In this document: one piece after another, positions 1 through 64,000 of the stretch
How positions within the stretch are numbered: the stretch's first letter is position 1
Layout of the letters: every line of letters begins with the position of its first letter
From: Sphingomonas hankookensis
GTDB lineage: Bacteria; Pseudomonadota; Alphaproteobacteria; Sphingomonadales; Sphingomonadaceae
Direction: 5' to 3'
NCBI RefSeq assembly: GCF_001619955.1
Contig: NZ_LQQO01000045.1
Span: 1 to 64,000 of the forward strand
Length of the DNA: 64,000 nucleotides
Notes under the pieces: model-generated
The model's database searches: none
Told to the model about the DNA's origin: nothing
What the model saw: only the letters and a program-made list of their open reading frames with translations
Translations under genes and position numbers: made by a program

Positions 1-262
1 GATAGGGGGTCCTTTTTGGACGCCGATTGACACGCTTGCTTCGACAATCCCGCAGCTGTTCGGACAGCGAACTGCCACGACCGACGCCCGTTGCCCGGAA
101 GTTCAATGCCGTCATCGCCGCGATCAATGTGGCCAACGAACCTACGCCGCCCTCCAACCTTTTGATGGTCTGCGTATCCACTCCGATTCGGTTGGCTAGA
201 GCCCGTTGCGATAGACCCGATGCGCGGCGGACGTCCCGCAATTCCTCGATTAGTATCTGACC
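1..262 (-). CDS. Partial XRE-family helix-turn-helix protein, runs off the left edge
   Basis: On the minus strand an open frame runs from about 262 to the window edge without a stop. It encodes a Cro/C1-type helix-turn-helix with the pattern ELRDVRRASGLSQRALANRI followed by GVDTQTIKRLEGG, which is the expected helix 2-turn-helix 3 of XRE regulators. The residues after the HTH are basic. I could not fix the start: no in-frame ATG is visible, a strong ribosome-binding-like GGAGGGG lies at about 261-267, and the first in-frame TTG is at 241. It could therefore use a rare start codon or be a decayed gene. It may regulate genes to the left that are outside the window. Confidence 0.55.
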
Positions 263-425
263 CCTCCGTGGTTCATATCCTGACCTACTGGTTCGTGCGA
301 GTTGCCATAATTGACCAGCCCCGCAGTGTTAGTCTTCAGTGGCGTTTGGTGGAAAGCGGCCCGGCGGTTTTAGGACAAAAGTGACTTTTCCGCCGTTCGT
401 TCACCCACCATCAGATAGGAGCTAC

Positions 426-787
426 GACCCCCAATAGCGGTCGTTCAGCGCGATCGCGGAAAAATCTTGACGGAGCAGCGTCCGCGCATGCAGCCGCCCG
501 AGATGCGGTCCCGCTGCGTCTTGGCGCGTGCGTGATCCTCGCAGTCACATAGTACCCGGTTCGTGGGGCAACACGCCCGCCTCACCCCAACGCATCCAGC
601 CGTTGTAGAGCGTCTTGTGGAGCCCATAGGCGCTGAATGCATCGCTCCAGCGCAGGCCGTTCCGGTTGACGAACACAATGCCGCTCAACACACGCCTGTC
701 ATCCACCCGAGGCTTGCCATTGCTTTTTGAGAAGAACGGCCGAAGCCGCTCGACCTGCTCATCCGTCAGCCAAAACAGGTCACCCAT
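426..787 (-). pseudogene. IS5-family (IS427-like) transposase remnant
   Basis: The frame from the ATG at 787 down to 545 keeps about the first 70 residues of an IS5/IS427-group transposase. MGDLFWLTDEQVERLRPFF, then GKPRVDDRRVLSGIVFVNRN and GLRWSDAFSAYGLHKTLYN, match the family N-terminus. The frame then leaves the family sequence and stops at 545, so the DDE catalytic region is missing. Between about 545 and 426 another minus frame reads RQDFSAIALNDRY before a stop. This vaguely resembles the hydrophobic C-terminal tail of the family and suggests a large internal deletion. A possible outer end of the element (GAGTCTGAATC in minus-strand sense) lies near 805-815. The element is inactive. It shows that this end of the island has been a target for insertions. 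Confidence 0.7.
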
Positions 788-881
788 TCCGGTTTCGTTG
801 CGGAGTCTGAATCAGATCGCAACGCTCACATCAATGGGTCCTGACTCGAGCGTCGCCCTCGGCTGGTAGTTCCGCCCTGTT

Positions 882-2621
882 TCAGGCGACCCGTTGCTGA
901 AGACGGCGTCCGAAGGCCTCTGCTTGCCGCTCATATGCCTTCCGTGCCGTTGTCGGTAGAAGGAGATGGAGCAGTCCCCGCGCGCGAGACAGCCCCGCGT
1001 AGTGGAGCATGGCCCATCGGTCGTGCCCCACCTCCTCCATGTCGATGGCGATCACGACCTGCCGCTCGAGCCCCTTGAAGGAATGCATCGTAGTGAAGAG
1101 CAGCGCGCCGGCCTTCAGCGCCGCTTCGTCGACCGGCTCGGCGAGCTTTCGGCCCGCGATCTCACGGCGGCCGGCGAGCATCGAGTTCTCATGCCGCCGG
1201 GTCGAGAGGATCGCTATGTCGCGCGACGGCACGTCGCGCGCGATGAGCTCGCGGACGATCGCGTCCAGCCGCGCGACGCCGTCGTCTCCGCCGGCATGGT
1301 AGTGGACTTGGCACTGCGGGCCGTCCGGCGCCCCCGCGACCGCGAGGTCGATGCCGGACGTGATCGAGGCTTGTACCGCGACCTGCCGCGTGTTCCGGCA
1401 GTTCTCGAACAGGTCGTCGAACGCGGGTGCGCCCTCCGCGAGCCGCTGCTCAACAGCGTCCTGCGTCTCGACTCCGTAGATGTTCTGGAGCGGGTCGAGG
1501 AAGAAGTGCCATCGGCCGCGCCTTAGCCCGTCCTCGACTAAGAGGTCGATCACGTCGAGATGCTCGGGCGTGAGTAGATCTTGGGCCTCGTCCAGCACGA
1601 CCACGTCCCAACGCTCGGTGGCGCGCTCGCACAGAGCCTCGGCCGCGATCTCGGGGAACCGGCGCGGGAAGAAATTGGGATGCTCCGCATTCTCCGCGTC
1701 TAGGCGGTCGAGCATGCCCGCGGCTCTAATTAGCTCGTGGTAAAGCGCGTGGACGTGGCGGACTTCCGGCTTCGGGCCGTCGGCCTCCGCCGCGAGCCCC
1801 TGCCGGACATGGCTGGCGAGCAGCTGGTTGAAGCACAGCATGAGGACGCGCTTGCCGCCGGCCGCGAGCTGGCGGGCACGCTCGAGCGCGATCACCGACT
1901 TCCCGGTGCCGGCCGGTCCGCGGACGACGGTCCGGGGATTGGCCGCGAGCCGGCGCGAGGCGCGGATCTGCTCGTTGGACAGGTAGAGCAGTCGCGCGTC
2001 GACGCCAGTCAGGTAGCCGCCCAAGCTGAGCGCCGTCTCAAGGTCCGGGCGAAGGATCTGGCGGGCGAGCCGAATCTCGTCCGGCCTGAGCCCGCGGTAG
2101 TTCCTGCCGTGCTTGTCGGCGCAGACCTCGTGCCAGTGCCTCTGCAGGGCCGAGATGTAGTGGCCTAGCGTGTCGCGGAACTGACGCTTGTCTAGCAGCA
2201 CCTCCGGAACGATTTCGGCGCCGGTTTGCCTGAATTCGGTGTAGGGCATCACGACCCCGAAGCCGAACAGCGCGTCCTTGAAAGATCCGTTCGCCTCTTG
2301 GAGCCTCGACTTGACGGCGTTCATCGCTCCGGACGCCTGCGTCCAAGGGCTCTCGCGCTTGCTGTAGCTCCTGAAGTCGCCGGAGAAGGTCCAGACCCCA
2401 TCCGAGCAGGACACCTTGCCGCCCTTCACCTCGAGCGCGAACACGCCAAGGGTGGAGAGCACGATCATGTCGGCTTCGCCCCAGATCTTGGTCTCGTGCC
2501 CCGGCAGGCCGAGCGAGTGCAGCACCACCCAATCATCCGGAAGCTCGCGCCCGAGCCGCTCGTAGACGAGCCGCTCGCTGTTGGGACACTTGTCGGGGAC
2601 GTCGGGGATCAGGACTGCCAT
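882..2621 (-). CDS. NERD nuclease-domain / SF1 helicase fusion, last gene of the DISARM-like operon
   Basis: The 579-aa protein has an N-terminal NERD (nuclease-related) domain, with GEADMIVL around D51 and FALEVKGG around E64/K66 giving the D...ExK pattern of PD-(D/E)XK nucleases. A superfamily 1 helicase of the UvrD/DUF2075 type follows. Its Walker A is RGPAGTGKS (235-242), its Walker B VVLDEAQDL (344-348), and TMHSFKGLERQVVIAID and AGLSRARGLLH are near the C-terminus. The start is the ATG at 2621: GGAGG sits four bases before it, and it overlaps the end of the DrmB-like gene by 13 bp, so the two are probably translationally coupled. In canonical DISARM the third core gene is drmC, a phospholipase-D protein; here a different putative nuclease occupies that place. 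The likely role is processing or cutting foreign DNA, inferred from domains and context only. Confidence 0.85.
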   Translation of the reverse strand: MAVLIPDVPDKCPNSERLVYERLGRELPDDWVVLHSLGLPGHETKIWGEADMIVLSTLGVFALEVKGGKVSCSDGVWTFSGDFRSYSKRESPWTQASGAMNAVKSRLQEANGSFKDALFGFGVVMPYTEFRQTGAEIVPEVLLDKRQFRDTLGHYISALQRHWHEVCADKHGRNYRGLRPDEIRLARQILRPDLETALSLGGYLTGVDARLLYLSNEQIRASRRLAANPRTVVRGPAGTGKSVIALERARQLAAGGKRVLMLCFNQLLASHVRQGLAAEADGPKPEVRHVHALYHELIRAAGMLDRLDAENAEHPNFFPRRFPEIAAEALCERATERWDVVVLDEAQDLLTPEHLDVIDLLVEDGLRRGRWHFFLDPLQNIYGVETQDAVEQRLAEGAPAFDDLFENCRNTRQVAVQASITSGIDLAVAGAPDGPQCQVHYHAGGDDGVARLDAIVRELIARDVPSRDIAILSTRRHENSMLAGRREIAGRKLAEPVDEAALKAGALLFTTMHSFKGLERQVVIAIDMEEVGHDRWAMLHYAGLSRARGLLHLLLPTTARKAYERQAEAFGRRLQQRVA

Positions 2622-4501
2622 GAGGCCTCCGGAGCGATCGGGCCGAAGAAGCCCTCGAAGGTGCTCTCGGCGTCGCCCACCAGCACGGCGCGGTCGAGCT
2701 CGCGGTTGAAGCGCTCGCAGGCGGTCTCCGGCAGAAGTAGGCAGCAGTGGCATGCCGCACCGCTCACCCGGTCCCCTGATTGCTTTGGGTCTGTCTCTAG
2801 GCAGACAGGGTCGCTTCCGCACCACCCCGCGTTCGCGAGTGTCCGCAAGATGATCGGCTCGAGCAGCTCCGGCTCCGCGAGACGCACCAGTCCTCCGAGA
2901 CTACCCTCGGAGTCGGGTGAGCCTGTGTATACGAGCACGCCGTTCATGATCCGGTTCGAGTCCGAGACGTAGAGGCGTTCCCGGAGCGCTGAAGCCGAGT
3001 AGCCGCATTCCACCGAGATCTGGCGGATCAAGGCGTGCGCGAACGAGTGAACGAGCAGTAGGCGCGCCGTGATGGTGTAGTCGCGCTCGTATCCCCGCTG
3101 CTCCGCGATCCGCCTGCTGCGTGCCTCCAAGATGTTTGCGCGCTCCACCGCACCGGGACTGGCGGCGATCCACTTGTCGACCGCTTCGGTCCGGAAGCGG
3201 AGAAATATGCCCTCGCCTCTGATCTCCGCGCCTGGCAGCCACGAGCGTGGAGTCTTGGAGAGCGGCGAGACCTTCCCTTGGGCGATGGCCTCGGCGACGC
3301 GCTCGGCGCTCACCGGGTGCGGTTCGATCCGCGAGAAGCCGGCGAGCGCGCGCACCTCCCGCAGTCTCGAGGCGGCCCCGATCAGATCGAACCAGTTCGC
3401 CAGAGCTGGAGGAGGAGTCAGTGCCTCGTTCTGGAATTGCGGGACGATGCCGCCCACGATGGGATCGTTCCTATCCTGCGACAGCGCGTCGTATTCCTGC
3501 TCGCGCGCAGCCCGTTCCGTGAGCGCCGGTCCGCCCTCCTCGATCGCCCGGACCCGCCTGTAGGCGGCGAGGAGCTGTGCGACCGGCACGCCGTAGGTCT
3601 GCGAGACGCCCGCGAGCACCGATGGCAGCGCGGCGTCGGGAACGCCGTCGAGGAACATCCTAGACTGCTCGATGAGTAGGTTCAGCGCCTCGGATGCCGG
3701 CGGGATCGAGAGCGCCGAACCGACGACGCCGAAGTGTATGTTGGACGCACCGCGCTGCAGGGCGCGGACCGGCTCGCGGCAGTCGGCCTGCCGGTCGTGC
3801 AGCCAAGGCCGGAAGCCGTCGCACCTCCAGCCGCCGAGCGCGTCGGCGCCGAAGGCGGAGCCGAGCGACTCCCGCGTCGGCCGCTCGGCCGTGCCGCAGC
3901 CCTCGCAGGTGACGTAGAGGTCGGCGAGCGAGGCAGACTGCCCATGCGACCCGAGCTTCAGGAGCGGTCGCTGGCAGACGCCCTCCTGCCGCCCCCTGTG
4001 CGCCCACCACTCCCACGGGAAGTCGCTGAGGTGGCCCTTTCTGCACGCGACGACGAACCTGACGGGACTGGTGTAAGTGGTGGCGTTCCCGTGCGCCGTG
4101 CAACGCAACCGCGCGCCGTCGTCGGCGAGCTCGAAGGGAGCGCCCTCCTTCCCGATTCGGTGGCACTTGGGACACTCGTGCCACTCTGGGAACCTGACTG
4201 CCGGCGCCGCGCTGCGCGCGCGCACCTGTGTGGTACCCGCGAGCTGCTCCTTCACGGGTCCCAGCCGGAAGTGGCTGACGCCGAGCATGGACTGGAGCCT
4301 CTCCTCGCCGATGCGCAGCGCCGGGAGCGAGTTCACCCGCTCCCAGTCCTCGAGCCCCATCGGCATGAACGATCCCTTTTCGAGATCGACGATCGCGCCG
4401 ATCCCGAAGGTCGAGACGAGCTGTGAGCGCCGGACGCTGCCGATCGGCTCGATGGCGTCCGTGGCGGCCGGTGCGGGCGCGAAGCGGGGCCGTCTGGCCA
4501 T
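2609..4501 (-). CDS. drmB: DrmB-like protein (DUF1998), DISARM core component
   Basis: The 630-aa protein carries the DUF1998 signature near the C-terminus: a zinc-type cysteine group AACHCCLLLPETACERFN followed by RELDRAVLVG. The N-terminal half has further cysteine pairs (HECPKCHRIG, CEGCGTAERP, a CRKGH motif) and the phrase VSTFGIGAIVDLEKGSFMP, which is usual for DrmB proteins. In characterised DISARM, DrmB forms a complex with the helicase DrmA that acts on incoming phage DNA. The start is the ATG at 4501, preceded by AGGAGA. This ATG shares one base with the TGA of the DrmA-like gene (TGATG), so the stoichiometry of the pair is probably coupled. Its order directly after drmA is as in DISARM. 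Confidence 0.88.
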   Translation of the reverse strand: MARRPRFAPAPAATDAIEPIGSVRRSQLVSTFGIGAIVDLEKGSFMPMGLEDWERVNSLPALRIGEERLQSMLGVSHFRLGPVKEQLAGTTQVRARSAAPAVRFPEWHECPKCHRIGKEGAPFELADDGARLRCTAHGNATTYTSPVRFVVACRKGHLSDFPWEWWAHRGRQEGVCQRPLLKLGSHGQSASLADLYVTCEGCGTAERPTRESLGSAFGADALGGWRCDGFRPWLHDRQADCREPVRALQRGASNIHFGVVGSALSIPPASEALNLLIEQSRMFLDGVPDAALPSVLAGVSQTYGVPVAQLLAAYRRVRAIEEGGPALTERAAREQEYDALSQDRNDPIVGGIVPQFQNEALTPPPALANWFDLIGAASRLREVRALAGFSRIEPHPVSAERVAEAIAQGKVSPLSKTPRSWLPGAEIRGEGIFLRFRTEAVDKWIAASPGAVERANILEARSRRIAEQRGYERDYTITARLLLVHSFAHALIRQISVECGYSASALRERLYVSDSNRIMNGVLVYTGSPDSEGSLGGLVRLAEPELLEPIILRTLANAGWCGSDPVCLETDPKQSGDRVSGAACHCCLLLPETACERFNRELDRAVLVGDAESTFEGFFGPIAPEASWQS

Positions 4502-7500
4502 CACATTCTCCTGGTCACGGTCTTGAGGGCGAAGGCGGTCGAGGGCTCCACCTCCCGCATGGAGTTCGGCGTGGTCCAAGCGAGGGCTCCGGGCTGGCTG
4601 CCCTCCTCGGCGGAGGTCATGAGGTGCGGCTTGGTTCGCCCGTAGGGCGCCGCCCTCTTCCAGTAGACTAGATCCGTGCCTGAGGCCTGCGCGTTCTGGC
4701 TGCGCGCCGCCCATTCGGCGACGATGGCGTTCACGTCATCGGCCGATTCGGCCGCCTCAATGCCCAGCGACGCGGATGCCGCCCGGGAGCGGATCGCGGC
4801 GATCAGCGGCCCGACGTCCGGAGCCTCCGGATCGAAGGCGGCTGCCGCGTCATCGTCGTCCATTCCGGCGCTCAGGTGTCTTACGGCGGCCGCGACTACC
4901 GCGTGTAGCGCTTTGTCACGTGCGCGCGGCGCCCACGGGGTGACGCTGGTCGCCTCCACGCTGCGGTAGAGCGCTCCGTGGTAGGAGAGGAAGTGCTCGA
5001 AGTGTGACACGTCGCGAGGACGACCAAAATTGTAGAGGGTCAGCACCAGCCCGTCGATGCCGCGCCCCACGCGGCTGCTGGCCTGGATGTACTCCGCCGT
5101 GGACTTTGGCTGGCCGTTCACAAGCATGAGCCCGAGCCGCGACACGTCCACGCCGACCGATATCATGTTGGAGGCGAGCACGGCGTCGCGGGGCTCGGGA
5201 TCGAACGGGTCAGACCCGTCGGGCAGCGGATTGGCGAGCTCATTGAGGTAGGCCGGAAGATCGCGGGACGAGACTCGGCTGCTAAGCTCAATGGCGTCGG
5301 TTTCGAGGCGCCTCGGCCTAGACCCGAGCCTGCTGGCGAGGAAGGCGATCTGGCGTGGAATGTCATCCTGCAGGAGGACGTGCGCGCCGCCCAGCTCGCG
5401 AAGGCTGTTGAAGTACAGCACGCTTGTCCAGAAGGGATCGGCGAGCGGCGGCTTGGCCCCGTTCTCGACGAGATGCGCGATGCCTTGGAGCAGCGCGGCC
5501 GCAGCCGCCTGCAGGGCGAACTTGGGGCTTCGTCCCGCGGAGCACAGGCCTAGGTAGAGCCGGTCGGCACCCGTCTCGTCGCGCACTGCGAAGAACGAGT
5601 CGCCGGCCTCGAAGCCGGATGGCGGGAACTGCAGCACCGGCCGGTCGAACAGGGCCCGCACCTGACGCGACGCCTGCCCGATGGTCGCGGTCGATCCGAT
5701 CACCTTCGGCCTGACGCCATCTTCCGTGCAGAGCAAGTCGACGACAGTCTCGTATAGACCCGCCATGGAACCGAGCGGGCCGGATATAAGATGCAGCTCG
5801 TCTTGGATGATGAGACCCGGCCTAGTGCCACCATCGAGTCCGAAGAGTGCACGCAGGTCGCGCCTCCTCGGAAGCTGCGCGAACTTGTCGATTGTGCCGA
5901 TAAGAAGGCTCGGCGGAGCGTCGTAGATGAAGTCGTCGACCGTCATGACCGGCAGCGGTTCGCCTCTGCTCGCGCACCGGGCGTTGGCACAACGGATCTC
6001 GATGCCGGAATCGGAGGGCGCGCGCGAGTAGCAGCCGGCGTCCAGCCCGCTCCCGCAAACGGGGCAGTCGAGGAGCTGCCGCGGCGTGGACTTGGGCTTC
6101 TGGTAGTCGTGCTCGAGGTCAAGCGCGTTCATCGCATCGCCCGTGCGGTTCGGAGTGGCGTCGCCTCCGACGTAGAGCCCGAGGCTGATCGGCGCCTCGC
6201 CTAGGTCGGCGCGCTCGATCCGGATCGCGTCGCACGCGCAGATCAGTGCGGCGGCCCGCTGGAACTGCTGCACGGTGAGCAGCCTCAACGTGTAGCGCAT
6301 CAGCACGTCGACGCCGCCCTCCTCGCGGCGGCGCTCGCTCGTGAGCCGGCGGTGCAGGATCTGGAAGGCGGTCAGCCCCAGATACGCCTCAGTCTTGCCG
6401 CCGCCGGTAGGGAACCACAGAAGGTCGACATGATCGCGATCCGGATCCGACCCGTCGACCAGCCCTGGAAGCACCATGAGGATGTAGGCCAGCTGGAACG
6501 GGCGCCAGGTCAGCGGACCGGCCCGGTCCGCTTTTGAGGCGAACCGGGACTGCCGGTCCATCGCCTCGTTGGAGAGCGTGAACGCGCGCCACGCGTGGCG
6601 GTCGGTCCGGAGCGTGGCGATGCCCGCCCTGATCCGGCGGAGCGCGTCGCGGCAGCGCTGGAGGTTGCGCTCGGCTGCGTCCCCCAGATCCCCTTCGAAC
6701 GTCGTGACCCGGACTGCCAGCGTGCTGTCGATCCACGCCTCGTAGGTGGTGGCGAAGTCCTCCAGCGCCGCCAGAACCTCTTCACGCCCTTCCTCTCGTG
6801 AGAGCCACGAGGCGGAGAGCGCCTGCTCGTGCCGGCCGAGGAAATCCCGGAGCGACCCGTGGCCGGATGCGCTCATGCCCTTGACCAGCGCGGCGGGCAT
6901 CCAGGCGGTCTCGAGACGTGCCACTCGGCGCTGCTCGGACGGCTCCCACTCGACGGCCACTCCGTGACCGGCGGCGTATTCGAGCACGTCGCGGTAAAGG
7001 AGGGTCGCTGAGAGCGCGTCCTCGTCCGCCCCGACCGTTGCGGGCGCGGGCCGTGGCCTGATCGCCCCGCCGCCGTCCGCCGCGAGCGCCTTCACCTCCA
7101 GTCCCGACTGGAGCAGGCAGAACTCGTCGCGCATTCGGTCTTCGGTCGGCTGCGCCCTGTTGATGAGGGTCAGTGTCAGCACCTGCCGGCCGTCGGTGAT
7201 CCGCCGCCTGACGTGCAGACAGACGGAGGGATCGGAGACCGGCGCGCCGTCGGCTCCGGAGAACTGGTGGACCCGCCACGTCCCGGCCGCGCCGGGCGCG
7301 ATCTCGAGCCGGTAGTCGAGCTGTCGCCTCAACCACATGCGTCTGGGTTTTCCGCCCTCCTTCAGCGGTTCGCGCTCAATAGCTACGTAGCGCGCGGTTC
7401 GCGCGGTCGAGACCAAGATGGTAGCCTGCTCGTCGGCGGCGAAGGTCAGGCCGAGCGAGCATGGCCTGACGGCCCGGTATCCGGGCACGCCGGCATCGGC

Positions 7501-7707
7501 CTCGCCGTCCATCTCCTGCGGCGCACCGTCGTCTTGGTCGTCCTCGATCGCACCAAGGATCTCGCCCTCCGGCCAGAGGATGCCGGTGAGATAGGTGTCG
7601 ACGGGCGCGGAGGCGATCTCCTCGTCGTCGGCTAGCGGGCCGAGCAGGAGAGCGGTCGCGGTGGACACGAGGTCGCTGCGGACCGGTCGGTGGTCGAGGC
7701 GGGTCAA
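4501..7707 (-). CDS. drmA: DrmA-like SF2 helicase, DISARM core component
   Basis: The 1068-aa protein begins with the DrmA-type segment LLLGPLADDEE then DTYLTGILWPEG. It carries an SF2 helicase with Walker A LWFPTGGGKTEAYLGL near residue 440, an insertion with cysteine pairs (CPVCGSG, CANARCAS), motif II IIQDELHLISGPLGSM, motif III GSTATIGQAS and the family hallmark MISVGVDVSRLGLML then QPKSTAEYIQASSRVGR. A strand-initial open frame continues upstream to 7764, but the better start is the TTG at 7707. It overlaps the stop of the UvrD gene as ATTGA and has AAGGACAAGGA just before it. The protein should translocate on or remodel DNA as part of the DrmAB complex. Membership in the DrmA family is clear; activity of this variant is inferred. 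Confidence 0.88.
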   Translation of the reverse strand: MTRLDHRPVRSDLVSTATALLLGPLADDEEIASAPVDTYLTGILWPEGEILGAIEDDQDDGAPQEMDGEADAGVPGYRAVRPCSLGLTFAADEQATILVSTARTARYVAIEREPLKEGGKPRRMWLRRQLDYRLEIAPGAAGTWRVHQFSGADGAPVSDPSVCLHVRRRITDGRQVLTLTLINRAQPTEDRMRDEFCLLQSGLEVKALAADGGGAIRPRPAPATVGADEDALSATLLYRDVLEYAAGHGVAVEWEPSEQRRVARLETAWMPAALVKGMSASGHGSLRDFLGRHEQALSASWLSREEGREEVLAALEDFATTYEAWIDSTLAVRVTTFEGDLGDAAERNLQRCRDALRRIRAGIATLRTDRHAWRAFTLSNEAMDRQSRFASKADRAGPLTWRPFQLAYILMVLPGLVDGSDPDRDHVDLLWFPTGGGKTEAYLGLTAFQILHRRLTSERRREEGGVDVLMRYTLRLLTVQQFQRAAALICACDAIRIERADLGEAPISLGLYVGGDATPNRTGDAMNALDLEHDYQKPKSTPRQLLDCPVCGSGLDAGCYSRAPSDSGIEIRCANARCASRGEPLPVMTVDDFIYDAPPSLLIGTIDKFAQLPRRRDLRALFGLDGGTRPGLIIQDELHLISGPLGSMAGLYETVVDLLCTEDGVRPKVIGSTATIGQASRQVRALFDRPVLQFPPSGFEAGDSFFAVRDETGADRLYLGLCSAGRSPKFALQAAAAALLQGIAHLVENGAKPPLADPFWTSVLYFNSLRELGGAHVLLQDDIPRQIAFLASRLGSRPRRLETDAIELSSRVSSRDLPAYLNELANPLPDGSDPFDPEPRDAVLASNMISVGVDVSRLGLMLVNGQPKSTAEYIQASSRVGRGIDGLVLTLYNFGRPRDVSHFEHFLSYHGALYRSVEATSVTPWAPRARDKALHAVVAAAVRHLSAGMDDDDAAAAFDPEAPDVGPLIAAIRSRAASASLGIEAAESADDVNAIVAEWAARSQNAQASGTDLVYWKRAAPYGRTKPHLMTSAEEGSQPGALAWTTPNSMREVEPSTAFALKTVTRRM

Positions 7708-9854
7708 TCCTTGTCCTTCCACGTTTGGAAATCGCCGGTGCCGAAGAGTCCGACGCCAAGCCACAGTCCGCTCGTGCGCTCCGGTTCGCCAAGCCGGTCA
7801 GTGTCGCCGGCGGAGACCGTGCCGACCGACGAAATCCTGAGGTTCAGGATCGTGGGCGGCAGCTTGTAGCCTTTCTTGTGCAGCACCTTCAGCAGATCCT
7901 TCGAGAGCTGGTTGGCGGTCCGGCCGAGCAGCCTGCCCGGCTTGTTGCCCTCCTGGAGATGGATGTGCCACTCGGCATGGTCGCCGGCCCGATGCTTGCA
8001 GAGCATGACCTTACGCCCCGGCAGGGTGGCGGCCTCAGTCAAGAGAAGTGCCTGCAGCGCCTCCACGCCTTCAGCTCCTCCTAGCAGTTCGGGATCCGCG
8101 AAGCCGAGCGGGTCGATGTCGCCGCGCAGCCCCATCTCCATGTTGATCCACCGCTTGCGCCAGCATGACAGCCGCCGGCGCCCGTCGGCGAAATCCCAAT
8201 GGACAGGGACGCGGTAGATCTGACCCGCGGGTGCGCGTTCGAGCGTCCGTCCGGCCCGTGTCATGCCAACGTAAGCGACGCTGGCCCGCTCCCCCGGATC
8301 ATCTTCCACGCCGTCGTCTCGCTTCTGGCGCTCTTTCGGCTCGAGCAGGGTGACGGCGTCGAACTCCATGCCCTTGGACTGGTGGACGGTCGTGACGATC
8401 ACGCCGCCCTCGGCGACGGGCTGGTCGTCTGGGAAGGCGTCGGGCCACGTGAGGCGGTCGCGAAGCTGGGCCATGTCGATGGCGTTGGCGTCCTCGGCGG
8501 CCCCGCTCGCACGCGCGAGCCGCAGCCAAGCCACCTCCTCGACCGGCAATCCCAGCCGTGCGCAACCCTCCTTACCCCAAGCATCTGCGAGATGGGTGTG
8601 GATGCGGCCGAACTGCGATCGCGGTACCGAAGTGGACCGCGCCTTCCTGAGCAGCGCTCCGATCCACGCGGGCGGCAGCGCGGTGTGCCTGCCGGCGTGC
8701 AGCCGGACGGGGACCGCCGTGGCTTCAGTTTCTTGGCCGTAGAGTGCCTGCAGCACCCGTAGCGCCTCCCCGTTGGTCTGCGTCAGTATCGCGCGGCTGC
8801 CTCCCGTGGCGGCCTCCAGCAGGCCGCGCCCCAGCGGCTTCGCTGGCTCCGGCAGCGCCGAGATCGCGGCCAGCATTACCCGGAGCTTCTCCCGTTCGGG
8901 ACGGTCGCCGAGTAGGACGGTTCTAAGGCTCGACGACGTTTGTGCGAGGGATGCCTCCGCCCGGTGGTTCCTGACCAGTGACCCATGCGTGAGCTCGCCG
9001 TCGTAGAGCCGGCCTACCTCGTCCCAATACTGTTTCGGCGTCGGGAAGGGGGTTCCATCCTCGCGTGCGCCGCTGGCGAAGCCGTAGATCGCCTGCGCCG
9101 GGTCACCGAGAATCGTGAATCCGCAGCCTTCTTGGCCCCGGGGCGCCAGAAGGGCGAGAAGCGCCAGGACGAGGTCGCCGCGAACACCGGGCAGGTCTTG
9201 GAACTCGTCCACGACGATGTGCCGCCGGTCGCCGATGAAGCGGCGCACGTCGTCCCGGCGATCGCCTCCCATGAGTTCGGTGAGCGCGGCAATGTTGTGG
9301 TCGTGTGGTCGGGTGATAAGCGTTTGGGGCGCTTCGCCAAGCAGGCGGAGCATCCTGAACGCCCAAGAGTCGAAGGTCCTGATCGATAGGTGGCGAAGCT
9401 CTTCGACGACGCGCGCGTCAGTTTCGCCGATCCTTCCGATGCGCTGGGTCAGTGTTCGCACCGCGCTGCGCGAGAAGCTCAGGACGAGAAGCTGCGAGGG
9501 CGAGAGCTCCCGTCTGACGAGCCCCGCGAGCCGCCGGGCCGCGATCTCCGTCTTGCCGGTACCCGGACCCGCGTCGACCAGCATCCGTGCTGAAGCCGAG
9601 GCTCCTGCGATGCAATTGCGGACCGCCGTGTCGTCCGGAGGAGCCTCCGGCTCGGGCCTGTTGACGCGCGGCTGCCGTGGTCCGTCCGCCTCGTTGTCGA
9701 GTGGAGTTCCATTGATCTCGATCCGGCCCTCGTGCAGGCGCCAGAGGTGACGACGATACATCACCGCAGGTCCGCCCTTGGCTTCCCGGAGCGGACGTTC
9801 CACCGTCTCTATGAGCTTGCCCGCCTTCTCGACGGCGACCTGCACAGTGCTCAT
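7704..9854 (-). CDS. UvrD/PcrA-like SF1 DNA helicase of the DISARM-like operon
   Basis: The 716-aa protein is an SF1A helicase: Walker A DAGPGTGKTEIAARRLAG (96-102), motif Ia SFSRSAVRTLTQRI, motif II VVDEFQDLPG (216-220), motif III GDPAQAIYGFASG, motif V VTTVHQSKGMEFD and motif VI SVAYVGMTRAGRTL. After the helicase core comes a C-terminal part of about 170 residues with no domain I recognise (LGFADPELLGGAEG, then HRAGDHAEWHIHLQ). The start ATG at 9854 is preceded by GGGAGGGATC. The gene overlaps the next gene by four bases. A UvrD-type helicase is not one of the standard DISARM subunits (drmA-E or the methylases), so it is a candidate accessory or replacement for the SNF2-type DrmD. Confidence 0.85.
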   Translation of the reverse strand: MSTVQVAVEKAGKLIETVERPLREAKGGPAVMYRRHLWRLHEGRIEINGTPLDNEADGPRQPRVNRPEPEAPPDDTAVRNCIAGASASARMLVDAGPGTGKTEIAARRLAGLVRRELSPSQLLVLSFSRSAVRTLTQRIGRIGETDARVVEELRHLSIRTFDSWAFRMLRLLGEAPQTLITRPHDHNIAALTELMGGDRRDDVRRFIGDRRHIVVDEFQDLPGVRGDLVLALLALLAPRGQEGCGFTILGDPAQAIYGFASGAREDGTPFPTPKQYWDEVGRLYDGELTHGSLVRNHRAEASLAQTSSSLRTVLLGDRPEREKLRVMLAAISALPEPAKPLGRGLLEAATGGSRAILTQTNGEALRVLQALYGQETEATAVPVRLHAGRHTALPPAWIGALLRKARSTSVPRSQFGRIHTHLADAWGKEGCARLGLPVEEVAWLRLARASGAAEDANAIDMAQLRDRLTWPDAFPDDQPVAEGGVIVTTVHQSKGMEFDAVTLLEPKERQKRDDGVEDDPGERASVAYVGMTRAGRTLERAPAGQIYRVPVHWDFADGRRRLSCWRKRWINMEMGLRGDIDPLGFADPELLGGAEGVEALQALLLTEAATLPGRKVMLCKHRAGDHAEWHIHLQEGNKPGRLLGRTANQLSKDLLKVLHKKGYKLPPTILNLRISSVGTVSAGDTDRLGEPERTSGLWLGVGLFGTGDFQTWKDKD

Positions 9855-9995
9855 GATCCCTCCCGTTCGCAGGCTAGCCGGCTGTAAGGGAAACGCAAGT
9901 GGCTGCCATCCGGTCGTGTAAGCCGGGAGGCGACGAGTGCCTGCTTGAGGCAGGGCGATCGCGACGTCGGGCAGTCCCCTTTCCCGACTTACTCA

Positions 9996-10020
9996 CGCCC
10001 GCCGCCTGCCACGGCGGGCG
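9996..10020 (-). promoter_or_regulatory. Perfect GC hairpin in the leader between the first two DISARM-like genes
   Basis: CGCCCGCCG (9996-10004) and CGGCGGGCG (10012-10020) form a perfect 9-bp stem with a 7-base loop. It lies in the 216-bp gap 9855-10070, the only real gap in an otherwise overlapping operon. There is no T-run after it, so it is a poor intrinsic terminator; it could attenuate, stabilise mRNA or mark a processing site. The same gap holds a possible promoter for the downstream four genes (TTGCGT then TAGCCT, 16 bases apart, about 9885-9912, minus strand), which is weak. Confidence 0.5.
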
Positions 10021-10070
10021 CGCTTCCGGAAGCATAGATGCGCGTCGAATATAGTGGTGGATCCGCGGGC

Positions 10071-13000
10071 TCATGCCGCCGCCCGCTCCCGCCCGGCTTC
10101 GAAGAACTGCCTGCAAAAGTGGTAGGCCAGCCGGTCGCGGTAGGTGAGGATGTTGTCCTCTACGGTCGCCACTTCGCAGTGCGGCGTGCCTCCGTTCGCC
10201 GGCCCCCGCAGACCGCGCCCGACCATCTGCATGTATCGGACCGCACTGAATACCGGTCGCGAGATCAGGATCATGTCCGACTTGGGTGCATCGAAGCCCG
10301 TGGTGAGCACCGAGTGGTTGCAGAGGACTCTGAGCTCGCCCTCCCGGAAGCGTCGGATGAAGTGCTGACGGGCGAGGCGGTCCGTCTCCCCACTGACCGC
10401 CGCCGCCGGGCAGCCGGCGAGGTGGAGCCGCGCCGCTAGGTACTGGCCGTGGGCTACGGAATTGGCGAACAGGAGGATGGAGGAGGCTTGGCTGGCGAGC
10501 ACGTGCTCGAAGATCAGGTCGTTGCGCTCCCTGTCGTGTCCGATCCGTTCGATAACGTGCTCCGGCAGCTCCCCATACTGGTCAAAGTGACGTCGCTCCG
10601 CCTCGCTCAGCTCGACGGGCCGGTCGTATCTGATCGGGCTGTAACGCATCTCCGCGAGCACGCCGCGCCGCCTTAGGGCGTCGTGCAGGCCCGCTTGGTC
10701 ACGCGGCAGCCATCGTCGATCAAAGCGAGCGGCGAGACGTGCGGACTCGTCCTCGTCGCGACCACGCCACGGGGTAGCGCTCAGCCCTAGCACGGGCGGC
10801 TCCCGGTCCCGGGCGGTCTCGGTCCCAGTCTGCACGTCGAGCCAGCGCAGTAGCGAGCTGTAGCTTGGCGCGATAGCGTGGTGACACTCGTCGATCACGA
10901 CGACCCCGGGGCGGCTTAGCCATTCTAGACCGCGCACGTCGAACCGCAGGTTCAGCGTCTGAATGCTCGCCACGACGACGACCGGCTCGTCCGCGGCCGG
11001 AGGGCGTGGGTCCGGCTGGCCGGCCCAGAGCCTCGCGACCCTGAGATCTTGCCCCTCCCGGCCGAGGTTGGACCAGAGCTGCCGGAAGCACTGCACGGCC
11101 TGCTCGCACAGCTCGTCCGTCTGCGCGACCCACAGCGCGCTCCGCTCGCCCTCGCCGTTGAGGACGAGCCTCACGACGGCTTCCGCAGCCACCCTCGTCT
11201 TGCCGCCCCCGGTAGGCAGGCTTACGACCGCGCGCCGTCTTCCCCGTCCGCTCTCAATGAGCTCGCGAAGTGAGGCGAGGATGTCGTGCTGGTAGTCGTG
11301 CAGGTTCGGCAGAGGAGCAGGGCCTGAGACCAGCAGCTCGGGATCGCGCCTCACGCTGACGCTACTCCCGTACTCAGCGGGGAACCCCAGTTCCGTCGCG
11401 AACTCCCGCGCCCTCTCGCCGCCCCAGCGCTCGGGAGGCTGCAGGCCCGACGAGGCGAGCGCCGCTTGGAGTCTGGAGAGGATGGCCGGTCCGTTGATCG
11501 CGATGGCGAGTTCGGCGATCGTCACCGCCTCCGCCTTGCCGCACAGCGCGCGCACGGCCGGCTGCGGAAGGGTGGCGAGGAGGACGGCGGGATCGCCGCC
11601 GACTGCCCGCAGCAGTCGCAGCGGCAGGTTGGGCTCCGAGCGCACGTTCGCACGTGCTTCGGCCGCGCGGGCGCTGCTAAGCAAGGCCATGGCCTCGGCA
11701 GGATCGGTCGGGAGCAGCCCGAAGCCGTGGAGCGCTTGAACGAGCGCCTTGACGCCGTCCGCCCAAGACAGTGCGCTCATCCGGTCGCGGTCGAGAAGCA
11801 CCACGCCGGTCGCGTCGCGGGCGACCGGAGGCTCCCGGTCCTGGTAGCCGCTGCGCTCCGACAGTCCGAAGACCCACATCGCATCGGGCGGGGTGACCGA
11901 GGCGAACAGTGGCGACAGCTCGGGGAATAGGCCGGTAAGAGGACCCGGCCTGTCCAGCGTGTCGTCGTAGGAGGTCTCGGTGTGTTCGGCGAGCAGCCGG
12001 GCGCCGGCGTCGATCCATAAGTCCGCTGCGGCGGGTGACAGGGTGATGAGGCGTCCGTCCTCACTTGCGCTGGCGGCTTGGTCTCTGTCGACGCTGACGA
12101 ACACCTGATCGATCGGTAGTGGTCCGTCGCGGGTCGGCACGACCGGAGGCACAGCCCCGTCGCGGACTGCCCCCTCCCAAACGGGGCACAGCCTGTCGAA
12201 CCGGTCCCTGACCTGCGCGGCGGCGGAGAACACCGCCGACCAGGCTCCGGCCACCTCCGTCGGATCGGCCGACTTCCCGCGACCGAGGGGATCGAGTTCG
12301 GTCGGCTCGGCCATCGCGCGACGGAAGGCGGTGACGGCCGCTCCGTCGCATAGCCCTGCGGCGTCCAGCACCAGTGCCGTCTCCTCCGGCGCCGCCCTCA
12401 GCGCGACGATGCTGTCGCCGATTCGCACCCGTCCATGCTCCGCAAGGATCGCGAGGAACGGATGCGGCGCGGTGAACTCTTCGTAATTCTCGCGACGGGT
12501 GAGATGACCGAAGGTCACCGCATCGAACAAATTACCGTCACCGTCGCCTCCGATGGCGGTCGTCTGCCGTCTTAGCGCCGCGATGCACTGGCTCCCCAGA
12601 TCCGCCGCGAGCCCCGCGGGTGCGAAGGGCAGGATCTTCCAGCCGTGCGGCATGTCGATGATGCTCGCTTGAAGGACCCCCGTCTTGCCCCAGCGCGGAC
12701 TGCCCTTCATCCTCGGCCAGCCGAGCGAGCGGAGGTTGCTGAAGTAGCCCTCGACCAAGCGCCCCGCACGCCCGGTGAGTTCGATGCCGAACCGGACGCC
12801 GGGCGGCGGCAGGCGTGCGAGCAGCCACGCCGGCAGCCGTGACGCGTGCGGTGCATGGAAGTCGCGGTCGAGCGCCAGCTCGTTGGGCACGTCGTCCGCC
12901 TCATCAACGGAGGGGACGACGAGCTCGTCGCGGGGCCTGAACGCGCCCGTCCTGTCACGGAACCTAAGGTCGTTTGCGTTCACGTTCGCCAAGAAGGCGG

Positions 13001-14843
13001 ACGCCGCCTCTGGAGGAGCATCCGCGAGGTTCGCCCAGAACGGGACCCAGTTGTCGCCGCCCGACGCCTTTGCGGCGGCCAAGGCGCCGGCGAGCACGTC
13101 GCCCCAGACATCCTCCGCCATCTCCCGCACTCCGAGGATGCGCGTGAGCACGTCCTTGGATCTCTCGTCTGCGACGACGGCCGGGGCGACGGGCTCGAGG
13201 CCGGCCGGCGCGCTGCCGGACGTGATGATTGTCAGCGCGGCCGGCGCCAGACGCCCGCCGGCGGTGGGGATGATCGCCGCGGCGCGCAGATCCTGCGGGG
13301 CGAGAAGCTTGCGCTCCGCCGCGTCGCCGACGAGCGAGAGCAGCGCTGTCGCGGTGGTCGGGTCGATGCTCGCGGCGCGTTCCAGCCAACGAGGCGCGGT
13401 GACGATCCCCAAGGCTTCGGGCCTGCCCGAAAGGGACCTGTTGCGCCGGCCGGTCGCCTCCTGCGCGAGCGCGGTGAGCCGCGCCCCGCGGCTCCGGCCC
13501 GCTTGGCAGGTCGGGTGCACGAACGGTCCCGTGCGCATCTCGCCCGCGATGCCATGCCAGCGCCGCAGCAGCTCGGCGTCCTGTGTCGGATGCCGCAGCA
13601 GCTCGGCTGCGCGCCGGAGACTGCCAGTCCCGTCCGCCACAATTGGGCGGTCAGCGAGCAGGTCCCAAAGCGGCTTCACAAGCGAGGCCGCGATCTCGTC
13701 CTGCCGCTCGAGCTGTCTCGGAAGCGCGCCGATCGGGATGCCCGGGTCCTCAGTCGTCGCGAGGTAGCCCATGTGGTCGGCCATCAGCTTCGCGGCTTCC
13801 TGCATGAGGGCCTCGTTCCACGCCCCCTTGATGACGCCCGTGCGGTCGCTGTTCAGCTTCCAGGGCGCGTTAAGGATGCCTTCGGCGAGCGTCTGGCTCT
13901 GCGTGGGGAAGAAGGCCCAGAACTGTCCGGCCGCCTCACGCCCGCCGACCGGCACGGCCCATGCGAGGGGCACCTCGTCGCGGGCCTGCAGATGGAGGGC
14001 GTCAGCGATCGCAGCGGCATCCGTGATCCGAACCCGCCGTTGGAACACGCGCCAGCGGGTCTCGCTCTGTTCGTCGCCGACGACTAGGAGGTCGCCATCG
14101 TGCCTGCGCGTGATGATGCGCAGCGGACCCCCGTCCACGTTGAGCACGAGTTCCACGTCGGCGTCGAGGAAGAGGAGAAACTCCGCGGGAAAGGAGACCA
14201 TCTCGCTGACGAGCCGCTCGCGGACGGCGGGGTCCGCCACCTCGGCGGTGACCACCGTCGTCGCCCAGTCGAGGTCTCCGTCGGGTCGAAGCGGCCCGCT
14301 CGGATCGGCGGGATCCACGGCCACCGCGAGGCGCATGCCGGGTGCGCGGGCGCCCGTCTCAAGTCCGAGCCGCTGCCTGATCGTAGTGCGGCACCATTCG
14401 GGGTCGAATCGCAGGCCGACGGAGCGGCTGACGATCTCGACTGCCCCGCCGAGTTTCAGGAGCGACTTGAAGCCAATGCCGAACCGGCCGATCTGACCGG
14501 CGCGCTTGGACGAGCTCCTCGCGTTCAGCAGGGCGACGATGCCGCCCTCGTCCAGCGCAGCGCCGGTGTTCGCCGCGACGATGCGGTCGCGCTCGAGCGT
14601 AATCTGGATGCGCCCGCTCGAGTCCCCGGCCTCTCCGATCGCGTCGGCGGCGTTCTGGACGAGTTCGAAGAGCTGCCTCCAAGCGTACCCGCCGGAAAGC
14701 ACTTCCACCTCGGTCTCGTAGTGCTCGTTGACGTCGCGCGGCTGTGCCTCGTAGGCCCGCATGCGGCGTTCGCACTCCTCGACGATGAAGGGTGCGAGTC
14801 TATCATAGCCGCCGCTAGTCGCGGCGGGGTTCACAATTGCCAT
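10071..14843 (-). CDS. Giant GHKL-ATPase / DEAD-type SF2 helicase fusion, first gene of the DISARM-like operon
   Basis: The 1590-aa protein starts with a GHKL (Hsp90/histidine-kinase-like, sacsin-type) ATPase fold: N-box ELVQNAADAIG (60-70), ANTGAALDEGG (91-101) and the lid GRFGIGFKSLLK (119-130). About 1000 residues of unassigned sequence follow. From about residue 1165 to the end there is an SF2 helicase: SLPTGGGKTRVAAEA (Walker A), VVVIDECHHAI (motif II), LGLSATPWRG (III), LCNHSVLTTGFDAP (V) and YMQMVGRGLRGP (VI). The start ATG at 14843 follows AGGGGCAGA. The fused ATPase and helicase suggest a sensor or clamp-like motor acting on DNA. Proteins of this general build occur beside restriction and DISARM-like genes; the exact function is unknown. 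It sits upstream of, and in line with, the UvrD-drmA-drmB-NERD genes. Confidence 0.85.
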   Translation of the reverse strand: MAIVNPAATSGGYDRLAPFIVEECERRMRAYEAQPRDVNEHYETEVEVLSGGYAWRQLFELVQNAADAIGEAGDSSGRIQITLERDRIVAANTGAALDEGGIVALLNARSSSKRAGQIGRFGIGFKSLLKLGGAVEIVSRSVGLRFDPEWCRTTIRQRLGLETGARAPGMRLAVAVDPADPSGPLRPDGDLDWATTVVTAEVADPAVRERLVSEMVSFPAEFLLFLDADVELVLNVDGGPLRIITRRHDGDLLVVGDEQSETRWRVFQRRVRITDAAAIADALHLQARDEVPLAWAVPVGGREAAGQFWAFFPTQSQTLAEGILNAPWKLNSDRTGVIKGAWNEALMQEAAKLMADHMGYLATTEDPGIPIGALPRQLERQDEIAASLVKPLWDLLADRPIVADGTGSLRRAAELLRHPTQDAELLRRWHGIAGEMRTGPFVHPTCQAGRSRGARLTALAQEATGRRNRSLSGRPEALGIVTAPRWLERAASIDPTTATALLSLVGDAAERKLLAPQDLRAAAIIPTAGGRLAPAALTIITSGSAPAGLEPVAPAVVADERSKDVLTRILGVREMAEDVWGDVLAGALAAAKASGGDNWVPFWANLADAPPEAASAFLANVNANDLRFRDRTGAFRPRDELVVPSVDEADDVPNELALDRDFHAPHASRLPAWLLARLPPPGVRFGIELTGRAGRLVEGYFSNLRSLGWPRMKGSPRWGKTGVLQASIIDMPHGWKILPFAPAGLAADLGSQCIAALRRQTTAIGGDGDGNLFDAVTFGHLTRRENYEEFTAPHPFLAILAEHGRVRIGDSIVALRAAPEETALVLDAAGLCDGAAVTAFRRAMAEPTELDPLGRGKSADPTEVAGAWSAVFSAAAQVRDRFDRLCPVWEGAVRDGAVPPVVPTRDGPLPIDQVFVSVDRDQAASASEDGRLITLSPAAADLWIDAGARLLAEHTETSYDDTLDRPGPLTGLFPELSPLFASVTPPDAMWVFGLSERSGYQDREPPVARDATGVVLLDRDRMSALSWADGVKALVQALHGFGLLPTDPAEAMALLSSARAAEARANVRSEPNLPLRLLRAVGGDPAVLLATLPQPAVRALCGKAEAVTIAELAIAINGPAILSRLQAALASSGLQPPERWGGERAREFATELGFPAEYGSSVSVRRDPELLVSGPAPLPNLHDYQHDILASLRELIESGRGRRRAVVSLPTGGGKTRVAAEAVVRLVLNGEGERSALWVAQTDELCEQAVQCFRQLWSNLGREGQDLRVARLWAGQPDPRPPAADEPVVVVASIQTLNLRFDVRGLEWLSRPGVVVIDECHHAIAPSYSSLLRWLDVQTGTETARDREPPVLGLSATPWRGRDEDESARLAARFDRRWLPRDQAGLHDALRRRGVLAEMRYSPIRYDRPVELSEAERRHFDQYGELPEHVIERIGHDRERNDLIFEHVLASQASSILLFANSVAHGQYLAARLHLAGCPAAAVSGETDRLARQHFIRRFREGELRVLCNHSVLTTGFDAPKSDMILISRPVFSAVRYMQMVGRGLRGPANGGTPHCEVATVEDNILTYRDRLAYHFCRQFFEAGRERAAA

Positions 14844-15406
14844 TCTGCCCCTGTCCCCCCTTCGTGCGCCGTCGAATGTGACCGATGTAGGCAGGCTTGT
14901 TAAGCCGTCATGGACACTCGATCGAAAGTCGATCAACCGAGCTGTGCCGGCGATCGGACGTCGGCCCGTTCAGGCTCATGCGGTCGCGCTGACGGACGGC
15001 CGTGTGATATTTTGGTGGTGATCCTACCGTCTTCATCGCGCAGCTCATCGAATGGTCGATACAGTTCGAGCGGCCAACGGGTTCCACTTGATGCGAGTCG
15101 AGTGAACCAGCCGTTTCCGAACGGTTGTCCGAAGCTGAGGGGCTGAAAAGTCAGCATGAACGTCCGGAACTGGGTCATTGGATTACGCGAAGCCGTCCGG
15201 CAGCATTCGACCACATCCTGACGCTCCGATCAGCACCCCCAATGTCTTCTTCTGACATAACTTGCCGAAGGCCGGGTAACGATCCGATGCCGGTGCGAAG
15301 AAATCTTGGCGAACGCACAAGATCAACTCCGCTTGCGGCTTGCAGCACCAACATCAAAGAGCATCATGGCACTGTTCGGAATCGACGGCGCCGCTATAGG
15401 AAGAAG
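14844..15406. other. Divergent intergenic region between the DISARM-like operon and the STAND gene
   Basis: These 563 bp should carry the promoters of both transcription units. Base composition is lower in GC than in the flanking genes. TCGATCGAAAGTCGATCA near 14918-14935 contains repeated TCGATC half-sites that could bind a regulator. No convincing -35/-10 pair, RNA gene or conserved coding frame is visible. Open frames here are short and lack recognisable motifs. Confidence 0.4.
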
Positions 15407-18400
15407 ATGTTCGGGGAGCATTACGATCTCAGTCGCCGGTTTCGTCCGGCTACCAAGGAAGGGGACGAGGACCGGCCGTTCCGGGGGCTGCTCGGCGAGG
15501 ACCTGAAAGGCATGCCGGCGTGGCCCGAACTGCTGGAGAAGCGCCGCACCATCGTTCTGGCCGAGGCGGGCAGCGGCAAGTCCAGCGAATTCGACTATCA
15601 ATGTTCTGCGCTGCGCCAGGCGAACAAGTTTGCGTTCAAGGTGACTGTGCGCGACGTCGCGGACGCCGGCCTCGAGGCGTCGCTCGTTCCGGCCGACCGC
15701 GCTCGATTTGCGCAATGGCGGGCAGACCCGGACGCGCCTTGTTGGCTGTTCGTGGACTCGGTCGACGAAGCCAAGGACCAAGGACATCATTTCGACGCCG
15801 CCTGTCGGAAGCTGGCCGATGCAATCGCCGGGCTGGAGGAGCGCGTTCATCTCTACATCTCGAGCCGTTATACCGATTGGGATAAGACGGCTGATCGCAT
15901 CTCGGTCGAGAAATGGCTCTCGCTCCCCGAGCCGCCCCCTCCGCCGACCGATGTCGCGGACGAGGTTCGCGCGACACTGCAGAACCGGGACGAAAGTCCG
16001 CCAAGAGTGCGCGAAGAGATCAGTGTCCTGGTCATGGAGCCGCTCAGCCGCTGGCAGGTCGAGCGCTTCGCGCGTGCCTCGGGCATCGAGGCGATCGATG
16101 CTCTCCTGGCTGCCGTCGATCATGGCAGCCTCTGGGAATTCGCGGCGCGGCCGATGGACCTAGGTTGGATGGTGGAGTTCTGGCGCGATCATAAGCGGCT
16201 CGGCTCGCTTCGGGAGATGATCGAGGCCAGCCTAAAGGCGAGACTGCTCGATCCCGATCCGCTTCGCCGCAAGCGCGATCCGCTCGACCTCGCCAAGGGC
16301 GCTCACGCCATCGACCGGATTGGAGCAGCATTTTTGCTGTGCGGGCGCGATTCCGTGCGGGTCCCTGCCGCCGGCCTGGACCTGTCGCCTCCCGAGCGCT
16401 CGATGCCGATCGAGGAGATCCTGCCGGACTGGCCCGACGGCGAACGGCTTCTGCTGCTGGGGCGCCCGGTCTTTGATCCGGCGACGCTAGGCCGGGCGCG
16501 GCTGCACAACGACAATGAGGCGACGCTGCGATGCTATTTGCTGGCGCGCTGGCTGGGATGGCTTCTCGCTGAGGGGTGTCCCGTGGCGGTGGTGCGCGAT
16601 CTCCTGTTCGCCGATACCTATGGCTATCGGCTGGTTCGGCCGGAGATGGTCGAGGTGTCGGCATGGCTGGCCGGCAAGAATGATGCGATCGCCGCCTCAC
16701 TCATCGCTCGGTCGCCCTATAATCTTCTGCGCTATGGTGATCCGGGATCGTTGCCGATACCGGTGCGGGTCAAAGCATTTGCGGCGGCGCTCGCGCAGGT
16801 CGAGACGATCGATCCGCAGAAGCTCTGGTTCGGCGAGCAGGGGCTTCGCCGGTTCGCCGATCCCGGTCTCGACGACCATATCCCGGGTTGGTGGGAGATT
16901 GCCAAAGGCGATGAGGAAGCGCGGCACCTTCTGCTGCGCCTCGTCGATTTCGGCGGCCAGAAAGGCGGTCTTCCCGTGGTGCGCCAAGTTGCCTACGACC
17001 GCAGCACCGACGAGATCACGCAGCTGCTCGCGGGCCGGGCTCTTCTGAAGCTCGGCGAGAAGGCAGATCGCACCGCCTATGCACGGCACGTTGTGGAGCA
17101 TGGGTCCGATCTCTCACGCTCGATCATTCTCCAGGCCCTGGACGCGCTGTTCCCGGAGGAGATCGATGTTGAGGCATTCTTCGCGTTGATCGACAATGCC
17201 GGGGTCACGGGCGAGGACGACATTGCGACCATACTGCCGCTGGGCAGTGAGCTGCCGGCGGGCTTGACGCGCCGGGAAGACTTGCACCGTTTCCTGACGG
17301 AAGTCGTCGCTCGGTCCGGCGATTTCAGCGGCGACACGGTCGACGACGACAAGCCGTTTCGCGAGGCCTTCTCGCAGATGGCAGCCAGCGCGGCGCTTCA
17401 TCTCCTCGACTATCATCCGTCGGACATCCCAGATGTCGTCACGGATCTCTTCCTACTGCTGCACGAATCGCACCGTCGGATCGGGTCCGAGGCAAGCTTC
17501 AAGGCGCTGGGCGAGGCATTTGGTGCATCGCCGGGGCGGCGCCGCACGTCGCTCTGGCGGTCGATCGTGCGGCTACGCACGCATCCCTATGCGCGTGACG
17601 ATGGCGAGCTCAACATCTGGTTCGTCCAGCATCTCGGATGGCCGGTGCTGCTGAGTCTCGCCGACATCGACTGGCTCCTCCTCGATATGCGCGAGCGAAC
17701 CGACCGGCAGGATCGGCTGACGGCGCTCCGCGCGGCGCATACGCTCTGGCGGGATTTCGGGGGCACCGACAGAGACATGCAGCGCATCGTCGACGCCGTC
17801 GCCGACGATGCGGAGCTCTCAGCCCAGCTTGCGGCCTGGCGGTCGCCGCCGCCTGAGACGCCCGAGATGGTCGAGCGAATGGCTGGGTTCGAAGCGGCGC
17901 GGAAGCGCAATGAACACCAAGCTGAAGCGCGCGATCAGAGCTGGGTCAAGCTCATCAACAAGCTCCGTGACGATCCGAACTTCTTCGACAGCTTGTCGCC
18001 TCAGACCGACGAGACCGTAGACTCGCGCCTCTATCATCTCTGGCAGTTCCTCTCCTGGCGGACCCAGTCCCGCTCGCGCTACTCGATCGACAGCCTCGAT
18101 GTGGTCGAGCCGGTGTTCGGGCCGGAGATGACAAGACGCTTCGGCGAGGCTTTGATGGCGTTCGCCTATAAGCGCACTCCGGTCGGAACCGTCGAAGAGG
18201 CCGCCCAGCGCCGCACGGTCACGAGCTTCGACATCATGGCATTGACCGGCATGTCGCTGGCGGCAGCCACGGTCCCGAACTGGGCGGAGCAGCTCGATCC
18301 AGCCTGCGCCGCGCAGGCGGCGCGGCTGGCCGTGATCGAGCTCAACGGCTTTCCTGACTATCTCGTACCGCTCAGCCAGGCGCATCCCGAGGCCGTGCGC

Positions 18401-19810
18401 TCGGTATTGTGGCGGGCGTCTCGCGCGCAGCTCGACCGGGTCAATGAGGTGGACCACGGGATGCTCGACCGGCTGGAATATGCCGATGGCGTGCTTGCCC
18501 GGCTGCTGGTTCCGGACCTGATCGATTATCTGCGCGACCATGACGATCTGGCAGCCGTGGCGCTCGAGAAGATCGTCTCGGTGCTGATCCAAGCGCAGCC
18601 TTTCCTGTCCGAGGGATTGGCGGAGCTGGCCGAAGCGCGCGCGACGGCGGCGACCGACCCCGTGGTCGCAGCCTATTATCTGCTGCTTCTCTTCGCGCTG
18701 GAGGGCGATTGTGCCGTCGACCGGCTGCGCGAGAAAATGAGCATGCTCGACGGTCAGGACCAGACCGCCTTGTGCTGCACTTTGTTGCCGCGGCTGTTCG
18801 GTGGCCGGTTCAATCGCACCGTAGCACCGCCACTGCCTCTTTCCGCCGAGCGGCTCGAGCAATTGCTCATCATTGCGTTCGAGGGTGTCCGGCCCGCGGA
18901 CGACATCGTGCGCGCGAACGGCAAGGTCTATTCCCCGGGATTGCGCGATGAGGCGCAGGACGCGCGGCATATGATCTTCGACAGGCTACTGAAGACGCCC
19001 GGCGAAGCCACACAGGCCGCGATCCGGCGCATGGCGGAGATCCCCGATTTTCCGATCGAGCCCAAGCATCTGCGCATCCATGCCGAGCGACATACCGAGG
19101 TGAATTCGGTGCTAGCCGCCTGGCTGCCGTCCGACGTGATCGTATTCGAGCAGAGTTTCGATCGTGCGCCGCGCACGACGGAAGATCTGCAACTGATAGC
19201 GCGGCGCAGGCTTGAGGCAATCGAGCATGATCTTCTTCACGGCAAGTTCGCGCAGGGCGATACGTTGCAGGGACTGGCCGACGAGAATGCGGTTCAACGA
19301 TGGGTCGCGACCCAACTCGATGAGCGGCGCAAGGAAGCCTATACCATACAGCGCGAGACCCATTTCGCGGATGAAAAGGAACCCGACATCACGCTAACGA
19401 GCCGACATGGCGGTGTCGACCTGCCGATCGAGATCAAGGTGGCGGATGGCCTTTCGGTCAAGCAGTTGGAAGCGGCGCTCGAAGTTCAACTTTGCGGTCA
19501 GTATCTGCGCCATGAGACGGCGCGTCGCGGCATCCTGCTCCTCGTCCTCCAGCAGCCGCGCCCGGGCGGCTGGGAAATCGCACCGGGCGACCCACTCGTC
19601 CCCTTCTCCGTCGTCATGGACCACCTTCATGCGCGCGCACGGGCAATGCGCGAAAGCGCCGCGACCGGTCCGCAACCGATTGTGTGCGCGATCGACGTCT
19701 CCGGGGTGGTCCCGCTCAAGGACAAGCGCACGGCCGCGCGAGCCAAACGCAAGTCGAACACAGCGAAGACCAGAACATCGATCAAGGCACGGTCCAAACG
19801 ATGCACGTAA
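15407..19810 (+). CDS. Large STAND/NACHT-like NTPase with C-terminal PD-(D/E)XK nuclease-like domain
   Basis: The 1467-aa protein has an N-terminal P-loop (IVLAEAGSGKSSEF, Walker A about 52-59) and a Walker B CWLFVDSVDEAKD (about 112-124), typical of NACHT/STAND signalling ATPases. A long, mostly helical region, possibly HEAT-like, fills the middle. Near the C-terminus EPDITLTSRHGG and DLPIEIKVADG give the PD...ExK catalytic pattern of a restriction-fold nuclease, with QLCGQYL supplying the following Gln helix. The start ATG at 15407 has AGGAAG just upstream; the open frame extends further 5' but without protein-like composition. It is single and divergent from the DISARM-like operon. By analogy with Avs-type proteins it may sense phage and then cut DNA, but here the nuclease is C-terminal instead of N-terminal. 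The family is not one I recognise. Confidence 0.8.
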   Translation: MFGEHYDLSRRFRPATKEGDEDRPFRGLLGEDLKGMPAWPELLEKRRTIVLAEAGSGKSSEFDYQCSALRQANKFAFKVTVRDVADAGLEASLVPADRARFAQWRADPDAPCWLFVDSVDEAKDQGHHFDAACRKLADAIAGLEERVHLYISSRYTDWDKTADRISVEKWLSLPEPPPPPTDVADEVRATLQNRDESPPRVREEISVLVMEPLSRWQVERFARASGIEAIDALLAAVDHGSLWEFAARPMDLGWMVEFWRDHKRLGSLREMIEASLKARLLDPDPLRRKRDPLDLAKGAHAIDRIGAAFLLCGRDSVRVPAAGLDLSPPERSMPIEEILPDWPDGERLLLLGRPVFDPATLGRARLHNDNEATLRCYLLARWLGWLLAEGCPVAVVRDLLFADTYGYRLVRPEMVEVSAWLAGKNDAIAASLIARSPYNLLRYGDPGSLPIPVRVKAFAAALAQVETIDPQKLWFGEQGLRRFADPGLDDHIPGWWEIAKGDEEARHLLLRLVDFGGQKGGLPVVRQVAYDRSTDEITQLLAGRALLKLGEKADRTAYARHVVEHGSDLSRSIILQALDALFPEEIDVEAFFALIDNAGVTGEDDIATILPLGSELPAGLTRREDLHRFLTEVVARSGDFSGDTVDDDKPFREAFSQMAASAALHLLDYHPSDIPDVVTDLFLLLHESHRRIGSEASFKALGEAFGASPGRRRTSLWRSIVRLRTHPYARDDGELNIWFVQHLGWPVLLSLADIDWLLLDMRERTDRQDRLTALRAAHTLWRDFGGTDRDMQRIVDAVADDAELSAQLAAWRSPPPETPEMVERMAGFEAARKRNEHQAEARDQSWVKLINKLRDDPNFFDSLSPQTDETVDSRLYHLWQFLSWRTQSRSRYSIDSLDVVEPVFGPEMTRRFGEALMAFAYKRTPVGTVEEAAQRRTVTSFDIMALTGMSLAAATVPNWAEQLDPACAAQAARLAVIELNGFPDYLVPLSQAHPEAVRSVLWRASRAQLDRVNEVDHGMLDRLEYADGVLARLLVPDLIDYLRDHDDLAAVALEKIVSVLIQAQPFLSEGLAELAEARATAATDPVVAAYYLLLLFALEGDCAVDRLREKMSMLDGQDQTALCCTLLPRLFGGRFNRTVAPPLPLSAERLEQLLIIAFEGVRPADDIVRANGKVYSPGLRDEAQDARHMIFDRLLKTPGEATQAAIRRMAEIPDFPIEPKHLRIHAERHTEVNSVLAAWLPSDVIVFEQSFDRAPRTTEDLQLIARRRLEAIEHDLLHGKFAQGDTLQGLADENAVQRWVATQLDERRKEAYTIQRETHFADEKEPDITLTSRHGGVDLPIEIKVADGLSVKQLEAALEVQLCGQYLRHETARRGILLLVLQQPRPGGWEIAPGDPLVPFSVVMDHLHARARAMRESAATGPQPIVCAIDVSGVVPLKDKRTAARAKRKSNTAKTRTSIKARSKRCT

Positions 19811-19956
19811 GCGGCCCGCCAGGAAAGCGACCCATCCCGGTTGTTTGCCAGATCCGCGTCACAGTTCGACATCTGCGAGGCCTCTGTAGGCGTGGCGGAA
19901 CCGTGCTGGCAGGTGACCGCGTCTAGCGCGCGTCTCCGGGGCCAGCGTCTGGTGGC

Positions 19957-21756
19957 TCATGCGTGTGGCTCAGGCGTGCCGTCATCTGGCGGCGGGACCG
20001 GCCCCCTGGCTGGCCGGCTGACATGTGGCAGCAGGTCGCGCCAGACTTGCGGCGGTACTGGCAGGCGATATGCGCGGCATGCGGTCAGCACGATCGGCCA
20101 ATGGCCGAGCTTCACCGCCGTGAGCTGGTCATAATGTTTGTTGGTCTTCGCTTCGGCGAGAATGAAATCGAGCGCGTCTCGCGTGCCTTCGGTAACTGGA
20201 ATGCCGGCTAGCGACGCCCCGTGGCTGTCGCGGTTGAGATAAAGATTGTCCTCGCTATCCGCGTCGGGAAACCAAGTCTGGAACGTGCGATGTGCAAGGC
20301 CGTCTTCGCTGAACTTTGCGATCTCGTCGAATAGCGCCTGCTCGCCTCTGGCCGCCGCCCACAGCGCTAGCAACGGATAGAGAATGCTGCCCTCGGTCGA
20401 GGCGGTGCGATACTCGTCACTGTGCTCGGACGGATGATCAACCAGATCCCAGTAGGAGCGGCTGGTGATCGGGTAACGGCCATGCGCTTTGAACGCGAAC
20501 ATCGAGTGCTTGGCAAGTTCATCGGCCCATTGATCAATCGCGCCATGCGCGCCGGGACGGCAGGCGAGCAAGGTGAAAGCGATACCAATGTCGATCGCCT
20601 GCCAGTCACCGATCGGCGAGAGAAGCGCGCGATTGTTGCTGACTATCGCCATCATGGCCTCGATCAGCCGGTCGATCTGATTGACGGTCGCCCGGGTGGT
20701 GTCGCTGACGAGGGCCGGGAGCGTGTTGAGATAGTCGTTGGTCAGAACAACGGGGCCGCTTGCCGGCGACAATTGCCAGACCAGCCACAGCCCGCGCAGC
20801 GCAAGCCGGCCGACGAGATCGAACAGCTTTAGGTTGATGTCGAGTGCGGCGTGGCTTTCGACCGCGGTTGAGATCGCGTGACGGATCTCGGCCGCCGGTA
20901 GGATCTTGTCCTCGAACAGCGCACGCCAGATCGTGAAATGGAGCTCAGCCAGTTCGTTGAGCACGAGGCTGGCGGCCTCGCCGGATCTCGAGGTCCTAGC
21001 AATGTCAGTTTTCAGCAGCTGCCACACCTCGAGCAAGGCTAGCTCGCTGGCCCGGTAGGGCGCCTCGACATTGTCGGCCTCGCGCGCCCAGACGAACATG
21101 ATCCATAGACAAATGTTGATCAGCCGTGCCTGACTGAGCCGGGCTGCGGGCGTTGTGGCGGGCTGGTCGGCAATTGCGCGCAAAAGCGTCTGGAAGTGGT
21201 CGAGCGCGATGTCGGGTTCTTCGACCATCGCCACGGCCTTGCGCAAATGACTGCGCTGCTGTGCTGGGAGGAGCTCTTCGCGCAATATGCCATTGATAAT
21301 GACCTTTGCCAGCCGATCGCCGTTCCACTCCTCGAAGGTGATCTTGGGCGTGGTGTTGCGGGTCATATAACCCGTAACTTCAGCGCGGACCTGCTCGTCG
21401 ATCGCACCGCCGAAGGTTAGGCAGATCGCGATAGGGAGGCTCGCATATTCCGGCGGGATGCGGCTCGCGATATAATGATCGAGGATCTCGTCGAGTGACG
21501 GCCTAAGACTTTGTGGACTCGCCGTATTCCATTCGTTGCGGTCGAGGTCGCCCGACTTGACCGAGAACAGATGCACGCGCCGGATGCCATCCTGGCCGGA
21601 GCCGACCGCGGCGACATCGACGCCATATTGGCGCGTGCCACGCGCCGGCCGCGAATAGACCGTGAAGCCCAGTTCGGTCAGTAGGTCGGGTAGAACCGCG
21701 TCGAGTTCGTCGCGCTCCTTCAGCGACGCCAGATATTCCCGAATGACGAGTTTCAT
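19957..21756 (-). CDS. Unknown protein with N-terminal restriction-endonuclease-like domain
   Basis: The 599-aa protein begins with a fold resembling Mrr_N/PD-(D/E)XK enzymes: LLTELGFTVYSRPARGTRQY then GVDVAAVG (D47) and VHLFSVKSGDLDRNEW (K67), giving D...xVK. The remainder is helical with many Trp/Leu and no motif I know. The start ATG at 21756 overlaps the stop of the upstream gene by four bases (ATGA), so the two proteins are surely co-translated. Its position between a putative defence NTPase and a restriction-modification operon suggests a nuclease effector in an undescribed two-gene defence system. That function is inferred from fold resemblance and location only. Confidence 0.7.
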   Translation of the reverse strand: MKLVIREYLASLKERDELDAVLPDLLTELGFTVYSRPARGTRQYGVDVAAVGSGQDGIRRVHLFSVKSGDLDRNEWNTASPQSLRPSLDEILDHYIASRIPPEYASLPIAICLTFGGAIDEQVRAEVTGYMTRNTTPKITFEEWNGDRLAKVIINGILREELLPAQQRSHLRKAVAMVEEPDIALDHFQTLLRAIADQPATTPAARLSQARLINICLWIMFVWAREADNVEAPYRASELALLEVWQLLKTDIARTSRSGEAASLVLNELAELHFTIWRALFEDKILPAAEIRHAISTAVESHAALDINLKLFDLVGRLALRGLWLVWQLSPASGPVVLTNDYLNTLPALVSDTTRATVNQIDRLIEAMMAIVSNNRALLSPIGDWQAIDIGIAFTLLACRPGAHGAIDQWADELAKHSMFAFKAHGRYPITSRSYWDLVDHPSEHSDEYRTASTEGSILYPLLALWAAARGEQALFDEIAKFSEDGLAHRTFQTWFPDADSEDNLYLNRDSHGASLAGIPVTEGTRDALDFILAEAKTNKHYDQLTAVKLGHWPIVLTACRAYRLPVPPQVWRDLLPHVSRPARGPVPPPDDGTPEPHA

Positions 21757-23489
21757 GGCGCGGTTCTCATCGCGCGAAACACGCGCAGCATATAGTCGAG
21801 GTCGAACGGCTCGAGGATGTTGAGGCGTGGCGATTCGATGCTGTGGCTGAAGCTGTGCATCTTAATCTCGCTGCGCTGCTGCTTGCCGCCCATTCCCTTG
21901 AAATAGCTGATCGAGCGCGTGCCGTAGAGCAGCACCTGCCGCGTTGCGAGCGACGCGAGGATCGAGGTTTTCTCCGATGCCTTATAGGCTTGGCGCATCG
22001 ACTCATGCTGGCGGTGGTTCTCGATCAGCCGTTCGCGCTCGGATGGGCGCAGTTCCTTGATCCGGCCAGGCTTGCGCAGCCCCTCGATATAAGTCTCGAG
22101 CCGCGTGACGAGATCGTTGAGGATGGCTTGTGATGAATGACCCGGAGCCTTGGCCTGTTCGGCGATCCAGTCGCCAACCGACCCCGAGAAGTTAATCAGC
22201 AGCGGATCGAACAGCAGTTCGGCGATCGTGCGCTGCGCAGCGTCGCCGGCGCCGTTGAGCAGGCCGACCACCAGCGACGCGGCAGTGACCGGATGGACGA
22301 ACAGCCAGCCGATCGCTCGGTGGGCAAGCAGCAGCCGCTCGGGGTCGTCGAGGCTGGCGGCTGCGGAGCGAGGATCGAGGATAAGCGGCGTATCGCCATG
22401 ATGGTCGCCGACCAGCGCCATGGTAGCGCGGCCAAGATTGGGGTCGCACGCTAGCAGCCAGATGATGATGGTTTGAGCGAGTTCGTCGGGCGGTAACTGC
22501 AGCAGATGATAGTTGAGGCTGCCGAGCGGCTCGAGGGAGGTCAGCTCCTCATGCTGTGAGAGCAACGGCGTGATCAGCGCCAGCGCTTCGTTGAGGCGGT
22601 TCTTGTCGGCGAGCTTGCCCGCCGCCGCGCCAATGTGGCGGATTATGCCGCGATTGCCGATCGGAACACGGTGCATGATCGCGGTCAGAGGCTTTACGAT
22701 TGCCGGCGGTAGCTCGTCGGCATGGAACATCAGTTCGAGCGACAGCTGGTGGATCGCATGGTCTCCGGTGCGTTCGATATTGGCGTCGATCAGCGCCGCG
22801 GCCTTTGTGTGGGTGTCGGGATGAGCTTTGGCGATTTTACAGATTGCCGCGAGGATATGACCGAGGCTGTTGTCGTCGGCGCTCGCTGCATGGGCGGCGA
22901 GCGCGTCGGTAGCGCGGGTACGGCGGTCGGGATCAGTAAGATCGAACGTGCCGATCGCCTTGGCCGCGGCCGACTGCGCCGGACCTGCATTGCGGCCGAC
23001 ATAGAGGATCGCGCGGTCGAGCGCCGCATCGGGCTCCGTCTTGGCCAGCGCCTGCAACGCCAAGAAGACATAGGCGCTGTCGTCACCATCCTCGGGGTTG
23101 ATTGTCTCGAACGTGTCGCGAGCGCGGCTGCCCTGTTCGGCCCAGGTCCGATAGCCGCCATTGGCCATGCCCGAGGCGAGATCTTCGCCGGCGCGCGTCG
23201 ACAGGGCTTTGACGGCGGCGAGCATGTCCGGGACGCTGGCGTCGAGCGCCGGGATCAGATCGCTATAGACGTGCATCACCGTGAAGAAGTCGTGCTGGTT
23301 GATCGGTGATGTCGCGATCTGCCGCGCAGGTTCCAGCACATCGATCGTGCCGTCGTTGTGGAGTTTGGCTAGGGCCGCGCGGAAAGCCTTGCCGAGCTCG
23401 TCAGTGCGGTGACGGCTTAGCCGTTCGACGAACATCTCGGGCAGCGCGCCCGCATTCGCTGCTGCGATGATATCGTCCCGGTCGCTCAA
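21753..23489 (-). CDS. Unknown 578-aa helical protein, partner of the REase-like protein
   Basis: No family is recognised. The sequence is rich in Ala, Leu and Asp with repeating amphipathic helices (for example LALQALAKTEPDAALDRAIL and DALAAHAASADDNSLGHILA), suggesting a HEAT- or ARM-like alpha-solenoid, which often serves as a sensor or scaffold. The C-terminus is basic and aromatic (SISYFKGMGGKQQRSEIKMH). The likely start is TTG at 23489, with GGGGGAC before it. A promoter-like pair lies about 40 bp upstream. The gene overlaps the REase-like gene by four bases; together they form an isolated two-gene unit. Confidence 0.65.
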   Translation of the reverse strand: MSDRDDIIAAANAGALPEMFVERLSRHRTDELGKAFRAALAKLHNDGTIDVLEPARQIATSPINQHDFFTVMHVYSDLIPALDASVPDMLAAVKALSTRAGEDLASGMANGGYRTWAEQGSRARDTFETINPEDGDDSAYVFLALQALAKTEPDAALDRAILYVGRNAGPAQSAAAKAIGTFDLTDPDRRTRATDALAAHAASADDNSLGHILAAICKIAKAHPDTHTKAAALIDANIERTGDHAIHQLSLELMFHADELPPAIVKPLTAIMHRVPIGNRGIIRHIGAAAGKLADKNRLNEALALITPLLSQHEELTSLEPLGSLNYHLLQLPPDELAQTIIIWLLACDPNLGRATMALVGDHHGDTPLILDPRSAAASLDDPERLLLAHRAIGWLFVHPVTAASLVVGLLNGAGDAAQRTIAELLFDPLLINFSGSVGDWIAEQAKAPGHSSQAILNDLVTRLETYIEGLRKPGRIKELRPSERERLIENHRQHESMRQAYKASEKTSILASLATRQVLLYGTRSISYFKGMGGKQQRSEIKMHSFSHSIESPRLNILEPFDLDYMLRVFRAMRTAP

Positions 23490-23529
23490 TCGTCCCCCAA
23501 TCGGCGGACGCTTAGGTCGGTCCGCGGTC

Positions 23530-23557
23530 CTTATATCCAGTATCTAGCAGTGCTCAA
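23530..23557 (-). promoter_or_regulatory. Candidate sigma-70 promoter of the two-gene unit
   Basis: On the minus strand TTGAGC (23557-23552) and TATAAG (23535-23530) are separated by 16 bases, about 40 bp before the start at 23489. The rest of the gap 23490-23848 (about 360 bp) has only a small hairpin, GGCC-TGAAA-GGCC near 23722-23734, and no recognisable gene. Confidence 0.45.
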
Positions 23558-23848
23558 GCCATCGCGAATGTCTAGGTTTGGTAAAAGCTGTCGTTGAACA
23601 CGCTGGAACAGAATGGCAGGAAAGTCCCAAATCTCGCCATATTAGCATCGGCAACATCTAGGCCTTCGAACCCGATTCAGAACATTAATGAATGGCAGGA
23701 GCCGGGGAGCGAAGATGACGGCCTGAAAGGCCGAGTTTGGGTCTTTCTGATCAGGTATCTACCTGCTGCCGGATCCCTCGACCTCACACATCGGCCCATC
23801 TCGGAGACCCTTTACCAGCGGGAACAATGTTTCAGGATCTCCGCCTCG

Positions 23849-24473
23849 TCATGGTGGCAAACGGACCATTGCAGCGTCGAACAGGGCGGAGCTGACCATC
23901 TCATTCAGCCAAGTGCCGGTGAGCGACAGAGGCTGGGTGTCAAACCAGCAGCGATTGATCACAGCGAATTGCCGCACGAAGGGCAGAATGGCTGCGTCGG
24001 CAAGGCCCATGGCATCACCGCAAGGACAGCGGTTAGCGGACAGGCGCTCCTCAAGCGGGCGCGACAGCTTAAGACATGCGGCGCGGTGTGGTGCCGGTTC
24101 GCTGTCGTGACGGTCAGGGCATTTTGCACAGTCAAGGTTATGCTTAAACGAGACATCATCGGCGGCGATCAGATCACCGTCGGTACGGTCCAGCCAGCCT
24201 GCCTGCCGGATCATGGCGTGCAAGCACTTTGCGCATGATGTCGAGGCTCTGGTCGAGCACGCTCCCATCGGACAGCACCGGCACGGTCGCCTTCGGCGAC
24301 ACAGCGAGCAGCTCGGCGGGCTTCGCGGAGAGTCTGATCTCGCGGATGATGCAAGCCGTGCCGCTCGCCAGCAGGGCAAGCCGCGCGCGAATCGCATAGG
24401 GACAACGCCGGAACGAATAGAGCAGGGGAAGGCTGTTCGCACTTGTGGCGGTATCCCCACCCCTCATGCCCAT
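23849..24473 (-). pseudogene. Frameshifted glutathione S-transferase-like gene
   Basis: The first part (24473 to about 24195) encodes a thioredoxin-fold GST N-terminus: LPLLYSFRRCPYAIRARLAL, then KATVPVLSDGSVLDQSLDIM. After HDPAG the homologous continuation (GWLDRTDGDLIAADD, then GLADAAILPFVRQFAVIN and SALFDAAMVRLPP) is in another frame and runs to the stop at 23849. One indel near 24195-24215 explains this. All parts of the family are present, so it is either a recently broken gene or a sequencing error. The start overlaps the end of the restriction endonuclease gene by about 10 bp. GSTs conjugate glutathione to electrophiles; it has no obvious link to its defence neighbours. Confidence 0.75.
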
Positions 24474-25825
24474 CCCGTCATGCGCCGCCCGCGCAGCTCT
24501 TCGTGAAAGAACTCGTCAAACCCGATCACATTGGCGTGGCGGACATACTCGGTGCTGCGTGACTCGCGCAGTGTCTCGGGCACTACCAGCACGATCCCGA
24601 GCGAGGCCATGTCCTCGATCGCATTGGCAGCGATCGACTCGTCGACGGTGGCCAAGAACAGGTCGCCGCCGGCCATCTCGCGCTGAACCTGCTTCCAGCG
24701 CTCGCGCAGCGTCGTCTTGGCACTCAGGATGAGGCCGTTGGTGGCACCGGGTGCCGGTGTGGTGAAGCGCACAAGCGAGGGAAGAATGAAGTCCGGGCGC
24801 TTCCTTGCGTCCATCACCACCTGCTTCTCGAACGGCACGGCGCCGGCGGCGAGCATTGCCTCGATCTGGTGCTCGAACGAATAGCCCGCACGCGACTTGC
24901 GCTGCTGGCTGGCCGACAGCATCAGCCGGTCGACCTCGCCGATATTGTCGATGACGCTGCGGATGATGCCGGCGGCGGTGACGTCGGACGGGGTGTCGCC
25001 AAGGATCGTGCGCACCAGCATGATCGCGCGCTCGCGGCGCTGGAACTCGCGGAACAGCTCCCACTCGATCGTGCGGCTGATCTCGCGCACCGCGTCGCCG
25101 GGGCGCTCAATCGCCCACGGATCGAGCGTGGTAAGGCCATGGTCGGCAAGATACCTGTCGCGTGCCATGCGGGCGAGCACGACAGTGGAAGGCAGGGCGG
25201 CATTGCCGTCGGCAAAGGCGGCGATCTCGCCTGCCAGCCATGCCTCAATCGCGCGACCTGCAAAGTCGAGGATCGCGTCGCGCTCGGCCGCCAGCGCCGC
25301 TGCCGGCTCAAAGATGCCGGAGACGAAGTCGGCCGGCAGGCTCAGCGTATCAATGAGCAGCAGCGCGTCAGCTGAGGCGGAATCGATCGTCAGGCAGCGG
25401 TAGATCGACACCCCCTCAGTGACATAGCGCCCCATGACGAGGAACGAGGCCGGCGACAGCGTAGCGAAAGCCGGCTTCGGGACGCCTGTCATGTGGGTCT
25501 CGGCGCCTTTGCTGGTGTAATGCACCAGCCGGGTCTTCTCGCGCACCATATCGACCTGTGGCCATTCGGTGCGAAAGAAGCACTCGCGGATCGTGGCTTC
25601 GCCATCAGCGCGGGCCTTTTCGACCAGCTGCGGGAAGAACCCGCTCTCGCGCTGCGCTGGGGGGATATAGACCCCGCCCTGATGCTTGTTGGGAAACTGC
25701 GCCCAATCGCGGTCGTTGTTCGACAGCTTCTTGACCAGCACGAGGCTGGCCGAGCGCAGCAGCTCGACCAGCAACATCGCGCCGCCATTGTCACCATCGT
25801 CAAACATGTCGATCTGCGTAGTCAC
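24464..25825 (-). CDS. EcoRII-like type II restriction endonuclease
   Basis: The 453-aa protein resembles EcoRII-family enzymes in its C-terminal catalytic domain: SRAGYSFEHQIEAMLAAGAV, VMDARKRPDFILPSL (PD) and LILSAKTTLRERWKQV (xAK plus the downstream Arg), the pattern of the EcoRII-C fold. The N-terminal ~200 residues (VELLRSASLVLVKKLSNNDR, then GVYIPPAQRESGFFPQLVEK) would be the effector/DNA-binding part. The start is GTG at 25825, which overlaps the Vsr stop as GTGA and has GGAGG five bases upstream. An upstream in-frame ATG lies inside vsr and is unlikely. EcoRII-type enzymes cut at 5'-CC(W/N)GG-like sites, which fits the Dcm-like methylase and Vsr in the same operon. The site for this enzyme is inferred. 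Confidence 0.82.
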   Translation of the reverse strand: MTTQIDMFDDGDNGGAMLLVELLRSASLVLVKKLSNNDRDWAQFPNKHQGGVYIPPAQRESGFFPQLVEKARADGEATIRECFFRTEWPQVDMVREKTRLVHYTSKGAETHMTGVPKPAFATLSPASFLVMGRYVTEGVSIYRCLTIDSASADALLLIDTLSLPADFVSGIFEPAAALAAERDAILDFAGRAIEAWLAGEIAAFADGNAALPSTVVLARMARDRYLADHGLTTLDPWAIERPGDAVREISRTIEWELFREFQRRERAIMLVRTILGDTPSDVTAAGIIRSVIDNIGEVDRLMLSASQQRKSRAGYSFEHQIEAMLAAGAVPFEKQVVMDARKRPDFILPSLVRFTTPAPGATNGLILSAKTTLRERWKQVQREMAGGDLFLATVDESIAANAIEDMASLGIVLVVPETLRESRSTEYVRHANVIGFDEFFHEELRGRRMTGWA

Positions 25826-26295
25826 CGTTCCTCCAGCATGGCGTCCAGCCCACGGATCTCGATGACCGTATCCTTGCTGCGGATCCATGTCGCCAGTGTA
25901 TTGAGCACATCGCCATGATCGCGCCGCGTGCGACCCTTCAGCGCACATTCCCATACGACAGCGACGCGCCAGCCGGCATCATGCAACGCAGCTTCGGCGC
26001 GCGCATCAACCGTGCGGTTGCGCGCGATCTTCGCGCGCCAGAACTCTTCACGGGTTTTGGGCCACTTGAAAAGGTGGCAGTCATGGCCATGCCAGAAACA
26101 GCCATGCGCCTGTACCACCGCGCGCCAGCGTGAAAACACCAGATCGGGCGTGCCTGGCAGGCTGCGATCGTGCAGCCGGAAGCGCAGTCCGCGGGCATGC
26201 AGCCCGCGGCGCAGCAGAAGCTCGGGTTTTGTGTTGGTGCTGCGGATGCCTGCCATCATCCGGCTGCGCACATCAGCCGGAACGACGTCAGCCAT
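25822..26295 (-). CDS. vsr: Very short patch repair (Vsr) endonuclease
   Basis: The 157-aa protein matches Vsr throughout: RSRMMAGIRSTNTKPELLLR at the N-terminus, GLRFRLHDRSLPGTPDLVFS with the catalytic Asp, AHGCFWHGHDCHLFKWPKTR, and GWRVAVVWECALKGR. Vsr nicks next to T in T:G mismatches that arise when 5-methylcytosine deaminates, so it protects sites modified by the accompanying cytosine methylase. The start ATG at 26295 lies inside the end of the methylase gene, an 8-bp overlap. A second in-frame ATG three codons upstream is possible. Confidence 0.92.
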   Translation of the reverse strand: MADVVPADVRSRMMAGIRSTNTKPELLLRRGLHARGLRFRLHDRSLPGTPDLVFSRWRAVVQAHGCFWHGHDCHLFKWPKTREEFWRAKIARNRTVDARAEAALHDAGWRVAVVWECALKGRTRRDHGDVLNTLATWIRSKDTVIEIRGLDAMLEER

Positions 26296-27541
26296 GGGCG
26301 GCAACGGGTTCCCGGTCGGGACGCGTGATCGTCACCGACGCCGCAGAGCGATCCTGCGTGTTGACGATCGCAGCCTCCAGATGCGGACGCATTGCATCGG
26401 CAAGGAACTCGACCACTGGAGCTACGACCGCATTGCCGAACTGGCGATAGGCCTGTGTGTCCGAGACCTCGATCTTCCAGCGCCGGTCGCCGTGATCGAA
26501 GCCCATCAGCCGCGCACATTCCAGCGGGGTGAGACGGCGCGGGCGCTTGCCCGGCTGGTCGATCAGGATCTCCGAGCCATCCTTGTGATAACGGGCCGAC
26601 AGCGTGCGGGTGACATCGTCGGGACCGAACAGACTGTAGCCAAAACCATTGCCCTTCAGGGCATGCTTGGCCTTGTACCCCTGCAGATATTCCCACAGCC
26701 GCTCGGTCAGCGTGTACTTCGGATCGACGTCCTCATGCCGCTCGAGGATGCTGCCCAGCTTCGGACCACCCTGCGGCAGCTGCAGCCCCGCCAGATCGAA
26801 GCTGGTCGGCTCGCGAAAGCCGACGATAAAGACGCGCTCGCGGCGCTGCGGCACCCAGTGCTCAGAACTGATGACCCGCGCCTGCACATGATAACCGAGC
26901 TCGTTGCGGAGCACGTTCATGATGGTCGCAAAGGTGCGGCCCTTGTCATGCCGCTCGAGGTTCTTGACGTTCTCGAGCACGAACGCCACCGGGCGGTGGT
27001 GCGCGATAATTTGCGCGGTATCGAAGAACAGCGTGCCTTGAGTGTCGCATAGGAAGCCGTGAGGTCGCCCCAGTGCATTCTTCTTTGACACGCCTGCGAT
27101 CGAGAAGGGCTGGCACGGGAAGCCACCCAGCAGCAGGTCGTGCTCGGGGATCAGCGAGGGATCATCGGCATAGTCACGGATGTCGCCCGCCAGCGGATGG
27201 TTGTCGCGGAAATTCAGCGCATACGTATCCTGCGCATGACGATCCCACTCCGAGGTGAACACGCAATGCCCGCCGATCCCCTGAAAGCCGATCCGCAAAC
27301 CGCCAATCCCGGCAAACAAGTCGATAAACCGGAACGACACCGGACGCGGAGGTGCCGATGCACGTCGCGCCGCGTCCTCAAGTACGCGGACTGCCAGCCG
27401 CGACGGCTTTGCGTCGCCTGACAGGTAGCGTTCGATCGTGCGTGGCGTTACCGAGATCAGCGCTGCCGCCTCGGCGCGCGTCAGCCCCGCACGCGCGATT
27501 AGTGCGCCAAACTCGCTGTGTGTCGATCGTAGCCTGTGCAT
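26288..27541 (-). CDS. dcm: C5-cytosine DNA methyltransferase with N-terminal HTH (Dcm/M.EcoRII-like)
   Basis: The 417-aa protein has all major m5C-methylase motifs in order: FIDLFAGIGGLRIGF (I, AdoMet), GGFPCQPFSIAG (IV, catalytic Cys), FVLENVKNLERHDKG (VI), PQRRERVFIVGF (VIII) and YRQFGNAVVAPVVEFLADAM (X). Residues 8-55 form a helix-turn-helix (LTRAEAAALISVTPRTIERY), as in M.EcoRII and M.SsoII, whose N-termini bind the operon's own promoter region. The start ATG at 27541 follows AGGGAACAGGC. A perfect inverted repeat 12 bp upstream is a good candidate for the autoregulatory operator. It is the first gene of the overlapping methylase-vsr-endonuclease operon. The modified sequence is probably CCWGG or CCNGG, inferred from the family. 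Confidence 0.93.
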   Translation of the reverse strand: MHRLRSTHSEFGALIARAGLTRAEAAALISVTPRTIERYLSGDAKPSRLAVRVLEDAARRASAPPRPVSFRFIDLFAGIGGLRIGFQGIGGHCVFTSEWDRHAQDTYALNFRDNHPLAGDIRDYADDPSLIPEHDLLLGGFPCQPFSIAGVSKKNALGRPHGFLCDTQGTLFFDTAQIIAHHRPVAFVLENVKNLERHDKGRTFATIMNVLRNELGYHVQARVISSEHWVPQRRERVFIVGFREPTSFDLAGLQLPQGGPKLGSILERHEDVDPKYTLTERLWEYLQGYKAKHALKGNGFGYSLFGPDDVTRTLSARYHKDGSEILIDQPGKRPRRLTPLECARLMGFDHGDRRWKIEVSDTQAYRQFGNAVVAPVVEFLADAMRPHLEAAIVNTQDRSAASVTITRPDREPVAAHG

Positions 27542-27552
27542 GCCTGTTCCCT

Positions 27553-27569
27553 GTGTCGATTTGCGACAC
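27553..27569. promoter_or_regulatory. Candidate operator of the restriction-modification operon
   Basis: GTGTCG-ATTTG-CGACAC is a perfect 6-bp inverted repeat with a 5-base spacer in the 5' leader of the methylase gene. M.SsoII-like methylases with an HTH N-terminus repress their own gene through such a short palindrome. A related half-site, GTGTCGATCG, lies just inside the gene near 27519. Binding by this protein is inferred. Confidence 0.5.
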
Positions 27570-27908
27570 CATGGCGCAACGTCACCCAGCAGGCAAGTTT
27601 GTTCTGTCAATGTTCCCCATGATCCAGACGAACTCATTTTCTCCAGTTGGACCGGGACACCTGCAACGCGGACGGATGATCCTGCCCGTGATCGGGGACC
27701 ATCCGCTTACCTCACTCGCGAACCTCGGGCGCAAATATGTTCGTCGCCTTGCTCGTCATGGCTCCATCTTATCAGGACTTGGAGTCCCCAAAAAAACCCG
27801 GGGCGATTCAAACCGCTTTTGGGTCCTACGGGACAAGAAGTCGGGACCCATCAGTGCGCATGAGCAGTTGGAAGGTTTATGACGACCGAGCCAAGGGTTG
27901 CCATTCAA
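27570..27908. other. Intergenic region between the restriction-modification and arsenic operons
   Basis: These 339 bp contain the presumed promoter side of the methylase (TTGACA on the minus strand near 27613-27608, with no good -10). A loose inverted repeat, GGGTCC...GGACCC, lies around 27822-27850. No tRNA, conserved ORF or clear terminator is visible. The arsH stop at 27909 faces into it. Confidence 0.35.
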
Positions 27909-28661
27909 TCAGTCAAGTTTCTGCGGCGCCGTAGCGATACTAGACAGGTCGGTCGCCGCGTCGATCGGCACCCCAGCGTCCTTACGCTCCGAATACCGGT
28001 CGACCAGTTGGGCGGCGTGCGGTCTCAGCAGGATCGTGAAGCGGACGAGTTCCTCCATCACGTCGACAATGCGGTCATAGTAGCTGGACGGCTTCATGCG
28101 GCCAGCGTCGTCGAACTCCTCAAACGCCTTGGCGACACTCGACTGGTTCGGGATCGTCACCATCCGCATCCAGCGGCCGAGAACGCGAAGGGTGTTCACG
28201 CTGTTGAACGACTGCGACCCAGCCGACACCTGCATCACGGCCAGGGTCCGGCCCTGCGTCGGGCGCATCCCGCCGATCGACAGCGGCAGGTGGTCGACCT
28301 GCAGCTTCATGATGCCGGTGATCTGGCCGTGCCGCTCCGGGCTGCACCACACCTGTCCCTCCGACCACATCGACAGTTCGCGCAGTTCGTGGACAGCGGG
28401 ATGGTCGTCGCCAACCACCTGATCCGGCAGCGGCAGGGTCGACGGGTCGAAGATGCGGGTCTCCGCTCCGAAAAAGCGCAGCAGGCGTGCCGCCTCTTCG
28501 ACGCACAGTCGGGAGTAGGATCGTTCGCGTAGGGATCCGTAGAGCAGCAGAATGCGCGGCGGTGGGTCGCCTGCACCCAGCCCCAGCGCGGGACGCTCCA
28601 GCGCGTAGCGGTGATCGAGTGCGGGCAGATGGTCCGGGTCGGTGAGGGTGCGAAGGGGCAT
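27909..28661 (-). CDS. arsH: ArsH, NADPH-dependent FMN reductase-type organoarsenical oxidase
   Basis: The 250-aa protein has the flavodoxin-like FMN site of Ars[21 protein letters not shown], then [20 protein letters not shown] and [18 protein letters not shown]. ArsH enzymes oxidise trivalent methylarsenicals to less toxic pentavalent forms and reduce flavin with NADPH. The length agrees with the family. The start ATG at 28661 is the family-like one ([15 protein letters not shown]); a longer open frame reaches 28736 into arsB. The RBS is weak, so translation may depend on the upstream gene, which ends 40 bp before. It is the last gene of the ars operon. Confidence 0.93.
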
Positions 28662-28701
28662 CAAATGGGGTTTCCAGCGGTGTTCAGAGGGTTTCCGCAG
28701 G

Positions 28702-29988
28702 TCATTCGGCGCTGATCCGGATCGCCAGTGCGGCAAGCGTGACCAGCAGCACGGGGACGGTCAGTGTCGCGCCGACGCGGAAATAATAGCCCCAACCGAT
28801 CCGAATGCCCTTCTGGCCGAGGACGTGCAGCCATAGGAGGGTAGCCAGCGACCCGATCGGTGTAATCTTGGGGCCGAGGTCACAGCCAATCACGTTGGCG
28901 TAGATCATCGCTTCGCGGACAGCACCCGTGGCGTGGGTCGCGTCGATCGACAGGGCGCCGACCAGGACCGTCGGCATGTTGTTCATAACCGACGACAGCA
29001 GCGCGGCGATGATGCCGGTGCCGAACGCCGCACCCCAGACGCCGCCCTGGGCTGTGCGGTCGAGGAGACCGGCGAGATGGTCGGTCAGGCCGGCGTTCCG
29101 CAGGCCGTAGACGACCAGGTACATGCCGAGCGAGAAGATCACGACCTGCCACGGTGCGCCACGCAGGACCTTGCGGGTCGCGATGACATGGCCACGCCCG
29201 GCGATGGCGAGCAGCAGGACCGCGCCGGCGGCGGCGACGGCGCTGACCGGAACGCCGATGGGTTCGAGCAGGAAGAAGCCGGTCAGGAGCGCGGCAAGGA
29301 CGACCCAGCCCACCTTGAACGTAGCGTGGTCCCGGATCGCGTCGGCCGGCGTGCGGAGCGCAGCGACGTCATAGCCGATCGGCACGTCGCGGCGGAAGAA
29401 CAGCAGCAGCACGACCAGCGTCGCCGCGATCGACGCGAGGTCCACCGGCACCATCACCGAGGCATAGTCGGCGAAGCCGATGCGGAAGAAGTCGGCCGAC
29501 ACGATGTTGACCAGGTTGGACACGATCAGCGGCAGGCTGGCCGTGTCGGCTACGAAGCCCGCCGCCATGACGAACGCCAGCGTCGCTCTATCACGATAGC
29601 CAAGTGCTCGCAGCATCGCGATGACGATCGGCGTCAGGATCAGCGCGGCACCGTCGTTGGCGAACAGCGCCGACACGGCTGCACCGAGAAGGACGATCAG
29701 GACGAACAAGCGTCGGCCGTGCCCGCCGCCCCATCGGGCGACGTGCAGCGCCGCCCATTCGAAGAAACCGGCCTCGTCCAGCAGCAGGCTGACGATGATG
29801 ATCGCGACGAACGTCGCAGTCGCGTTCCAGACGATGCCCCACACCACCGGCACATCCGAGAGCGAGATCACTCCGGCTAGCAGCGCCACGGCCGCACCGC
29901 CCAGCGCGCTCCACCCGATGCCGAGGCCTCGGGGCTGCCAGATGACCAGCGCAATCGTGACGACGAAGATGGCGAGGGCGAGGAGCAT
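28702..29988 (-). CDS. arsB: ArsB-type arsenite efflux permease
   Basis: The 428-aa polytopic membrane protein has about 11-12 hydrophobic segments and typical ArsB/ion-transporter signatures: [38 protein letters not shown], and near the C-terminus [17 protein letters not shown] and [19 protein letters not shown]. It exports arsenite or antimonite, driven by the membrane potential. The start ATG at 29988 shares one base with the arsC stop (TGATG). No arsA gene is present, so it works as a secondary carrier. Confidence 0.95.
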
Positions 29989-30416
29989 CAGGCGACGCGC
30001 TGTCCTGAGGCGTCCACCACCTGTTCGCCATCCTCCTTGGCGAACGCACCCCGCTGCGGCTCGGGCAGCAGGTCGAGGACGGCCTCCGACGGACGGCAGA
30101 GCTTCACGCCGAGCGGCGAGACGACCAGCGGCCGGTTGATCAGGACCGGGTGCGCCATCATGGCGTCAACCAGGGCGTCGTCGGTCAGCGAGGCGTCGCC
30201 AAGGCCGAGCTCGGCGTAGGGCGTGCCCTTCTCGCGCAGCAGATCGCGGGGCGTGATGCCGGCACGATCGATCAGCTCGACTAGCAGGGCGCGGGAAGGC
30301 GGGGTCTTCAGATACTCCACGACGTGCGGCTCGATGCCGGCGTTGCGGATCATCGCCAGCGTGTTGCGCGACGTGCCGCAGGCGGGGTTGTGGTAAATCA
30401 CGACGTCGACGGCCAT
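29988..30416 (-). CDS. arsC: Glutaredoxin-dependent arsenate reductase
   Basis: The 142-aa protein is of the E. coli R773 ArsC type. Its catalytic Cys is in [11 protein letters not shown] (C13), and the three arginines that bind arsenate and stabilise the transition state appear in LREKGTPY (R61), INRPLVV (R95) and LCRPSE (R108). It reduces As(V) to As(III) with glutathione and glutaredoxin, supplying the substrate for ArsB. It begins 11 bp after arsR ends and overlaps arsB by one base. Confidence 0.95.
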
Positions 30417-30427
30417 GGCGCGTCCTT

Positions 30428-30760
30428 TCAGCAGCAGGGGGAGAGTTCGGCGATAAGGGGCGCGCAGAGCTCGGGTGAGCCGGCGCAGCAGTCCTTGACC
30501 AGGAACAGCGTCAGCGCCCGCAGGCTATCAAGGTCGGCGCGGTAGATGATGGACCGGCTGTGGCGCTCGGATCGGACGATACCGGCGCGCGCAAGGATGC
30601 CGAGATGCGCCGACATGGTGTTCTGCGGCACGTCGAGCTGACGGGCGATTTCGCCGGCCGCCATGCCGTCCTGCTCATGCCGGACCAAGAGACGAAACAC
30701 TTCCAGCCGGGTGCCCTGCGCAAGCGCACCAAGGGCGGCGATAGCCGAATCATTATCCAT
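30428..30760 (-). CDS. arsR: ArsR-family metalloregulatory repressor
   Basis: The 110-aa winged-helix protein has the ArsR/SmtB DNA-binding helix in QLDVPQNTMSAHLGILARAG and the wing RSERHSRSIIYRAD. Cysteines near the C-terminus (KDCCAGSPELC and a terminal CC) are the likely As(III)-binding residues, so this is not the E. coli CxC site in the DNA-recognition helix but the C-terminal Cys type of environmental ArsR proteins. The start is the ATG at 30760; the frame is open further upstream but would read through the operator region. It is the first gene of the operon. Confidence 0.93.
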   Translation of the reverse strand: MDNDSAIAALGALAQGTRLEVFRLLVRHEQDGMAAGEIARQLDVPQNTMSAHLGILARAGIVRSERHSRSIIYRADLDSLRALTLFLVKDCCAGSPELCAPLIAELSPCC

Positions 30761-30800
30761 GAATCCAGCATAACAGATATAAACAGCATATTCACGAGAT
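30761..30800 (-). promoter_or_regulatory. Putative ars promoter/operator
   Basis: The AT-rich segment just upstream of arsR holds two direct CAGCATA repeats (30766-30772 and 30784-30790) within an imperfect dyad GAAT...ATTC (30761-30793). It contains extended -10-like TGTTATGCT on the minus strand. Location and composition suit an ArsR operator overlapping the promoter. Confidence 0.45.
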
Positions 30801-30958
30801 TGTAGGAGCACGTCGTGCGGTTTCGCCGTCCTCCAAACCCTGTGCGTGCGCTGTCCCCGAGCTGGTGACGACTGCGAATTGAACCCCGGGCGGGACATCT
30901 GTCATATTGGAAACGATGAATGGACGTCCGAAGTGGGGTCGATTAGGACAGAACTTAG

Positions 30959-30998
30959 TGATCAGAATGTGTTCTAAAATTGGGTCACATTTTGATCA
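30959..30998. repeat. 13-bp imperfect inverted repeat in the gap upstream of arsR
   Basis: TGATCAGAATGTG (30959-30971) and CACATTTTGATCA (30986-30998) match at 12 of 13 positions with a 14-base spacer. The gap 30801-31137 otherwise shows no gene. With weak GC and no T-run it is not a normal terminator; it may be an operator or the end of a lost mobile element. Confidence 0.55.
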
Positions 30999-31137
30999 AA
31001 CCATCGTCCGCAGGCTGGCCATCAACCGGTGAGGATTTGCCGAACCGCAAGGTGATGGTTGACGCTACGTCTTTCCAGCGACGGTCAGACCGATTCCCGT
31101 ACAGGGACATGCAATCCGCTTTCGATCGATGCGGGCG

Positions 31138-31746
31138 TCAGAGCGGCGAAAGCCCGGTCGCCTTGCGGTAAACCTCGCGCGCCGTTGGCCCCAAGGACCG
31201 GGAGATGATGATCCGACGATGGGGGATCGGCCCTTGCGGCGAGTGCGTCAGATAGAAATGGGCGGCGTAGGGAGCGTCGATACCCTTTGCCATGTATTTG
31301 GCGAACTTGCTCGTCGTCTTCGCGGGCTGCACCATCAGGCAGCGATTGGGCATGGCGGGCGCGAGCTTCTTCAGCGCGCGACGGATGCGCCGCTCGAGAT
31401 CGTCCCGGTCGAGCGGAGACCAGCGCAGCAGCCAATGCACATGGATCGGTCCATGCGCTGGCTGCTCCCAAACCGCGATCGCGTCGAAGGAACCGTGCGC
31501 CTTGCCCTGCTTCACGCGGTAGTTCCACGCGCGCCGCGTGTTCTCCCAGATCTTGCGGAACAGCATGTAGGGCTGCATGCTACTCGCCAGCGCCGAGCTG
31601 AACTCGATGGTGATCGCGGTGTCCATCGGCGACAAGGCCTTGCGCGCGAACCGCTCGGCATGCAGCAGCGCTCGGGCGCTTTCCGGCCTGAGGCACATAC
31701 CCTTCGGCAATCGGGCCACGCCCGGAGTCATGGAGGATCGCCACAT
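31138..31746 (-). CDS. HUH-motif protein (replication- or mobilisation-like)
   Basis: The 202-aa protein has HGPIHVHWLLRW, a hydrophobic-H-x-H (HUH) motif of single-strand endonucleases, and further on SKFAKYMAKGIDAPY with a candidate catalytic Tyr in the YxxK setting seen in Rep proteins. Flanking aromatic and basic residues (RKIWENTRRAWNYRVKQGK) suit DNA binding. It is shorter than typical Rep proteins. I choose the ATG at 31746, which lies inside the repeated segment described next; an ATG at 31698 is an alternative. Context (ParA-like, Mob-like, integrase) suggests a plasmid or ICE function. The assignment rests on the two motifs. Confidence 0.5.
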   Translation of the reverse strand: MWRSSMTPGVARLPKGMCLRPESARALLHAERFARKALSPMDTAITIEFSSALASSMQPYMLFRKIWENTRRAWNYRVKQGKAHGSFDAIAVWEQPAHGPIHVHWLLRWSPLDRDDLERRIRRALKKLAPAMPNRCLMVQPAKTTSKFAKYMAKGIDAPYAAHFYLTHSPQGPIPHRRIIISRSLGPTAREVYRKATGLSPL

Positions 31747-32335
31747 AACCGGGCGCTAGCAGGCAACCGTTAACATCATCGCAATCCGGTTTTCGTCGGT
31801 AGTAGACCCCCCGGTGACTTAATATAATCAATGGGTGGCCCAGCCGGCTTCTGGTCTGCCGTCGCGGTGTCATATGGGGAACAGCCGGAACATCCCCCAC
31901 CTTGCACGAGCTGCGATGGCCAGCAGCACGGCCGTAGCGGCGAGGGCCAAGGTGCGGAGGCATAATGCGCTCCTCGACGTCCTCGCTGATGCTGGCGAAA
32001 TAGAAGGCGTGACGCAGACCGGCAACTGGACAACGCCCGGGGGCATGGAGGATCACCACACGACCCCGGGTGTTGCCGGTAAGCGCTAACACCACTGCAA
32101 TCCAATTTTCGTCGGTAGTAGACCCCCCGGTGACTTAATATAATCAATAGGCGGACCAGCCAGCTTCCGGCCCGCCGTCAAACCGGGAAGAGCCGGAACA
32201 TCCCCCAGATCGCGCCAGCGCTGAAGACCAAGAGCACGACCGTAGCCAAAAGGTCGAGACGTGCGGCACTGATGCGCTCCTCGTCGTCCTCGCCGATACT
32301 GGTGAAATAGAAGGCGTGACGCAGATACGCGAACA
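31705..32335. repeat. Tandem duplication of ~315 bp
   Basis: Two diverged copies lie head to tail with a period of about 315-316 bp (about 31705-32015 and 32016-32335). A 43-bp core is identical in both (31790-31832 and 32106-32148; it includes GTAGTAGACCCCCCGGTGAC). Each copy includes the 3' end of the small membrane-protein gene and the region that follows it. In the left copy the coding part is broken (see 31870-32016), and the HUH-protein gene starts just after its repeat, so the duplication may have carried that gene's leader. Confidence 0.75.
31870..32016 (-). pseudogene. Duplicated, frameshifted 3' end of the membrane-protein gene
   Basis: Read on the minus strand, the left repeat copy encodes LRHAFYFASISEDVEER in one frame and then, in another frame, LALAATAVLLAIAARARWGM followed by FRLFPI and a stop. 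The intact neighbour ends LRHAFYFTSIGEDDEER ... AIWGMFRLFPV. It is thus a duplicated C-terminus with a frameshift and no start. Confidence 0.7.
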
Positions 32336-32699
32336 GTGGGGACGCCGAACGATCCACCGCAACCACATCGTCGTCCGAAAGCAGCGACCCGCGCTGCTTC
32401 GCGGTGCGCATCACCTTGCGACCGGCATCGTCGACTTCGCGGACAATCGTCGCCAGGTTCCTCGTCGCGCCACGCAGATTTTTGATGAACTCCTTCTCGT
32501 CTTCCTTGCGCTGACCGATAGCATCGTCGATGCGATCGGCGGAGTGTAGCAGGACGACGTAGAACCTCGCGAGCGCATCTCCTTTGGTGATGCCGAGCAC
32601 CTGCTCGGCGCGGATCAGCGCCTTCGTCGTCTGGGACGAAGGCGCATGGCCGTAGATCGCGATGTACAAGTTCACGATCGCTGACGTGCCGCCGGACAT
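32178..32699 (-). CDS. Small protein with coiled middle and C-terminal membrane segment, partner of the ParA-like ATPase
   Basis: The 173-aa protein is unknown. Residues about 50-110 are charged and helical (DAIGQRKEDEKEFIKNLRGA), and the C-terminus is one hydrophobic segment (LDLLATVVLLVFSAGAIWGM), so it is probably tail-anchored in the inner membrane. The start ATG at 32699 shares one base with the stop of the ParA-like gene (TGATG). Coupling of a ParA/MinD-like ATPase with a membrane protein suggests DNA or complex positioning, for example in mobilisation. Its 3' end is duplicated downstream. Confidence 0.6.
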   Translation of the reverse strand: MSGGTSAIVNLYIAIYGHAPSSQTTKALIRAEQVLGITKGDALARFYVVLLHSADRIDDAIGQRKEDEKEFIKNLRGATRNLATIVREVDDAGRKVMRTAKQRGSLLSDDDVVAVDRSASPLFAYLRHAFYFTSIGEDDEERISAARLDLLATVVLLVFSAGAIWGMFRLFPV

Positions 32700-33403
32700 C
32701 AGTAGATATCCGCCAGCTTCGCGGTGATCTTGTCCTGCCACATTTCGAATGCGGCGACGTTTCCGAACGTCATGCCCCGAGCCTGGGACAGCACATCCAA
32801 GCCGATTTCGTCCTTGCGGAACCGATCGTAGAGGTGCGGCTCGAGCTCGGGCATGTCCAGGACGATGCCCCCTTCCGCCCGGATGCTGTCGAGCAGATCC
32901 TGGTCGACGTGACTGTAGTCCTCCAGCTCGCCATGCCACTCCGGCAGGTTCAGGATGAGCTGACCCGGGATGTCGGTCTCTCGCAGCACATCCAGCGTCG
33001 TGCGGGAGGCGGCGTCGAGGCCCATCGTCCAGGTGACGGCGACCTGCATGAGATCGGGGTATTTGTTCTTCACATATCGAACGAGATCGTGGACGCGATC
33101 GAGATCGTCGAGATGCCCCCCGGGCACGTTGACGAAGATCCGCGCGCCGGGTTCCGCCTGCTGGACGGCGCTGAGGATCTGGTCCGCGGCGTCGTCGCTT
33201 TTCAGGTCAACCTCATGCACCATGTGCCGCTTCGCATAGGCGTTCGAGACGTCGCTCTGGGTCACGCTGCACTCGATAAAGACCACGGGCTCGCCACGCA
33301 TCATCACGGCATGCGCAGCCGACACGAGGCTTCCCGTCGATCCGACGCCGCCCTTCTCCTTCTCGAACAGGTGCAGGTAACGATAATAATTATTCATATT
33401 CAT
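32699..33403 (-). CDS. ParA/MinD-like ATPase with degenerate P-loop
   Basis: The 234-aa protein starts with YLHLFEKEKGGVGSTGSLVS. This is the deviant Walker A of ParA/MinD (KGGVGKT), but the last lysine is Ser while the first signature lysine remains. ParA-type features follow (VVFIECSVTQSDVSNAYAK; ARIFVNVPGGHLDDLDRVHD). Similar proteins occur in mobile-element partition or conjugation modules (MobD/VirC1-like). The first gene of a two-gene unit, it starts at an ATG at 33403 with an alternative ATG two codons on. Weak or absent ATP hydrolysis is possible because of the replaced lysine. Confidence 0.7.
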   Translation of the reverse strand: MNMNNYYRYLHLFEKEKGGVGSTGSLVSAAHAVMMRGEPVVFIECSVTQSDVSNAYAKRHMVHEVDLKSDDAADQILSAVQQAEPGARIFVNVPGGHLDDLDRVHDLVRYVKNKYPDLMQVAVTWTMGLDAASRTTLDVLRETDIPGQLILNLPEWHGELEDYSHVDQDLLDSIRAEGGIVLDMPELEPHLYDRFRKDEIGLDVLSQARGMTFGNVAAFEMWQDKITAKLADIY

Positions 33404-33482
33404 CTTACATCTCCGGTATGATTTCGCAGTTTTACGGCCTGTCGATCGGGCGGCGCGCGGGCGGATGCCGAGATTCGGAGGT

Positions 33483-34364
33483 TCATCGCTCCAAGTTCTC
33501 CAGTTTGCGCCGACGCGCGATTTCCGCAGCGGACGGCCGGCGACCTATCCCGTCGATAGCCGGACGGCGCTCGGCGGCCGTGGCAACCACGCGATCTGCC
33601 TTGGCGATTCCAATCGGCGTGCTGACGTCCTGGACCACGGCATCAGATGCCGGCAAATCTGTCGACGCCGGCTGAACCGGCGGCGGGAAGTGCGGGCGCA
33701 CGCTGGCGGCGATGCGCTCCAGAATGGCGTGCCCGCCTTCCATGTCCGCGAACGCCAGGATCTTGGTTGCCACGCCGTTGCGGTTCGCGCCGGTTGCTTC
33801 CATCATTCGGAGCGGTTCCAAGGCCGTATGCCACCCACCGCCGGCGTCGATGGCAGCGATCACACATCGCGCCACGTCCTCGCCGAGATCGGTCGCCTTG
33901 ATCGCCCGGCGACGCGGCGTCGGTCCGCCACTTCCTTTGGTACCGCGTGGATCTACGAATGCGTGCTCGCCGACCGCCAAGGTGATGGCACGGACGCGAA
34001 TGATCGCAAGCGCGACGCGGAAGAGTGCTCCTGCGGTGGGCGACGACCCGACCCCATGAATGGCTGTGTTGAGTTCGGTGTCTGCGTTGTCGACTTCGTC
34101 GATGAGCTGGTCACGCCCGTGGCGCGGATGCGCGAGGATCGACTTGAACCGCGGAGTCGCACGACGTTCGACCTCATTCGACATGCCACTGGCGAACTTG
34201 TACAGCGCGGGGCCGACGAGCTGATGGAGCGCCGCTTCGCTCCGCAGGTCGATCGCGGTCTCGCGGACCGATGTATATCCGCGCGCCGACGATGCGGCGG
34301 CGTTGACGACCAGGTCGGTTCCGACGCCAATCAATGCATCGAGCGCCGTCTGAAGATGTTGCAA
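33483..34364 (-). CDS. Hypothetical protein of the mobile-element module
   Basis: The 293-aa protein is not recognised. It is Ala-rich and helical in the N-terminal 200 residues and ends with a Pro/basic tail (GRRPSAAEIARRRKLENLER). The start is probably TTG at 34364, with GGAGG eight bases upstream. A strong hairpin overlaps the ribosome-binding region. It lies upstream of, and in line with, the ParA-like pair, about 80 bp before it. Confidence 0.55.
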   Translation of the reverse strand: MQHLQTALDALIGVGTDLVVNAAASSARGYTSVRETAIDLRSEAALHQLVGPALYKFASGMSNEVERRATPRFKSILAHPRHGRDQLIDEVDNADTELNTAIHGVGSSPTAGALFRVALAIIRVRAITLAVGEHAFVDPRGTKGSGGPTPRRRAIKATDLGEDVARCVIAAIDAGGGWHTALEPLRMMEATGANRNGVATKILAFADMEGGHAILERIAASVRPHFPPPVQPASTDLPASDAVVQDVSTPIGIAKADRVVATAAERRPAIDGIGRRPSAAEIARRRKLENLER

Positions 34365-34375
34365 CGTAAAGTCCT

Positions 34376-34408
34376 CCGCCGGTTCGGAAGAAGTCCGAAC
34401 TCAGGCGG
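34376..34408 (-). promoter_or_regulatory. Hairpin adjoining the ribosome-binding site of the 293-aa gene
   Basis: On the minus-strand RNA, CCGCC (34408-34404) and GTTCGGA (34400-34394) pair with TCCGAAC (34388-34382) and GGCGG (34380-34376) around a 5-base loop. The last stem bases run directly into the AGG of the ribosome-binding site. Translation could be controlled by this structure. The rest of 34365-34810 (446 bp) should hold the divergent promoters; two GTAAGCG direct repeats lie near 34455 and 34493. No gene is seen there. Confidence 0.5.
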
Positions 34409-34810
34409 AGATCCATTTACATCCCCAAATCTGTCATGTCTCGCAAGAACGATACTTGCGTAAGCGGAAATGTCCCGAGCAAAACATACAGGTAAGCGCT
34501 ACAAACAATATGCTTTCGTTCCGCAGGGGAAGCGCCTGATCGAATTACAGTAGGTAATCCATCATTTGAGCGATCAAGACTTTTAGGCGCAATACCGCAA
34601 ACGTGGGGCAGAGCATCACGTTTGCTGCGCCGCCTCTTCAGGCGGGTGTCCTCGCTGTCGCTCGTCTGGGTCGGCGCTGACGCGCCTTTGATCGAACGCG
34701 CGGCGTCCTCGGGCGCCCCGCTGCGTCTTCGACCGCATCGGAGCTTTGCGCGTTCGCTTGGAGCGAACCGGAAGCGAACCTACAACAACCGACGTTGTCG
34801 GAGATCAATT

Positions 34811-35410
34811 GTGAAGGACCTAACCACCACCCTCAGATACCTAGCCCGCCGCTTCAATGGCCGATGGAGTGCCATCGACGACGCGCTCGCCCGCATCCGC
34901 GCGAACGACGGAGACCAGCGGGGCACTGCCGGAGAGCCTGCGCGGCGGATGCTCGTGAACGCCTTCCGCGTTCAGACTTACGTCGACGACACGCGGGACC
35001 GCCTCCAGACGGACCGCGCCAACGCGATACGCAAACTCGAAAAGCCACTCGCGGAGGCGCTTGGCCATATCGTTACGATCGAACTGGCTGAGGAAATGAT
35101 CGCAGAGGTCGATGCCGCCGAACGTCGCCGCTGGAAACAGCAAGATGCCGCGGAACGTCAGGAAGCCGATAGCGCGGAATATGGTCCGCTGATCGCTGCA
35201 TTGAACAAGTGTGGCGTGGTGCGAGGCAACTACACCGTCCTCACCGCCGTCGAGGTCGAGGCGATCGCGCGCTATATCCGTCGCAAGGTCGACCAGCGTC
35301 TTGATGCGCTACCGCCCATCCGCACCGCTGCGGATATGCGCGGTCACGGAGGCAAGCGTCATCCGTTCTGGAATCCCTTTCGGATGCCGGTTCGCGACAA
35401 AGCCTCATAA
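34811..35410 (+). CDS. Hypothetical protein, possible coiled coil
   Basis: The 199-aa protein is not recognised. It is charged and strongly helical (YVDDTRDRLQTDRANAIRKL; IAEVDAAERRRWKQQDAAER), and its C-terminal half has TVLTAVEVEAIARYIRRKVD. I place the start at GTG 34811, preceded by GGAGATCAATT; the longer upstream frame has a non-protein-like composition. It is the first of a series of plus-strand mobile-element genes. Confidence 0.55.
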   Translation: MKDLTTTLRYLARRFNGRWSAIDDALARIRANDGDQRGTAGEPARRMLVNAFRVQTYVDDTRDRLQTDRANAIRKLEKPLAEALGHIVTIELAEEMIAEVDAAERRRWKQQDAAERQEADSAEYGPLIAALNKCGVVRGNYTVLTAVEVEAIARYIRRKVDQRLDALPPIRTAADMRGHGGKRHPFWNPFRMPVRDKAS

Positions 35411-35677
35411 TCCAGTCGGTTCAGGTCGTGCCGTGGACGTTGTCGAGGCGGGAACACGACGGCGCCCTCGCCGGGATCTTCCGAGAAAATGCTTATCCCA
35501 ATGCGGACAGCAATTGATGTGCGCCATTCCTGTGTCGGCGTGCGGCGTGTGCAGAGCCTGTCTGAAGCGGGCGTCGTGATCGGTCAGGAGTTGAGGAAAA
35601 GCTGCATGTCGCGGCCGCCGCTCCGATCGATCCGCACCGCCACCGGGCGGTGCGTCCTTCGACATGAGGAATAGCAT

Positions 35678-36508
35678 ATGGGCATCTGGCAACAGCGTCC
35701 CCGCGACGATCACCCCACGGAGCAGGTGGTTGCGTTTGACATCGAAACCATCGTCCAAGACGAACCGACGGACGGCAGCTTTCCCCCGATCCCCCGGCAC
35801 CAGCCGGTAGCGGCGGCGTTTCTGGCCGCAACGCGGGGCACCGATGGCGCGCACAGCTTCCGGTTGAATGTGCTGGTCTGTCACCACAACGAGGAGGCGC
35901 AGTTTTACCGCAAGGTCGATGCGTGCCTCCCGGCCGGAGTCGTCGGCATCGGTTGGAATTCGAAGGGTTTCGATCTGCCGGTTCTTCGGCTGCAGGCGAT
36001 GTCCCACCACATGTTCGGCCTCCCGGGTCTGGCTCGGCAGGCTCAGGCCAGCCGCTACGATACGACCCATTGCGATCTGGCCGATCAGATGTCTGGGTAT
36101 GGTTCGTCGCGTACGCTGTCACTGGCGGCGGTCTGCGAGACGCTGCAAATCCCCGTGAAGACGTCGATCCACGGATCCGACGTCGGCGCTTTGTGGCGCG
36201 CGGGGGATGTCGAAGCGGTTCTGGGCTACGTCGCCGAGGACACCATCGCCACCTGGATCGTATGGCTTCATTGGGCCGCGTGGAAGAACGCTGACCCGGC
36301 CGAACTGGCGCTGCCGCTGGCGGACTTCGCCGTCTGGCTCCAGACGACGCCTGAACTCAAACCCTTCCGCGGATTCGCCGAGTGCCCACCCGCCCGCTGG
36401 GCGCTGGCCCATGCACCGGGCTTTCGCGCCGCAAGGGCATCGGCCGATGCTGAACTTCGGCTTGCGCAGGAGCGCGACGAGCAGGCCTTCGCCGCCAGCG
36501 CACGCTGA
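35678..36508 (+). CDS. Predicted 3'-5' exonuclease, PolB-like (DnaQ fold)
   Basis: The 276-aa protein matches the PolB-like exonuclease family (PF10108): VVAFDIETIVQ with the DxE of motif I near residue 21, VVGIGWNSKGFDLPVLRLQA (motif II Asp), and VLGYVAEDTIATWIVWLHWA in the motif III region. It should degrade DNA 3'-5' with two metal ions. Start ATG 35678 follows GAGGAATAGC. Such stand-alone exonucleases are common on plasmids and ICEs of alphaproteobacteria. The C-terminal 60 residues are Ala-rich and unassigned. Confidence 0.8.
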   Translation: MGIWQQRPRDDHPTEQVVAFDIETIVQDEPTDGSFPPIPRHQPVAAAFLAATRGTDGAHSFRLNVLVCHHNEEAQFYRKVDACLPAGVVGIGWNSKGFDLPVLRLQAMSHHMFGLPGLARQAQASRYDTTHCDLADQMSGYGSSRTLSLAAVCETLQIPVKTSIHGSDVGALWRAGDVEAVLGYVAEDTIATWIVWLHWAAWKNADPAELALPLADFAVWLQTTPELKPFRGFAECPPARWALAHAPGFRAARASADAELRLAQERDEQAFAASAR

Positions 36509-36601
36509 TCCGCCGGGCGCCAAGGCCTGTCCACCCATCAACCTGGACATCCGCTGCCGGCAATGCCGGCGGCGCGATGACGTGTGCCCATCGGAGCATG
36601 A

Positions 36602-37249
36602 ATGATCACGAATCCCAGCTATGTCGCAGTCACCACCGCAACCGTTCCAATGCCAGCCTCCCTCAATGGCCGTCACGCTGCCGGCCAGCATCTCGTCGGC
36701 ATCGCGATCTTCATCGCCGAACGTGACGACAAGGGTCGCTGGCGCTTTGCACGTCGCGCTCATGCCATTCCGGCAGGCGAGGCAGAGGGCACATTGCTCG
36801 AATGGGCCGTGGCCCGTCTGCCGGGCGAGGCCATGCTGATCGGCTGGAACGTCGACCACTGCCTCGTCCCGGCGCTACTCGACGCGGCCGCGACGGCTCC
36901 GCCTGCAGTTGCCCATCGCTTCCTCGAACGGCTCCGTCTGCTGCTCACCGGCGGCGTCGTCGACATGGCGCTACAGCATGGCGGTGCTGGCGCGCCGGCG
37001 TTTGCCGAAGTCGCGAAGGACATGGCGATCTATGCGCCCGCCTGGAACATCGACGCGATGACCGGCGACTGGGCGGTCGGCGCGACCGACCGGCTTCGCC
37101 GCGACCTCGCGGACGAGGCGCTGGCGATCTGGCGAACCTTCGTCCGTGCCGCCAGCGTGTCCGGGCTCGAAGCCGAGGCGGCTACCGACGCCTGGGTTCT
37201 GCGCCGCCGGCGCATGAACGCAGTGGTGCCCACCGGCAGTCCTGCCTGA
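36602..37249 (+). CDS. Hypothetical protein, possibly a degenerate exonuclease-like relative
   Basis: The 215-aa protein contains EAMLIGWNVDHCLVPALLDA, which echoes the motif II region (GIGWNSKGFDLPVL) of the exonuclease just upstream. However, the DxE of motif I is missing in the corresponding N-terminal part (HLVGIAIFIAERDDKGRWRF). It may therefore be a non-catalytic paralogue. Start ATG 36602 follows GGAGCATGA. No other motif is recognised. Confidence 0.5.
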   Translation: MITNPSYVAVTTATVPMPASLNGRHAAGQHLVGIAIFIAERDDKGRWRFARRAHAIPAGEAEGTLLEWAVARLPGEAMLIGWNVDHCLVPALLDAAATAPPAVAHRFLERLRLLLTGGVVDMALQHGGAGAPAFAEVAKDMAIYAPAWNIDAMTGDWAVGATDRLRRDLADEALAIWRTFVRAASVSGLEAEAATDAWVLRRRRMNAVVPTGSPA

Positions 37250-37334
37250 CGAGAAATGGAGAAGGCGAGGTTCGTTGGAGAGCGGAAAAAGAACCCGCGG
37301 AAGACAGACCGTCATCATCGAACAGGAGACCATA

Positions 37335-37868
37335 ATGACCTCACCATATCTCGACCATGCACAAGCTTGGTGCATCGCCCTGCGCACCTTGATGAACTAT
37401 CCGGCCTACGCGCTGCCGTTCCACACGACGGCATGGCGCTCCAGCTCGCCGCGCGACGTTTCTCAAGCGTTGGAATTGACGCAGATCGCGGCCGACAAGG
37501 GAAGTGATCCGGTCCACGTCGCCTTCGCGCTGGATATCGACGCACCATCGAGCGTGTCCCTGGCGGTTCGACAAGGTGCAGGCGTGGCATGGATCCCAGA
37601 CGTCCATCTGTATGCAGCGGACGAGAAAGCACCGCTCGAACTGCTGGCCTATGATCGCCGTTGGTTCATTGGCCCGCGGTCGTTCCTGACCAGCGCCAAG
37701 CTGCCGCCCAGACACCGCAAGGCGCGGGGAGAAGAGATCGCCTGGCGTCGCTGGCAGCATGCGGCCGCGATGGAGGTACCGCTGACGCTGGAAAAGGCGC
37801 TCTGGGTGCCGCCGGGGGGCACGTTCAAGGACGCAATCCCACACGAACATCTCAAGATCGCCGCCTGA
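37335..37868 (+). CDS. Hypothetical protein
   Basis: The 177-aa protein is not recognised. It is rich in Trp and His and has no signal peptide or membrane segment (for example YDRRWFIGPRSFLTSAKLPP and RRWQHAAAMEVPLTLEKALW). The start ATG at 37335 is preceded by AGGAGACCATA. It belongs to the plus-strand series 34811-38673 and probably shares its transcript. Confidence 0.6.
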   Translation: MTSPYLDHAQAWCIALRTLMNYPAYALPFHTTAWRSSSPRDVSQALELTQIAADKGSDPVHVAFALDIDAPSSVSLAVRQGAGVAWIPDVHLYAADEKAPLELLAYDRRWFIGPRSFLTSAKLPPRHRKARGEEIAWRRWQHAAAMEVPLTLEKALWVPPGGTFKDAIPHEHLKIAA

Positions 37869-37956
37869 CACCCCTCACCATCAGCATCGTGGATCACGAT
37901 GCTTCCGACGACGCCGCCCCTGATCCGGGCGGCGTCGTCGTTTCTAGGAGACACCC

Positions 37957-38673
37957 ATGTTCATAACCAAAGCCGAACTTGCCGACGCCCGTCGTGCCCT
38001 CCTCGCAGCTCCGCCCCGCAATCGCCGGCCTGCCGATGCGATCGACTTCAAGATTCGACCCATCTCCGAAGACTGGCGGCTGGTTCACCGCATGCCGAGC
38101 TACAAGACAGCGACGTGCAACGCGGCCTATATCTGGCGGGACTCGGACGTCGAGGACCGCTTTGGTCCTATGCCCGCTGCGTTCGCGGAACGACGGTGTG
38201 AGCTTCGCGGTGCAGGCCTGTTGTTGCCGGCCAACGCTCCGCTATGGGCAACCGAGGGCTACCGGATCTGGCAGGATGCCGACGAGGCGGCGTTCGCGAC
38301 CGGCGATCCAACCGCCGTCAGCGCCTGGCACGTCATGGCGCAGATTCCAGAGAGCGTGTCGCCGACGCATTGGCACTGGATGTTCCGGGGCTTCCTTGAG
38401 CGTGAGTTGTCCAGCAAGGGTGCCGCCGTCGCATGGGCCGTTCACGCACTTGAGGGATGCAATGGGGATTGGCTCGTTTCGCCGCATGGCCACGCGATCG
38501 TCACGGCACGGCGGTGGAAGACGGGTGCCAGAAAGGGTGAACGGCATCCTGCCTGGATCGCGTCCTCGGAACAGCAACGGCGACTTGGTGTCGCGTGGCG
38601 AAGGCGGTGCGCCACGACCCGTCTGATGGCACAGGCGGGCTTTCGATGGTCGACGCTGCCGATCCTGTCCTAG
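37957..38673 (+). CDS. MobA/MobL-like relaxase fragment
   Basis: The 238-aa protein has VAWAVHALEGCNGDWLVSPH then GHAIVTARRWK. HxHAxVTxRRW is the HUH metal-binding motif in the form used by MobA/MobL relaxases. The N-terminal Tyr-bearing part of such relaxases is not evident, and the helicase or primase half is absent, so it is short. Start ATG 37957 follows TAGGAGACACCC. If active it would nick an origin of transfer, but it may be a remnant or an accessory. Confidence 0.45.
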   Translation: MFITKAELADARRALLAAPPRNRRPADAIDFKIRPISEDWRLVHRMPSYKTATCNAAYIWRDSDVEDRFGPMPAAFAERRCELRGAGLLLPANAPLWATEGYRIWQDADEAAFATGDPTAVSAWHVMAQIPESVSPTHWHWMFRGFLERELSSKGAAVAWAVHALEGCNGDWLVSPHGHAIVTARRWKTGARKGERHPAWIASSEQQRRLGVAWRRRCATTRLMAQAGFRWSTLPILS

Positions 38674-38785
38674 CGGTGAGACCCAGCGATCCGTCAGCCG
38701 GCTGGGTTCGGGCATAGCCGCTCGCTGGATGCGGATGCGAGTGAAGGCCGGGCCGGCCAATTGGAAGGCAGCAACTGACTGTGGC

Positions 38786-38840
38786 ATACATAGAACCTTG
38801 ACCGTGATGGCCTTGGTTCTATGTATCTCATTTGAGATAC
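38786..38840 (+). promoter_or_regulatory. Promoter and two operators of the DinJ/YafQ toxin-antitoxin unit
   Basis: A promoter TTGACC (38798-38803) and TATGTA (38820-38825), 16 bases apart, precedes the antitoxin gene. Two palindromes surround it: ATACATAGAACC (38786-38797) with GGTTCTATGTAT (38815-38826), perfect 12-bp arms; and GTATCTCA-TT-TGAGATAC (38823-38840), perfect 8-bp arms. Antitoxin-toxin complexes bind such sites to repress their own operon. Confidence 0.7.
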
Positions 38841-38851
38841 AGGAGTCGGTG

Positions 38852-39115
38852 ATGGCCTCTACCATGCTTCACGTCCGGCTGGACGAAGACATCAAGACCA
38901 AGGGCAATGCAGCGCTCGCCGCGATGGGCCTGTCGGCGGCGGATGCGGTGCGGCTTCTCTATCACCGCATCGTGGCCGACCAGGCGCTCCCGCTCGAACT
39001 GAAGGTCCCTAACGCCGCCACCCGGCAAGCGATGCTCGAAGCGGATGCCATCATTGCCTCGCGTGCGGACCGGTTCGAGGATGGTGAGGCGATGATCGGG
39101 ACGCTGGATGGCTAA
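38852..39115 (+). CDS. dinJ: RelB/DinJ-family antitoxin
   Basis: The 87-aa protein has the ribbon-helix-helix N-terminus of DinJ/RelB (MLHVRLDEDIKTKGNAALAA, then MGLSAADAVRLLYHRIVADQ), followed by a flexible acidic C-terminus that would wrap the toxin. Start ATG 38852 follows AGGAGTCGGTG; the open frame extends upstream through the operators and is not the true gene. It overlaps the toxin gene by 8 bp. Confidence 0.88.
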   Translation: MASTMLHVRLDEDIKTKGNAALAAMGLSAADAVRLLYHRIVADQALPLELKVPNAATRQAMLEADAIIASRADRFEDGEAMIGTLDG

Positions 39116-39437
39116 GGGCGCTCAGACCAAGCGCGCCTCTCATCCCCGTGCCTGCGACTATACGAAGGCGTTCAGCAAGGATTGGACCCGCCTGTCCGGT
39201 TCGGGCCGGTATGACATGAACCGGCTGAAGGCCGTCATGCTCCTGCTCATCGCCAACGACGCGCCGCTGGGGCCGGAATGGAAGGATCACCCGCTCAAGG
39301 GCGAATGGTCCTCGCACCGCGAATGCCATGTCGGCGGGGACTTCCTGCTCATCTACAAAACAGACGACGGTGCCGGTAAGGGCGGCACCATCGTCTTCGT
39401 CAGGGCTGGAACGCACGCCGACCTGTTCGGCGAGTAA
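39108..39437 (+). CDS. yafQ: YafQ-family mRNA interferase toxin
   Basis: The 109-aa protein matches YafQ: DYTKAFSKDWTRLSGSGRYD, DHPLKGEWSSHRECHVGGDF and VRAGTHADLFGE. The histidines and aspartate used for catalysis in YafQ (HPLKG, ECH, the following D, and GTHxDLF) are all present. YafQ cuts mRNA in the ribosome at in-frame codons. It overlaps the antitoxin gene by 8 bp and converges on the integrase gene, with 5 bp between the stops. The pair may stabilise the island. Confidence 0.88.
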   Translation: MAKGAQTKRASHPRACDYTKAFSKDWTRLSGSGRYDMNRLKAVMLLLIANDAPLGPEWKDHPLKGEWSSHRECHVGGDFLLIYKTDDGAGKGGTIVFVRAGTHADLFGE

Positions 39438-39442
39438 CGGCC

Positions 39443-41509
39443 TTATCGATCGCCACCTGCTCCGGTCCGTGACACTCCGGCATCACTGCGACGCTTGCGC
39501 GTGATGCCGGCACCGACCCTTGAACGCTTTTCGAGCGGCAGCAGCCGTATCGGGTGCGGCTCGATGTTGCCGGTAATCGTGGGGACATAGCGTTCGATGA
39601 AGTCGCGCCGCTCCGGGAGGACGACATCAAGTCCTTCCGTCGCCATGCGCTTCGAATAGTGCTTGCCATTCGTCCCTTCACGGGCGTGGCCCATGACGTC
39701 CGCGCGCATCAACGCATTGACGCCATCGACCTCGTAGAAGCTCGAGCCGAGGGCACGGATCGAATGGATGTCCGGCCCCTTGCCGGCGGGGTTCATGGGC
39801 AGTGGTAGCCGCTCGGCGATGTAATCGACCATGTGCTGCCAGGCGCGTTCGTAGAAATGCGCGCCGCCGCGCTTCTCCTCGTTGACGTAGAGTTCGGGAA
39901 AAAGCGCGACATGCCCCTCGGCCCGGATCGCATCGACATAGTCCAGAAAGCCGAGCCGGATCAGTTCTGCATGGACCGGCAGCTTGCGGTTGCGCGCACC
40001 GCGCTTTTCGCCAGCCATTTCGCCATCGCGGCCACGGGTCAGATTATCGCGAATGTGGAAGTGCGGGACGGGGTGGTCCGTGACGACGTCGGCGACCTCA
40101 AGCCCTGCAGTCTCCTCGCGGCAACTATGATGGTAAAACCAGAGCAACGGCAGGAAATAGGCGGCATCGTGCCAGACCTGCCGATCGCGTCCAGCGTCGC
40201 GCAGGCGTTTCAGCGCGCCACCGCCGCCGGTGTAGAGCGGAGAGGCGAAGAGATGTTCGAGGTGCGCCGTGGTCCACGGCGGGCGGGTATCGATATTCGG
40301 ATCGACCTTGATCGCGATGCGCCCGGCACCGAAGTCCATCACCGTCGTGCCCGGCAGGCGCGGCTTCCACGACGTGGTAGCCAGGTGCCTGGCAACGGTC
40401 GCCATCGTCGACAGGTCGCGATTGATGGTCTTGGGATTGCGCCGATCGGCGGGAGCAACCGGCGGCAGCTCGGCGAGGACGTCCGCGAACGGGCGCGACA
40501 TGGCACCCTCGGTCAGCGAGCCATAATAGAAGCGGGCAGGCAGTTTCTGCATGCCCTTCTTGAACGTCGCCGCATCGAGGTGATTGTAGGCGCCGAGCGG
40601 TTTGTCCCCGGTGATCCAGGCGAATGTTTCCATGATGCGGCGCTGCTGCCGCAAGTCTCCCTTCCAGATACCGTCTGTTTTCAGGTCGGTCAGTATGTCG
40701 TCGATCGCGGCACTGAACGGACGCGGGTCATAGACCTGAAACTGGCTGTCGATCGGCGGCGTGATCGGGACGACCACCGGCTCGGTGATTGCTATCGGCT
40801 TCGGCAGTGTGGCTGGGGGACCAAGATCTGCCATCAGCGCGGCGATGGGGTCGGCCGCGTCCATGATGTCGTCGTCGAAGACGCGCTGGACCCGGGTGCA
40901 AGCACTTGCCGCGGCGCGGATCAGGTGCGTCCGGGCGACGGCGATGGTGTCCGCGTGAACCGGCGCGCCGATCGCTTCGAGCCGCTTTGCCACCACAGCG
41001 TCAGTCAGCAGATCGCGAATCTGCTGCGCATAGTCCTCGATTGCCGGGACGTCGGCACCAAGTCCGCGTGCCACCAGTTCGGCGCGGTCCTGGTCGGTCA
41101 GCCCGAGATGACGGTCGGGGCGGCGGATGATCCGGTAGGCTTCGGCTTCCTGCGCGGCGACCTCGGGCACGGACGACGACCAGGACGCATTTTCATACGC
41201 ACTGTGGACATAGGAGGTGAGCTCGGCTTCGAGCGCATTGCGGAACAGCGCCTCGATCTCGGGTCCGGTGAGGCGTCTTCCTTCTTCCAGCATCGCATCC
41301 ACGCTCGACTTAACCCGGACGAAGCGCGCCGACAGGATCGCCGCGCGGGTCCGCGCGACCTTCGGATCGGCGGTGCCCAGCGCGAGCGGTACCGGTTTCG
41401 AGATAAGATTTCGGTAATGAACGCGACGCTGGAAGACGTAGCGGCCGTTCGTTCGACGGGTATGGGGGATATGGGCCAAGGGCCTTCGCCTTTCGGCGTG
41501 TCCTACCAT
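39443..41509 (-). CDS. int: Tyrosine recombinase (integrase) of the genomic island
   Basis: The 688-aa protein has tyrosine-recombinase catalytic motifs in the C-terminal third: HSCREETAGLEVADV (first Arg), DIHSIRALGSSFYEVDG (HxxR), VMGHAREGTNGKHYSKRM (second His and the Tyr nucleophile). It is larger than lambda-type integrases because of an N-terminal ~350-residue region resembling the long integrases of alphaproteobacterial islands. The start is ATG 41509; the frame is open upstream but would run through the tRNA gene. It lies next to tRNA-Pro with its 5' end toward the tRNA, as expected for an island integrated there. Confidence 0.9.
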   Translation of the reverse strand: MVGHAERRRPLAHIPHTRRTNGRYVFQRRVHYRNLISKPVPLALGTADPKVARTRAAILSARFVRVKSSVDAMLEEGRRLTGPEIEALFRNALEAELTSYVHSAYENASWSSSVPEVAAQEAEAYRIIRRPDRHLGLTDQDRAELVARGLGADVPAIEDYAQQIRDLLTDAVVAKRLEAIGAPVHADTIAVARTHLIRAAASACTRVQRVFDDDIMDAADPIAALMADLGPPATLPKPIAITEPVVVPITPPIDSQFQVYDPRPFSAAIDDILTDLKTDGIWKGDLRQQRRIMETFAWITGDKPLGAYNHLDAATFKKGMQKLPARFYYGSLTEGAMSRPFADVLAELPPVAPADRRNPKTINRDLSTMATVARHLATTSWKPRLPGTTVMDFGAGRIAIKVDPNIDTRPPWTTAHLEHLFASPLYTGGGGALKRLRDAGRDRQVWHDAAYFLPLLWFYHHSCREETAGLEVADVVTDHPVPHFHIRDNLTRGRDGEMAGEKRGARNRKLPVHAELIRLGFLDYVDAIRAEGHVALFPELYVNEEKRGGAHFYERAWQHMVDYIAERLPLPMNPAGKGPDIHSIRALGSSFYEVDGVNALMRADVMGHAREGTNGKHYSKRMATEGLDVVLPERRDFIERYVPTITGNIEPHPIRLLPLEKRSRVGAGITRKRRSDAGVSRTGAGGDR

Positions 41510-41586
41510 CGTGTAGTCGGTCCATGTTACAGACCACGATAGCAAGCCACGCAAATTGGCGGAAATCCGTCGCTTTCGCGATAAAG

Positions 41587-41663
<77 letters not shown>

Positions 41664-41709
41664 ACGCGAAGCGCGGCCCTAGTCGCAAATGCCGCGCGGT
41701 ACAAGCGTT

Positions 41710-41784
41710 GGTGGGCCCGGCAGGACTCGAACCCGCAACCTAGCCGTTATGAGCGGCCAGCTCTAACCATTGAGCTACAGGCCC
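41710..41784 (-). tRNA. tRNA with CAT anticodon (Met or Ile2)
   Basis: The 75-nt minus-strand cloverleaf has acceptor GGGCCTG/CGGGCCC, an encoded CCA, a D-arm GCTC/GAGC and an anticodon stem GGCCG/CGGCT around CTCATAA (CAT). It lacks initiator-tRNA features. Elongator Met and lysidine-modified Ile2 both read as CAT and cannot be separated by eye. Confidence 0.9.
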
Positions 41785-41862
41785 ACGCTGTACGTGCGGA
41801 GCGATAGCGTCGGGCGCGGGGATTGCGCAAGGGCGATCATGCCCTGCCCGCTTCCCGCGCGA

Positions 41863-42891
41863 TCAGGCGGAGTCGCGTTCGACCAGGATCGGCGACATGA
41901 CGACCGAGGGCGCATCCTCGCCCGCGATCCGGCGGAACAGCGCGGACACCATTTCATTGGCGCCACGGGCGATATCCTGGCGGACGGTCGTGATGCGCGG
42001 CACGGCGCTGGACGACAGCGGCAGGTCGTCATAGCCGACAACCGGCAGGTCACCCGGCACGCGCAGGCCGCGGTCGGCCAGCACCCGCAGCGTGGTCAGC
42101 GCGATGACGTCGGACGCGGCGGCGATGCCGTCGATCTCGCCACCGACGCGATCGAGATGCGCGGCGATCTCCTGCTCCATGATGTCGGATGCGAGATGGG
42201 TGTCGAGCTGGATCGGCGGCTTGGCGATGCCGGCCATCGCCATCGCCTGCGCCACGCCTTCGCAACGTTGCCGGATTTCAGGTGCGCGCAGTTCGCCCAG
42301 AAACGCGATGCGCTTGGCCCCGCGCTCGATCAGCCGTTCGCCCGCCAGCCGGCCGCCGGCGATATTGTCGGTGCCGACCGCGCAATGCACCTGGCCGGGC
42401 AGGTTGCTGCTGCCCCACGCCACCAGCGGGCGGTAGCGGCGGGCGACACGCTCGATCGTGTGGAACTGGTCGGACTGGCCGATCAGCAGCACGCCGTCCA
42501 TCATCCCCGAATCGACGATCCGTTCCAGCCAGTCGGTCGCGTCCGGGATGACGCGCGACAGCATCAGGTCGTAACCGTCCTCGGTAAGCCGGTCGGCGAG
42601 GAATCCGAGCATGGTCATGAAGAACGGGTCGGACAGATGCTGGCGCCGCTCATGGCCCAGCGGAACGACCACGCCGATCACGCCGGTGCGCTGCGTCCGC
42701 AACCGGCTGGCCATCTGGTTCGGGCGAAAGCTGTGTTCGGCGGCCAGCGCCTGGATGCGGTCACGGGTTTCGGCATTGACCAGCGACTTGCCGGCCAGCG
42801 CGCGCGATACCGTACCCGGCGACACCCCGGCCAGCCGCGCCAGATCGGCAATCGTTCGTACGGGGGAACGCGCTGTCGAATATTCGTCCAT
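41863..42891 (-). CDS. LacI-family transcriptional regulator
   Basis: The 342-aa protein has the LacI HTH (TIADLARLAGVSPGTVSRAL, residues 13-32), the hinge helix NQMASRLRTQRTG and a periplasmic-binding-like effector domain (IGVVVPLGHERRQ ... VVGYDDLPLSSSAVP ... ITTVRQDI). It is divergent from the ROK kinase gene, so it probably represses that gene and itself in the absence of a sugar. The start is ATG 42891; the longer frame runs through the divergent promoter. A LacI-type operator lies 64 bp upstream. Confidence 0.92.
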   Translation of the reverse strand: MDEYSTARSPVRTIADLARLAGVSPGTVSRALAGKSLVNAETRDRIQALAAEHSFRPNQMASRLRTQRTGVIGVVVPLGHERRQHLSDPFFMTMLGFLADRLTEDGYDLMLSRVIPDATDWLERIVDSGMMDGVLLIGQSDQFHTIERVARRYRPLVAWGSSNLPGQVHCAVGTDNIAGGRLAGERLIERGAKRIAFLGELRAPEIRQRCEGVAQAMAMAGIAKPPIQLDTHLASDIMEQEIAAHLDRVGGEIDGIAAASDVIALTTLRVLADRGLRVPGDLPVVGYDDLPLSSSAVPRITTVRQDIARGANEMVSALFRRIAGEDAPSVVMSPILVERDSA

Positions 42892-42954
42892 GGCGTACTT
42901 GTAGGAACATATTGGATTGTTCGGCCAGCGGAATGTGACCGCGAGCAGCATGGT

Positions 42955-42968
42955 TGCAAACGATTGCA
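42955..42968. promoter_or_regulatory. LacI-type operator between the regulator and kinase genes
   Basis: TGCAAA-CG-ATTGCA is a LacI-family half-site pair around a central CG, with one mismatch in the arms. It lies in the divergent gap between the two genes. The likely ligand is the LacI protein encoded next to it. Confidence 0.55.
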
Positions 42969-43057
42969 GGGCCAAGTAACGGCGATTGTAACGACACGGC
43001 TTGTCGCGACCTCGGTCGCTGCGGCATGACCGGGTTCCAGCGGAAGAGGATCGATCG

Positions 43058-43939
43058 ATGGTTGCGGACAGGATGGTGGCCGGTGTCGAACTGGGCGGGA
43101 CCAAGTCGATCGCGGTGATCGGACGGGGCGACACGATCCTCGACAGCTTCCGCGTGCCGACCACGACACCCGGCGAAACATTGGGAGCGCTGGCCGCGAA
43201 GCTCGCCGAATGGCGGCGAATCCATCGTCCCGAAGCGATCGGCATCGCCAGCTTCGGGCCGATCTCGGTTGAGCAAGGGCGGATGCTGCCGACGCCCAAG
43301 CCGCATTGGGCGGGCGCGGACATCGTCGGCCCCCTTGCCGCCGGGTTCGACCGGGTGGCGTTCCATACCGACGTGACCGGCGCGGCGCTGGGCGAAGGGC
43401 GCCATGGCGCCGGCGTCGGCCTGTCCGATTTCCTCTATGTCACGGTCGGCACCGGGGTTGGCATGGGAATCATCGCCAACGGGCAGCCGGTCACCGGCAT
43501 GATGCACCCGGAGGCCGGGCATATCCGCGTGCGACGTCGCGCGGGCGACGATTTTGCCGGTGCCTGCCCGTTCCATGGCGATTGTCTTGAAGGGCTGGTC
43601 AGTGGGCCGGCGATCGCCGCACGGGCGGGCAAGCCGGCGCATCTGCTGACGGCCGACGATCCGGCGTGGCGCGATGTCGCCGATGCGCTGGGCGAGGCGT
43701 TCGCGATGCTGTTCCTCACCCTGTCCCCTGCCCGCCTCATCGTCGGCGGTGGCGTCGGGCTGGGTCAGCCGCAGGTGCTGCCGATGGTGCGCGAACGCAC
43801 GGTCGCGGCGTTGGCCGGCTATCTGGGCTTCGTCGACGAGCACTCGATCGCCGAGCGGATCGTGCGGGCGGGCTTGGGCGATGAAGCCGGCCCGCTCGGC
43901 ACCTTGGTCATGGCGCAGGGCGTGCTCCCGGGCGCCTAA
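43058..43939 (+). CDS. ROK-family sugar kinase, fructokinase-like
   Basis: The 293-aa protein has the ROK phosphate site AGVELGGTKSIAVIGRGD, the signature GVGLSDFLYVTVGTGVGMGI and a zinc site GMMHPEAGHIRVRR then GACPFHGDCLEGLVSG (His/Cys ligands), which is typical of fructokinase-type ROK proteins. It phosphorylates a hexose, probably fructose, with ATP. Start ATG 43058 has AGAGGATCG before it; another ATG five codons on is possible. Divergent from the LacI regulator. Confidence 0.85.
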   Translation: MVADRMVAGVELGGTKSIAVIGRGDTILDSFRVPTTTPGETLGALAAKLAEWRRIHRPEAIGIASFGPISVEQGRMLPTPKPHWAGADIVGPLAAGFDRVAFHTDVTGAALGEGRHGAGVGLSDFLYVTVGTGVGMGIIANGQPVTGMMHPEAGHIRVRRRAGDDFAGACPFHGDCLEGLVSGPAIAARAGKPAHLLTADDPAWRDVADALGEAFAMLFLTLSPARLIVGGGVGLGQPQVLPMVRERTVAALAGYLGFVDEHSIAERIVRAGLGDEAGPLGTLVMAQGVLPGA

Positions 43940-44175
43940 TCCGCGTCGGACTTGTCGGTCCCGGTTGCGTCGTTGTGGGCGCCGCCCGGACCGCCATGAT
44001 AGTCCTTTTCGCTCTGCCCGCCATCGAAGCGGCCGGCATCGCTGTCGTCATGCGGGTTGGGATAGGCGCCGCCGGCAGATTCGCCGCCGCTGGGCGAAGT
44101 ATTGACGCCATCGGGTTTGGCGGCGTCGGAACCGCCACCGACCGCCTGATTGGGTTGCTTTCCGTCGTCGGTCAT
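43936..44175 (-). CDS. Small Gly/Asp-rich conserved sphingomonad protein
   Basis: The 79-aa protein is hydrophilic and low in complexity (NQAVGGGSDAAKPDGVNTSP; GGESAGGAYPNPHDDSDAGR). It has no signal or membrane segment. AAGGAG precedes the ATG at 44175. Similar short proteins occur in other sphingomonads as far as I recall. It overlaps the kinase gene tail to tail by four bases. Function unknown. Confidence 0.7.
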   Translation of the reverse strand: MTDDGKQPNQAVGGGSDAAKPDGVNTSPSGGESAGGAYPNPHDDSDAGRFDGGQSEKDYHGGPGGAHNDATGTDKSDAD

Positions 44176-44232
44176 CGCGCGCTTCTCCTTGCCGTTCAGG
44201 GAGTTAACGCACGAAGACCGATGCCGGGTGCG

Positions 44233-46518
44233 TTACGCCAGCACGAAGCTGCCATTGACGCCGTCCGCCTCGGCCGATGGTGCGACCCAGATGCGGAAGC
44301 TGCCCGGTTCGACGGTCGGGCGATTCTGCGTGCCGATGAAGCGCAGATCGTCGGCGCGCAGGGTGAACTCCACGATCTTCGATTCACCGGGCGCTAGTGC
44401 CACCCGCTGAAACGCCTTCAGCTCGCGCACCGGACGGGTGATGCTGGCGGCAACGTCGTGGATGTAGAGCTGCACCACCTCGGTCGCGGCGCGGGTGCCG
44501 CTGTTGGTGATGCGCGCGCGGACCTTCAGCGCGCCGTCGGTGTTCAGCCGCCCGCCGCCGAGATCGAGGTCGCTATAGGCGATACGACCATAGGTCAGGC
44601 CGTGCCCGAACGGGAAGCGGGCGGCACTGGGCCCTTCGCGATAGCGCGCCTTATATTCGGCGAGCGGCCCCGGCGGGTTCGGGCGACCGGTGGTCTTGTG
44701 CGCATAATAATAGGGCTGCTGCCCGGTCGAATAGGGGAAGCTGACCGGTAGGCGAGCGGACGGCGACATGTCGCCGAACAGGATGTCGGCGGTCGCCGGG
44801 CCGCTCTGCGATCCCAGGAACCAAGTGACGAGGATCGCACGCGCATCCAGCACCGGCTTTTCCAGCACCATCGCCCGGCCGTTGCGCAGCAAGACGACGG
44901 TCGGCTTGCCGGTCGCGAGCACCGCCTGCGCCAGATCGAGCTGCGCCTGCGGAATACCGATATCGACCCGCGACTGCGCCTCGCCCGACATGCGCTGCGA
45001 TTCGCCGATCGCCAGCAGCACCACATCGGCCTGCGAGGCGGCGATTACCGCCGCCTCGATCCCGCCGGGGATCGCATCGGTGATGCCCGATCCGTCGACG
45101 GCGGTGACCAGCGAGGGATCGGTAACCGCCGCGCGCACGCCGGTCAGCAGGTCGACCGCCTCGGCATCCGAACCATAGACGTTCCACGTGCCGATCAGTT
45201 CGCGCTGCCCCTGCACGAACGGGCCGATCAGCGCGATCTTCTTGCCCGACTTGGCCAGCGGCAGCAGGTCGCCGTCATTCTTCAGCATCACGATCGACCG
45301 CGCACCGGCCTCACGGGACAGCTTGAGGTGCGCAGCCGTCCGCACCCGCTGCTTTTCGCGGCGCGGATCGATCCGGCGGAACGGATCGTCGAACAGGCCG
45401 AGCTGCGCCTTCAAGGCCAGCACGCGGCGCACCGCCTGATCGAGCCGCGCCATCGGCACCTCGCCCTTCGCCACAAGGTCGGGCAAGTGCTTGATATAGA
45501 AACCCGACTGCATCGACATGTCGACGCCCGCCAGGAAGGCGAGCTTCGTCGCCTCGCGCGCATCGGCGGCGAAGCCGTGGGCGATCAGTTCCTCGTCACC
45601 GGTATAGTCGGACACGACCAGCCCGCCGAACCCCCACTCCTTGCGCAGGATCGTGTCGAGCAACCACGGATTCGCGGTCGCCGGCACGCCGGACAATTCG
45701 TTGAACGACGCCATCGTCGTCGGCGCACCGGCGGCGAAGGCGCTCTGGAACGGCGGGAAATAGGTTTCGCGCAACGTCCGTTCGGAGATATCGACCGTGT
45801 TATAGTCCAGTCCGGCCTCCGCCGCGCCATAGGCGGCGAAATGCTTCGCGCAGGCGGCAACGGCGTCGTCGGCGGTCAGCCCGCGACGGCCCTGGAAGCC
45901 ACGCACCCGGGCATCGGCCATGACCTTGCCCAGCAGCAGGTCCTCGCCCGCCCCTTCGATACCGCGACCCCAGCGCTGGTCGCGGGCGATGTCGACCATC
46001 GGTGCGAAGGTCCAGTCGATGCCCGCCGCCGACGCCTCGACCGCCGCCGCGCGCGCGGTACGTTCGGCGAGGTCGGCGTCGAAGCTGCCCGCCTCCGCCA
46101 GCGGCATCGGGAACACGGTGCGGAAACCATGGATGATGTCGGCGGCGAACAGCAGCGGCACCTTCAGCCGCTGCTCGCGCATCGCGACCGTCTGCATCCG
46201 GCGCGCCATTTCCGCACCATTGCCGTTGAACACGCCGGTCAGCCGCCCGGTGCGAACCTGCGCCAGCTGCTCGTCGAACGTCGCGGTCGCGCTGATCGGG
46301 TTGAGCGCATTCGCGGCGCCCCCCGCCCAGGCGGCGGCCATCAACGTCAGCTGGCCGCATTTTTCCTCGACCGTCATCTGGCCGATCAGCGCCTCGACCG
46401 ATGCCGGCAGGCGGTCGCCCGCCTGTGCCAGTAGCGCCCGAGCCGGTGACGCGCTCCACGCCGCCACGGCACCCGCGCCCATCAACCATGCGCGGCGCGA
46501 AATGCGGATGTCTTCCAT
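44233..46518 (-). CDS. Glycoside hydrolase family 3 beta-glucosidase, exported by Tat
   Basis: The 761-aa protein starts with a twin-arginine signal (RISRRAWLMGAGAVAAWSAS then PARA). It has the GH3 N-terminal TIM barrel (LIGQMTVEEKCGQLTL, PMVDIARDQRWGRGIEGAGE, CAKHFAAYGAAEAGLDYNTV) and the nucleophile Asp in GFGGLVVSDYTGDEE. The alpha/beta sandwich domain (RSIVMLKNDGDLLPL ... IALIGPFV) and the fibronectin-type C-terminus (FPFGHGLTYGRIAYSDLDLG) are complete. It is BglX-like and periplasmic, releasing glucose from beta-linked oligosaccharides. The start is ATG 46518 with AGAGGGGATC upstream. It is divergent from the LacI gene at 46703 with a palindromic operator between them. Confidence 0.93.
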   Translation of the reverse strand: MEDIRISRRAWLMGAGAVAAWSASPARALLAQAGDRLPASVEALIGQMTVEEKCGQLTLMAAAWAGGAANALNPISATATFDEQLAQVRTGRLTGVFNGNGAEMARRMQTVAMREQRLKVPLLFAADIIHGFRTVFPMPLAEAGSFDADLAERTARAAAVEASAAGIDWTFAPMVDIARDQRWGRGIEGAGEDLLLGKVMADARVRGFQGRRGLTADDAVAACAKHFAAYGAAEAGLDYNTVDISERTLRETYFPPFQSAFAAGAPTTMASFNELSGVPATANPWLLDTILRKEWGFGGLVVSDYTGDEELIAHGFAADAREATKLAFLAGVDMSMQSGFYIKHLPDLVAKGEVPMARLDQAVRRVLALKAQLGLFDDPFRRIDPRREKQRVRTAAHLKLSREAGARSIVMLKNDGDLLPLAKSGKKIALIGPFVQGQRELIGTWNVYGSDAEAVDLLTGVRAAVTDPSLVTAVDGSGITDAIPGGIEAAVIAASQADVVLLAIGESQRMSGEAQSRVDIGIPQAQLDLAQAVLATGKPTVVLLRNGRAMVLEKPVLDARAILVTWFLGSQSGPATADILFGDMSPSARLPVSFPYSTGQQPYYYAHKTTGRPNPPGPLAEYKARYREGPSAARFPFGHGLTYGRIAYSDLDLGGGRLNTDGALKVRARITNSGTRAATEVVQLYIHDVAASITRPVRELKAFQRVALAPGESKIVEFTLRADDLRFIGTQNRPTVEPGSFRIWVAPSAEADGVNGSFVLA

Positions 46519-46612
46519 GCGATCCCCTCTGTGTCGTTTGCGCAACGATCCAGTCGCGCCGGTGTTTCAAATCTGTGTTGTCGAATCTGGTGTTGAAGCG
46601 CGTTGTAGATTC

Positions 46613-46628
46613 ATGTAACCGGTTACAT
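46613..46628. promoter_or_regulatory. LacI-family operator palindrome
   Basis: ATGTAACCGGTTACAT is a perfect 16-bp palindrome with the central CG of LacI-family sites. It sits in the 184-bp gap between the divergent GH3 and LacI genes, so one site could control both the beta-glucosidase and the LacI-receptor operon. Confidence 0.75.
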
Positions 46629-46702
46629 CAAGAGCGAACGGCAGGCGGCCGTCGGATTCGTCGCGAATAGGCGCGGCGACGCAGGGAGTGGACCGAAAGA
46701 GC

Positions 46703-47731
46703 ATGGCGAATGCCACCATCCGCGATGTGGCTCGCGCGGCGGACGTGTCCGTCGCTTCGGTTTCGCGCGTCCTCAACCGGCACGAAAACGTCCGCCCCGC
46801 GCTGCGCGAGAAGGTGGAGGCCGCCGCACAGGCGCTCGGCTATGTCCCGCATGCCGGAGCGCGCTCGCTCAGCCTGGCGTGGTCCAACGCGATCGGCGTG
46901 GTGTTGCCGGACCTGCACGGTGAATTCTTTTCCGAACTGCTGCGCGGCATGGACCGCGAGGCGTCGGAGCGCGGGCTGCAACTCCTGCTGTCCAACATGC
47001 ATGCCGATCCGGCGCGCGGCGTCGAGGCGCTGCACACGATGCGCGGGCGGGTCGACGGGCTGGTGGTGATGGCACCGCATATCGACCCGGACCAGCTGTT
47101 CGGCCACCTGCCCCCCGGCGTCCCGGCGGTGCTGGTCAGCTGCGCCCCGCACCATCAGCCACGCCCCGAACTGCGCATCGACAACGCAGCCGGCGCGCGG
47201 ACGATGGTCGAGCATCTGGTCGCGACCGGACGGCGACGGATCGTGCATCTGGCGGGTCCTGCCGGAAATATCGATGCCGAGGAACGACTTGCGGGATACC
47301 GTGCGGCGATGGCCGCCGCCGGCCTCGAATCCGTCGTCGAATATGGAACCTTTCTCGAAGAGTCGGGCGTTTCCGTAGCGGAACGACTGGTTCGGGAGGG
47401 GACGGATGTCGATGCGGTTTTCGCCGCGAACGACATGATGGCGATCGGCGCATTGATGGCATTTCGCCGCGCCGGCATCGCCGTTCCCGGGCGGGTGGCA
47501 ATCGCCGGGTTCGACGACATCCCGCTCGCCCGCCTCATCTCGCCATCGCTCACCACCCTGCGAATCGACATCGCAGGTCTCGGTGAACGCGCGGTCGCGC
47601 GCCTGATCGAACAGATCGACGGCCGCGACGACCGCAGCGTCGAACTGCGCGCACCGATGCTGGTCGTGCGCGACACCACTTCACCAAGGGAAGACCCGGA
47701 AAACCGGGAACAAAGGGGAATATACGCATGA
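46703..47731 (+). CDS. LacI-family regulator of the glucan-utilisation locus
   Basis: The 342-aa protein has the HTH TIRDVARAADVSVASVSRVL near its N-terminus, followed by VRPALREKVEAAAQALGYVP, hinge ARSLSLAWSNAIGVVLPDLH and a LacI effector domain (VFAANDMMAIGALMAFRRAG; RVAIAGFDDIPLARLISPSL). The start is ATG 46703; a GTG five codons earlier has poor RBS spacing. Its stop overlaps the receptor start by four bases (ATGA), so regulator and receptor are on one transcript. Confidence 0.92.
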   Translation: MANATIRDVARAADVSVASVSRVLNRHENVRPALREKVEAAAQALGYVPHAGARSLSLAWSNAIGVVLPDLHGEFFSELLRGMDREASERGLQLLLSNMHADPARGVEALHTMRGRVDGLVVMAPHIDPDQLFGHLPPGVPAVLVSCAPHHQPRPELRIDNAAGARTMVEHLVATGRRRIVHLAGPAGNIDAEERLAGYRAAMAAAGLESVVEYGTFLEESGVSVAERLVREGTDVDAVFAANDMMAIGALMAFRRAGIAVPGRVAIAGFDDIPLARLISPSLTTLRIDIAGLGERAVARLIEQIDGRDDRSVELRAPMLVVRDTTSPREDPENREQRGIYA

Positions 47732-50700
47732 GGAAAACCATGATCCGCGCGGCGCTCGCCGCCGCGACGACGCTGGCCACGGGGGCGTTTGTCGCCCCGA
47801 TGGCGGCGCACGCCCAGGTCGGACAGGCCTCGCTGCGCGGGACGATCACGTCGCCCGCGGATAACAAGGCGACCCAGGTCACCGCGGTCGAAGTCGCGAC
47901 CGGCATCCGCCGTACCGCCACGATCGCGGCCGACGGGACGTACAACTTCGCCTCGCTGCGCGCCGGCACCTATCGGCTGGAAATCCAGCTGACCAACGGC
48001 ACGCGCAATTCGGACGAATTCACGCTGCGCGTCGGCCAGAATGCCGGCCTCGACCTCGACCTGACGACCGCCGCGGCCGCTCCGGCCGGTGAGACGACCG
48101 AAACCGATCCGGGCAGCGTCGCGTCGAACGACGAGGAAATCATCGTCACCGGCAGCCGCATCCGGACCCTGTCGGGCGGTCAGGTCGGCATCAACATCAC
48201 GCAGCGCCTGATCGAGCAACTGCCGCAGAACAACCGCAACTTCCTCGCCTTCGCCGATCTGGCGCCGGGCGTCCGCTTCGTCGAGGAAGGCGCCAACGGC
48301 CAGGCCCGTCTGCAGGGCGGCGCACAACGGTCGAACTCAGTCAACGTCTTCATCGATGGCGTCAGCCAGAAGGACTATGTCCTCAAGAACGGCGTGACGG
48401 GCCAGGACTCGACGCCGGGCAACCCGTTCCCGCAGCTCGCCATCGGCGAATATCAGGTGCTGTCGTCGAACTATAAGGCGGAATTCGATCAGGTCAGCTC
48501 GGTCGCGATCGTCGCCGGCACCAAGTCGGGTACGAACGAGTTCCACGGCGAAGGGTTCGTCGACTTCACGAACCAGGACCTGCGCGATTATCGCCCGACC
48601 GAACTATTCCCGACACGGGTGAAGAAAGTCGACACCAAGGACATCCAGTACGGCGTCGCGCTGGGCGGCCCGATCATCAAGGATGTCGCGCACTTCTTCG
48701 CCAGCTATGAAGGCAAGCGTCAGGAACGCCCGGTCGACGTACTGCCGGGCAACGGCGTCGACATCAACGTGTTGCCGGCCGACCTGCGCTCGCGCTTCGG
48801 CAACTTTACCAACACGTTCAACGAAGACCTGATCTTCGGCAAGATCGACATTTCGCCGACTGCCGAGGATTTGATCGAGTTTACCGCCAAGTACCGCAAG
48901 GAAAGCGGTGACAGTCTGGGCAGCGGCATCAGCGCCTTTTCGACCCGAACGAACAATTCGGTCGAGGAACTGCGTGGCATGGCGCGGTGGCAGCACACCG
49001 CCGACAACTGGATCAACGATTTCCGTGTGTCGTACGAAGACGTCAGCTGGGCACCTCAGCCGGCGGAACCGGGCATCAACCAGTTCTTCCAGCGCACTGA
49101 ACAGCGCGCCAACGGGCCGGTCCGCATCGATCTCCTGCGTATCGGTGGCGGCACCAACAACCAGAACAAGGGGCAGAAGGGCTGGACCGTCCAGAACGAC
49201 TTTACCTACACCGGTCTAGAGGGTCACACCTTCAAGACGGGTGTGAAGGCGAAGTGGGTCGACCTTAACACGCTCGAACAGAACAACATCAACGGTTCCT
49301 ATACCTATGATGTAAACCTGTTCAGCCCGACCGGCTTTCAGACCGACGTTCCGTATCGCCTGCAGTTTGGCGCACCGAGCGGCTTCGGCAGTTCGTCGAT
49401 CCAGTCGAAGAACTTCCAGTTCGGCATCTACGTGCAGGACGACTGGGACGTGAATGACCGGCTGACGCTGAACCTCGGCGTGCGGTGGGATTATGAACGC
49501 ACGCCCGCGTTCCTCGACTTCGTGACGCCGCAGTCGAACCTGACCGCGATCGCACAGTACCCGAACCTGCAGGGTGCCGATTACAACATCAACGACTTCA
49601 TCTCGACCGGCAACAACCGGAAGGCGTTCATGGGCGCCATCCAGCCGCGTGTCGGCTTCACCTATCGCATCGATGAGGAAGGTCGCTTCACTGTCTTCGG
49701 CGGATTCGGCCGGTCGTACGATCGCAACCAGTTCGACTTCCTGCAACAGGAGCTGTCGGTTGGTGCGTTCCAGCAGCGCACTTTCCTGTTCCAGGGCGCG
49801 AACCCGCTCAACCAGTGCACGCCGTCGTCGACCTGCATCGCTTGGAACCCGATTTACCTGACGGCGGAAGGTCGGGCGCAGTTGGCGCAGAGCAGCACGG
49901 GCGGTGGGCGCGAACTGCGCTTCATCAAGAACGACTTGAAGATGCCCTATTCGGATCAGGTGTCGCTCGGCTTCCGGTCGCGGTTCAATCCGATCGAACT
50001 CGAGGTCGGCTATCAGCATATCTCGAGCCGTGACGGCTTCGTATATCTGCTGGGCAACCGTCGTCCCGACGGCTCTTTCTTCGCCAGCGGCCCGACGACC
50101 GCCGCGCCGACGCCGCAGTCGCCCTTCCCGTTCACGCCGCCGGGCTTCGGTTCGATCCTCATCGGCGACAACGGTCTCAAGACCGACGCGGATTCGGCAT
50201 ATGTCAAGCTGACCAAGCCCTATTCGCCGACGTCGCCGTGGAGCCTCGATGCGACCTACACCTTCACCGAAGCGTCGGAAAACCGGCAGTTCGGCGAAAC
50301 GTTCAGCCTCGATTTCCCGTCGATCGACGATTACCCGACGCTGCGGTCGGCCGGCGTACCGCGCCACCGCTTCGTCATGGCGGGTAGCGTCGACACGCCG
50401 ATCGGGCTGACACTGTCGAGCAAGTTCTCGATCGAATCGCCGCTGTTCCAGGTCGCGCCGTTCAACACTTCGAACCCGTATCAGCGTACGTTCGTCGGCG
50501 CGTTCCGCGACAGTCTCGGCGATCAGTGGGGCCGTCGTCAGCTCGACGTCGCCGCGACGAAGTATATCCCGATCCGGTTCGTCAATGATACCGCACGGAT
50601 TCGCTTCCGCGTCGACATCATCAACCTGATGAACGATCGCAACTATATCGACTTCAACAACAACCCACTCGACAACAGCCGCACCGACGGCACGCAGCAC

Positions 50701-50781
50701 GTCTATGGCGAGCGTTCGTCGTTCAGCATCGGCGGCAACCAGCCGCGCACGATCAAGCTGTCGGCGGGCTTCAACTTCTAA
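47728..50781 (+). CDS. TonB-dependent receptor with N-terminal carboxypeptidase-regulatory-like domain
   Basis: The 1017-aa outer-membrane protein has a signal peptide ending AHAQVGQ (cleavage near 29) and an N-terminal beta-sandwich domain (about 31-115, SLRGTITSPADN and YNFASLRAGTYRLEI). The TonB-box-like EEIIVTGSRI (136-145) and a plug (NVFIDGVSQKDYVL) lead into a long beta-barrel that ends in Phe (IKLSAGFNF). This Oar/SusC-like type imports oligosaccharides in sphingomonads. Context suggests an oligoglucan as substrate. It starts within the end of the LacI gene and is followed by an intrinsic terminator. Confidence 0.93.
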   Translation: MRKTMIRAALAAATTLATGAFVAPMAAHAQVGQASLRGTITSPADNKATQVTAVEVATGIRRTATIAADGTYNFASLRAGTYRLEIQLTNGTRNSDEFTLRVGQNAGLDLDLTTAAAAPAGETTETDPGSVASNDEEIIVTGSRIRTLSGGQVGINITQRLIEQLPQNNRNFLAFADLAPGVRFVEEGANGQARLQGGAQRSNSVNVFIDGVSQKDYVLKNGVTGQDSTPGNPFPQLAIGEYQVLSSNYKAEFDQVSSVAIVAGTKSGTNEFHGEGFVDFTNQDLRDYRPTELFPTRVKKVDTKDIQYGVALGGPIIKDVAHFFASYEGKRQERPVDVLPGNGVDINVLPADLRSRFGNFTNTFNEDLIFGKIDISPTAEDLIEFTAKYRKESGDSLGSGISAFSTRTNNSVEELRGMARWQHTADNWINDFRVSYEDVSWAPQPAEPGINQFFQRTEQRANGPVRIDLLRIGGGTNNQNKGQKGWTVQNDFTYTGLEGHTFKTGVKAKWVDLNTLEQNNINGSYTYDVNLFSPTGFQTDVPYRLQFGAPSGFGSSSIQSKNFQFGIYVQDDWDVNDRLTLNLGVRWDYERTPAFLDFVTPQSNLTAIAQYPNLQGADYNINDFISTGNNRKAFMGAIQPRVGFTYRIDEEGRFTVFGGFGRSYDRNQFDFLQQELSVGAFQQRTFLFQGANPLNQCTPSSTCIAWNPIYLTAEGRAQLAQSSTGGGRELRFIKNDLKMPYSDQVSLGFRSRFNPIELEVGYQHISSRDGFVYLLGNRRPDGSFFASGPTTAAPTPQSPFPFTPPGFGSILIGDNGLKTDADSAYVKLTKPYSPTSPWSLDATYTFTEASENRQFGETFSLDFPSIDDYPTLRSAGVPRHRFVMAGSVDTPIGLTLSSKFSIESPLFQVAPFNTSNPYQRTFVGAFRDSLGDQWGRRQLDVAATKYIPIRFVNDTARIRFRVDIINLMNDRNYIDFNNNPLDNSRTDGTQHVYGERSSFSIGGNQPRTIKLSAGFNF

Positions 50782-50796
50782 CCACTTCCCTCCCCT

Positions 50797-50832
50797 GCCG
50801 GGACAGGCTCCCCCGCCTGTCCCGGCTTTTTT
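50797..50832 (+). terminator. Rho-independent terminator after the TonB receptor gene
   Basis: GCCGGGACAGG (50797-50807) and CCTGTCCCGGC (50816-50826) form a perfect 11-bp stem with an 8-base loop, followed directly by TTTTTT. It lies 16 bp after the receptor stop. The next gene starts 30 bp further, so some read-through or a promoter in the gap is needed. Confidence 0.92.
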
Positions 50833-50861
50833 GTGACTGCTCAACTCAAGGGGCCTGCAAC

Positions 50862-52265
50862 GTGATCGATCGCCGCTTCTTCCTTGCCGCCAGCACCGCC
50901 GCGCTTGTCGGGGCCTGCACGCCACGGACCGGGATCGCACCCGCCCCTGCCAGCAATCCCGATCTTCTGTCCGATATTCAGGAGCGGGCGTTCCGCTTCT
51001 TCTGGGACACGACCGATGCCGCGACCGGCCTTGCGCCCGATCGCTGGCCGACGCCCAGCTTCGCCTCGATCGCCGCGATCGGCTTTGCGCTGACCGCCTA
51101 TGGCGTCGGCGAGAAACATGGCTGGATCACCCGCCAGCAACATGCCGAACGCACGCTCACCACGCTCGAATTTCTCGCCCGGGCGCCGCAGGGCGACGGC
51201 GAGACCGGGTTCAGCGGCTATAAGGGGTTCTTCTACCACTTCCTCGGCGTGACTCAGGGGCTGCGTTTCGCCCGGTGCGAGCTGTCGACGATCGACACCG
51301 CGCTGCTGCTCGGCGGCGTGCTGTTCGCACAAAGCTGGTTCGACCGTGCTGACCCGACCGAGACACGCATCCGCGACCTTGCCGAGCAGCTCTATCGCGC
51401 GGTCGAATGGGACTGGATCGTGCCCCGCCCGCCGTTCGTGTCGATGGGCTGGCACCCGGAGAGCGGCTTCATCCGCTCCGACTGGAACATCTATAACGAG
51501 GGCATGATCCTGTACGTGTTGGCGCTGGCCAGCCCGACGCATCCGCTGCCGGCCGAAACCTGGGCGCAGCTGACGCAGCAGTTCGACAAGAGCTGGGGCA
51601 ATCGCTGGGGTGAGCCGCACCTGCAATTCGCGCCGATGTTCGGCCATCAGTACAGCCATGTCTGGATCGATTTCCGCGGCATCCGCGATCCCTATATCGC
51701 GTCGAAGGGCATCGATTATTTCGAGAACAGCCGCCGCGCGACCTATGCCCAGCGCGCCTATGCCAATGAGAATCCGGGGCAAAAGGTCGGCTATGGCGAC
51801 GACTGCTGGGGCCTGACCGCCTGCGACGGACCGGGCGATTTCAAGGTGACGATCGACGGGCGGGTGCGCGAATTCTACAGCTATTCCGCGCGCGGGCCGG
51901 GCGAGCGTGACGACGGGACGGTCGCGCCCACCGCGGCACTGGGATCGATCGCGTTTGCGCCCGAGATCGTCGAGCCGATGATCGGAAAGATGCACGCGCG
52001 CTATGGCGCCGGTATCTATGACAGATACGGCTTCCTCGACAGCTTCAACCCGACGCTGACCCGCACCGACGAACCGCTCAAGCATGGCAAGCTGGTGGCG
52101 GGCGTGGGCTGGGTCGATGGCGATTATCTGGGCATCGACCAGGGGCCGATCGTGCTGATGATCGAGAACCGCCGGTCGGGGATGATCTGGGAGGTGATGC
52201 GGCGCAATCCGCATATCCGCCGCGGGCTGGAGCGCGCCGGGTTCAAGGGGGGCTGGCTGGCGTGA
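50862..52265 (+). CDS. GH144-type glucoamylase-like lipoprotein (PF10091)
   Basis: The 467-aa protein starts with a lipoprotein signal (FFLAASTAALVGACTPR, lipobox Cys 19). The Glycoamylase domain follows: IQERAFRFFWDTTDAATGLA, then SFASIAAIGFALTAYGVGEK, GWHPESGFIRSDWNIYNEGM and GYGDDCWGLTACDGPGDF. Members of PF10091 include GH144 endo-beta-1,2-glucanases. It should act in the periplasm or at the outer membrane. It overlaps the next gene by four bases (GTGA). Confidence 0.88.
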   Translation: MIDRRFFLAASTAALVGACTPRTGIAPAPASNPDLLSDIQERAFRFFWDTTDAATGLAPDRWPTPSFASIAAIGFALTAYGVGEKHGWITRQQHAERTLTTLEFLARAPQGDGETGFSGYKGFFYHFLGVTQGLRFARCELSTIDTALLLGGVLFAQSWFDRADPTETRIRDLAEQLYRAVEWDWIVPRPPFVSMGWHPESGFIRSDWNIYNEGMILYVLALASPTHPLPAETWAQLTQQFDKSWGNRWGEPHLQFAPMFGHQYSHVWIDFRGIRDPYIASKGIDYFENSRRATYAQRAYANENPGQKVGYGDDCWGLTACDGPGDFKVTIDGRVREFYSYSARGPGERDDGTVAPTAALGSIAFAPEIVEPMIGKMHARYGAGIYDRYGFLDSFNPTLTRTDEPLKHGKLVAGVGWVDGDYLGIDQGPIVLMIENRRSGMIWEVMRRNPHIRRGLERAGFKGGWLA

Positions 52266-55200
52266 TCCCGGTCGTCCTGCTCGCTGCGGCGGCACAGGCG
52301 CAGCCGCTCGACCGCTTCGACGATGTGGCGGCATGGCGCGCGGCATCGTCGGACGGGGTCAGCGCGACGGCGACTGCGGTGCCCGGCGTGACGGATAAGG
52401 CGCTGCAACTGCGCTACGATTTCGCCAAGGTGTCGGGCTATGCGTTCGTGCGGCGGACGCTGCCGATCACCTTCCCGCCCAACTGGGAAATGCGGCTGAA
52501 GGTTCGCGGCACCGGCGGCGTCAACGACCTGCAGATCAAGTTCACCGACGCCGATGGCACCAATGTCTGGTGGGTGACCAAGCCCAATTTCCGTCCCTCC
52601 GCCGAATGGCAGGAACTGCGCATCCGCCCGCGCGACGTGCAGTTCGCCTGGGGACCGACCACCGACAAGACGCTGAAAGCCACGCAGGCGGTCGAGATCG
52701 TCGTGGTGCGCGGGCGAGACGGCGGGGCAGGCACGATCGAGGTCGACGACTGGACCTTCGAAGCCCTGCCCCCGCCCCGCCCGCTGCCCGCCCCGGTGGC
52801 GAGCGATCCGCGCGCGATCGATGGCGACCGGACGACCGCCGCCAAAGGACCCGTGACGATCGACTTCGGTGGCCAGCGCGAACTGGGTGGGCTGGTGCTG
52901 CACTGGGCGGGTGCTGCGACCGCCTACGCCATCGAGGCAAGCGACGACCGCCGCCGCTGGCGCACGCTGCGCAGCGTGCGCCACGGCGATGGCGGCGGCG
53001 ATCCTATCGCGCTGCCCGATACCGAAACGCGCTATCTGCGGATCGGCGGGGCAAAGGGGCTGGCCGAGGTCGAGGTCAAGGATCGCTCCTGGGCGGAAAC
53101 GCCCAACGCTTTCGTCGCCGATCTTGCCCGCAACGCCCCGCGCGGACGCTTCCCACGCGGCTTCACCGAACAAAGCTATTGGACGCTCGTCGCCAGTGAT
53201 GGCGGTGCGGTCAGCGGGCTGATCGGCGAAGATGGCGCGATCGAGATCGCGAAGGGCGGTTTCTCGGTCGAACCTTTTGTGGTGGAAAATGGCCGGACGA
53301 TCGCGTGGAGCGACGTCGCGACCGGTCATTCCCTTGAAAACGGCTATCTGCCGATACCCCATGCGCTGTGGACCGCCGCCGGGTGGACGCTCGACACCAG
53401 CCTGTTCGCCGATGCCGACAGCAAGCGGCTAATGGCGCGCTGGACGCTCAAGAACACCGGCGACGTCGCGCGCACGCTGCGACTGGTGCTGGCGGTGCGG
53501 CCGTTCCAGGTGAACCCGCCTGCGCAGTTCCTGAGCCAGCGCGGCGGGGTCAGTCCGATTGCGACGCTGGCATGGGACGGCAGCGCGATGGCGGTGACGA
53601 CGCCCGGCGCGATTGCCGGCGATGCGGCGGTAACGCGGCGGCTGTTCCCGCTGACCGCCCCGGCGCAGGCTTGGGCCAAGCCGTTCGATCAGGGCGCGCT
53701 TGCCGACCCTGCCGAACCGGGCAAGGCCATGCGGGTCGAGGATCCGACGCAACTCGCCTCGGGCGGGTTGGCCTATGACATCACGCTGGCGCCCGGCGAA
53801 AGCTGGAGCACGGCGATGGCACTGGGCGGCGACGCGTCGGTCACGCAGGCCGCGCTGGACAGCGCGCATGCCGCGACACGCGCCAGCTGGCAACGGACGC
53901 TGGGCGCAGTGACGATGAACGTGCCGACGATGAAGCAGCCGCTGGCCGATACGGTCAAGTCGGCGCTGGCGCAGGTGCTGATGAGCCGCGACGGACCCGC
54001 GCTGAAGCCCGGCACGCGTTCCTATGATCGCAGCTGGATCCGTGACGGCGCGATGATGACCGAGACGATGCTGCGCATGGGCGTCGTTGCGCCGGGTCGC
54101 GCGTTCGCCGACTGGTACGGCCCGAACCTGTTCGCCAACGGCAAGGTGCCGTGCTGTGTCGATGCGCGCGGGCCGGACCCGGTGCCGGAAAATGACAGTC
54201 ACGGGCAGTATATTCACCTCGTCACCGACCTGTACCGCTATACCGGGGACAAGGCGGCACTGGAGCGCGACTGGCCGAAGCTGGACGCGGCGCGGCGCTA
54301 TATGGAAAGCCTCGCCCAGTCCGAACGGACCGCTGCCAACCAGACGCCCGAGCGGCGGATGCTGTACGGGCTGATGCCGCCGTCGATCAGCCATGAAGGC
54401 TATTCGGCCAAGGCGCAGTACAGCCTGTGGGACGATTTCTGGGCGCTGACCGGGTATAAGGACGCCGCCTTTGCCGCGCGGGTGCTGAACAAGCCCGAGG
54501 CGGCGGAGATCGAAGCGCAGCGCGACCGGTTCCAGCGTGACCTACACGCCGCGATCGCGGCGGCAGTCCGGTTCTGGAAGATCGACTATATCCCCGGTGC
54601 GACCAGCCTGGGCGATTTCGACGCGACCTCGACCACCATGGGGCTCGATCCGGCGGGCGAACAGGCGCGGCTCGACCCGAAACTGCTGGCTAATACCTTC
54701 GACAGGCAATGGCGGCGGGTGATGACGCGGCCGGTCAGCAGCGACTGGAGCGATTACACGCCCTATGAACTGCGCAACGTGTCGGCGATGGTCCGGCTGG
54801 GCCGGCGTGAGCGGGCGAACCGGATGCTCGATTTCTACATGGGCGACCGGCGGCCGGGCGGGTGGAATGGCTGGGCAGAGGTGGTCGGGCGCGATCAGCG
54901 TGAAATCCGCTTCCTGGGGGATGTGCCGCATGCCTGGGTCGCATCGGACTATACTCGCGCCGCGCTCGACCTGTTCGCCTATGTCGATCAGGACGCCCAA
55001 GCGATCGTACTGGCGGGTGGGCTGGACGACGACTGGCTGGCCGAGAAGGGATCGGACGTGCGCGGCCTGCGCACCCCCTATGGCACCGTCGATCTCGCCA
55101 TCCGTGCCGACGGCGACGCGGTCGTCGCGACCATCGGCGGCGGAGCGATGCCGCCCGGCGGCTTCGTCCTGCCCTGGCCACTGAGCGGCGAAGCCGGCCG

Positions 55201-55300
55201 GGCGACGATCGACGGCAAGGCGGTGAAAATCGCCAGCGACGGCCTGCACATTCCGGCGCGAAACGGACCAATTTCCGTCAGGATGGAACGGCGACGCTGA
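52262..55300 (+). CDS. Large (alpha/alpha)6 glycosidase-like protein with N-terminal discoidin-like domains
   Basis: The 1012-aa protein begins with a short Sec signal (MIPVVLLAAAAQAQP). An N-terminal carbohydrate-binding-like domain (TLPITFPPNWEMRLKVRGTG ... TIEVDDWTFEALPP) is followed by an F5/8 type C-like domain (PVTIDFGGQRELGGLVLHWA ... ETRYLRIGGAKG). The large C-terminal part from about 550 has helical-barrel glycosidase motifs (TRSYDRSWIRDGAMMTETML, PENDSHGQYIHLVTDLYRY, QYSLWDDFWALTGYKD). The likely acid/base candidates are in SWIRDGAMM and NDSHGQ, but I cannot assign a GH family. Start is GTG 52262, overlapping the upstream stop. It probably acts with the GH144-type enzyme. Confidence 0.75.
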   Translation: MIPVVLLAAAAQAQPLDRFDDVAAWRAASSDGVSATATAVPGVTDKALQLRYDFAKVSGYAFVRRTLPITFPPNWEMRLKVRGTGGVNDLQIKFTDADGTNVWWVTKPNFRPSAEWQELRIRPRDVQFAWGPTTDKTLKATQAVEIVVVRGRDGGAGTIEVDDWTFEALPPPRPLPAPVASDPRAIDGDRTTAAKGPVTIDFGGQRELGGLVLHWAGAATAYAIEASDDRRRWRTLRSVRHGDGGGDPIALPDTETRYLRIGGAKGLAEVEVKDRSWAETPNAFVADLARNAPRGRFPRGFTEQSYWTLVASDGGAVSGLIGEDGAIEIAKGGFSVEPFVVENGRTIAWSDVATGHSLENGYLPIPHALWTAAGWTLDTSLFADADSKRLMARWTLKNTGDVARTLRLVLAVRPFQVNPPAQFLSQRGGVSPIATLAWDGSAMAVTTPGAIAGDAAVTRRLFPLTAPAQAWAKPFDQGALADPAEPGKAMRVEDPTQLASGGLAYDITLAPGESWSTAMALGGDASVTQAALDSAHAATRASWQRTLGAVTMNVPTMKQPLADTVKSALAQVLMSRDGPALKPGTRSYDRSWIRDGAMMTETMLRMGVVAPGRAFADWYGPNLFANGKVPCCVDARGPDPVPENDSHGQYIHLVTDLYRYTGDKAALERDWPKLDAARRYMESLAQSERTAANQTPERRMLYGLMPPSISHEGYSAKAQYSLWDDFWALTGYKDAAFAARVLNKPEAAEIEAQRDRFQRDLHAAIAAAVRFWKIDYIPGATSLGDFDATSTTMGLDPAGEQARLDPKLLANTFDRQWRRVMTRPVSSDWSDYTPYELRNVSAMVRLGRRERANRMLDFYMGDRRPGGWNGWAEVVGRDQREIRFLGDVPHAWVASDYTRAALDLFAYVDQDAQAIVLAGGLDDDWLAEKGSDVRGLRTPYGTVDLAIRADGDAVVATIGGGAMPPGGFVLPWPLSGEAGRATIDGKAVKIASDGLHIPARNGPISVRMERRR

Positions 55301-55323
55301 CATGTCGTTTCGTATCCGTGTCG

Positions 55324-55329
55324 TATAAT
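55324..55329 (+). promoter_or_regulatory. Possible -10 element of the oxidase cluster
   Basis: TATAAT lies 23 bp before the coxB start. No good -35 is spaced at 16-18 bp; the nearest, CTGACA at 55297-55302, is 21 bases away. Weak evidence. Confidence 0.35.
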
Positions 55330-55352
55330 GCGACGCGGGGCGAAGGGGGATT

Positions 55353-56327
55353 ATGCGCGGCGTCAGGGCCAGTGTAGGTGCAGCCGCGTTGCTGCTGCTG
55401 GGGGCGTGCAACCGTCACCAGTCGGCGCTCGACGTATTCGGCGACGAAGCCGCGACCGTCCGTCACCTGACCATCATCATGCTGATCGGCGCGATCGTCA
55501 TCGCCGCCGGTGTCGCGGGATTGATGATCGCCGCCGTCCGCGCGCCGGAGGGCAAGCTGACGCTGAAGGGCGGCATGCGCCTGATCGGATGGCTGGGCGG
55601 CGTGCTGCCGGTCGTCGTGCTGCTCGGCCTGCTGCTCTACAGCCTGCCCGCCATGCGGCCGCTGCCCGTGGCACGGGACGACCTGCGCATCGCGGTGGAG
55701 GGCGAACAATTCTGGTGGCGCGTCCGCTACCAGCCGCCGGGCAGCCCGCCGGTCGTCACCGCCAATGAAATCCGCATTCCCGTCGGCCGCACCGTGCAGT
55801 TCGACCTGACCGCCGGCGATGTGATCCACAGCTTCTGGATCCCCGGTCTTGCCGGCAAGATGGATATGATCCCCGGCCGCACCAACCGGCTGATCGTCCG
55901 CGCGACCAGGGCCGGCACCTTCCGCGGCGTCTGCACCGAATTTTGCGGGCTCAGCCATGCGCTGATGGCGTTCGACGTGGTCGCGATGGAGCCGGCGGCG
56001 TTCGATGCGTGGCTGGCGAACGAGCGTCGCCCCGCCACCCCGGCCGCGGACACGGCAGGCGGTGCGCGCGCCTTTGCCGCCAATGGCTGCACCGGCTGCC
56101 ATGCCATCGCCGGAACCGGGGCGGCCGGGCTGATCGGTCCCGACCTGACCCATATCGGCAGCCGCGCGTCGCTGGGCGCCGGAACGACGCCGATGACCCG
56201 CGATGCCCTGGTCCGCTTCATCAAGGACGCCCCGGCGGTGAAGCCCGGTGCCCGCATGCCCGCCTATCCGCAGCTGCCCGTGCAGGACGCGCAGGCGATC
56301 GCCGCCTATCTGGAAAGCCTGAAATGA
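55353..56327 (+). CDS. coxB: Cytochrome c oxidase subunit II fused to cytochrome c (caa3 type)
   Basis: The 324-aa protein has a lipobox (LLLLGAC, Cys 19), two transmembrane helices (about 40-65 and 80-98), and the CuA cupredoxin domain with VIHSFWIPGLAGKMDMIPGR and the ligand group GVCTEFCGLSHALM. At the C-terminus a fused cytochrome c carries NGCTGCHAI with a distal Met in PGARMPAYP. It accepts electrons directly through its own haem c and passes them to CuA. The start ATG follows AAGGGGGATT. It overlaps the next gene by four bases. Confidence 0.95.
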   Translation: MRGVRASVGAAALLLLGACNRHQSALDVFGDEAATVRHLTIIMLIGAIVIAAGVAGLMIAAVRAPEGKLTLKGGMRLIGWLGGVLPVVVLLGLLLYSLPAMRPLPVARDDLRIAVEGEQFWWRVRYQPPGSPPVVTANEIRIPVGRTVQFDLTAGDVIHSFWIPGLAGKMDMIPGRTNRLIVRATRAGTFRGVCTEFCGLSHALMAFDVVAMEPAAFDAWLANERRPATPAADTAGGARAFAANGCTGCHAIAGTGAAGLIGPDLTHIGSRASLGAGTTPMTRDALVRFIKDAPAVKPGARMPAYPQLPVQDAQAIAAYLESLK

Positions 56328-58849
56328 GCCTGCACGCGCAAGACGATCCCGCGCTCCGCGCCGCGCAGGAGGACCGCCTGCGCGAAGTGTGGAAGGCGCC
56401 GCAGGGCATTTTCCTGCGCTGGACCGACTGCAACAACAACCGGGTCGGCGTATGGTACACGCTGACCGCGTTCGGCTTCATGCTGTTCGCGGGCGTGCTG
56501 GCGCTGATCATGCGCACGCAGCTGGCGGTGCCGGAAAACGATCTGGTTTCGGCGAACACCTTCAACCAGCTGTTCACGCTGCACGGCTCGATGATGATGT
56601 TCCTGTTCGCCGTCCCGATGTTCGAGGCGGTGTCGATCATCCTCTTGCCGCAGTTGCTGGGCGCGCGCGACCTGCCCTTCCCGCGCCTGTCCGCCTTTGG
56701 ATACTGGTCGTTCCTGCTGGGCGGGGTGTTCGTCGGCGGGTCGATCTTCTTCAACGCCGCGCCCGATGGCGGGTGGTTCATGTACCCGCCGCTCACCACG
56801 CGCACGGACCTGTCGGGGCTGGGTGCCGATATCTGGATGCTGGGGCTGAGCTTCATCGAGGTGTCGTCGGTGGCGGCGGCGGTCGAGCTGATCGTCGGCG
56901 TGCTCAAATGCCGGCCGCCGGGCATGCGGCTGAACCTGATGCCGCTCTACGCCTGGTACATTTTGGTCGTCGCGGTGATGATCCTGTTCGCCTTCCCGCC
57001 GCTGATCGCGGGTGACGTGCTGTTCGAAATGGAGCGGTTGCTCAACTGGCCGTTCTTCGACGCGACACGCGGCGGCGATCCGTTGTTGTGGCAGCACCTG
57101 TTCTGGATCTTCGGCCACCCCGAAGTCTATATCGTCTTCCTGCCGTCGATCGCGCTGTTCGCGATGATGATCCCGACTTTCGCGCAGCGCCATCTGCTGG
57201 GCTATCCGTGGATCGTGCTGGCAGCGGTCGGCACCGCGTTCCTGTCGTTCGGGCTTTGGGTCCACCACATGTTCGCGACCGGCTTGCCCAAGATCAGCCT
57301 CGCCTTCTTCTCGGCTGCGTCCGAAGCCGTCGCGATCCCGACCGGTATCCAGATTTTCGCGTTCATCGCGACGCTCTGGGCCGGCAAGGTCAAATGGTCG
57401 ACGCCGCTGCTCTACGCCAGCGGATCGCTCGCCATCTTCGTGATCGGCGGTCTGACCGGCGTGATGGTCGCGATCGCGCCGTTCGACTGGCAGGCGCACG
57501 ATACCTATTTCGTCGTCGCCCACCTGCATTACGTGCTGATCGGCGGCACGCTGCTGCCGCTGTTCGGCGGTCTCTATTATTACTGGCCATTGATCACCGG
57601 TAAGAAGCTGTCGGACAAGCTCGGTCGCACCGCCTTCTGGATGTTGTTCGTCGGCGCGAACCTGACCTTCTTCCCGATGCATTTCAGCGGCCTGTACGGC
57701 ATGCCGCGCCGGGTGTTCACCTATCCCGGCGAACTGGGCATCGATTATCTCAACCTCGCCTCGACCATGGGCGCCTATCTGTTCGCGCTGGGGACGTTGG
57801 TCGTGTGCATCGACCTGGCGCGCTCGCCGTGGCGGGAGAAGGCAGCGCGCAATCCGTGGAATGCCGGGACGCTCGAATGGCTCGCGCATCCGGATGACGA
57901 GGATTGGGGCATCCGCTCGGTTCCGCTGATCGAAAGCCGCTACCCGATCTGGGACCAGAAGGATTTCGTCAAGAAGGTCGACGAAGGCCGCTACTTCCTG
58001 CCCGATGCGGAGGAAGGCCGGCGCGAGACGATCGTGACGACGGTGCTCGACGCGCGACCGCTCTATGTCGTGCGCCTCGGCACGCCCAGTTGGGTCCCGA
58101 TGCTGACCGCGATCGCGCTGGGCAGCGTGTTCATCCTGACGACCTATCACCTCTATTGGTGGTCGCTGGCCGGCGCGATCGCGACGCTGGGCTTCGTCCT
58201 CTACTGGCTGTGGACCGGCACCGCCGAAATCCCCGAAAAGCCGTCCAAGCCGATCGGCCATGGCATCGAACTGCCGCTCTATGTCTCCGGTTCGGCGGCA
58301 CCCGGATGGTGGGCGATGTTCATCACGATGATGGCGGATGCCACCGCCTTTTCGGGGCTGGTGTTCGGCTATTATTTCTTCTGGACGGTGCATCCCGACT
58401 TCCCGCCATCGGGTCCGGGCATGGACGGGCCGGGCACCTTCTGGCCGATGGCGGCGCTGGGGGTCGCAGCGCTGAGCTGGGCTGCCACCGTCGCGGCGCG
58501 GGAAAGCAACAGGCGCGGTGGGGTCGGCGCCGCGCGCGGACTGCTGGCGATCGGCATCGTGGCCAGCCTTGTCGGTATCTGGACCGGGTTGCAGGGGCCG
58601 CTGACCACCGGGCTCGACCCCGAACTGCACAGCTATCCCGCGATCGTGTGGGTCCTGGTGATCTGGACCACCGTGCATGCCGGGGTCGGTGCGATCATGC
58701 AGGCCTATACGCTGGCGCGCAGCATCGCCGGACGGATGACGCCGACCCATGATGCCGACCTGCGCAACATCACCGTGTACCAGCATTTCATGGCGCTCAC
58801 CGCCATCGTCACCTATGCGACGATCGGCCTGTTCCCGGGGGTCGCATGA
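56324..58849 (+). CDS. coxA: Cytochrome c oxidase subunit I fused to a subunit III-like domain
   Basis: The 841-aa membrane protein has the haem-copper core: LHGSMMMFLF (low-spin haem His), FWIFGHPEVYIVFLP (CuB His and crosslinked Tyr), GLWVHHMFATG (CuB His pair) and VVAHLHYVLIGG (haem a3/a His). After about residue 600 it continues with helices of the subunit III type (GWWAMFITMMADATAFSGLV then FGYYFFWTVHPD) and ends with TVYQHFMALTAIVTYATIGL. No separate coxC gene follows, so the fusion supplies both subunits. Starts with an ATGA overlap to coxB. Confidence 0.95.
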   Translation: MSLHAQDDPALRAAQEDRLREVWKAPQGIFLRWTDCNNNRVGVWYTLTAFGFMLFAGVLALIMRTQLAVPENDLVSANTFNQLFTLHGSMMMFLFAVPMFEAVSIILLPQLLGARDLPFPRLSAFGYWSFLLGGVFVGGSIFFNAAPDGGWFMYPPLTTRTDLSGLGADIWMLGLSFIEVSSVAAAVELIVGVLKCRPPGMRLNLMPLYAWYILVVAVMILFAFPPLIAGDVLFEMERLLNWPFFDATRGGDPLLWQHLFWIFGHPEVYIVFLPSIALFAMMIPTFAQRHLLGYPWIVLAAVGTAFLSFGLWVHHMFATGLPKISLAFFSAASEAVAIPTGIQIFAFIATLWAGKVKWSTPLLYASGSLAIFVIGGLTGVMVAIAPFDWQAHDTYFVVAHLHYVLIGGTLLPLFGGLYYYWPLITGKKLSDKLGRTAFWMLFVGANLTFFPMHFSGLYGMPRRVFTYPGELGIDYLNLASTMGAYLFALGTLVVCIDLARSPWREKAARNPWNAGTLEWLAHPDDEDWGIRSVPLIESRYPIWDQKDFVKKVDEGRYFLPDAEEGRRETIVTTVLDARPLYVVRLGTPSWVPMLTAIALGSVFILTTYHLYWWSLAGAIATLGFVLYWLWTGTAEIPEKPSKPIGHGIELPLYVSGSAAPGWWAMFITMMADATAFSGLVFGYYFFWTVHPDFPPSGPGMDGPGTFWPMAALGVAALSWAATVAARESNRRGGVGAARGLLAIGIVASLVGIWTGLQGPLTTGLDPELHSYPAIVWVLVIWTTVHAGVGAIMQAYTLARSIAGRMTPTHDADLRNITVYQHFMALTAIVTYATIGLFPGVA

Positions 58850-59226
58850 AGCGCGGGTTCCACGGTATGGTGGCCAAGCTGAAGGTCACGCTCTGGTCGC
58901 TGATCGTCCCGCCGACGGTGTGGGCAGTGCATTTCCTCTTCTCCTATCTCTGGGCGGCGATCCACTGCGCCAAGGTCGGGGGGTTCCCGCGCCTGCCGAT
59001 CCTGTACGCGGTCGGCACCGTGGTCGCGCTGGCCCTGATCCTCGCGGCAGGGATCGTCGCGCATCTCCAGTCGCGCGTGCCGGGCGACCCGGCCCCGCAT
59101 GAGGAAGGCACCGACAGCGACCGCATCCGCTTCTTGGCCTTTTCGACCGTATTGCTGGCCGCATTGAGCTTCGTCGGCGTGATCTTCACCGCCGCGCCGG
59201 TGCTGTTCCTCACGGATTGCCGATGA
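58846..59226 (+). CDS. Small membrane protein of the oxidase cluster
   Basis: The 126-aa protein has three probable transmembrane helices (LWSLIVPPTVWAVHFLFSYL; LYAVGTVVALALILAAGIV; STVLLAALSFVGVIFTAAPV). It does not match a family I know by name. It overlaps both neighbours by four bases and is embedded between coxA and ctaG, so a role in assembly or stability of the oxidase is likely but inferred. Confidence 0.75.
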   Translation: MKRGFHGMVAKLKVTLWSLIVPPTVWAVHFLFSYLWAAIHCAKVGGFPRLPILYAVGTVVALALILAAGIVAHLQSRVPGDPAPHEEGTDSDRIRFLAFSTVLLAALSFVGVIFTAAPVLFLTDCR

Positions 59227-59816
59227 AGCGGATCAGCCTGTTCGCCGGGCTGGTGCTGCTGCCGCTCGGATGGCTGGCGGCAGCGCAGGCGGGGATGGTC
59301 GGGCACATGGCCGGGCACATGATCGCCGTCGCCATCGCCGCGCCGCTACTGGCGTTCGGCCTCGCCGACAGCCGGTTCGACCCGGCACGGCGCTGGCCGA
59401 CCATCGTGACGCCGCTCGCCATGTCGCTGGTGGAGCTTGCGACCGTTTGGGGCTGGCATCTGCCCGCGCTCAGGATGCTGGCGGACACGCATGTGGCGGC
59501 GATGGTCGTCGAACAGGCGATGTTCCTCTTGGCCGGGTGGCTGCTCTGGGCCGCCGTGCTCGGCACCGGGCCGGATCGCCGTGCGGCGGGGGTCGGTGCG
59601 CTTCTGCTCACTTCGATGCACATGACCCTGCTCGGCGCGCTGATCGGCCTCGCGCCGCGCCCGCTCTATCCGGCGATGGCGCATGGACATCACGACGCGC
59701 TGGCCGATCAGCAGCTGGGCGGCGTCGTCATGCTGATGATCGGCGCGGCCAGCTATTTCCTCGGCGGCCTTGCCTTGCTCGCCACCCTATTGCGCCATCC
59801 GGAGCCGACGCCATGA
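59223..59816 (+). CDS. ctaG: CtaG-type (caa3_CtaG) oxidase assembly protein
   Basis: The 197-aa integral membrane protein matches the caa3_CtaG family (PF09678): HMAGHMIAVAIAAPLLAFGL, VWGWHLPALRMLADTHVAAM and LTSMHMTLLGALIGLAPRPL with the Met/His-rich segments that probably bind copper. It helps copper insertion into the caa3 oxidase. It starts within the end of the previous gene and overlaps the next by four bases. Confidence 0.88.
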   Translation: MKRISLFAGLVLLPLGWLAAAQAGMVGHMAGHMIAVAIAAPLLAFGLADSRFDPARRWPTIVTPLAMSLVELATVWGWHLPALRMLADTHVAAMVVEQAMFLLAGWLLWAAVLGTGPDRRAAGVGALLLTSMHMTLLGALIGLAPRPLYPAMAHGHHDALADQQLGGVVMLMIGAASYFLGGLALLATLLRHPEPTP

Positions 59817-60862
59817 CCATCCGCCTCACCTGGAAGCGCGTGATCCTGACCCTGCTCGGCCTCTTTGCGCTCGGCATGGCATACGCCTGGTCGGGGCTGT
59901 TCAACGTCGCCGCATCGTCGGGGCATTGGGCGATCAGCGACTGGTTCCTGCATTGGGTGATGCGCAATTCGGTGCAGACCCGCGCCGCCTTTTCGACGCC
60001 CCGCGACGCGAAGGACGATAGCGGCCTCGTCAGCGCGGCGGGCTATTATGCCTCGTCCTGCGCGTCGTGCCACGGCGCACCGGGCGTCCGTCCGCTGCCG
60101 CTGATGCAGGCGGCGACGCCCCCCGCCCCCGACCTGTCGAAGAATGCGAAGGAATGGACCGACCGCCAGCTCTTCTGGATCCTGGAACATGGCGTGAAGT
60201 TCAGCGGCATGCCCGCCTGGGCTGCAAAGGACCGGCCGGACGAGGTAAAGCGCATGGTCGCCTTCGTCCGCCTGCTGCCGACGATGACTCCCCAGCAATA
60301 TCGCGTGCTGGCGGGGAGCAATGCGCAAGGGTTCGGGGCGGCAAACGGCCGGTTCGACAGCTGCGCCGGTTGCCACGGGACGGACGGTCTCGGCCGCGGG
60401 CAGCCCGACATTCCGGTCCTCGCCGGGCAGAACCCCGCCTATCTCGCCGCCGCGCTCGAAGCCTATGCCACCGGCCGCCGCCAGAGCGCGGTGATGGGCA
60501 ACGCCGCCGCGCAGCTGACGCCCGAAGAGCGCGTCGCCCTGGCGCAGCGCTTCGCCGCCATGCCCGGCATCACGCCGGGGCGGGGCGGCAATGGCGATGC
60601 GGCAGCGCGCCGGATCGTCGAACGCGGCCTGCCGGAAAAGCAACTGCCCGCCTGCCGCAGCTGTCACGATGCCGCCGGGGCCAAGCGTTTCCCGGTCATC
60701 GACGGCCAGCGCGCGGTCTATATCGCCGAACGGCTGCGCCACTGGCGCGGCGAGAAGGAGGTGGTCGACGCGCGCAAGGATCAGGCGACGATGCCGGTCA
60801 TCGCACGGCGTATTCCGGAGGACATGATCGAACCCGTCGCGCGCTATCTGGCGGGGGAGTGA
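59813..60862 (+). CDS. Membrane-anchored triheme cytochrome c
   Basis: The 349-aa protein has an N-terminal anchor helix (WKRVILTLLGLFALGMAYAW) and three haem c motifs: SCASCHGAPG, SCAGCHGTDG and ACRSCHDAAG. Distal Met candidates follow each. Its place at the end of the oxidase operon with four-base overlap suggests an electron donor to the caa3 oxidase, for example from the bc1 complex or a periplasmic dehydrogenase. The long upstream open frame is not used. Confidence 0.9.
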   Translation: MTIRLTWKRVILTLLGLFALGMAYAWSGLFNVAASSGHWAISDWFLHWVMRNSVQTRAAFSTPRDAKDDSGLVSAAGYYASSCASCHGAPGVRPLPLMQAATPPAPDLSKNAKEWTDRQLFWILEHGVKFSGMPAWAAKDRPDEVKRMVAFVRLLPTMTPQQYRVLAGSNAQGFGAANGRFDSCAGCHGTDGLGRGQPDIPVLAGQNPAYLAAALEAYATGRRQSAVMGNAAAQLTPEERVALAQRFAAMPGITPGRGGNGDAAARRIVERGLPEKQLPACRSCHDAAGAKRFPVIDGQRAVYIAERLRHWRGEKEVVDARKDQATMPVIARRIPEDMIEPVARYLAGE

Positions 60863-60900
60863 GCGGCGATTGCCAGCGCGGATCGGTTTCACCTTCACAA

Positions 60901-60984
60901 CGTCACCCCGGACTTGATCCGGGGTCCCGCTTCTTTCCGACGGTAGCAGAAGAAGCGGGACCCCGGGTCAAGCCCGGGGTGACG
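60901..60984. repeat. Large intergenic palindrome, REP-like
   Basis: A near-perfect inverted repeat of 35-bp arms (60901-60935 and 60950-60984) around a 14-base centre. Each arm contains GTCACCCCGG and CCCGCTTCTT segments. Such palindromes with CCCCGGACTTGATCCGGGG are frequent between sphingomonad genes. It may also end transcription of the oxidase operon. The remaining gap 60863-61080 shows nothing else. Confidence 0.75.
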
Positions 60985-61089
60985 AACCAGGGTATCGGCG
61001 GCAGCACCCTGATCAGGCCACAGAACGTTGGCGCGCCAACGCAATGACAACGGTTCAGTCCGAACGGAAACCGCTCTAGGATGCGCCCG

Positions 61090-61827
61090 ATGGCCCCCGA
61101 TTTCGACCTCGACCCGCAAACGGTCCTGCGCGCCTATGCCAGCGGCATCTTTCCGATGGCCGACGACCGCGATGCGCCCAGCATCTACTGGGTCGAACCG
61201 AAGCTGCGCGGCGTGCTGCCGCTCGACGGGTTCCACCTGTCGCGGTCGCTGCGAAAGCTGATTGCGTCGGACCGGTATCGCGTCACCGCCGACGTGGCGT
61301 TCGAGGATATCATCGAACTCTGCGCGCAAAGCGCGTCGGACCGGCCGGAGACATGGATCAACGGCACGATCGAGCGCGCCTTCCTCCGGCTGCACGAAAT
61401 GGGGTTCGCCCATTCGGTTGAAGTGTGGGACGGCGACCGACTGGCCGGCGGCCTCTACGGCCTCGCGCTGGGACAGGCGTTCTTCGGCGAATCGATGGTC
61501 AGCCGCGCGCCCAGCGCGTCGAAGGTCGCGCTGGCATGGCTGGTCGCGCGGCTTAAGGTCGGCGGCTTCCGGCTGCTCGACTGCCAGTTCCAGACCGATC
61601 ATCTGGCGACGATGGGCGCGGTCGAAATCCCGCGCGAGGCTTATTCGGCGCTGTTGTCCGACGCGCTCGGGATCGATTCGGCGGGCACCGGACTGGTGTC
61701 GGGCGCGTTCGACGCGCTCGACCGGCGTGGCGCGCTGGCCGCCGGTGCCGCCCCCGCCCCGGCCGATACCGTGTCGGGACCGGTGTCGGGGAAGGACATC
61801 GTGCAGCTCTTGGGCCACACGTCATAG
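61090..61827 (+). CDS. aat: Leucyl/phenylalanyl-tRNA-protein transferase
   Basis: The 245-aa protein matches Aat: TVLRAYASGIFPMADDRDA, then SIYWVEPKLRGVLPLDGFH, ETWINGTIERAFLRLHEMGF, GLYGLALGQAFFGESMVSRA and FRLLDCQFQTDHLATMGAVE. It adds Leu or Phe to N-terminal Arg/Lys of proteins, feeding the N-end rule pathway to ClpAP. I choose ATG 61090 because AGGA lies eight bases upstream; an ATG at 61081 is in frame. The 3' end overlaps the DUF2155 gene on the other strand by 187 bp. Confidence 0.92.
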   Translation: MAPDFDLDPQTVLRAYASGIFPMADDRDAPSIYWVEPKLRGVLPLDGFHLSRSLRKLIASDRYRVTADVAFEDIIELCAQSASDRPETWINGTIERAFLRLHEMGFAHSVEVWDGDRLAGGLYGLALGQAFFGESMVSRAPSASKVALAWLVARLKVGGFRLLDCQFQTDHLATMGAVEIPREAYSALLSDALGIDSAGTGLVSGAFDALDRRGALAAGAAPAPADTVSGPVSGKDIVQLLGHTS

Positions 61828-62315
61828 ATCGGGTGGAGCACGACGTTCAGCGCCGGACGCTCCTTGAACAGCCAGCCCGAAAAGGCACGCCGCCACTTCG
61901 CGTCCGCCCCGCGCACGTCCATCTGCACGAACGCGCCGGTATATTGCTCCTGCTCCCAGGGCGCGGTGCGTTCGCATGCGCGCAGGCGGATGATCACGTC
62001 GCCGACGCGCGTCGCCTGTCCGGGCTTCAACGTGAGGTCGCGGGTTTCGCCGTTGCGCTTGTTGAGCAGGCCGACCACCGCGACGCGCTCGGCCATCGGC
62101 GTGGCACCGGCGAGCAGGCGGCTGTCGAGGCCGGCATCGACGCTGACGACTTCCGGCGCACCGGGGCGGGGACGGACCGATTCGGGAACCGAGATCTCCG
62201 CGTGCGGACCGGTCGACGGCGCCTGTCGCGACTGCCAGCTACGCCAGCCGAACCAGCCGCCGACCGCCAGCAGGACCGCGATCGCCAGCCCGGCCAGCCA
62301 GCGGCGGAAATTCAC
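61641..62315 (-). CDS. DUF2155-containing exported protein
   Basis: The 224-aa protein has an N-terminal membrane or signal helix (WLAGLAIAVLLAVGGWFGWR) and the DUF2155 region: AVVGLLNKRNGETRDLTLKP, VIIRLRACERTAPWEQEQYT, AFSGWLFKERPALNVVLHPI, YDVWPKSCTMSFPDTGPDTV. The Ala/Ser/Pro-rich C-terminal tail is what overlaps aat. The start GTG at 62315 overlaps the upstream stop (GTGA). Function unknown; the neighbour is NDUFA12-like, as often in this group. Confidence 0.85.
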   Translation of the reverse strand: MNFRRWLAGLAIAVLLAVGGWFGWRSWQSRQAPSTGPHAEISVPESVRPRPGAPEVVSVDAGLDSRLLAGATPMAERVAVVGLLNKRNGETRDLTLKPGQATRVGDVIIRLRACERTAPWEQEQYTGAFVQMDVRGADAKWRRAFSGWLFKERPALNVVLHPIYDVWPKSCTMSFPDTGPDTVSAGAGAAPAASAPRRSSASNAPDTSPVPAESIPSASDNSAE

Positions 62316-62704
62316 GCGTCGGGGCTCCACGCCTCATAATCGCCGGTGGCGCGCACGCGGGCGCCGCCCTTGTCGAGCACGCCGGGCGGACGATAGGCGA
62401 GCGCGGTGCCGGTCTGGTTGGGGACCGGCGGCTTCTGCCACTGGCGCACCGGCGGCAGCGACTGATCGGGCGTGCCCTCGATCTGGTGGTGCAGCCAGCT
62501 GAACCATTCGGGCGGCACGCGGCTCGAATCGTTCGATCCTGCATAGATCACCCAGCGGCGCGGATTGCCCGCGGTGTCGCGACCGCCCTCATAATAGGCG
62601 TTGCCGAGGTCGTCGGTGCCGACCTGCGTCTTGCCGCGCAGCCCGAGCCAGGTGCCGAAGGTGGCACCGTTCCACCAGGTGAAGACGTTCGCGAGGATTC
62701 CCAT
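62312..62704 (-). CDS. NDUFA12-family complex I accessory protein
   Basis: The 130-aa protein matches NDUFA12: LANVFTWWNGATFGTWLGLR, QVGTDDLGNAYYEGGRD, RWVIYAGSNDSSRVPPEWFS then WLHHQIEGTPD. It is an accessory subunit of alphaproteobacterial and mitochondrial complex I. The start ATG is at 62704; the longer frame is not supported. It overlaps the DUF2155 gene by four bases. Confidence 0.92.
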   Translation of the reverse strand: MGILANVFTWWNGATFGTWLGLRGKTQVGTDDLGNAYYEGGRDTAGNPRRWVIYAGSNDSSRVPPEWFSWLHHQIEGTPDQSLPPVRQWQKPPVPNQTGTALAYRPPGVLDKGGARVRATGDYEAWSPDA

Positions 62705-62749
62705 GCGCGACCGCTTAGCGTGTGGCTGCGCACACGACAATGGGGTGGA

Positions 62750-63229
62750 TCATTTCCATGACACCTTGTCGCCCGCCGCGATACCCAGTTCGGCGGCACG
62801 CCCGCCGCCCAGTTCCAGCACCGCCGACACGGGTTCGCCCGAAGGGACCGGCGCTTCGGAAAACGGCACGGTATTCTCGGCGATGGTCGCGATGGTGCGG
62901 TCGGGGCGGATGAACAGGATGTCGAGCGGGCTGGGGGTGTTGCGCATCCAGAAATTGGCCACGCGCGGCGGTCCGCCATCGGGAGGATAAGGCGCGAACA
63001 ACATGCCGGCATCGGGGGCCAGCGGTGGGCGGTACATCAGTCCCTGCTGCTGCTGCGCCTCGGTCGCGGCGACCTCCACGACAAAGCGGTGGGCGGTGCC
63101 ATCGGCGGTGGTGACGGTCAGCTCAGTCCTGGACAGCGCAGTCTTTTCGTCGCCGGCCTCCTGCTTGCACCCGCCCAGCACCGCCAACAGCGCCGCCGCC
63201 GTCAGCCCGGAAAATCGCAATGCTCTCAA
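62750..63229 (-). CDS. DUF192 lipoprotein
   Basis: The 159-aa protein has a lipoprotein signal (ALLAVLGGCKQEAGDE, Cys 21). The DUF192 domain shows VAATEAQQQQGLMYRPPLAP, MLFAPYPPDGGPPRVANFWM, RNTPSPLDILFIRPDRTIAT and AVLELGGGRAAELGIAAGD. The start is TTG at 63229. Function of DUF192 is not known to me. It sits between the NDUFA12 and cold-shock genes on the same strand. Confidence 0.88.
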   Translation of the reverse strand: MRALRFSGLTAAALLAVLGGCKQEAGDEKTALSRTELTVTTADGTAHRFVVEVAATEAQQQQGLMYRPPLAPDAGMLFAPYPPDGGPPRVANFWMRNTPSPLDILFIRPDRTIATIAENTVPFSEAPVPSGEPVSAVLELGGGRAAELGIAAGDKVSWK

Positions 63230-63234
63230 CGCTG

Positions 63235-63819
63235 TTACTCGCCAGTTTCAACCATCACGGCCAACGGCCCCTTCTGCCCCTCGACGATCCGGGCGACAAG
63301 CCGCTGTTCGGGGTCGACCTCCTCGATCCCGCCGCGCCGCAACGTTTCCATATGGACGAAGACGTCGCCGGGCTTGCTCTCGCGCACCAGGAAACCATAG
63401 CCTTTCAAGCGGTTGAACCATTTGACCGATACCGGTTCGAACGGCCCCGCCTGATCAGCCAGCGCGACCCGGTCGGGCCGCTCGACGACGCGGCGCACCG
63501 GTTCGACCGCGCTCGACAGGTCGATGTCGAGGATTTCCGCCGCCTGCATCCCGCGTGCCCGGCGCACGGCGTTGCAGGTGATGACTGCCCCTTCGGGCAG
63601 GGTACGACGCCCATGGGGTTCGAGGACCGAAAAATGGATCAGGACGTCGCCGATCGCCGGATCGTCGGCGACCGCGAATCCGAAGCCGCGGGTCACGTCG
63701 AACCATTTGATCGCGCCCCGCACCGCCGGGACGATCTCTTCGCGCGCAGCCGCCATCGCGGCCGGCTCCGCCTGTCCCATCACGCAATCATCGGCAATCG
63801 TTCGCGCTTCCAGACGCAT
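63235..63819 (-). CDS. Protein with two cold-shock domains
   Basis: The 194-aa protein contains two CSD OB folds: [20 protein letters not shown] then [20 protein letters not shown], and [20 protein letters not shown] then [14 protein letters not shown]. The RNP1-like (KGYGFL, RGFGFA) and RNP2-like (VFVHM, VLIHF) motifs are present in both. It binds single-stranded RNA/DNA and may act as an RNA chaperone. ATG 63819 with AGGGGGAG upstream is the likely start; ATG 13 codons on is an alternative. Tandem CSD proteins are typical of alphaproteobacteria. Confidence 0.9.
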
Positions 63820-63887
63820 CGTCGCGTGCTCCCCCTGGGGCACACTCTATCACGATGTTTCACGAACGCGACGATTTCTTTACGATG

Positions 63888-64000
63888 CTACCCGTCCCAG
63901 TCCGCATCGTCGTCGGACGCCGGCAGTCCGACGATGCGCCGGGCCAGCGCCGGGGCGTGCCCCGCCCGCACCATCGCCGCGATCTGTTTCTCACGGCGGT
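63888..64000 (-). CDS. recX: RecX, C-terminal end (partial)
   Basis: The minus-strand frame entering from the right edge encodes RREKQIAAMVRAGHAPALAR then RIVGLPASDDDADWDG and a TAG at 63888. The pattern REKQIAAMVRAGH..LARRIV fits the C-terminus of RecX, the RecA-filament modulator. Only about 37 residues are in the window. Confidence 0.7.
   Translation of the reverse strand, partial: RREKQIAAMVRAGHAPALARRIVGLPASDDDADWDG

Follow-up and report, generated by a model that had tools for sequence, protein, structure and literature searches.

A UvrD-type DISARM-like operon in Sphingomonas hankookensis, from a recurring and apparently unnamed branch with C5 methylase cassettes often nearby

DISARM systems were reportedly divided by Ofir in 2018 into class 1 and class 2. 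In the Serratia system, the portions of PMC9142583 used here describe a DrmA autoinhibitory trigger loop that discriminates by DNA structure and propose DrmA residue V1296 as a sensor of DNA methylation (5mC); they also give DrmC as dispensable, so that which nuclease cuts becomes a question. Outside the two classes, the Fig. 1 legend of Bell et al. (PMC12458937) lists “uncharacterized DISARM-like” classes among DISARM-side YprA helicases, and section 6 of PMC11090510 links some McrBC branches to a DISARM-like system and other branches to DNA methyltransferases. Either set may include the operon type described here, for which our literature search found no name; the main text of these two papers, in the parts available, gives no UvrD plus NERD composition, name or test for DISARM-like classes.

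We analysed a 64,000-nt stretch of the S. hankookensis genome (hereafter the window), in which a first-pass annotation had claimed a five-gene, one-strand operon. All five ORFs were found on the minus strand between 882 and 14843, followed by a transposase remnant:

10071..14843, minus strand: gene 1, Hsp90/sacsin-type GHKL ATPase with a RadD-like SF2 helicase (1590 aa, ATG at 14843)
7704..9854, minus strand: gene 2, UvrD-family SF1 helicase (716 aa)
4501..7707, minus strand: gene 3, DrmA of the short type, a YprA-family SF2 helicase (TTG start at 7707)
2609..4501, minus strand: gene 4, DrmB, an OB/DUF1998-MZB zinc protein (profile and structure matches)
882..2621, minus strand: gene 5, NERD (PD-(D/E)xK-type) nuclease fused to an SF1 helicase (profiles and motifs)
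548..787, minus strand: IS4/5-family transposase remnant directly 3' of gene 5 (PF13340, 55.5 bits)

The claim that every junction after the first overlaps also held: the preferred DrmA start, inside a longest ORF opening at 7764, overlaps the UvrD stop by 4 nt, the DrmB ATG overlaps the DrmA stop by 1 nt and the NERD-helicase gene overlaps the DrmB gene by 13 nt, with 216 nt separating gene 1 (whose ATG sits inside a longer ORF opening at 14936) from the UvrD gene. These overlaps suggest translational coupling, which does not of itself prove a single complex. Because the first base of the window is also the first of its contig, only 881 bases are visible downstream of gene 5, part of which are the truncated transposase. 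As an observation the operon is confirmed as real; its original interpretation was supported in part.

The proposal that the core proteins are DrmA and DrmB was borne out by concordant profile (NCBIfam, PADLOC) and structure (7s9v) matches. DrmA scored 935.3 bits against NCBIfam DrmAS, just below the cut-off of 950, and 726 bits against the PADLOC DrmA profile, and matched chain 7s9v_A of the solved DrmAB structure with E 1.1e-156. DrmB scored 494 bits against NCBIfam DrmB (cut-off 240) and 34.4 bits against MZB (cut-off 24.2), the DUF1998/MZB module lying on this separate gene adjoining DrmA, and matched 7s9v_B with E 1.9e-83. Compared with class 1 and class 2 DISARM (PMC9142583 and PMC9252829, both drawn on in part), the locus shares the DrmA-DrmB core with its helicase motifs, acidic loop at the trigger-loop position and proposed 5mC-sensing valine, as well as C5 methylases nearby. 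In place of DrmC, DrmD/DrmMI and DrmE, however, the operon carries a UvrD helicase and a NERD-SF1 nuclease-helicase, and the methylase of the window sits in a separate restriction cassette. Profile scans found no DrmC PLD nuclease in the window operon, DrmE gave no match there, and a single DrmC query against the whole genome, run without a positive control, gave a weak negative. A class 1 locus with DrmD, DrmMI, DrmA and DrmB lies elsewhere in this genome, on contig C11.

More distant relatives share single features with the operon. ARMADA, BRIGADE and TALON, in the part of PMC12458937 drawn on here, also use a YprA-family helicase, to which ARMADA II adds a GajB-like UvrD helicase and TALON a NERD nuclease, but that YprA helicase usually bears the DUF1998 module itself and a BrxA-like insert. 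ARMADA also has BrxHII-like and PglX-like genes, whereas the window operon has neither and its DrmA and DrmB are split; the fused DUF1998 and the BrxHII/PglX partners rule out identity with ARMADA. TALON combines its helicase with NERD, TPR-CSD and TBP; in the window NERD is fused to an SF1 helicase, and TPR-CSD and TBP are absent among the Pfam matches of the scanned operon and island proteins. The Shield-associated operons in the available part of PMC10270631 are likewise DISARM-like with an extra subunit, which there is a homologue of the RmuC-domain protein ShdA, in contrast to UvrD and NERD here. As for Gabija, the window UvrD is weakly GajB-like (75.6 bits), but its C-terminal domain is conserved in its own family, and there is no GajA among the matches listed for the seven adjacent proteins (for UvrD, the best 25 of 31 families).

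The UvrD protein scored 78 bits against Pfam UvrD, and its model (pLDDT 82.3) had Rep/PcrA/UvrD as top Foldseek matches. Its C-terminal domain (about residues 545-716), conserved across 27 family sequences, had no match in the PDB when searched alone by sequence, and the predicted structure revealed no nuclease. UvrD is the predicted extra subunit that defines the branch. Gene 5 matched Pfam NERD at 39.5 bits and carries the active-site block:

2418..2480, minus strand: NERD catalytic motif block with D119, E132 and K134 of P0005 (gene 5 motifs)

The catalytic ExD...EVK and SF1 motifs were intact in all 15 gene 5 copies in UvrD-type operons.

Conservation of the gene order was examined in a survey of 94 neighbourhoods, a set biased towards window-like DrmA since 80 of its loci are best matches to such proteins. 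Families were assigned by single-linkage clustering of blastp matches, with profiles applied only to scanned representatives, and divergent DrmC, DrmE or C5 genes could escape this clustering. A UvrD of the window's family occurred in 31 of the 94 neighbourhoods, adjoining DrmA immediately upstream in 30 of them. The bacterial hosts of these 31 loci fall into eight phylum-level groups, and one host is an archaeon. By clustering, none of their operons has DrmD, DrmMI or DrmE; DrmC was found in one operon (two of the 31 surveyed stretches), and a DrmD-cluster gene lies elsewhere in the stretch at one locus. NERD was present in 15 operons, gene 1 in 11 and all five genes in four. The NERD gene is absent from the other 16, some of them cut by contig ends, so not every operon would have the nuclease step. 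The claimed order does recur elsewhere, other phyla included, at protein identities of 23-84%, which is far from a chance arrangement, and the locus is best described as a UvrD-type DISARM variant of a recurring, apparently unnamed branch.

Gene 1, by contrast, turned out to be optional: besides being confined to 11 of the 31 operons, it is missing from close relatives with the four other genes (L022, L023, L035-L038). It matched ResIII (72 bits), the sacsin ATPase domain (65.6 bits) and, as its best PADLOC match, TmtA (158 bits), which we take to be the Tiamat protein, and it has the conserved motifs ELVQNAAD and GRFGxGFKS together with SF2 motifs. The best match of its model (residues 1-1165) was Hsp90, a weak one. 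Because TM-scores over the whole query were low and the middle was modelled with little confidence (several stretches of residues 674-962 have pLDDT below 50), we assigned that middle no function. The four-gene relatives, the 216-nt gap and the TmtA match would all fit a pair of adjacent systems, in which a sacsin-type ATPase/helicase of the Tiamat TmtA kind works on its own beside an independent UvrD-DrmA-DrmB-NERD system. We regard this as rather doubtful: in those 11 operons, from Pseudomonadota, Chloroflexota, Myxococcota and Actinomycetota, gene 1 lies directly upstream of UvrD, all six actinobacterial copies overlap the UvrD gene, and the similarity to TmtA stays within roughly the N-terminal 600 residues. 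In the myxococcal copy (L045), an ORF of 811 aa, just the helicase part is present, and clostridial-type relatives have an Hsp70-like ATPase at gene 1's position. One further locus, L051, was scored “other”, though tblastn finds gene 1 and UvrD there.

The recurrence also bears on whether the locus is a class 2 DISARM that has degraded, losing DrmC, DrmE and DrmMII, as the common C5 methylases nearby and the IS remnant at the operon's 3' side might suggest. The same core appears in 31 loci across phyla, the DrmA helicase motifs GGGKT and QDELH are intact in all 31, and the UvrD-type DrmAs group in a few well-supported clades (midpoint-rooted LG+G4 tree, with SH-aLRT as the sole support measure; L033 and L037 removed by hand, L032 and L099 without a DrmA from the ORF picker or clustering). 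Because the order recurs and the motifs are intact, we rejected degradation, which is now very improbable.

We consider it equally far-fetched that the genes form a DNA repair complex with housekeeping duties, comparable to MrfAB or RecBCD, even with parts that look like repair helicases and nucleases. Their spread is patchy: of 396 genomes searched in the order, 13 have DrmA-like matches and five have UvrD-type ones; they lie in a defence island; and they occur on plasmids and on some IMG/VR contigs. Annotated plasmids from Azospirillum and from two species of Rhizobium carry the four-gene order, and tblastn places it on plasmid DNA of Shinella as well; six of the 11 plasmid regions examined were not UvrD-type. 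On four annotated UvrD-type plasmid loci DrmA is labelled only “helicase-related protein” or “DNA helicase”. A phage collection gave no DrmA match at E 1e-30. The window's island also carries Hyo- and Olokun-like genes.

How self DNA is spared had been presented as a puzzle, on the premise that no methylase is near. That premise failed, as shown below, and two features described for Serratia that are retained in DrmA make the puzzle smaller still:

7483..7569, minus strand: DrmA acidic loop, P0003 residues ~66-94, at the position of the Serratia DrmA autoinhibitory trigger loop
4549..4551, minus strand: codon of DrmA V1072, the equivalent of Serratia DrmA V1296 by alignment to 7s9v_A

The common flanking motifs Y-L-x-G-x-L-x-P and P-x-S-x-G-x-T-F place the acidic loop opposite the Serratia trigger loop, and it is shorter here (about 30-35 residues versus 57). 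Both the loop and the valine were present in 30 of 30 UvrD-type DrmAs with data; both are also found in other DrmA types and therefore support retained DrmAB function and nothing specific to the branch.

As to modification, the first-pass annotation was right that DrmC, DrmD and DrmE are absent from the operon, but its statement that there is no neighbouring modification gene did not hold, because the same island contains a C5-methylase/Vsr/EcoRII-like cassette 9.6-12.8 kb from the operon:

26288..27637, minus strand: C5 cytosine methyltransferase with an N-terminal HTH, Dcm/DrmMII-like (DrmMII 414.7 bits, MTase_II 462.5 bits)
25822..26304, minus strand: Vsr mismatch endonuclease of the same cassette (profile matches)
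24464..25954, minus strand: EcoRII-C-type restriction endonuclease of the same cassette (PF09019, 89.8 bits)

The DrmMII-like methylase is 11.4 kb off and outside the operon, in an EcoRII-like cassette. In two other genomes, L036 and L044, homologous methylase-Vsr-EcoRII-C cassettes are found right next to the operon; their methylases are 63% and 52% identical to that of the window, and their EcoRII-C proteins, in the same place, show 30-34% identity along part of their length. In L021 and L034 a C5 cassette lies past the operon on the side that the contig end cuts off here. Of the 31 UvrD-type loci, 14 have a C5 methylase within 1 kb and 20 (window included) have one anywhere in the surveyed stretch, compared with one of 12 class 1 loci for both distances; for NERD-type loci the count is 19 of 24, or 18 if the short L058 member is dropped. 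That member and L062, the two short members of the C5 cluster, are without the searched methylase motifs, though L058 has another C5 match by tblastn and L062 another cluster member. Vsr was found at eight of the 31 loci by clustering, fewer than by tblastn.

Whether these methylases take part is harder to judge. Self-sparing by DNA structure alone, with the C5 restriction cassettes as mere island neighbours, is a serious contender to which we give somewhat less than even chances. The Serratia loop discriminates by structure in the described part of PMC9142583 and an acidic loop is kept here, 11 of the 31 loci are without a C5-cluster gene in the surveyed stretch, and the cassettes are EcoRII-like or McrBC-like, so the methylase may serve its own restriction system only. 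The association could be ordinary defence-island clustering. Against this reading stand the invariance of the proposed 5mC-sensing valine and the 14 loci with a methylase within 1 kb, where the background for the order is 71 PF00145 match rows across 99 genomes. The likeliest account remains self-sparing through DNA structure, damped by 5mC, with the methylase at 26288-27637 a possible source of the self mark.

Under this account DrmAB would act as sensor and loader, kept off double-stranded chromosomal DNA by the acidic trigger-type loop of DrmA and displaced onto 5'-ended single strands where phage or plasmid DNA exposes them as it enters or replicates. UvrD, with an expected 3'-5' polarity, and the NERD-SF1 helicase-nuclease would stand in for DrmC, DrmD and DrmE, presumably contacting DrmAB, and would unwind and cut the DNA that it has opened; the Hsp90-like ATPase/RadD-like helicase would be an accessory module. 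Self DNA would be spared mainly by structure and additionally by 5-methylcytosine from a C5 methylase linked to the operon, in this case perhaps the one in the EcoRII-like cassette at 24.5-27.6 kb. Taken whole, this reading of a predicted anti-phage, DISARM-like defence with DrmAB as sensor, UvrD and NERD as effectors and self-sparing by structure plus 5mC is one that we favour slightly over its negation. Only tentatively would we go on to a third DISARM class, extending from bacteria to at least one archaeon. There DrmAB would pass foreign DNA on to the UvrD/NERD pair, a chaperone-type ATPase (Hsp90-like in one group and Hsp70-like in another) would govern how the complex assembles or is released, and marking of self DNA would be left to exchangeable C5 restriction-modification-Vsr cassettes.

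The UvrD-type branch would escape definitions of class 1 and class 2 such as those of the PADLOC paper, where DrmC and the genes specific to each class are required. The branch touches two questions about DISARM, which nuclease cuts and how self DNA is spared. By pairing the DrmAB sensor with UvrD and, in about half of the operons, NERD, it names a testable candidate nuclease; and because the nearby C5 methylases come in interchangeable cassettes, it separates structure sensing from methylation.

The interval 882-14843 was occupied by five minus-strand genes, and profiles identified all five of the components that the first-pass annotation had proposed from the sequence alone:

Gene 1, minus strand: GHKL/sacsin-type ATPase with a RadD-like SF2 helicase (profiles)
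Gene 2, minus strand: UvrD-family helicase (profiles)
Gene 3, minus strand: DrmA (profiles and structure-sequence match)
Gene 4, minus strand: DrmB (profiles and structure-sequence match)
Gene 5, minus strand: NERD nuclease-SF1 helicase fusion (profiles)

The DrmA and DrmB identities claimed there were likewise confirmed: DrmA scored 935.3 bits against NCBIfam DrmAS, slightly below the strict cut-off of 950, and matched the Serratia DrmA structure (7s9v_A) with E 1.1e-156, while DrmB scored 494.4 bits against its NCBIfam family (cut-off 240) and matched 7s9v_B at E 1.9e-83. Reading the junctions showed that all after the first overlap, as annotated, by 4 nt (UvrD/DrmA), 1 nt (DrmA/DrmB) and 13 nt (DrmB/NERD), the first being a 216-nt gap between gene 1 and UvrD. 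The ATG at 14843, the annotated operon end, is most likely the start of gene 1. Overlap of genes is not proof of a single complex.

The UvrD model (pLDDT 82.3) had Rep, PcrA and UvrD as top structure matches, followed by AdnB and RecB; no nuclease was seen in the model from these matches, and the C-terminal part found no match in the PDB by sequence. Distant UvrDs from other operons, 19-30% identical to that of the window, share with it the conserved C-terminal positions G644 and G705 and therefore appear to be one family and not generic UvrD. A model of gene 1 residues 1-1165 (pLDDT 71.6, pTM 0.49) best matched Hsp90 proteins (E 2.8e-6), with low TM-scores across the whole query, and the GHKL motifs were kept in 12 sequences. 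The NERD motif ExD...EVK was intact in 15/15 copies from UvrD-type operons.

A search of 396 genomes of the window's order found DrmA-like proteins at E 1e-30 or better in 13, and their neighbourhoods were searched with all five window proteins. The gene order proved to be conserved elsewhere, the point on which the first-pass proposal depended: another genome of the same genus (L021) carried all five genes in order at 68-80% identity, two genomes of the same family (L022, L023) carried UvrD-DrmA-DrmB-NERD without gene 1, and L024 had UvrD-DrmA on a truncated contig. A species-level genome collection contained at least 585 DrmA relatives, of which the 80 top-scoring ones were used, a set skewed toward window-like DrmA. 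The resulting survey of 94 neighbourhoods, including the window and excluding L027 (a second copy within one genome), was divided by operon content, using blastp clustering for gene families and same-strand runs with gaps below 250 nt as operons, into 31 UvrD-type, 24 NERD-type without UvrD, 12 class 1 (DrmD and DrmMI) and 27 other loci, the last including loci truncated at contig ends as well as L032 and L099, in which no gene was assigned as DrmA.

In 30 of the 31 UvrD-type loci, the window being one of the 31, the gene directly upstream of DrmA was UvrD. The operons further contained NERD (15/31), gene 1 (11/31), a C5 methylase (9/31) and an Hsp70-like ATPase (6/31, one member, L057, being Pfam-checked). 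By the same clustering, DrmC occurred in one of the 31, that of a Methanophagales archaeon, and DrmD, the DrmMI-type methylase and DrmE in none. Gene 1 and NERD came together in four loci, namely the window, L021, Sphingomonas sp. BK345 (L034) and a Dehalococcoidia genome (L042), and six actinobacterial members had gene 1-UvrD-DrmA-DrmB without NERD. In a clostridial-type group from Bacillota, Synergistota and Melainabacteria, the Hsp70-like gene lay directly upstream of UvrD in six loci (L052, L057, L090, L091, L093, L098), three of them with NERD downstream. The Hsp90-like gene 1 and the Hsp70-like gene in the equivalent place hint that a chaperone-type ATPase may be a recurring accessory.

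UvrD-type hosts spanned Pseudomonadota, Acidobacteriota, Myxococcota, Chloroflexota, Actinomycetota, Bacillota, Synergistota, Melainabacteria and one archaeon, with five loci, including the window, from genomes of the window's order. Among 398 genomes drawn evenly from the phylum, 15 had DrmA at E 1e-60, and the UvrD-type order was present in the window's own genome and in G661, probably the same genome as L040 since their genes match at 100% identity. NERD lay close to DrmAB on the same strand in 3 of these 15 (L151, L153, L154). A second non-canonical arrangement, DrmE-NERD-DrmA-DrmB, was seen in L029, L081, L082 and L151, three of which (L029, L081, L151) also have C5 or Vsr genes in the vicinity; this layout suggests that the NERD nuclease-helicase also belongs to some class 2-like systems (those with DrmE and DrmMII). 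Five actinobacterial loci (L059, L061, L078, L088, L101) carried directly after DrmB a gene of about 370 aa from the NERD-helicase cluster, possibly a split or duplicated helicase.

On a DrmA tree of 90 rows (LG+G4, SH-aLRT support only, midpoint root), the UvrD label (30 rows) could be explained by 5 changes, where shuffled labels averaged 25.3, and well-supported branches force no fewer than 3 of the 5. Fifteen UvrD-type DrmAs formed one clade (support 96) containing the window subclade of seven (support 100). Two further groups, each with support 99, were UvrD-type in 7/8 members: in the Actinomycetota/Chloroflexota group the eighth, L051, also showed gene 1 and UvrD in tblastn searches, and in the Bacillota/Synergistota/Melainabacteria group the eighth, L050, ends immediately upstream of DrmA. 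The archaeal row stood apart from these groups, and the class 1 DrmA of the window's own genome was placed elsewhere. The deep branches between UvrD-type groups were weak, so the tree is compatible with a single origin or several.

DrmA matched 53 plasmid records at E 1e-60, and 11 regions inspected comprised 5 UvrD-type and 6 other. The order UvrD-DrmA-DrmB-NERD was found on plasmids from two Rhizobium species (R. rhizogenes, R. ruizarguesonis), in Shinella (by tblastn) and on a mobilizable plasmid of Azospirillum ramasamyi (region L115:5436-15671), where a DarT-family ssDNA ADP-ribosyltransferase gene and a Tn3 transposase follow the operon; a Tsukamurella plasmid had UvrD-DrmA-DrmB. On the four annotated UvrD-type plasmids DrmA is labelled "helicase-related protein" or "DNA helicase"; many other DrmA plasmid records are annotated as DISARM DrmA, and the one checked was class 1. 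DrmA relatives also occurred on 12 putative viral contigs of IMG/VR, with UvrD directly upstream in 6/12, and a phage collection gave no DrmA match at E 1e-30.

As given in PMC9252829, PADLOC defines DISARM type I by DrmA, B, C, D and MI and type II by DrmA, B, C, E and MII; because these gene sets are required, the window locus fails both. The "uncharacterized DISARM-like" classes in the Fig. 1 legend of Bell et al. (PMC12458937) may include the UvrD-type. In Bell et al. 2024 (PMC11090510), McrBC branches are linked to a DISARM-like system and to DNA methyltransferases, a matter deferred by those authors, and PMC10270631 records another type, a ShdA-containing DISARM-like operon. Literature searches, with subscription papers, most preprints and supplements outside their reach, found no named UvrD/NERD-type DISARM. 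We rate the UvrD-type DISARM as a new variant, on ground partly glimpsed by others already.

The first-pass annotation had placed no methylase beside the operon, which held for direct adjacency within the window but not for the island, where a C5 methylase is present. The following genes lie upstream of gene 1:

15125-19810, plus strand: HyoA-like NACHT antiphage protein, divergent from gene 1 (NCBIfam 1088 bits, below the cut-off of 1200)
19957-23489, minus strand: Olokun-like pair (OloB 686 bits, OloA 373 bits)
26288-27637: C5 methylase, adjoining Vsr and an EcoRII-C endonuclease

On the other side, the window starts at base 1 of its contig (C45), leaving just 881 bases 3' of the last gene, which include a truncated IS4/5-type transposase. 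In the two nearest five-gene relatives (L021, L034), a 496-aa C5 methylase begins about 250-265 bases after NERD. The window methylase belongs with the EcoRII-like enzymes and shares only about 32% identity with part of those two; PADLOC gave it 414.7 bits as DrmMII and 462.5 bits as a type II methylase. Cassettes with the same kinds of gene (C5 methylase, Vsr, EcoRII-C) also flank UvrD-type operons elsewhere: that of L036 sits some 300 bases upstream of UvrD in divergent orientation, its methylase being 63% identical to the window's, and that of L044 (52%) follows NERD in line. Another C5 cassette, in L034 and on R. rhizogenes pC5.7d, combined AAA (McrB-like), DUF2357 (McrC-like) and Vsr genes, a set-up that we take to resemble the LlaJI system.

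C5 genes were located no more than 1 kb from the operon in 14/31 UvrD-type, 4/24 NERD-type, 1/12 class 1 and 6/27 other loci. Anywhere in the stretch examined, the counts were 20/31 (the window included solely since 30 kb of it was mapped), 19/24, 1/12 and 10/27, the comparison being uneven for class 1, whose long operons left less flank. As a genome-wide background, 99 genomes from this order, each of about 3 Mb, yielded 71 rows of C5 matches, several rows in some instances being pieces of a single gene; at that density a C5 gene would be expected in far fewer than 1% of 20-kb stretches taken at random. The apparent link is judged against this background, other defence islands being the fairer control. 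Elsewhere in the window's genome, contig C11 carries a class 1 DISARM with DrmMI and contig C63 a second PF00145 gene, both possible sources of further marks. That class 1 locus (L020, C11:168000-187999) comprises DrmD, DrmMI, DrmA and DrmB, followed by a gene that resembles Cas8e of type I-E CRISPR rather than DrmC.

For Serratia DISARM, PMC9142583 describes a disordered trigger loop (residues 176-232) that holds DrmAB off dsDNA and is displaced by a 5' overhang, a proposed cytosine methylation sensor at DrmA V1296, and ATPase activity reduced on methylated DNA. The window DrmA has an acidic stretch between the same two flanking motifs, although its loop is shorter (about 30-35 residues versus 57), and V1072 is the V1296 equivalent. 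All 30 UvrD-type DrmAs with data (that of L037, split over two ORFs, was excluded from the loop counts) had a net acidic stretch here, with 4 to 11 excess acidic residues, and all 30 had the valine. Both features also occur in other surveyed DrmA types, so the sensor is kept but not special to the UvrD-type. To judge from these sequences, the window DrmA probably retains the sensor logic. DrmAB would be autoinhibited, as the conserved loop suggests, and by homology would load onto 5'-ended ssDNA of invading DNA; 5mC, from a source that may be one of these methylases, would damp activity on self DNA through the conserved valine. UvrD and the NERD-helicase, given their domains and gene order, may then unwind and cut, and gene 1 or the Hsp70-like protein might, speculatively, modulate the process. 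A methylase borne by the operon itself is thus probably not strictly needed for sparing self DNA.
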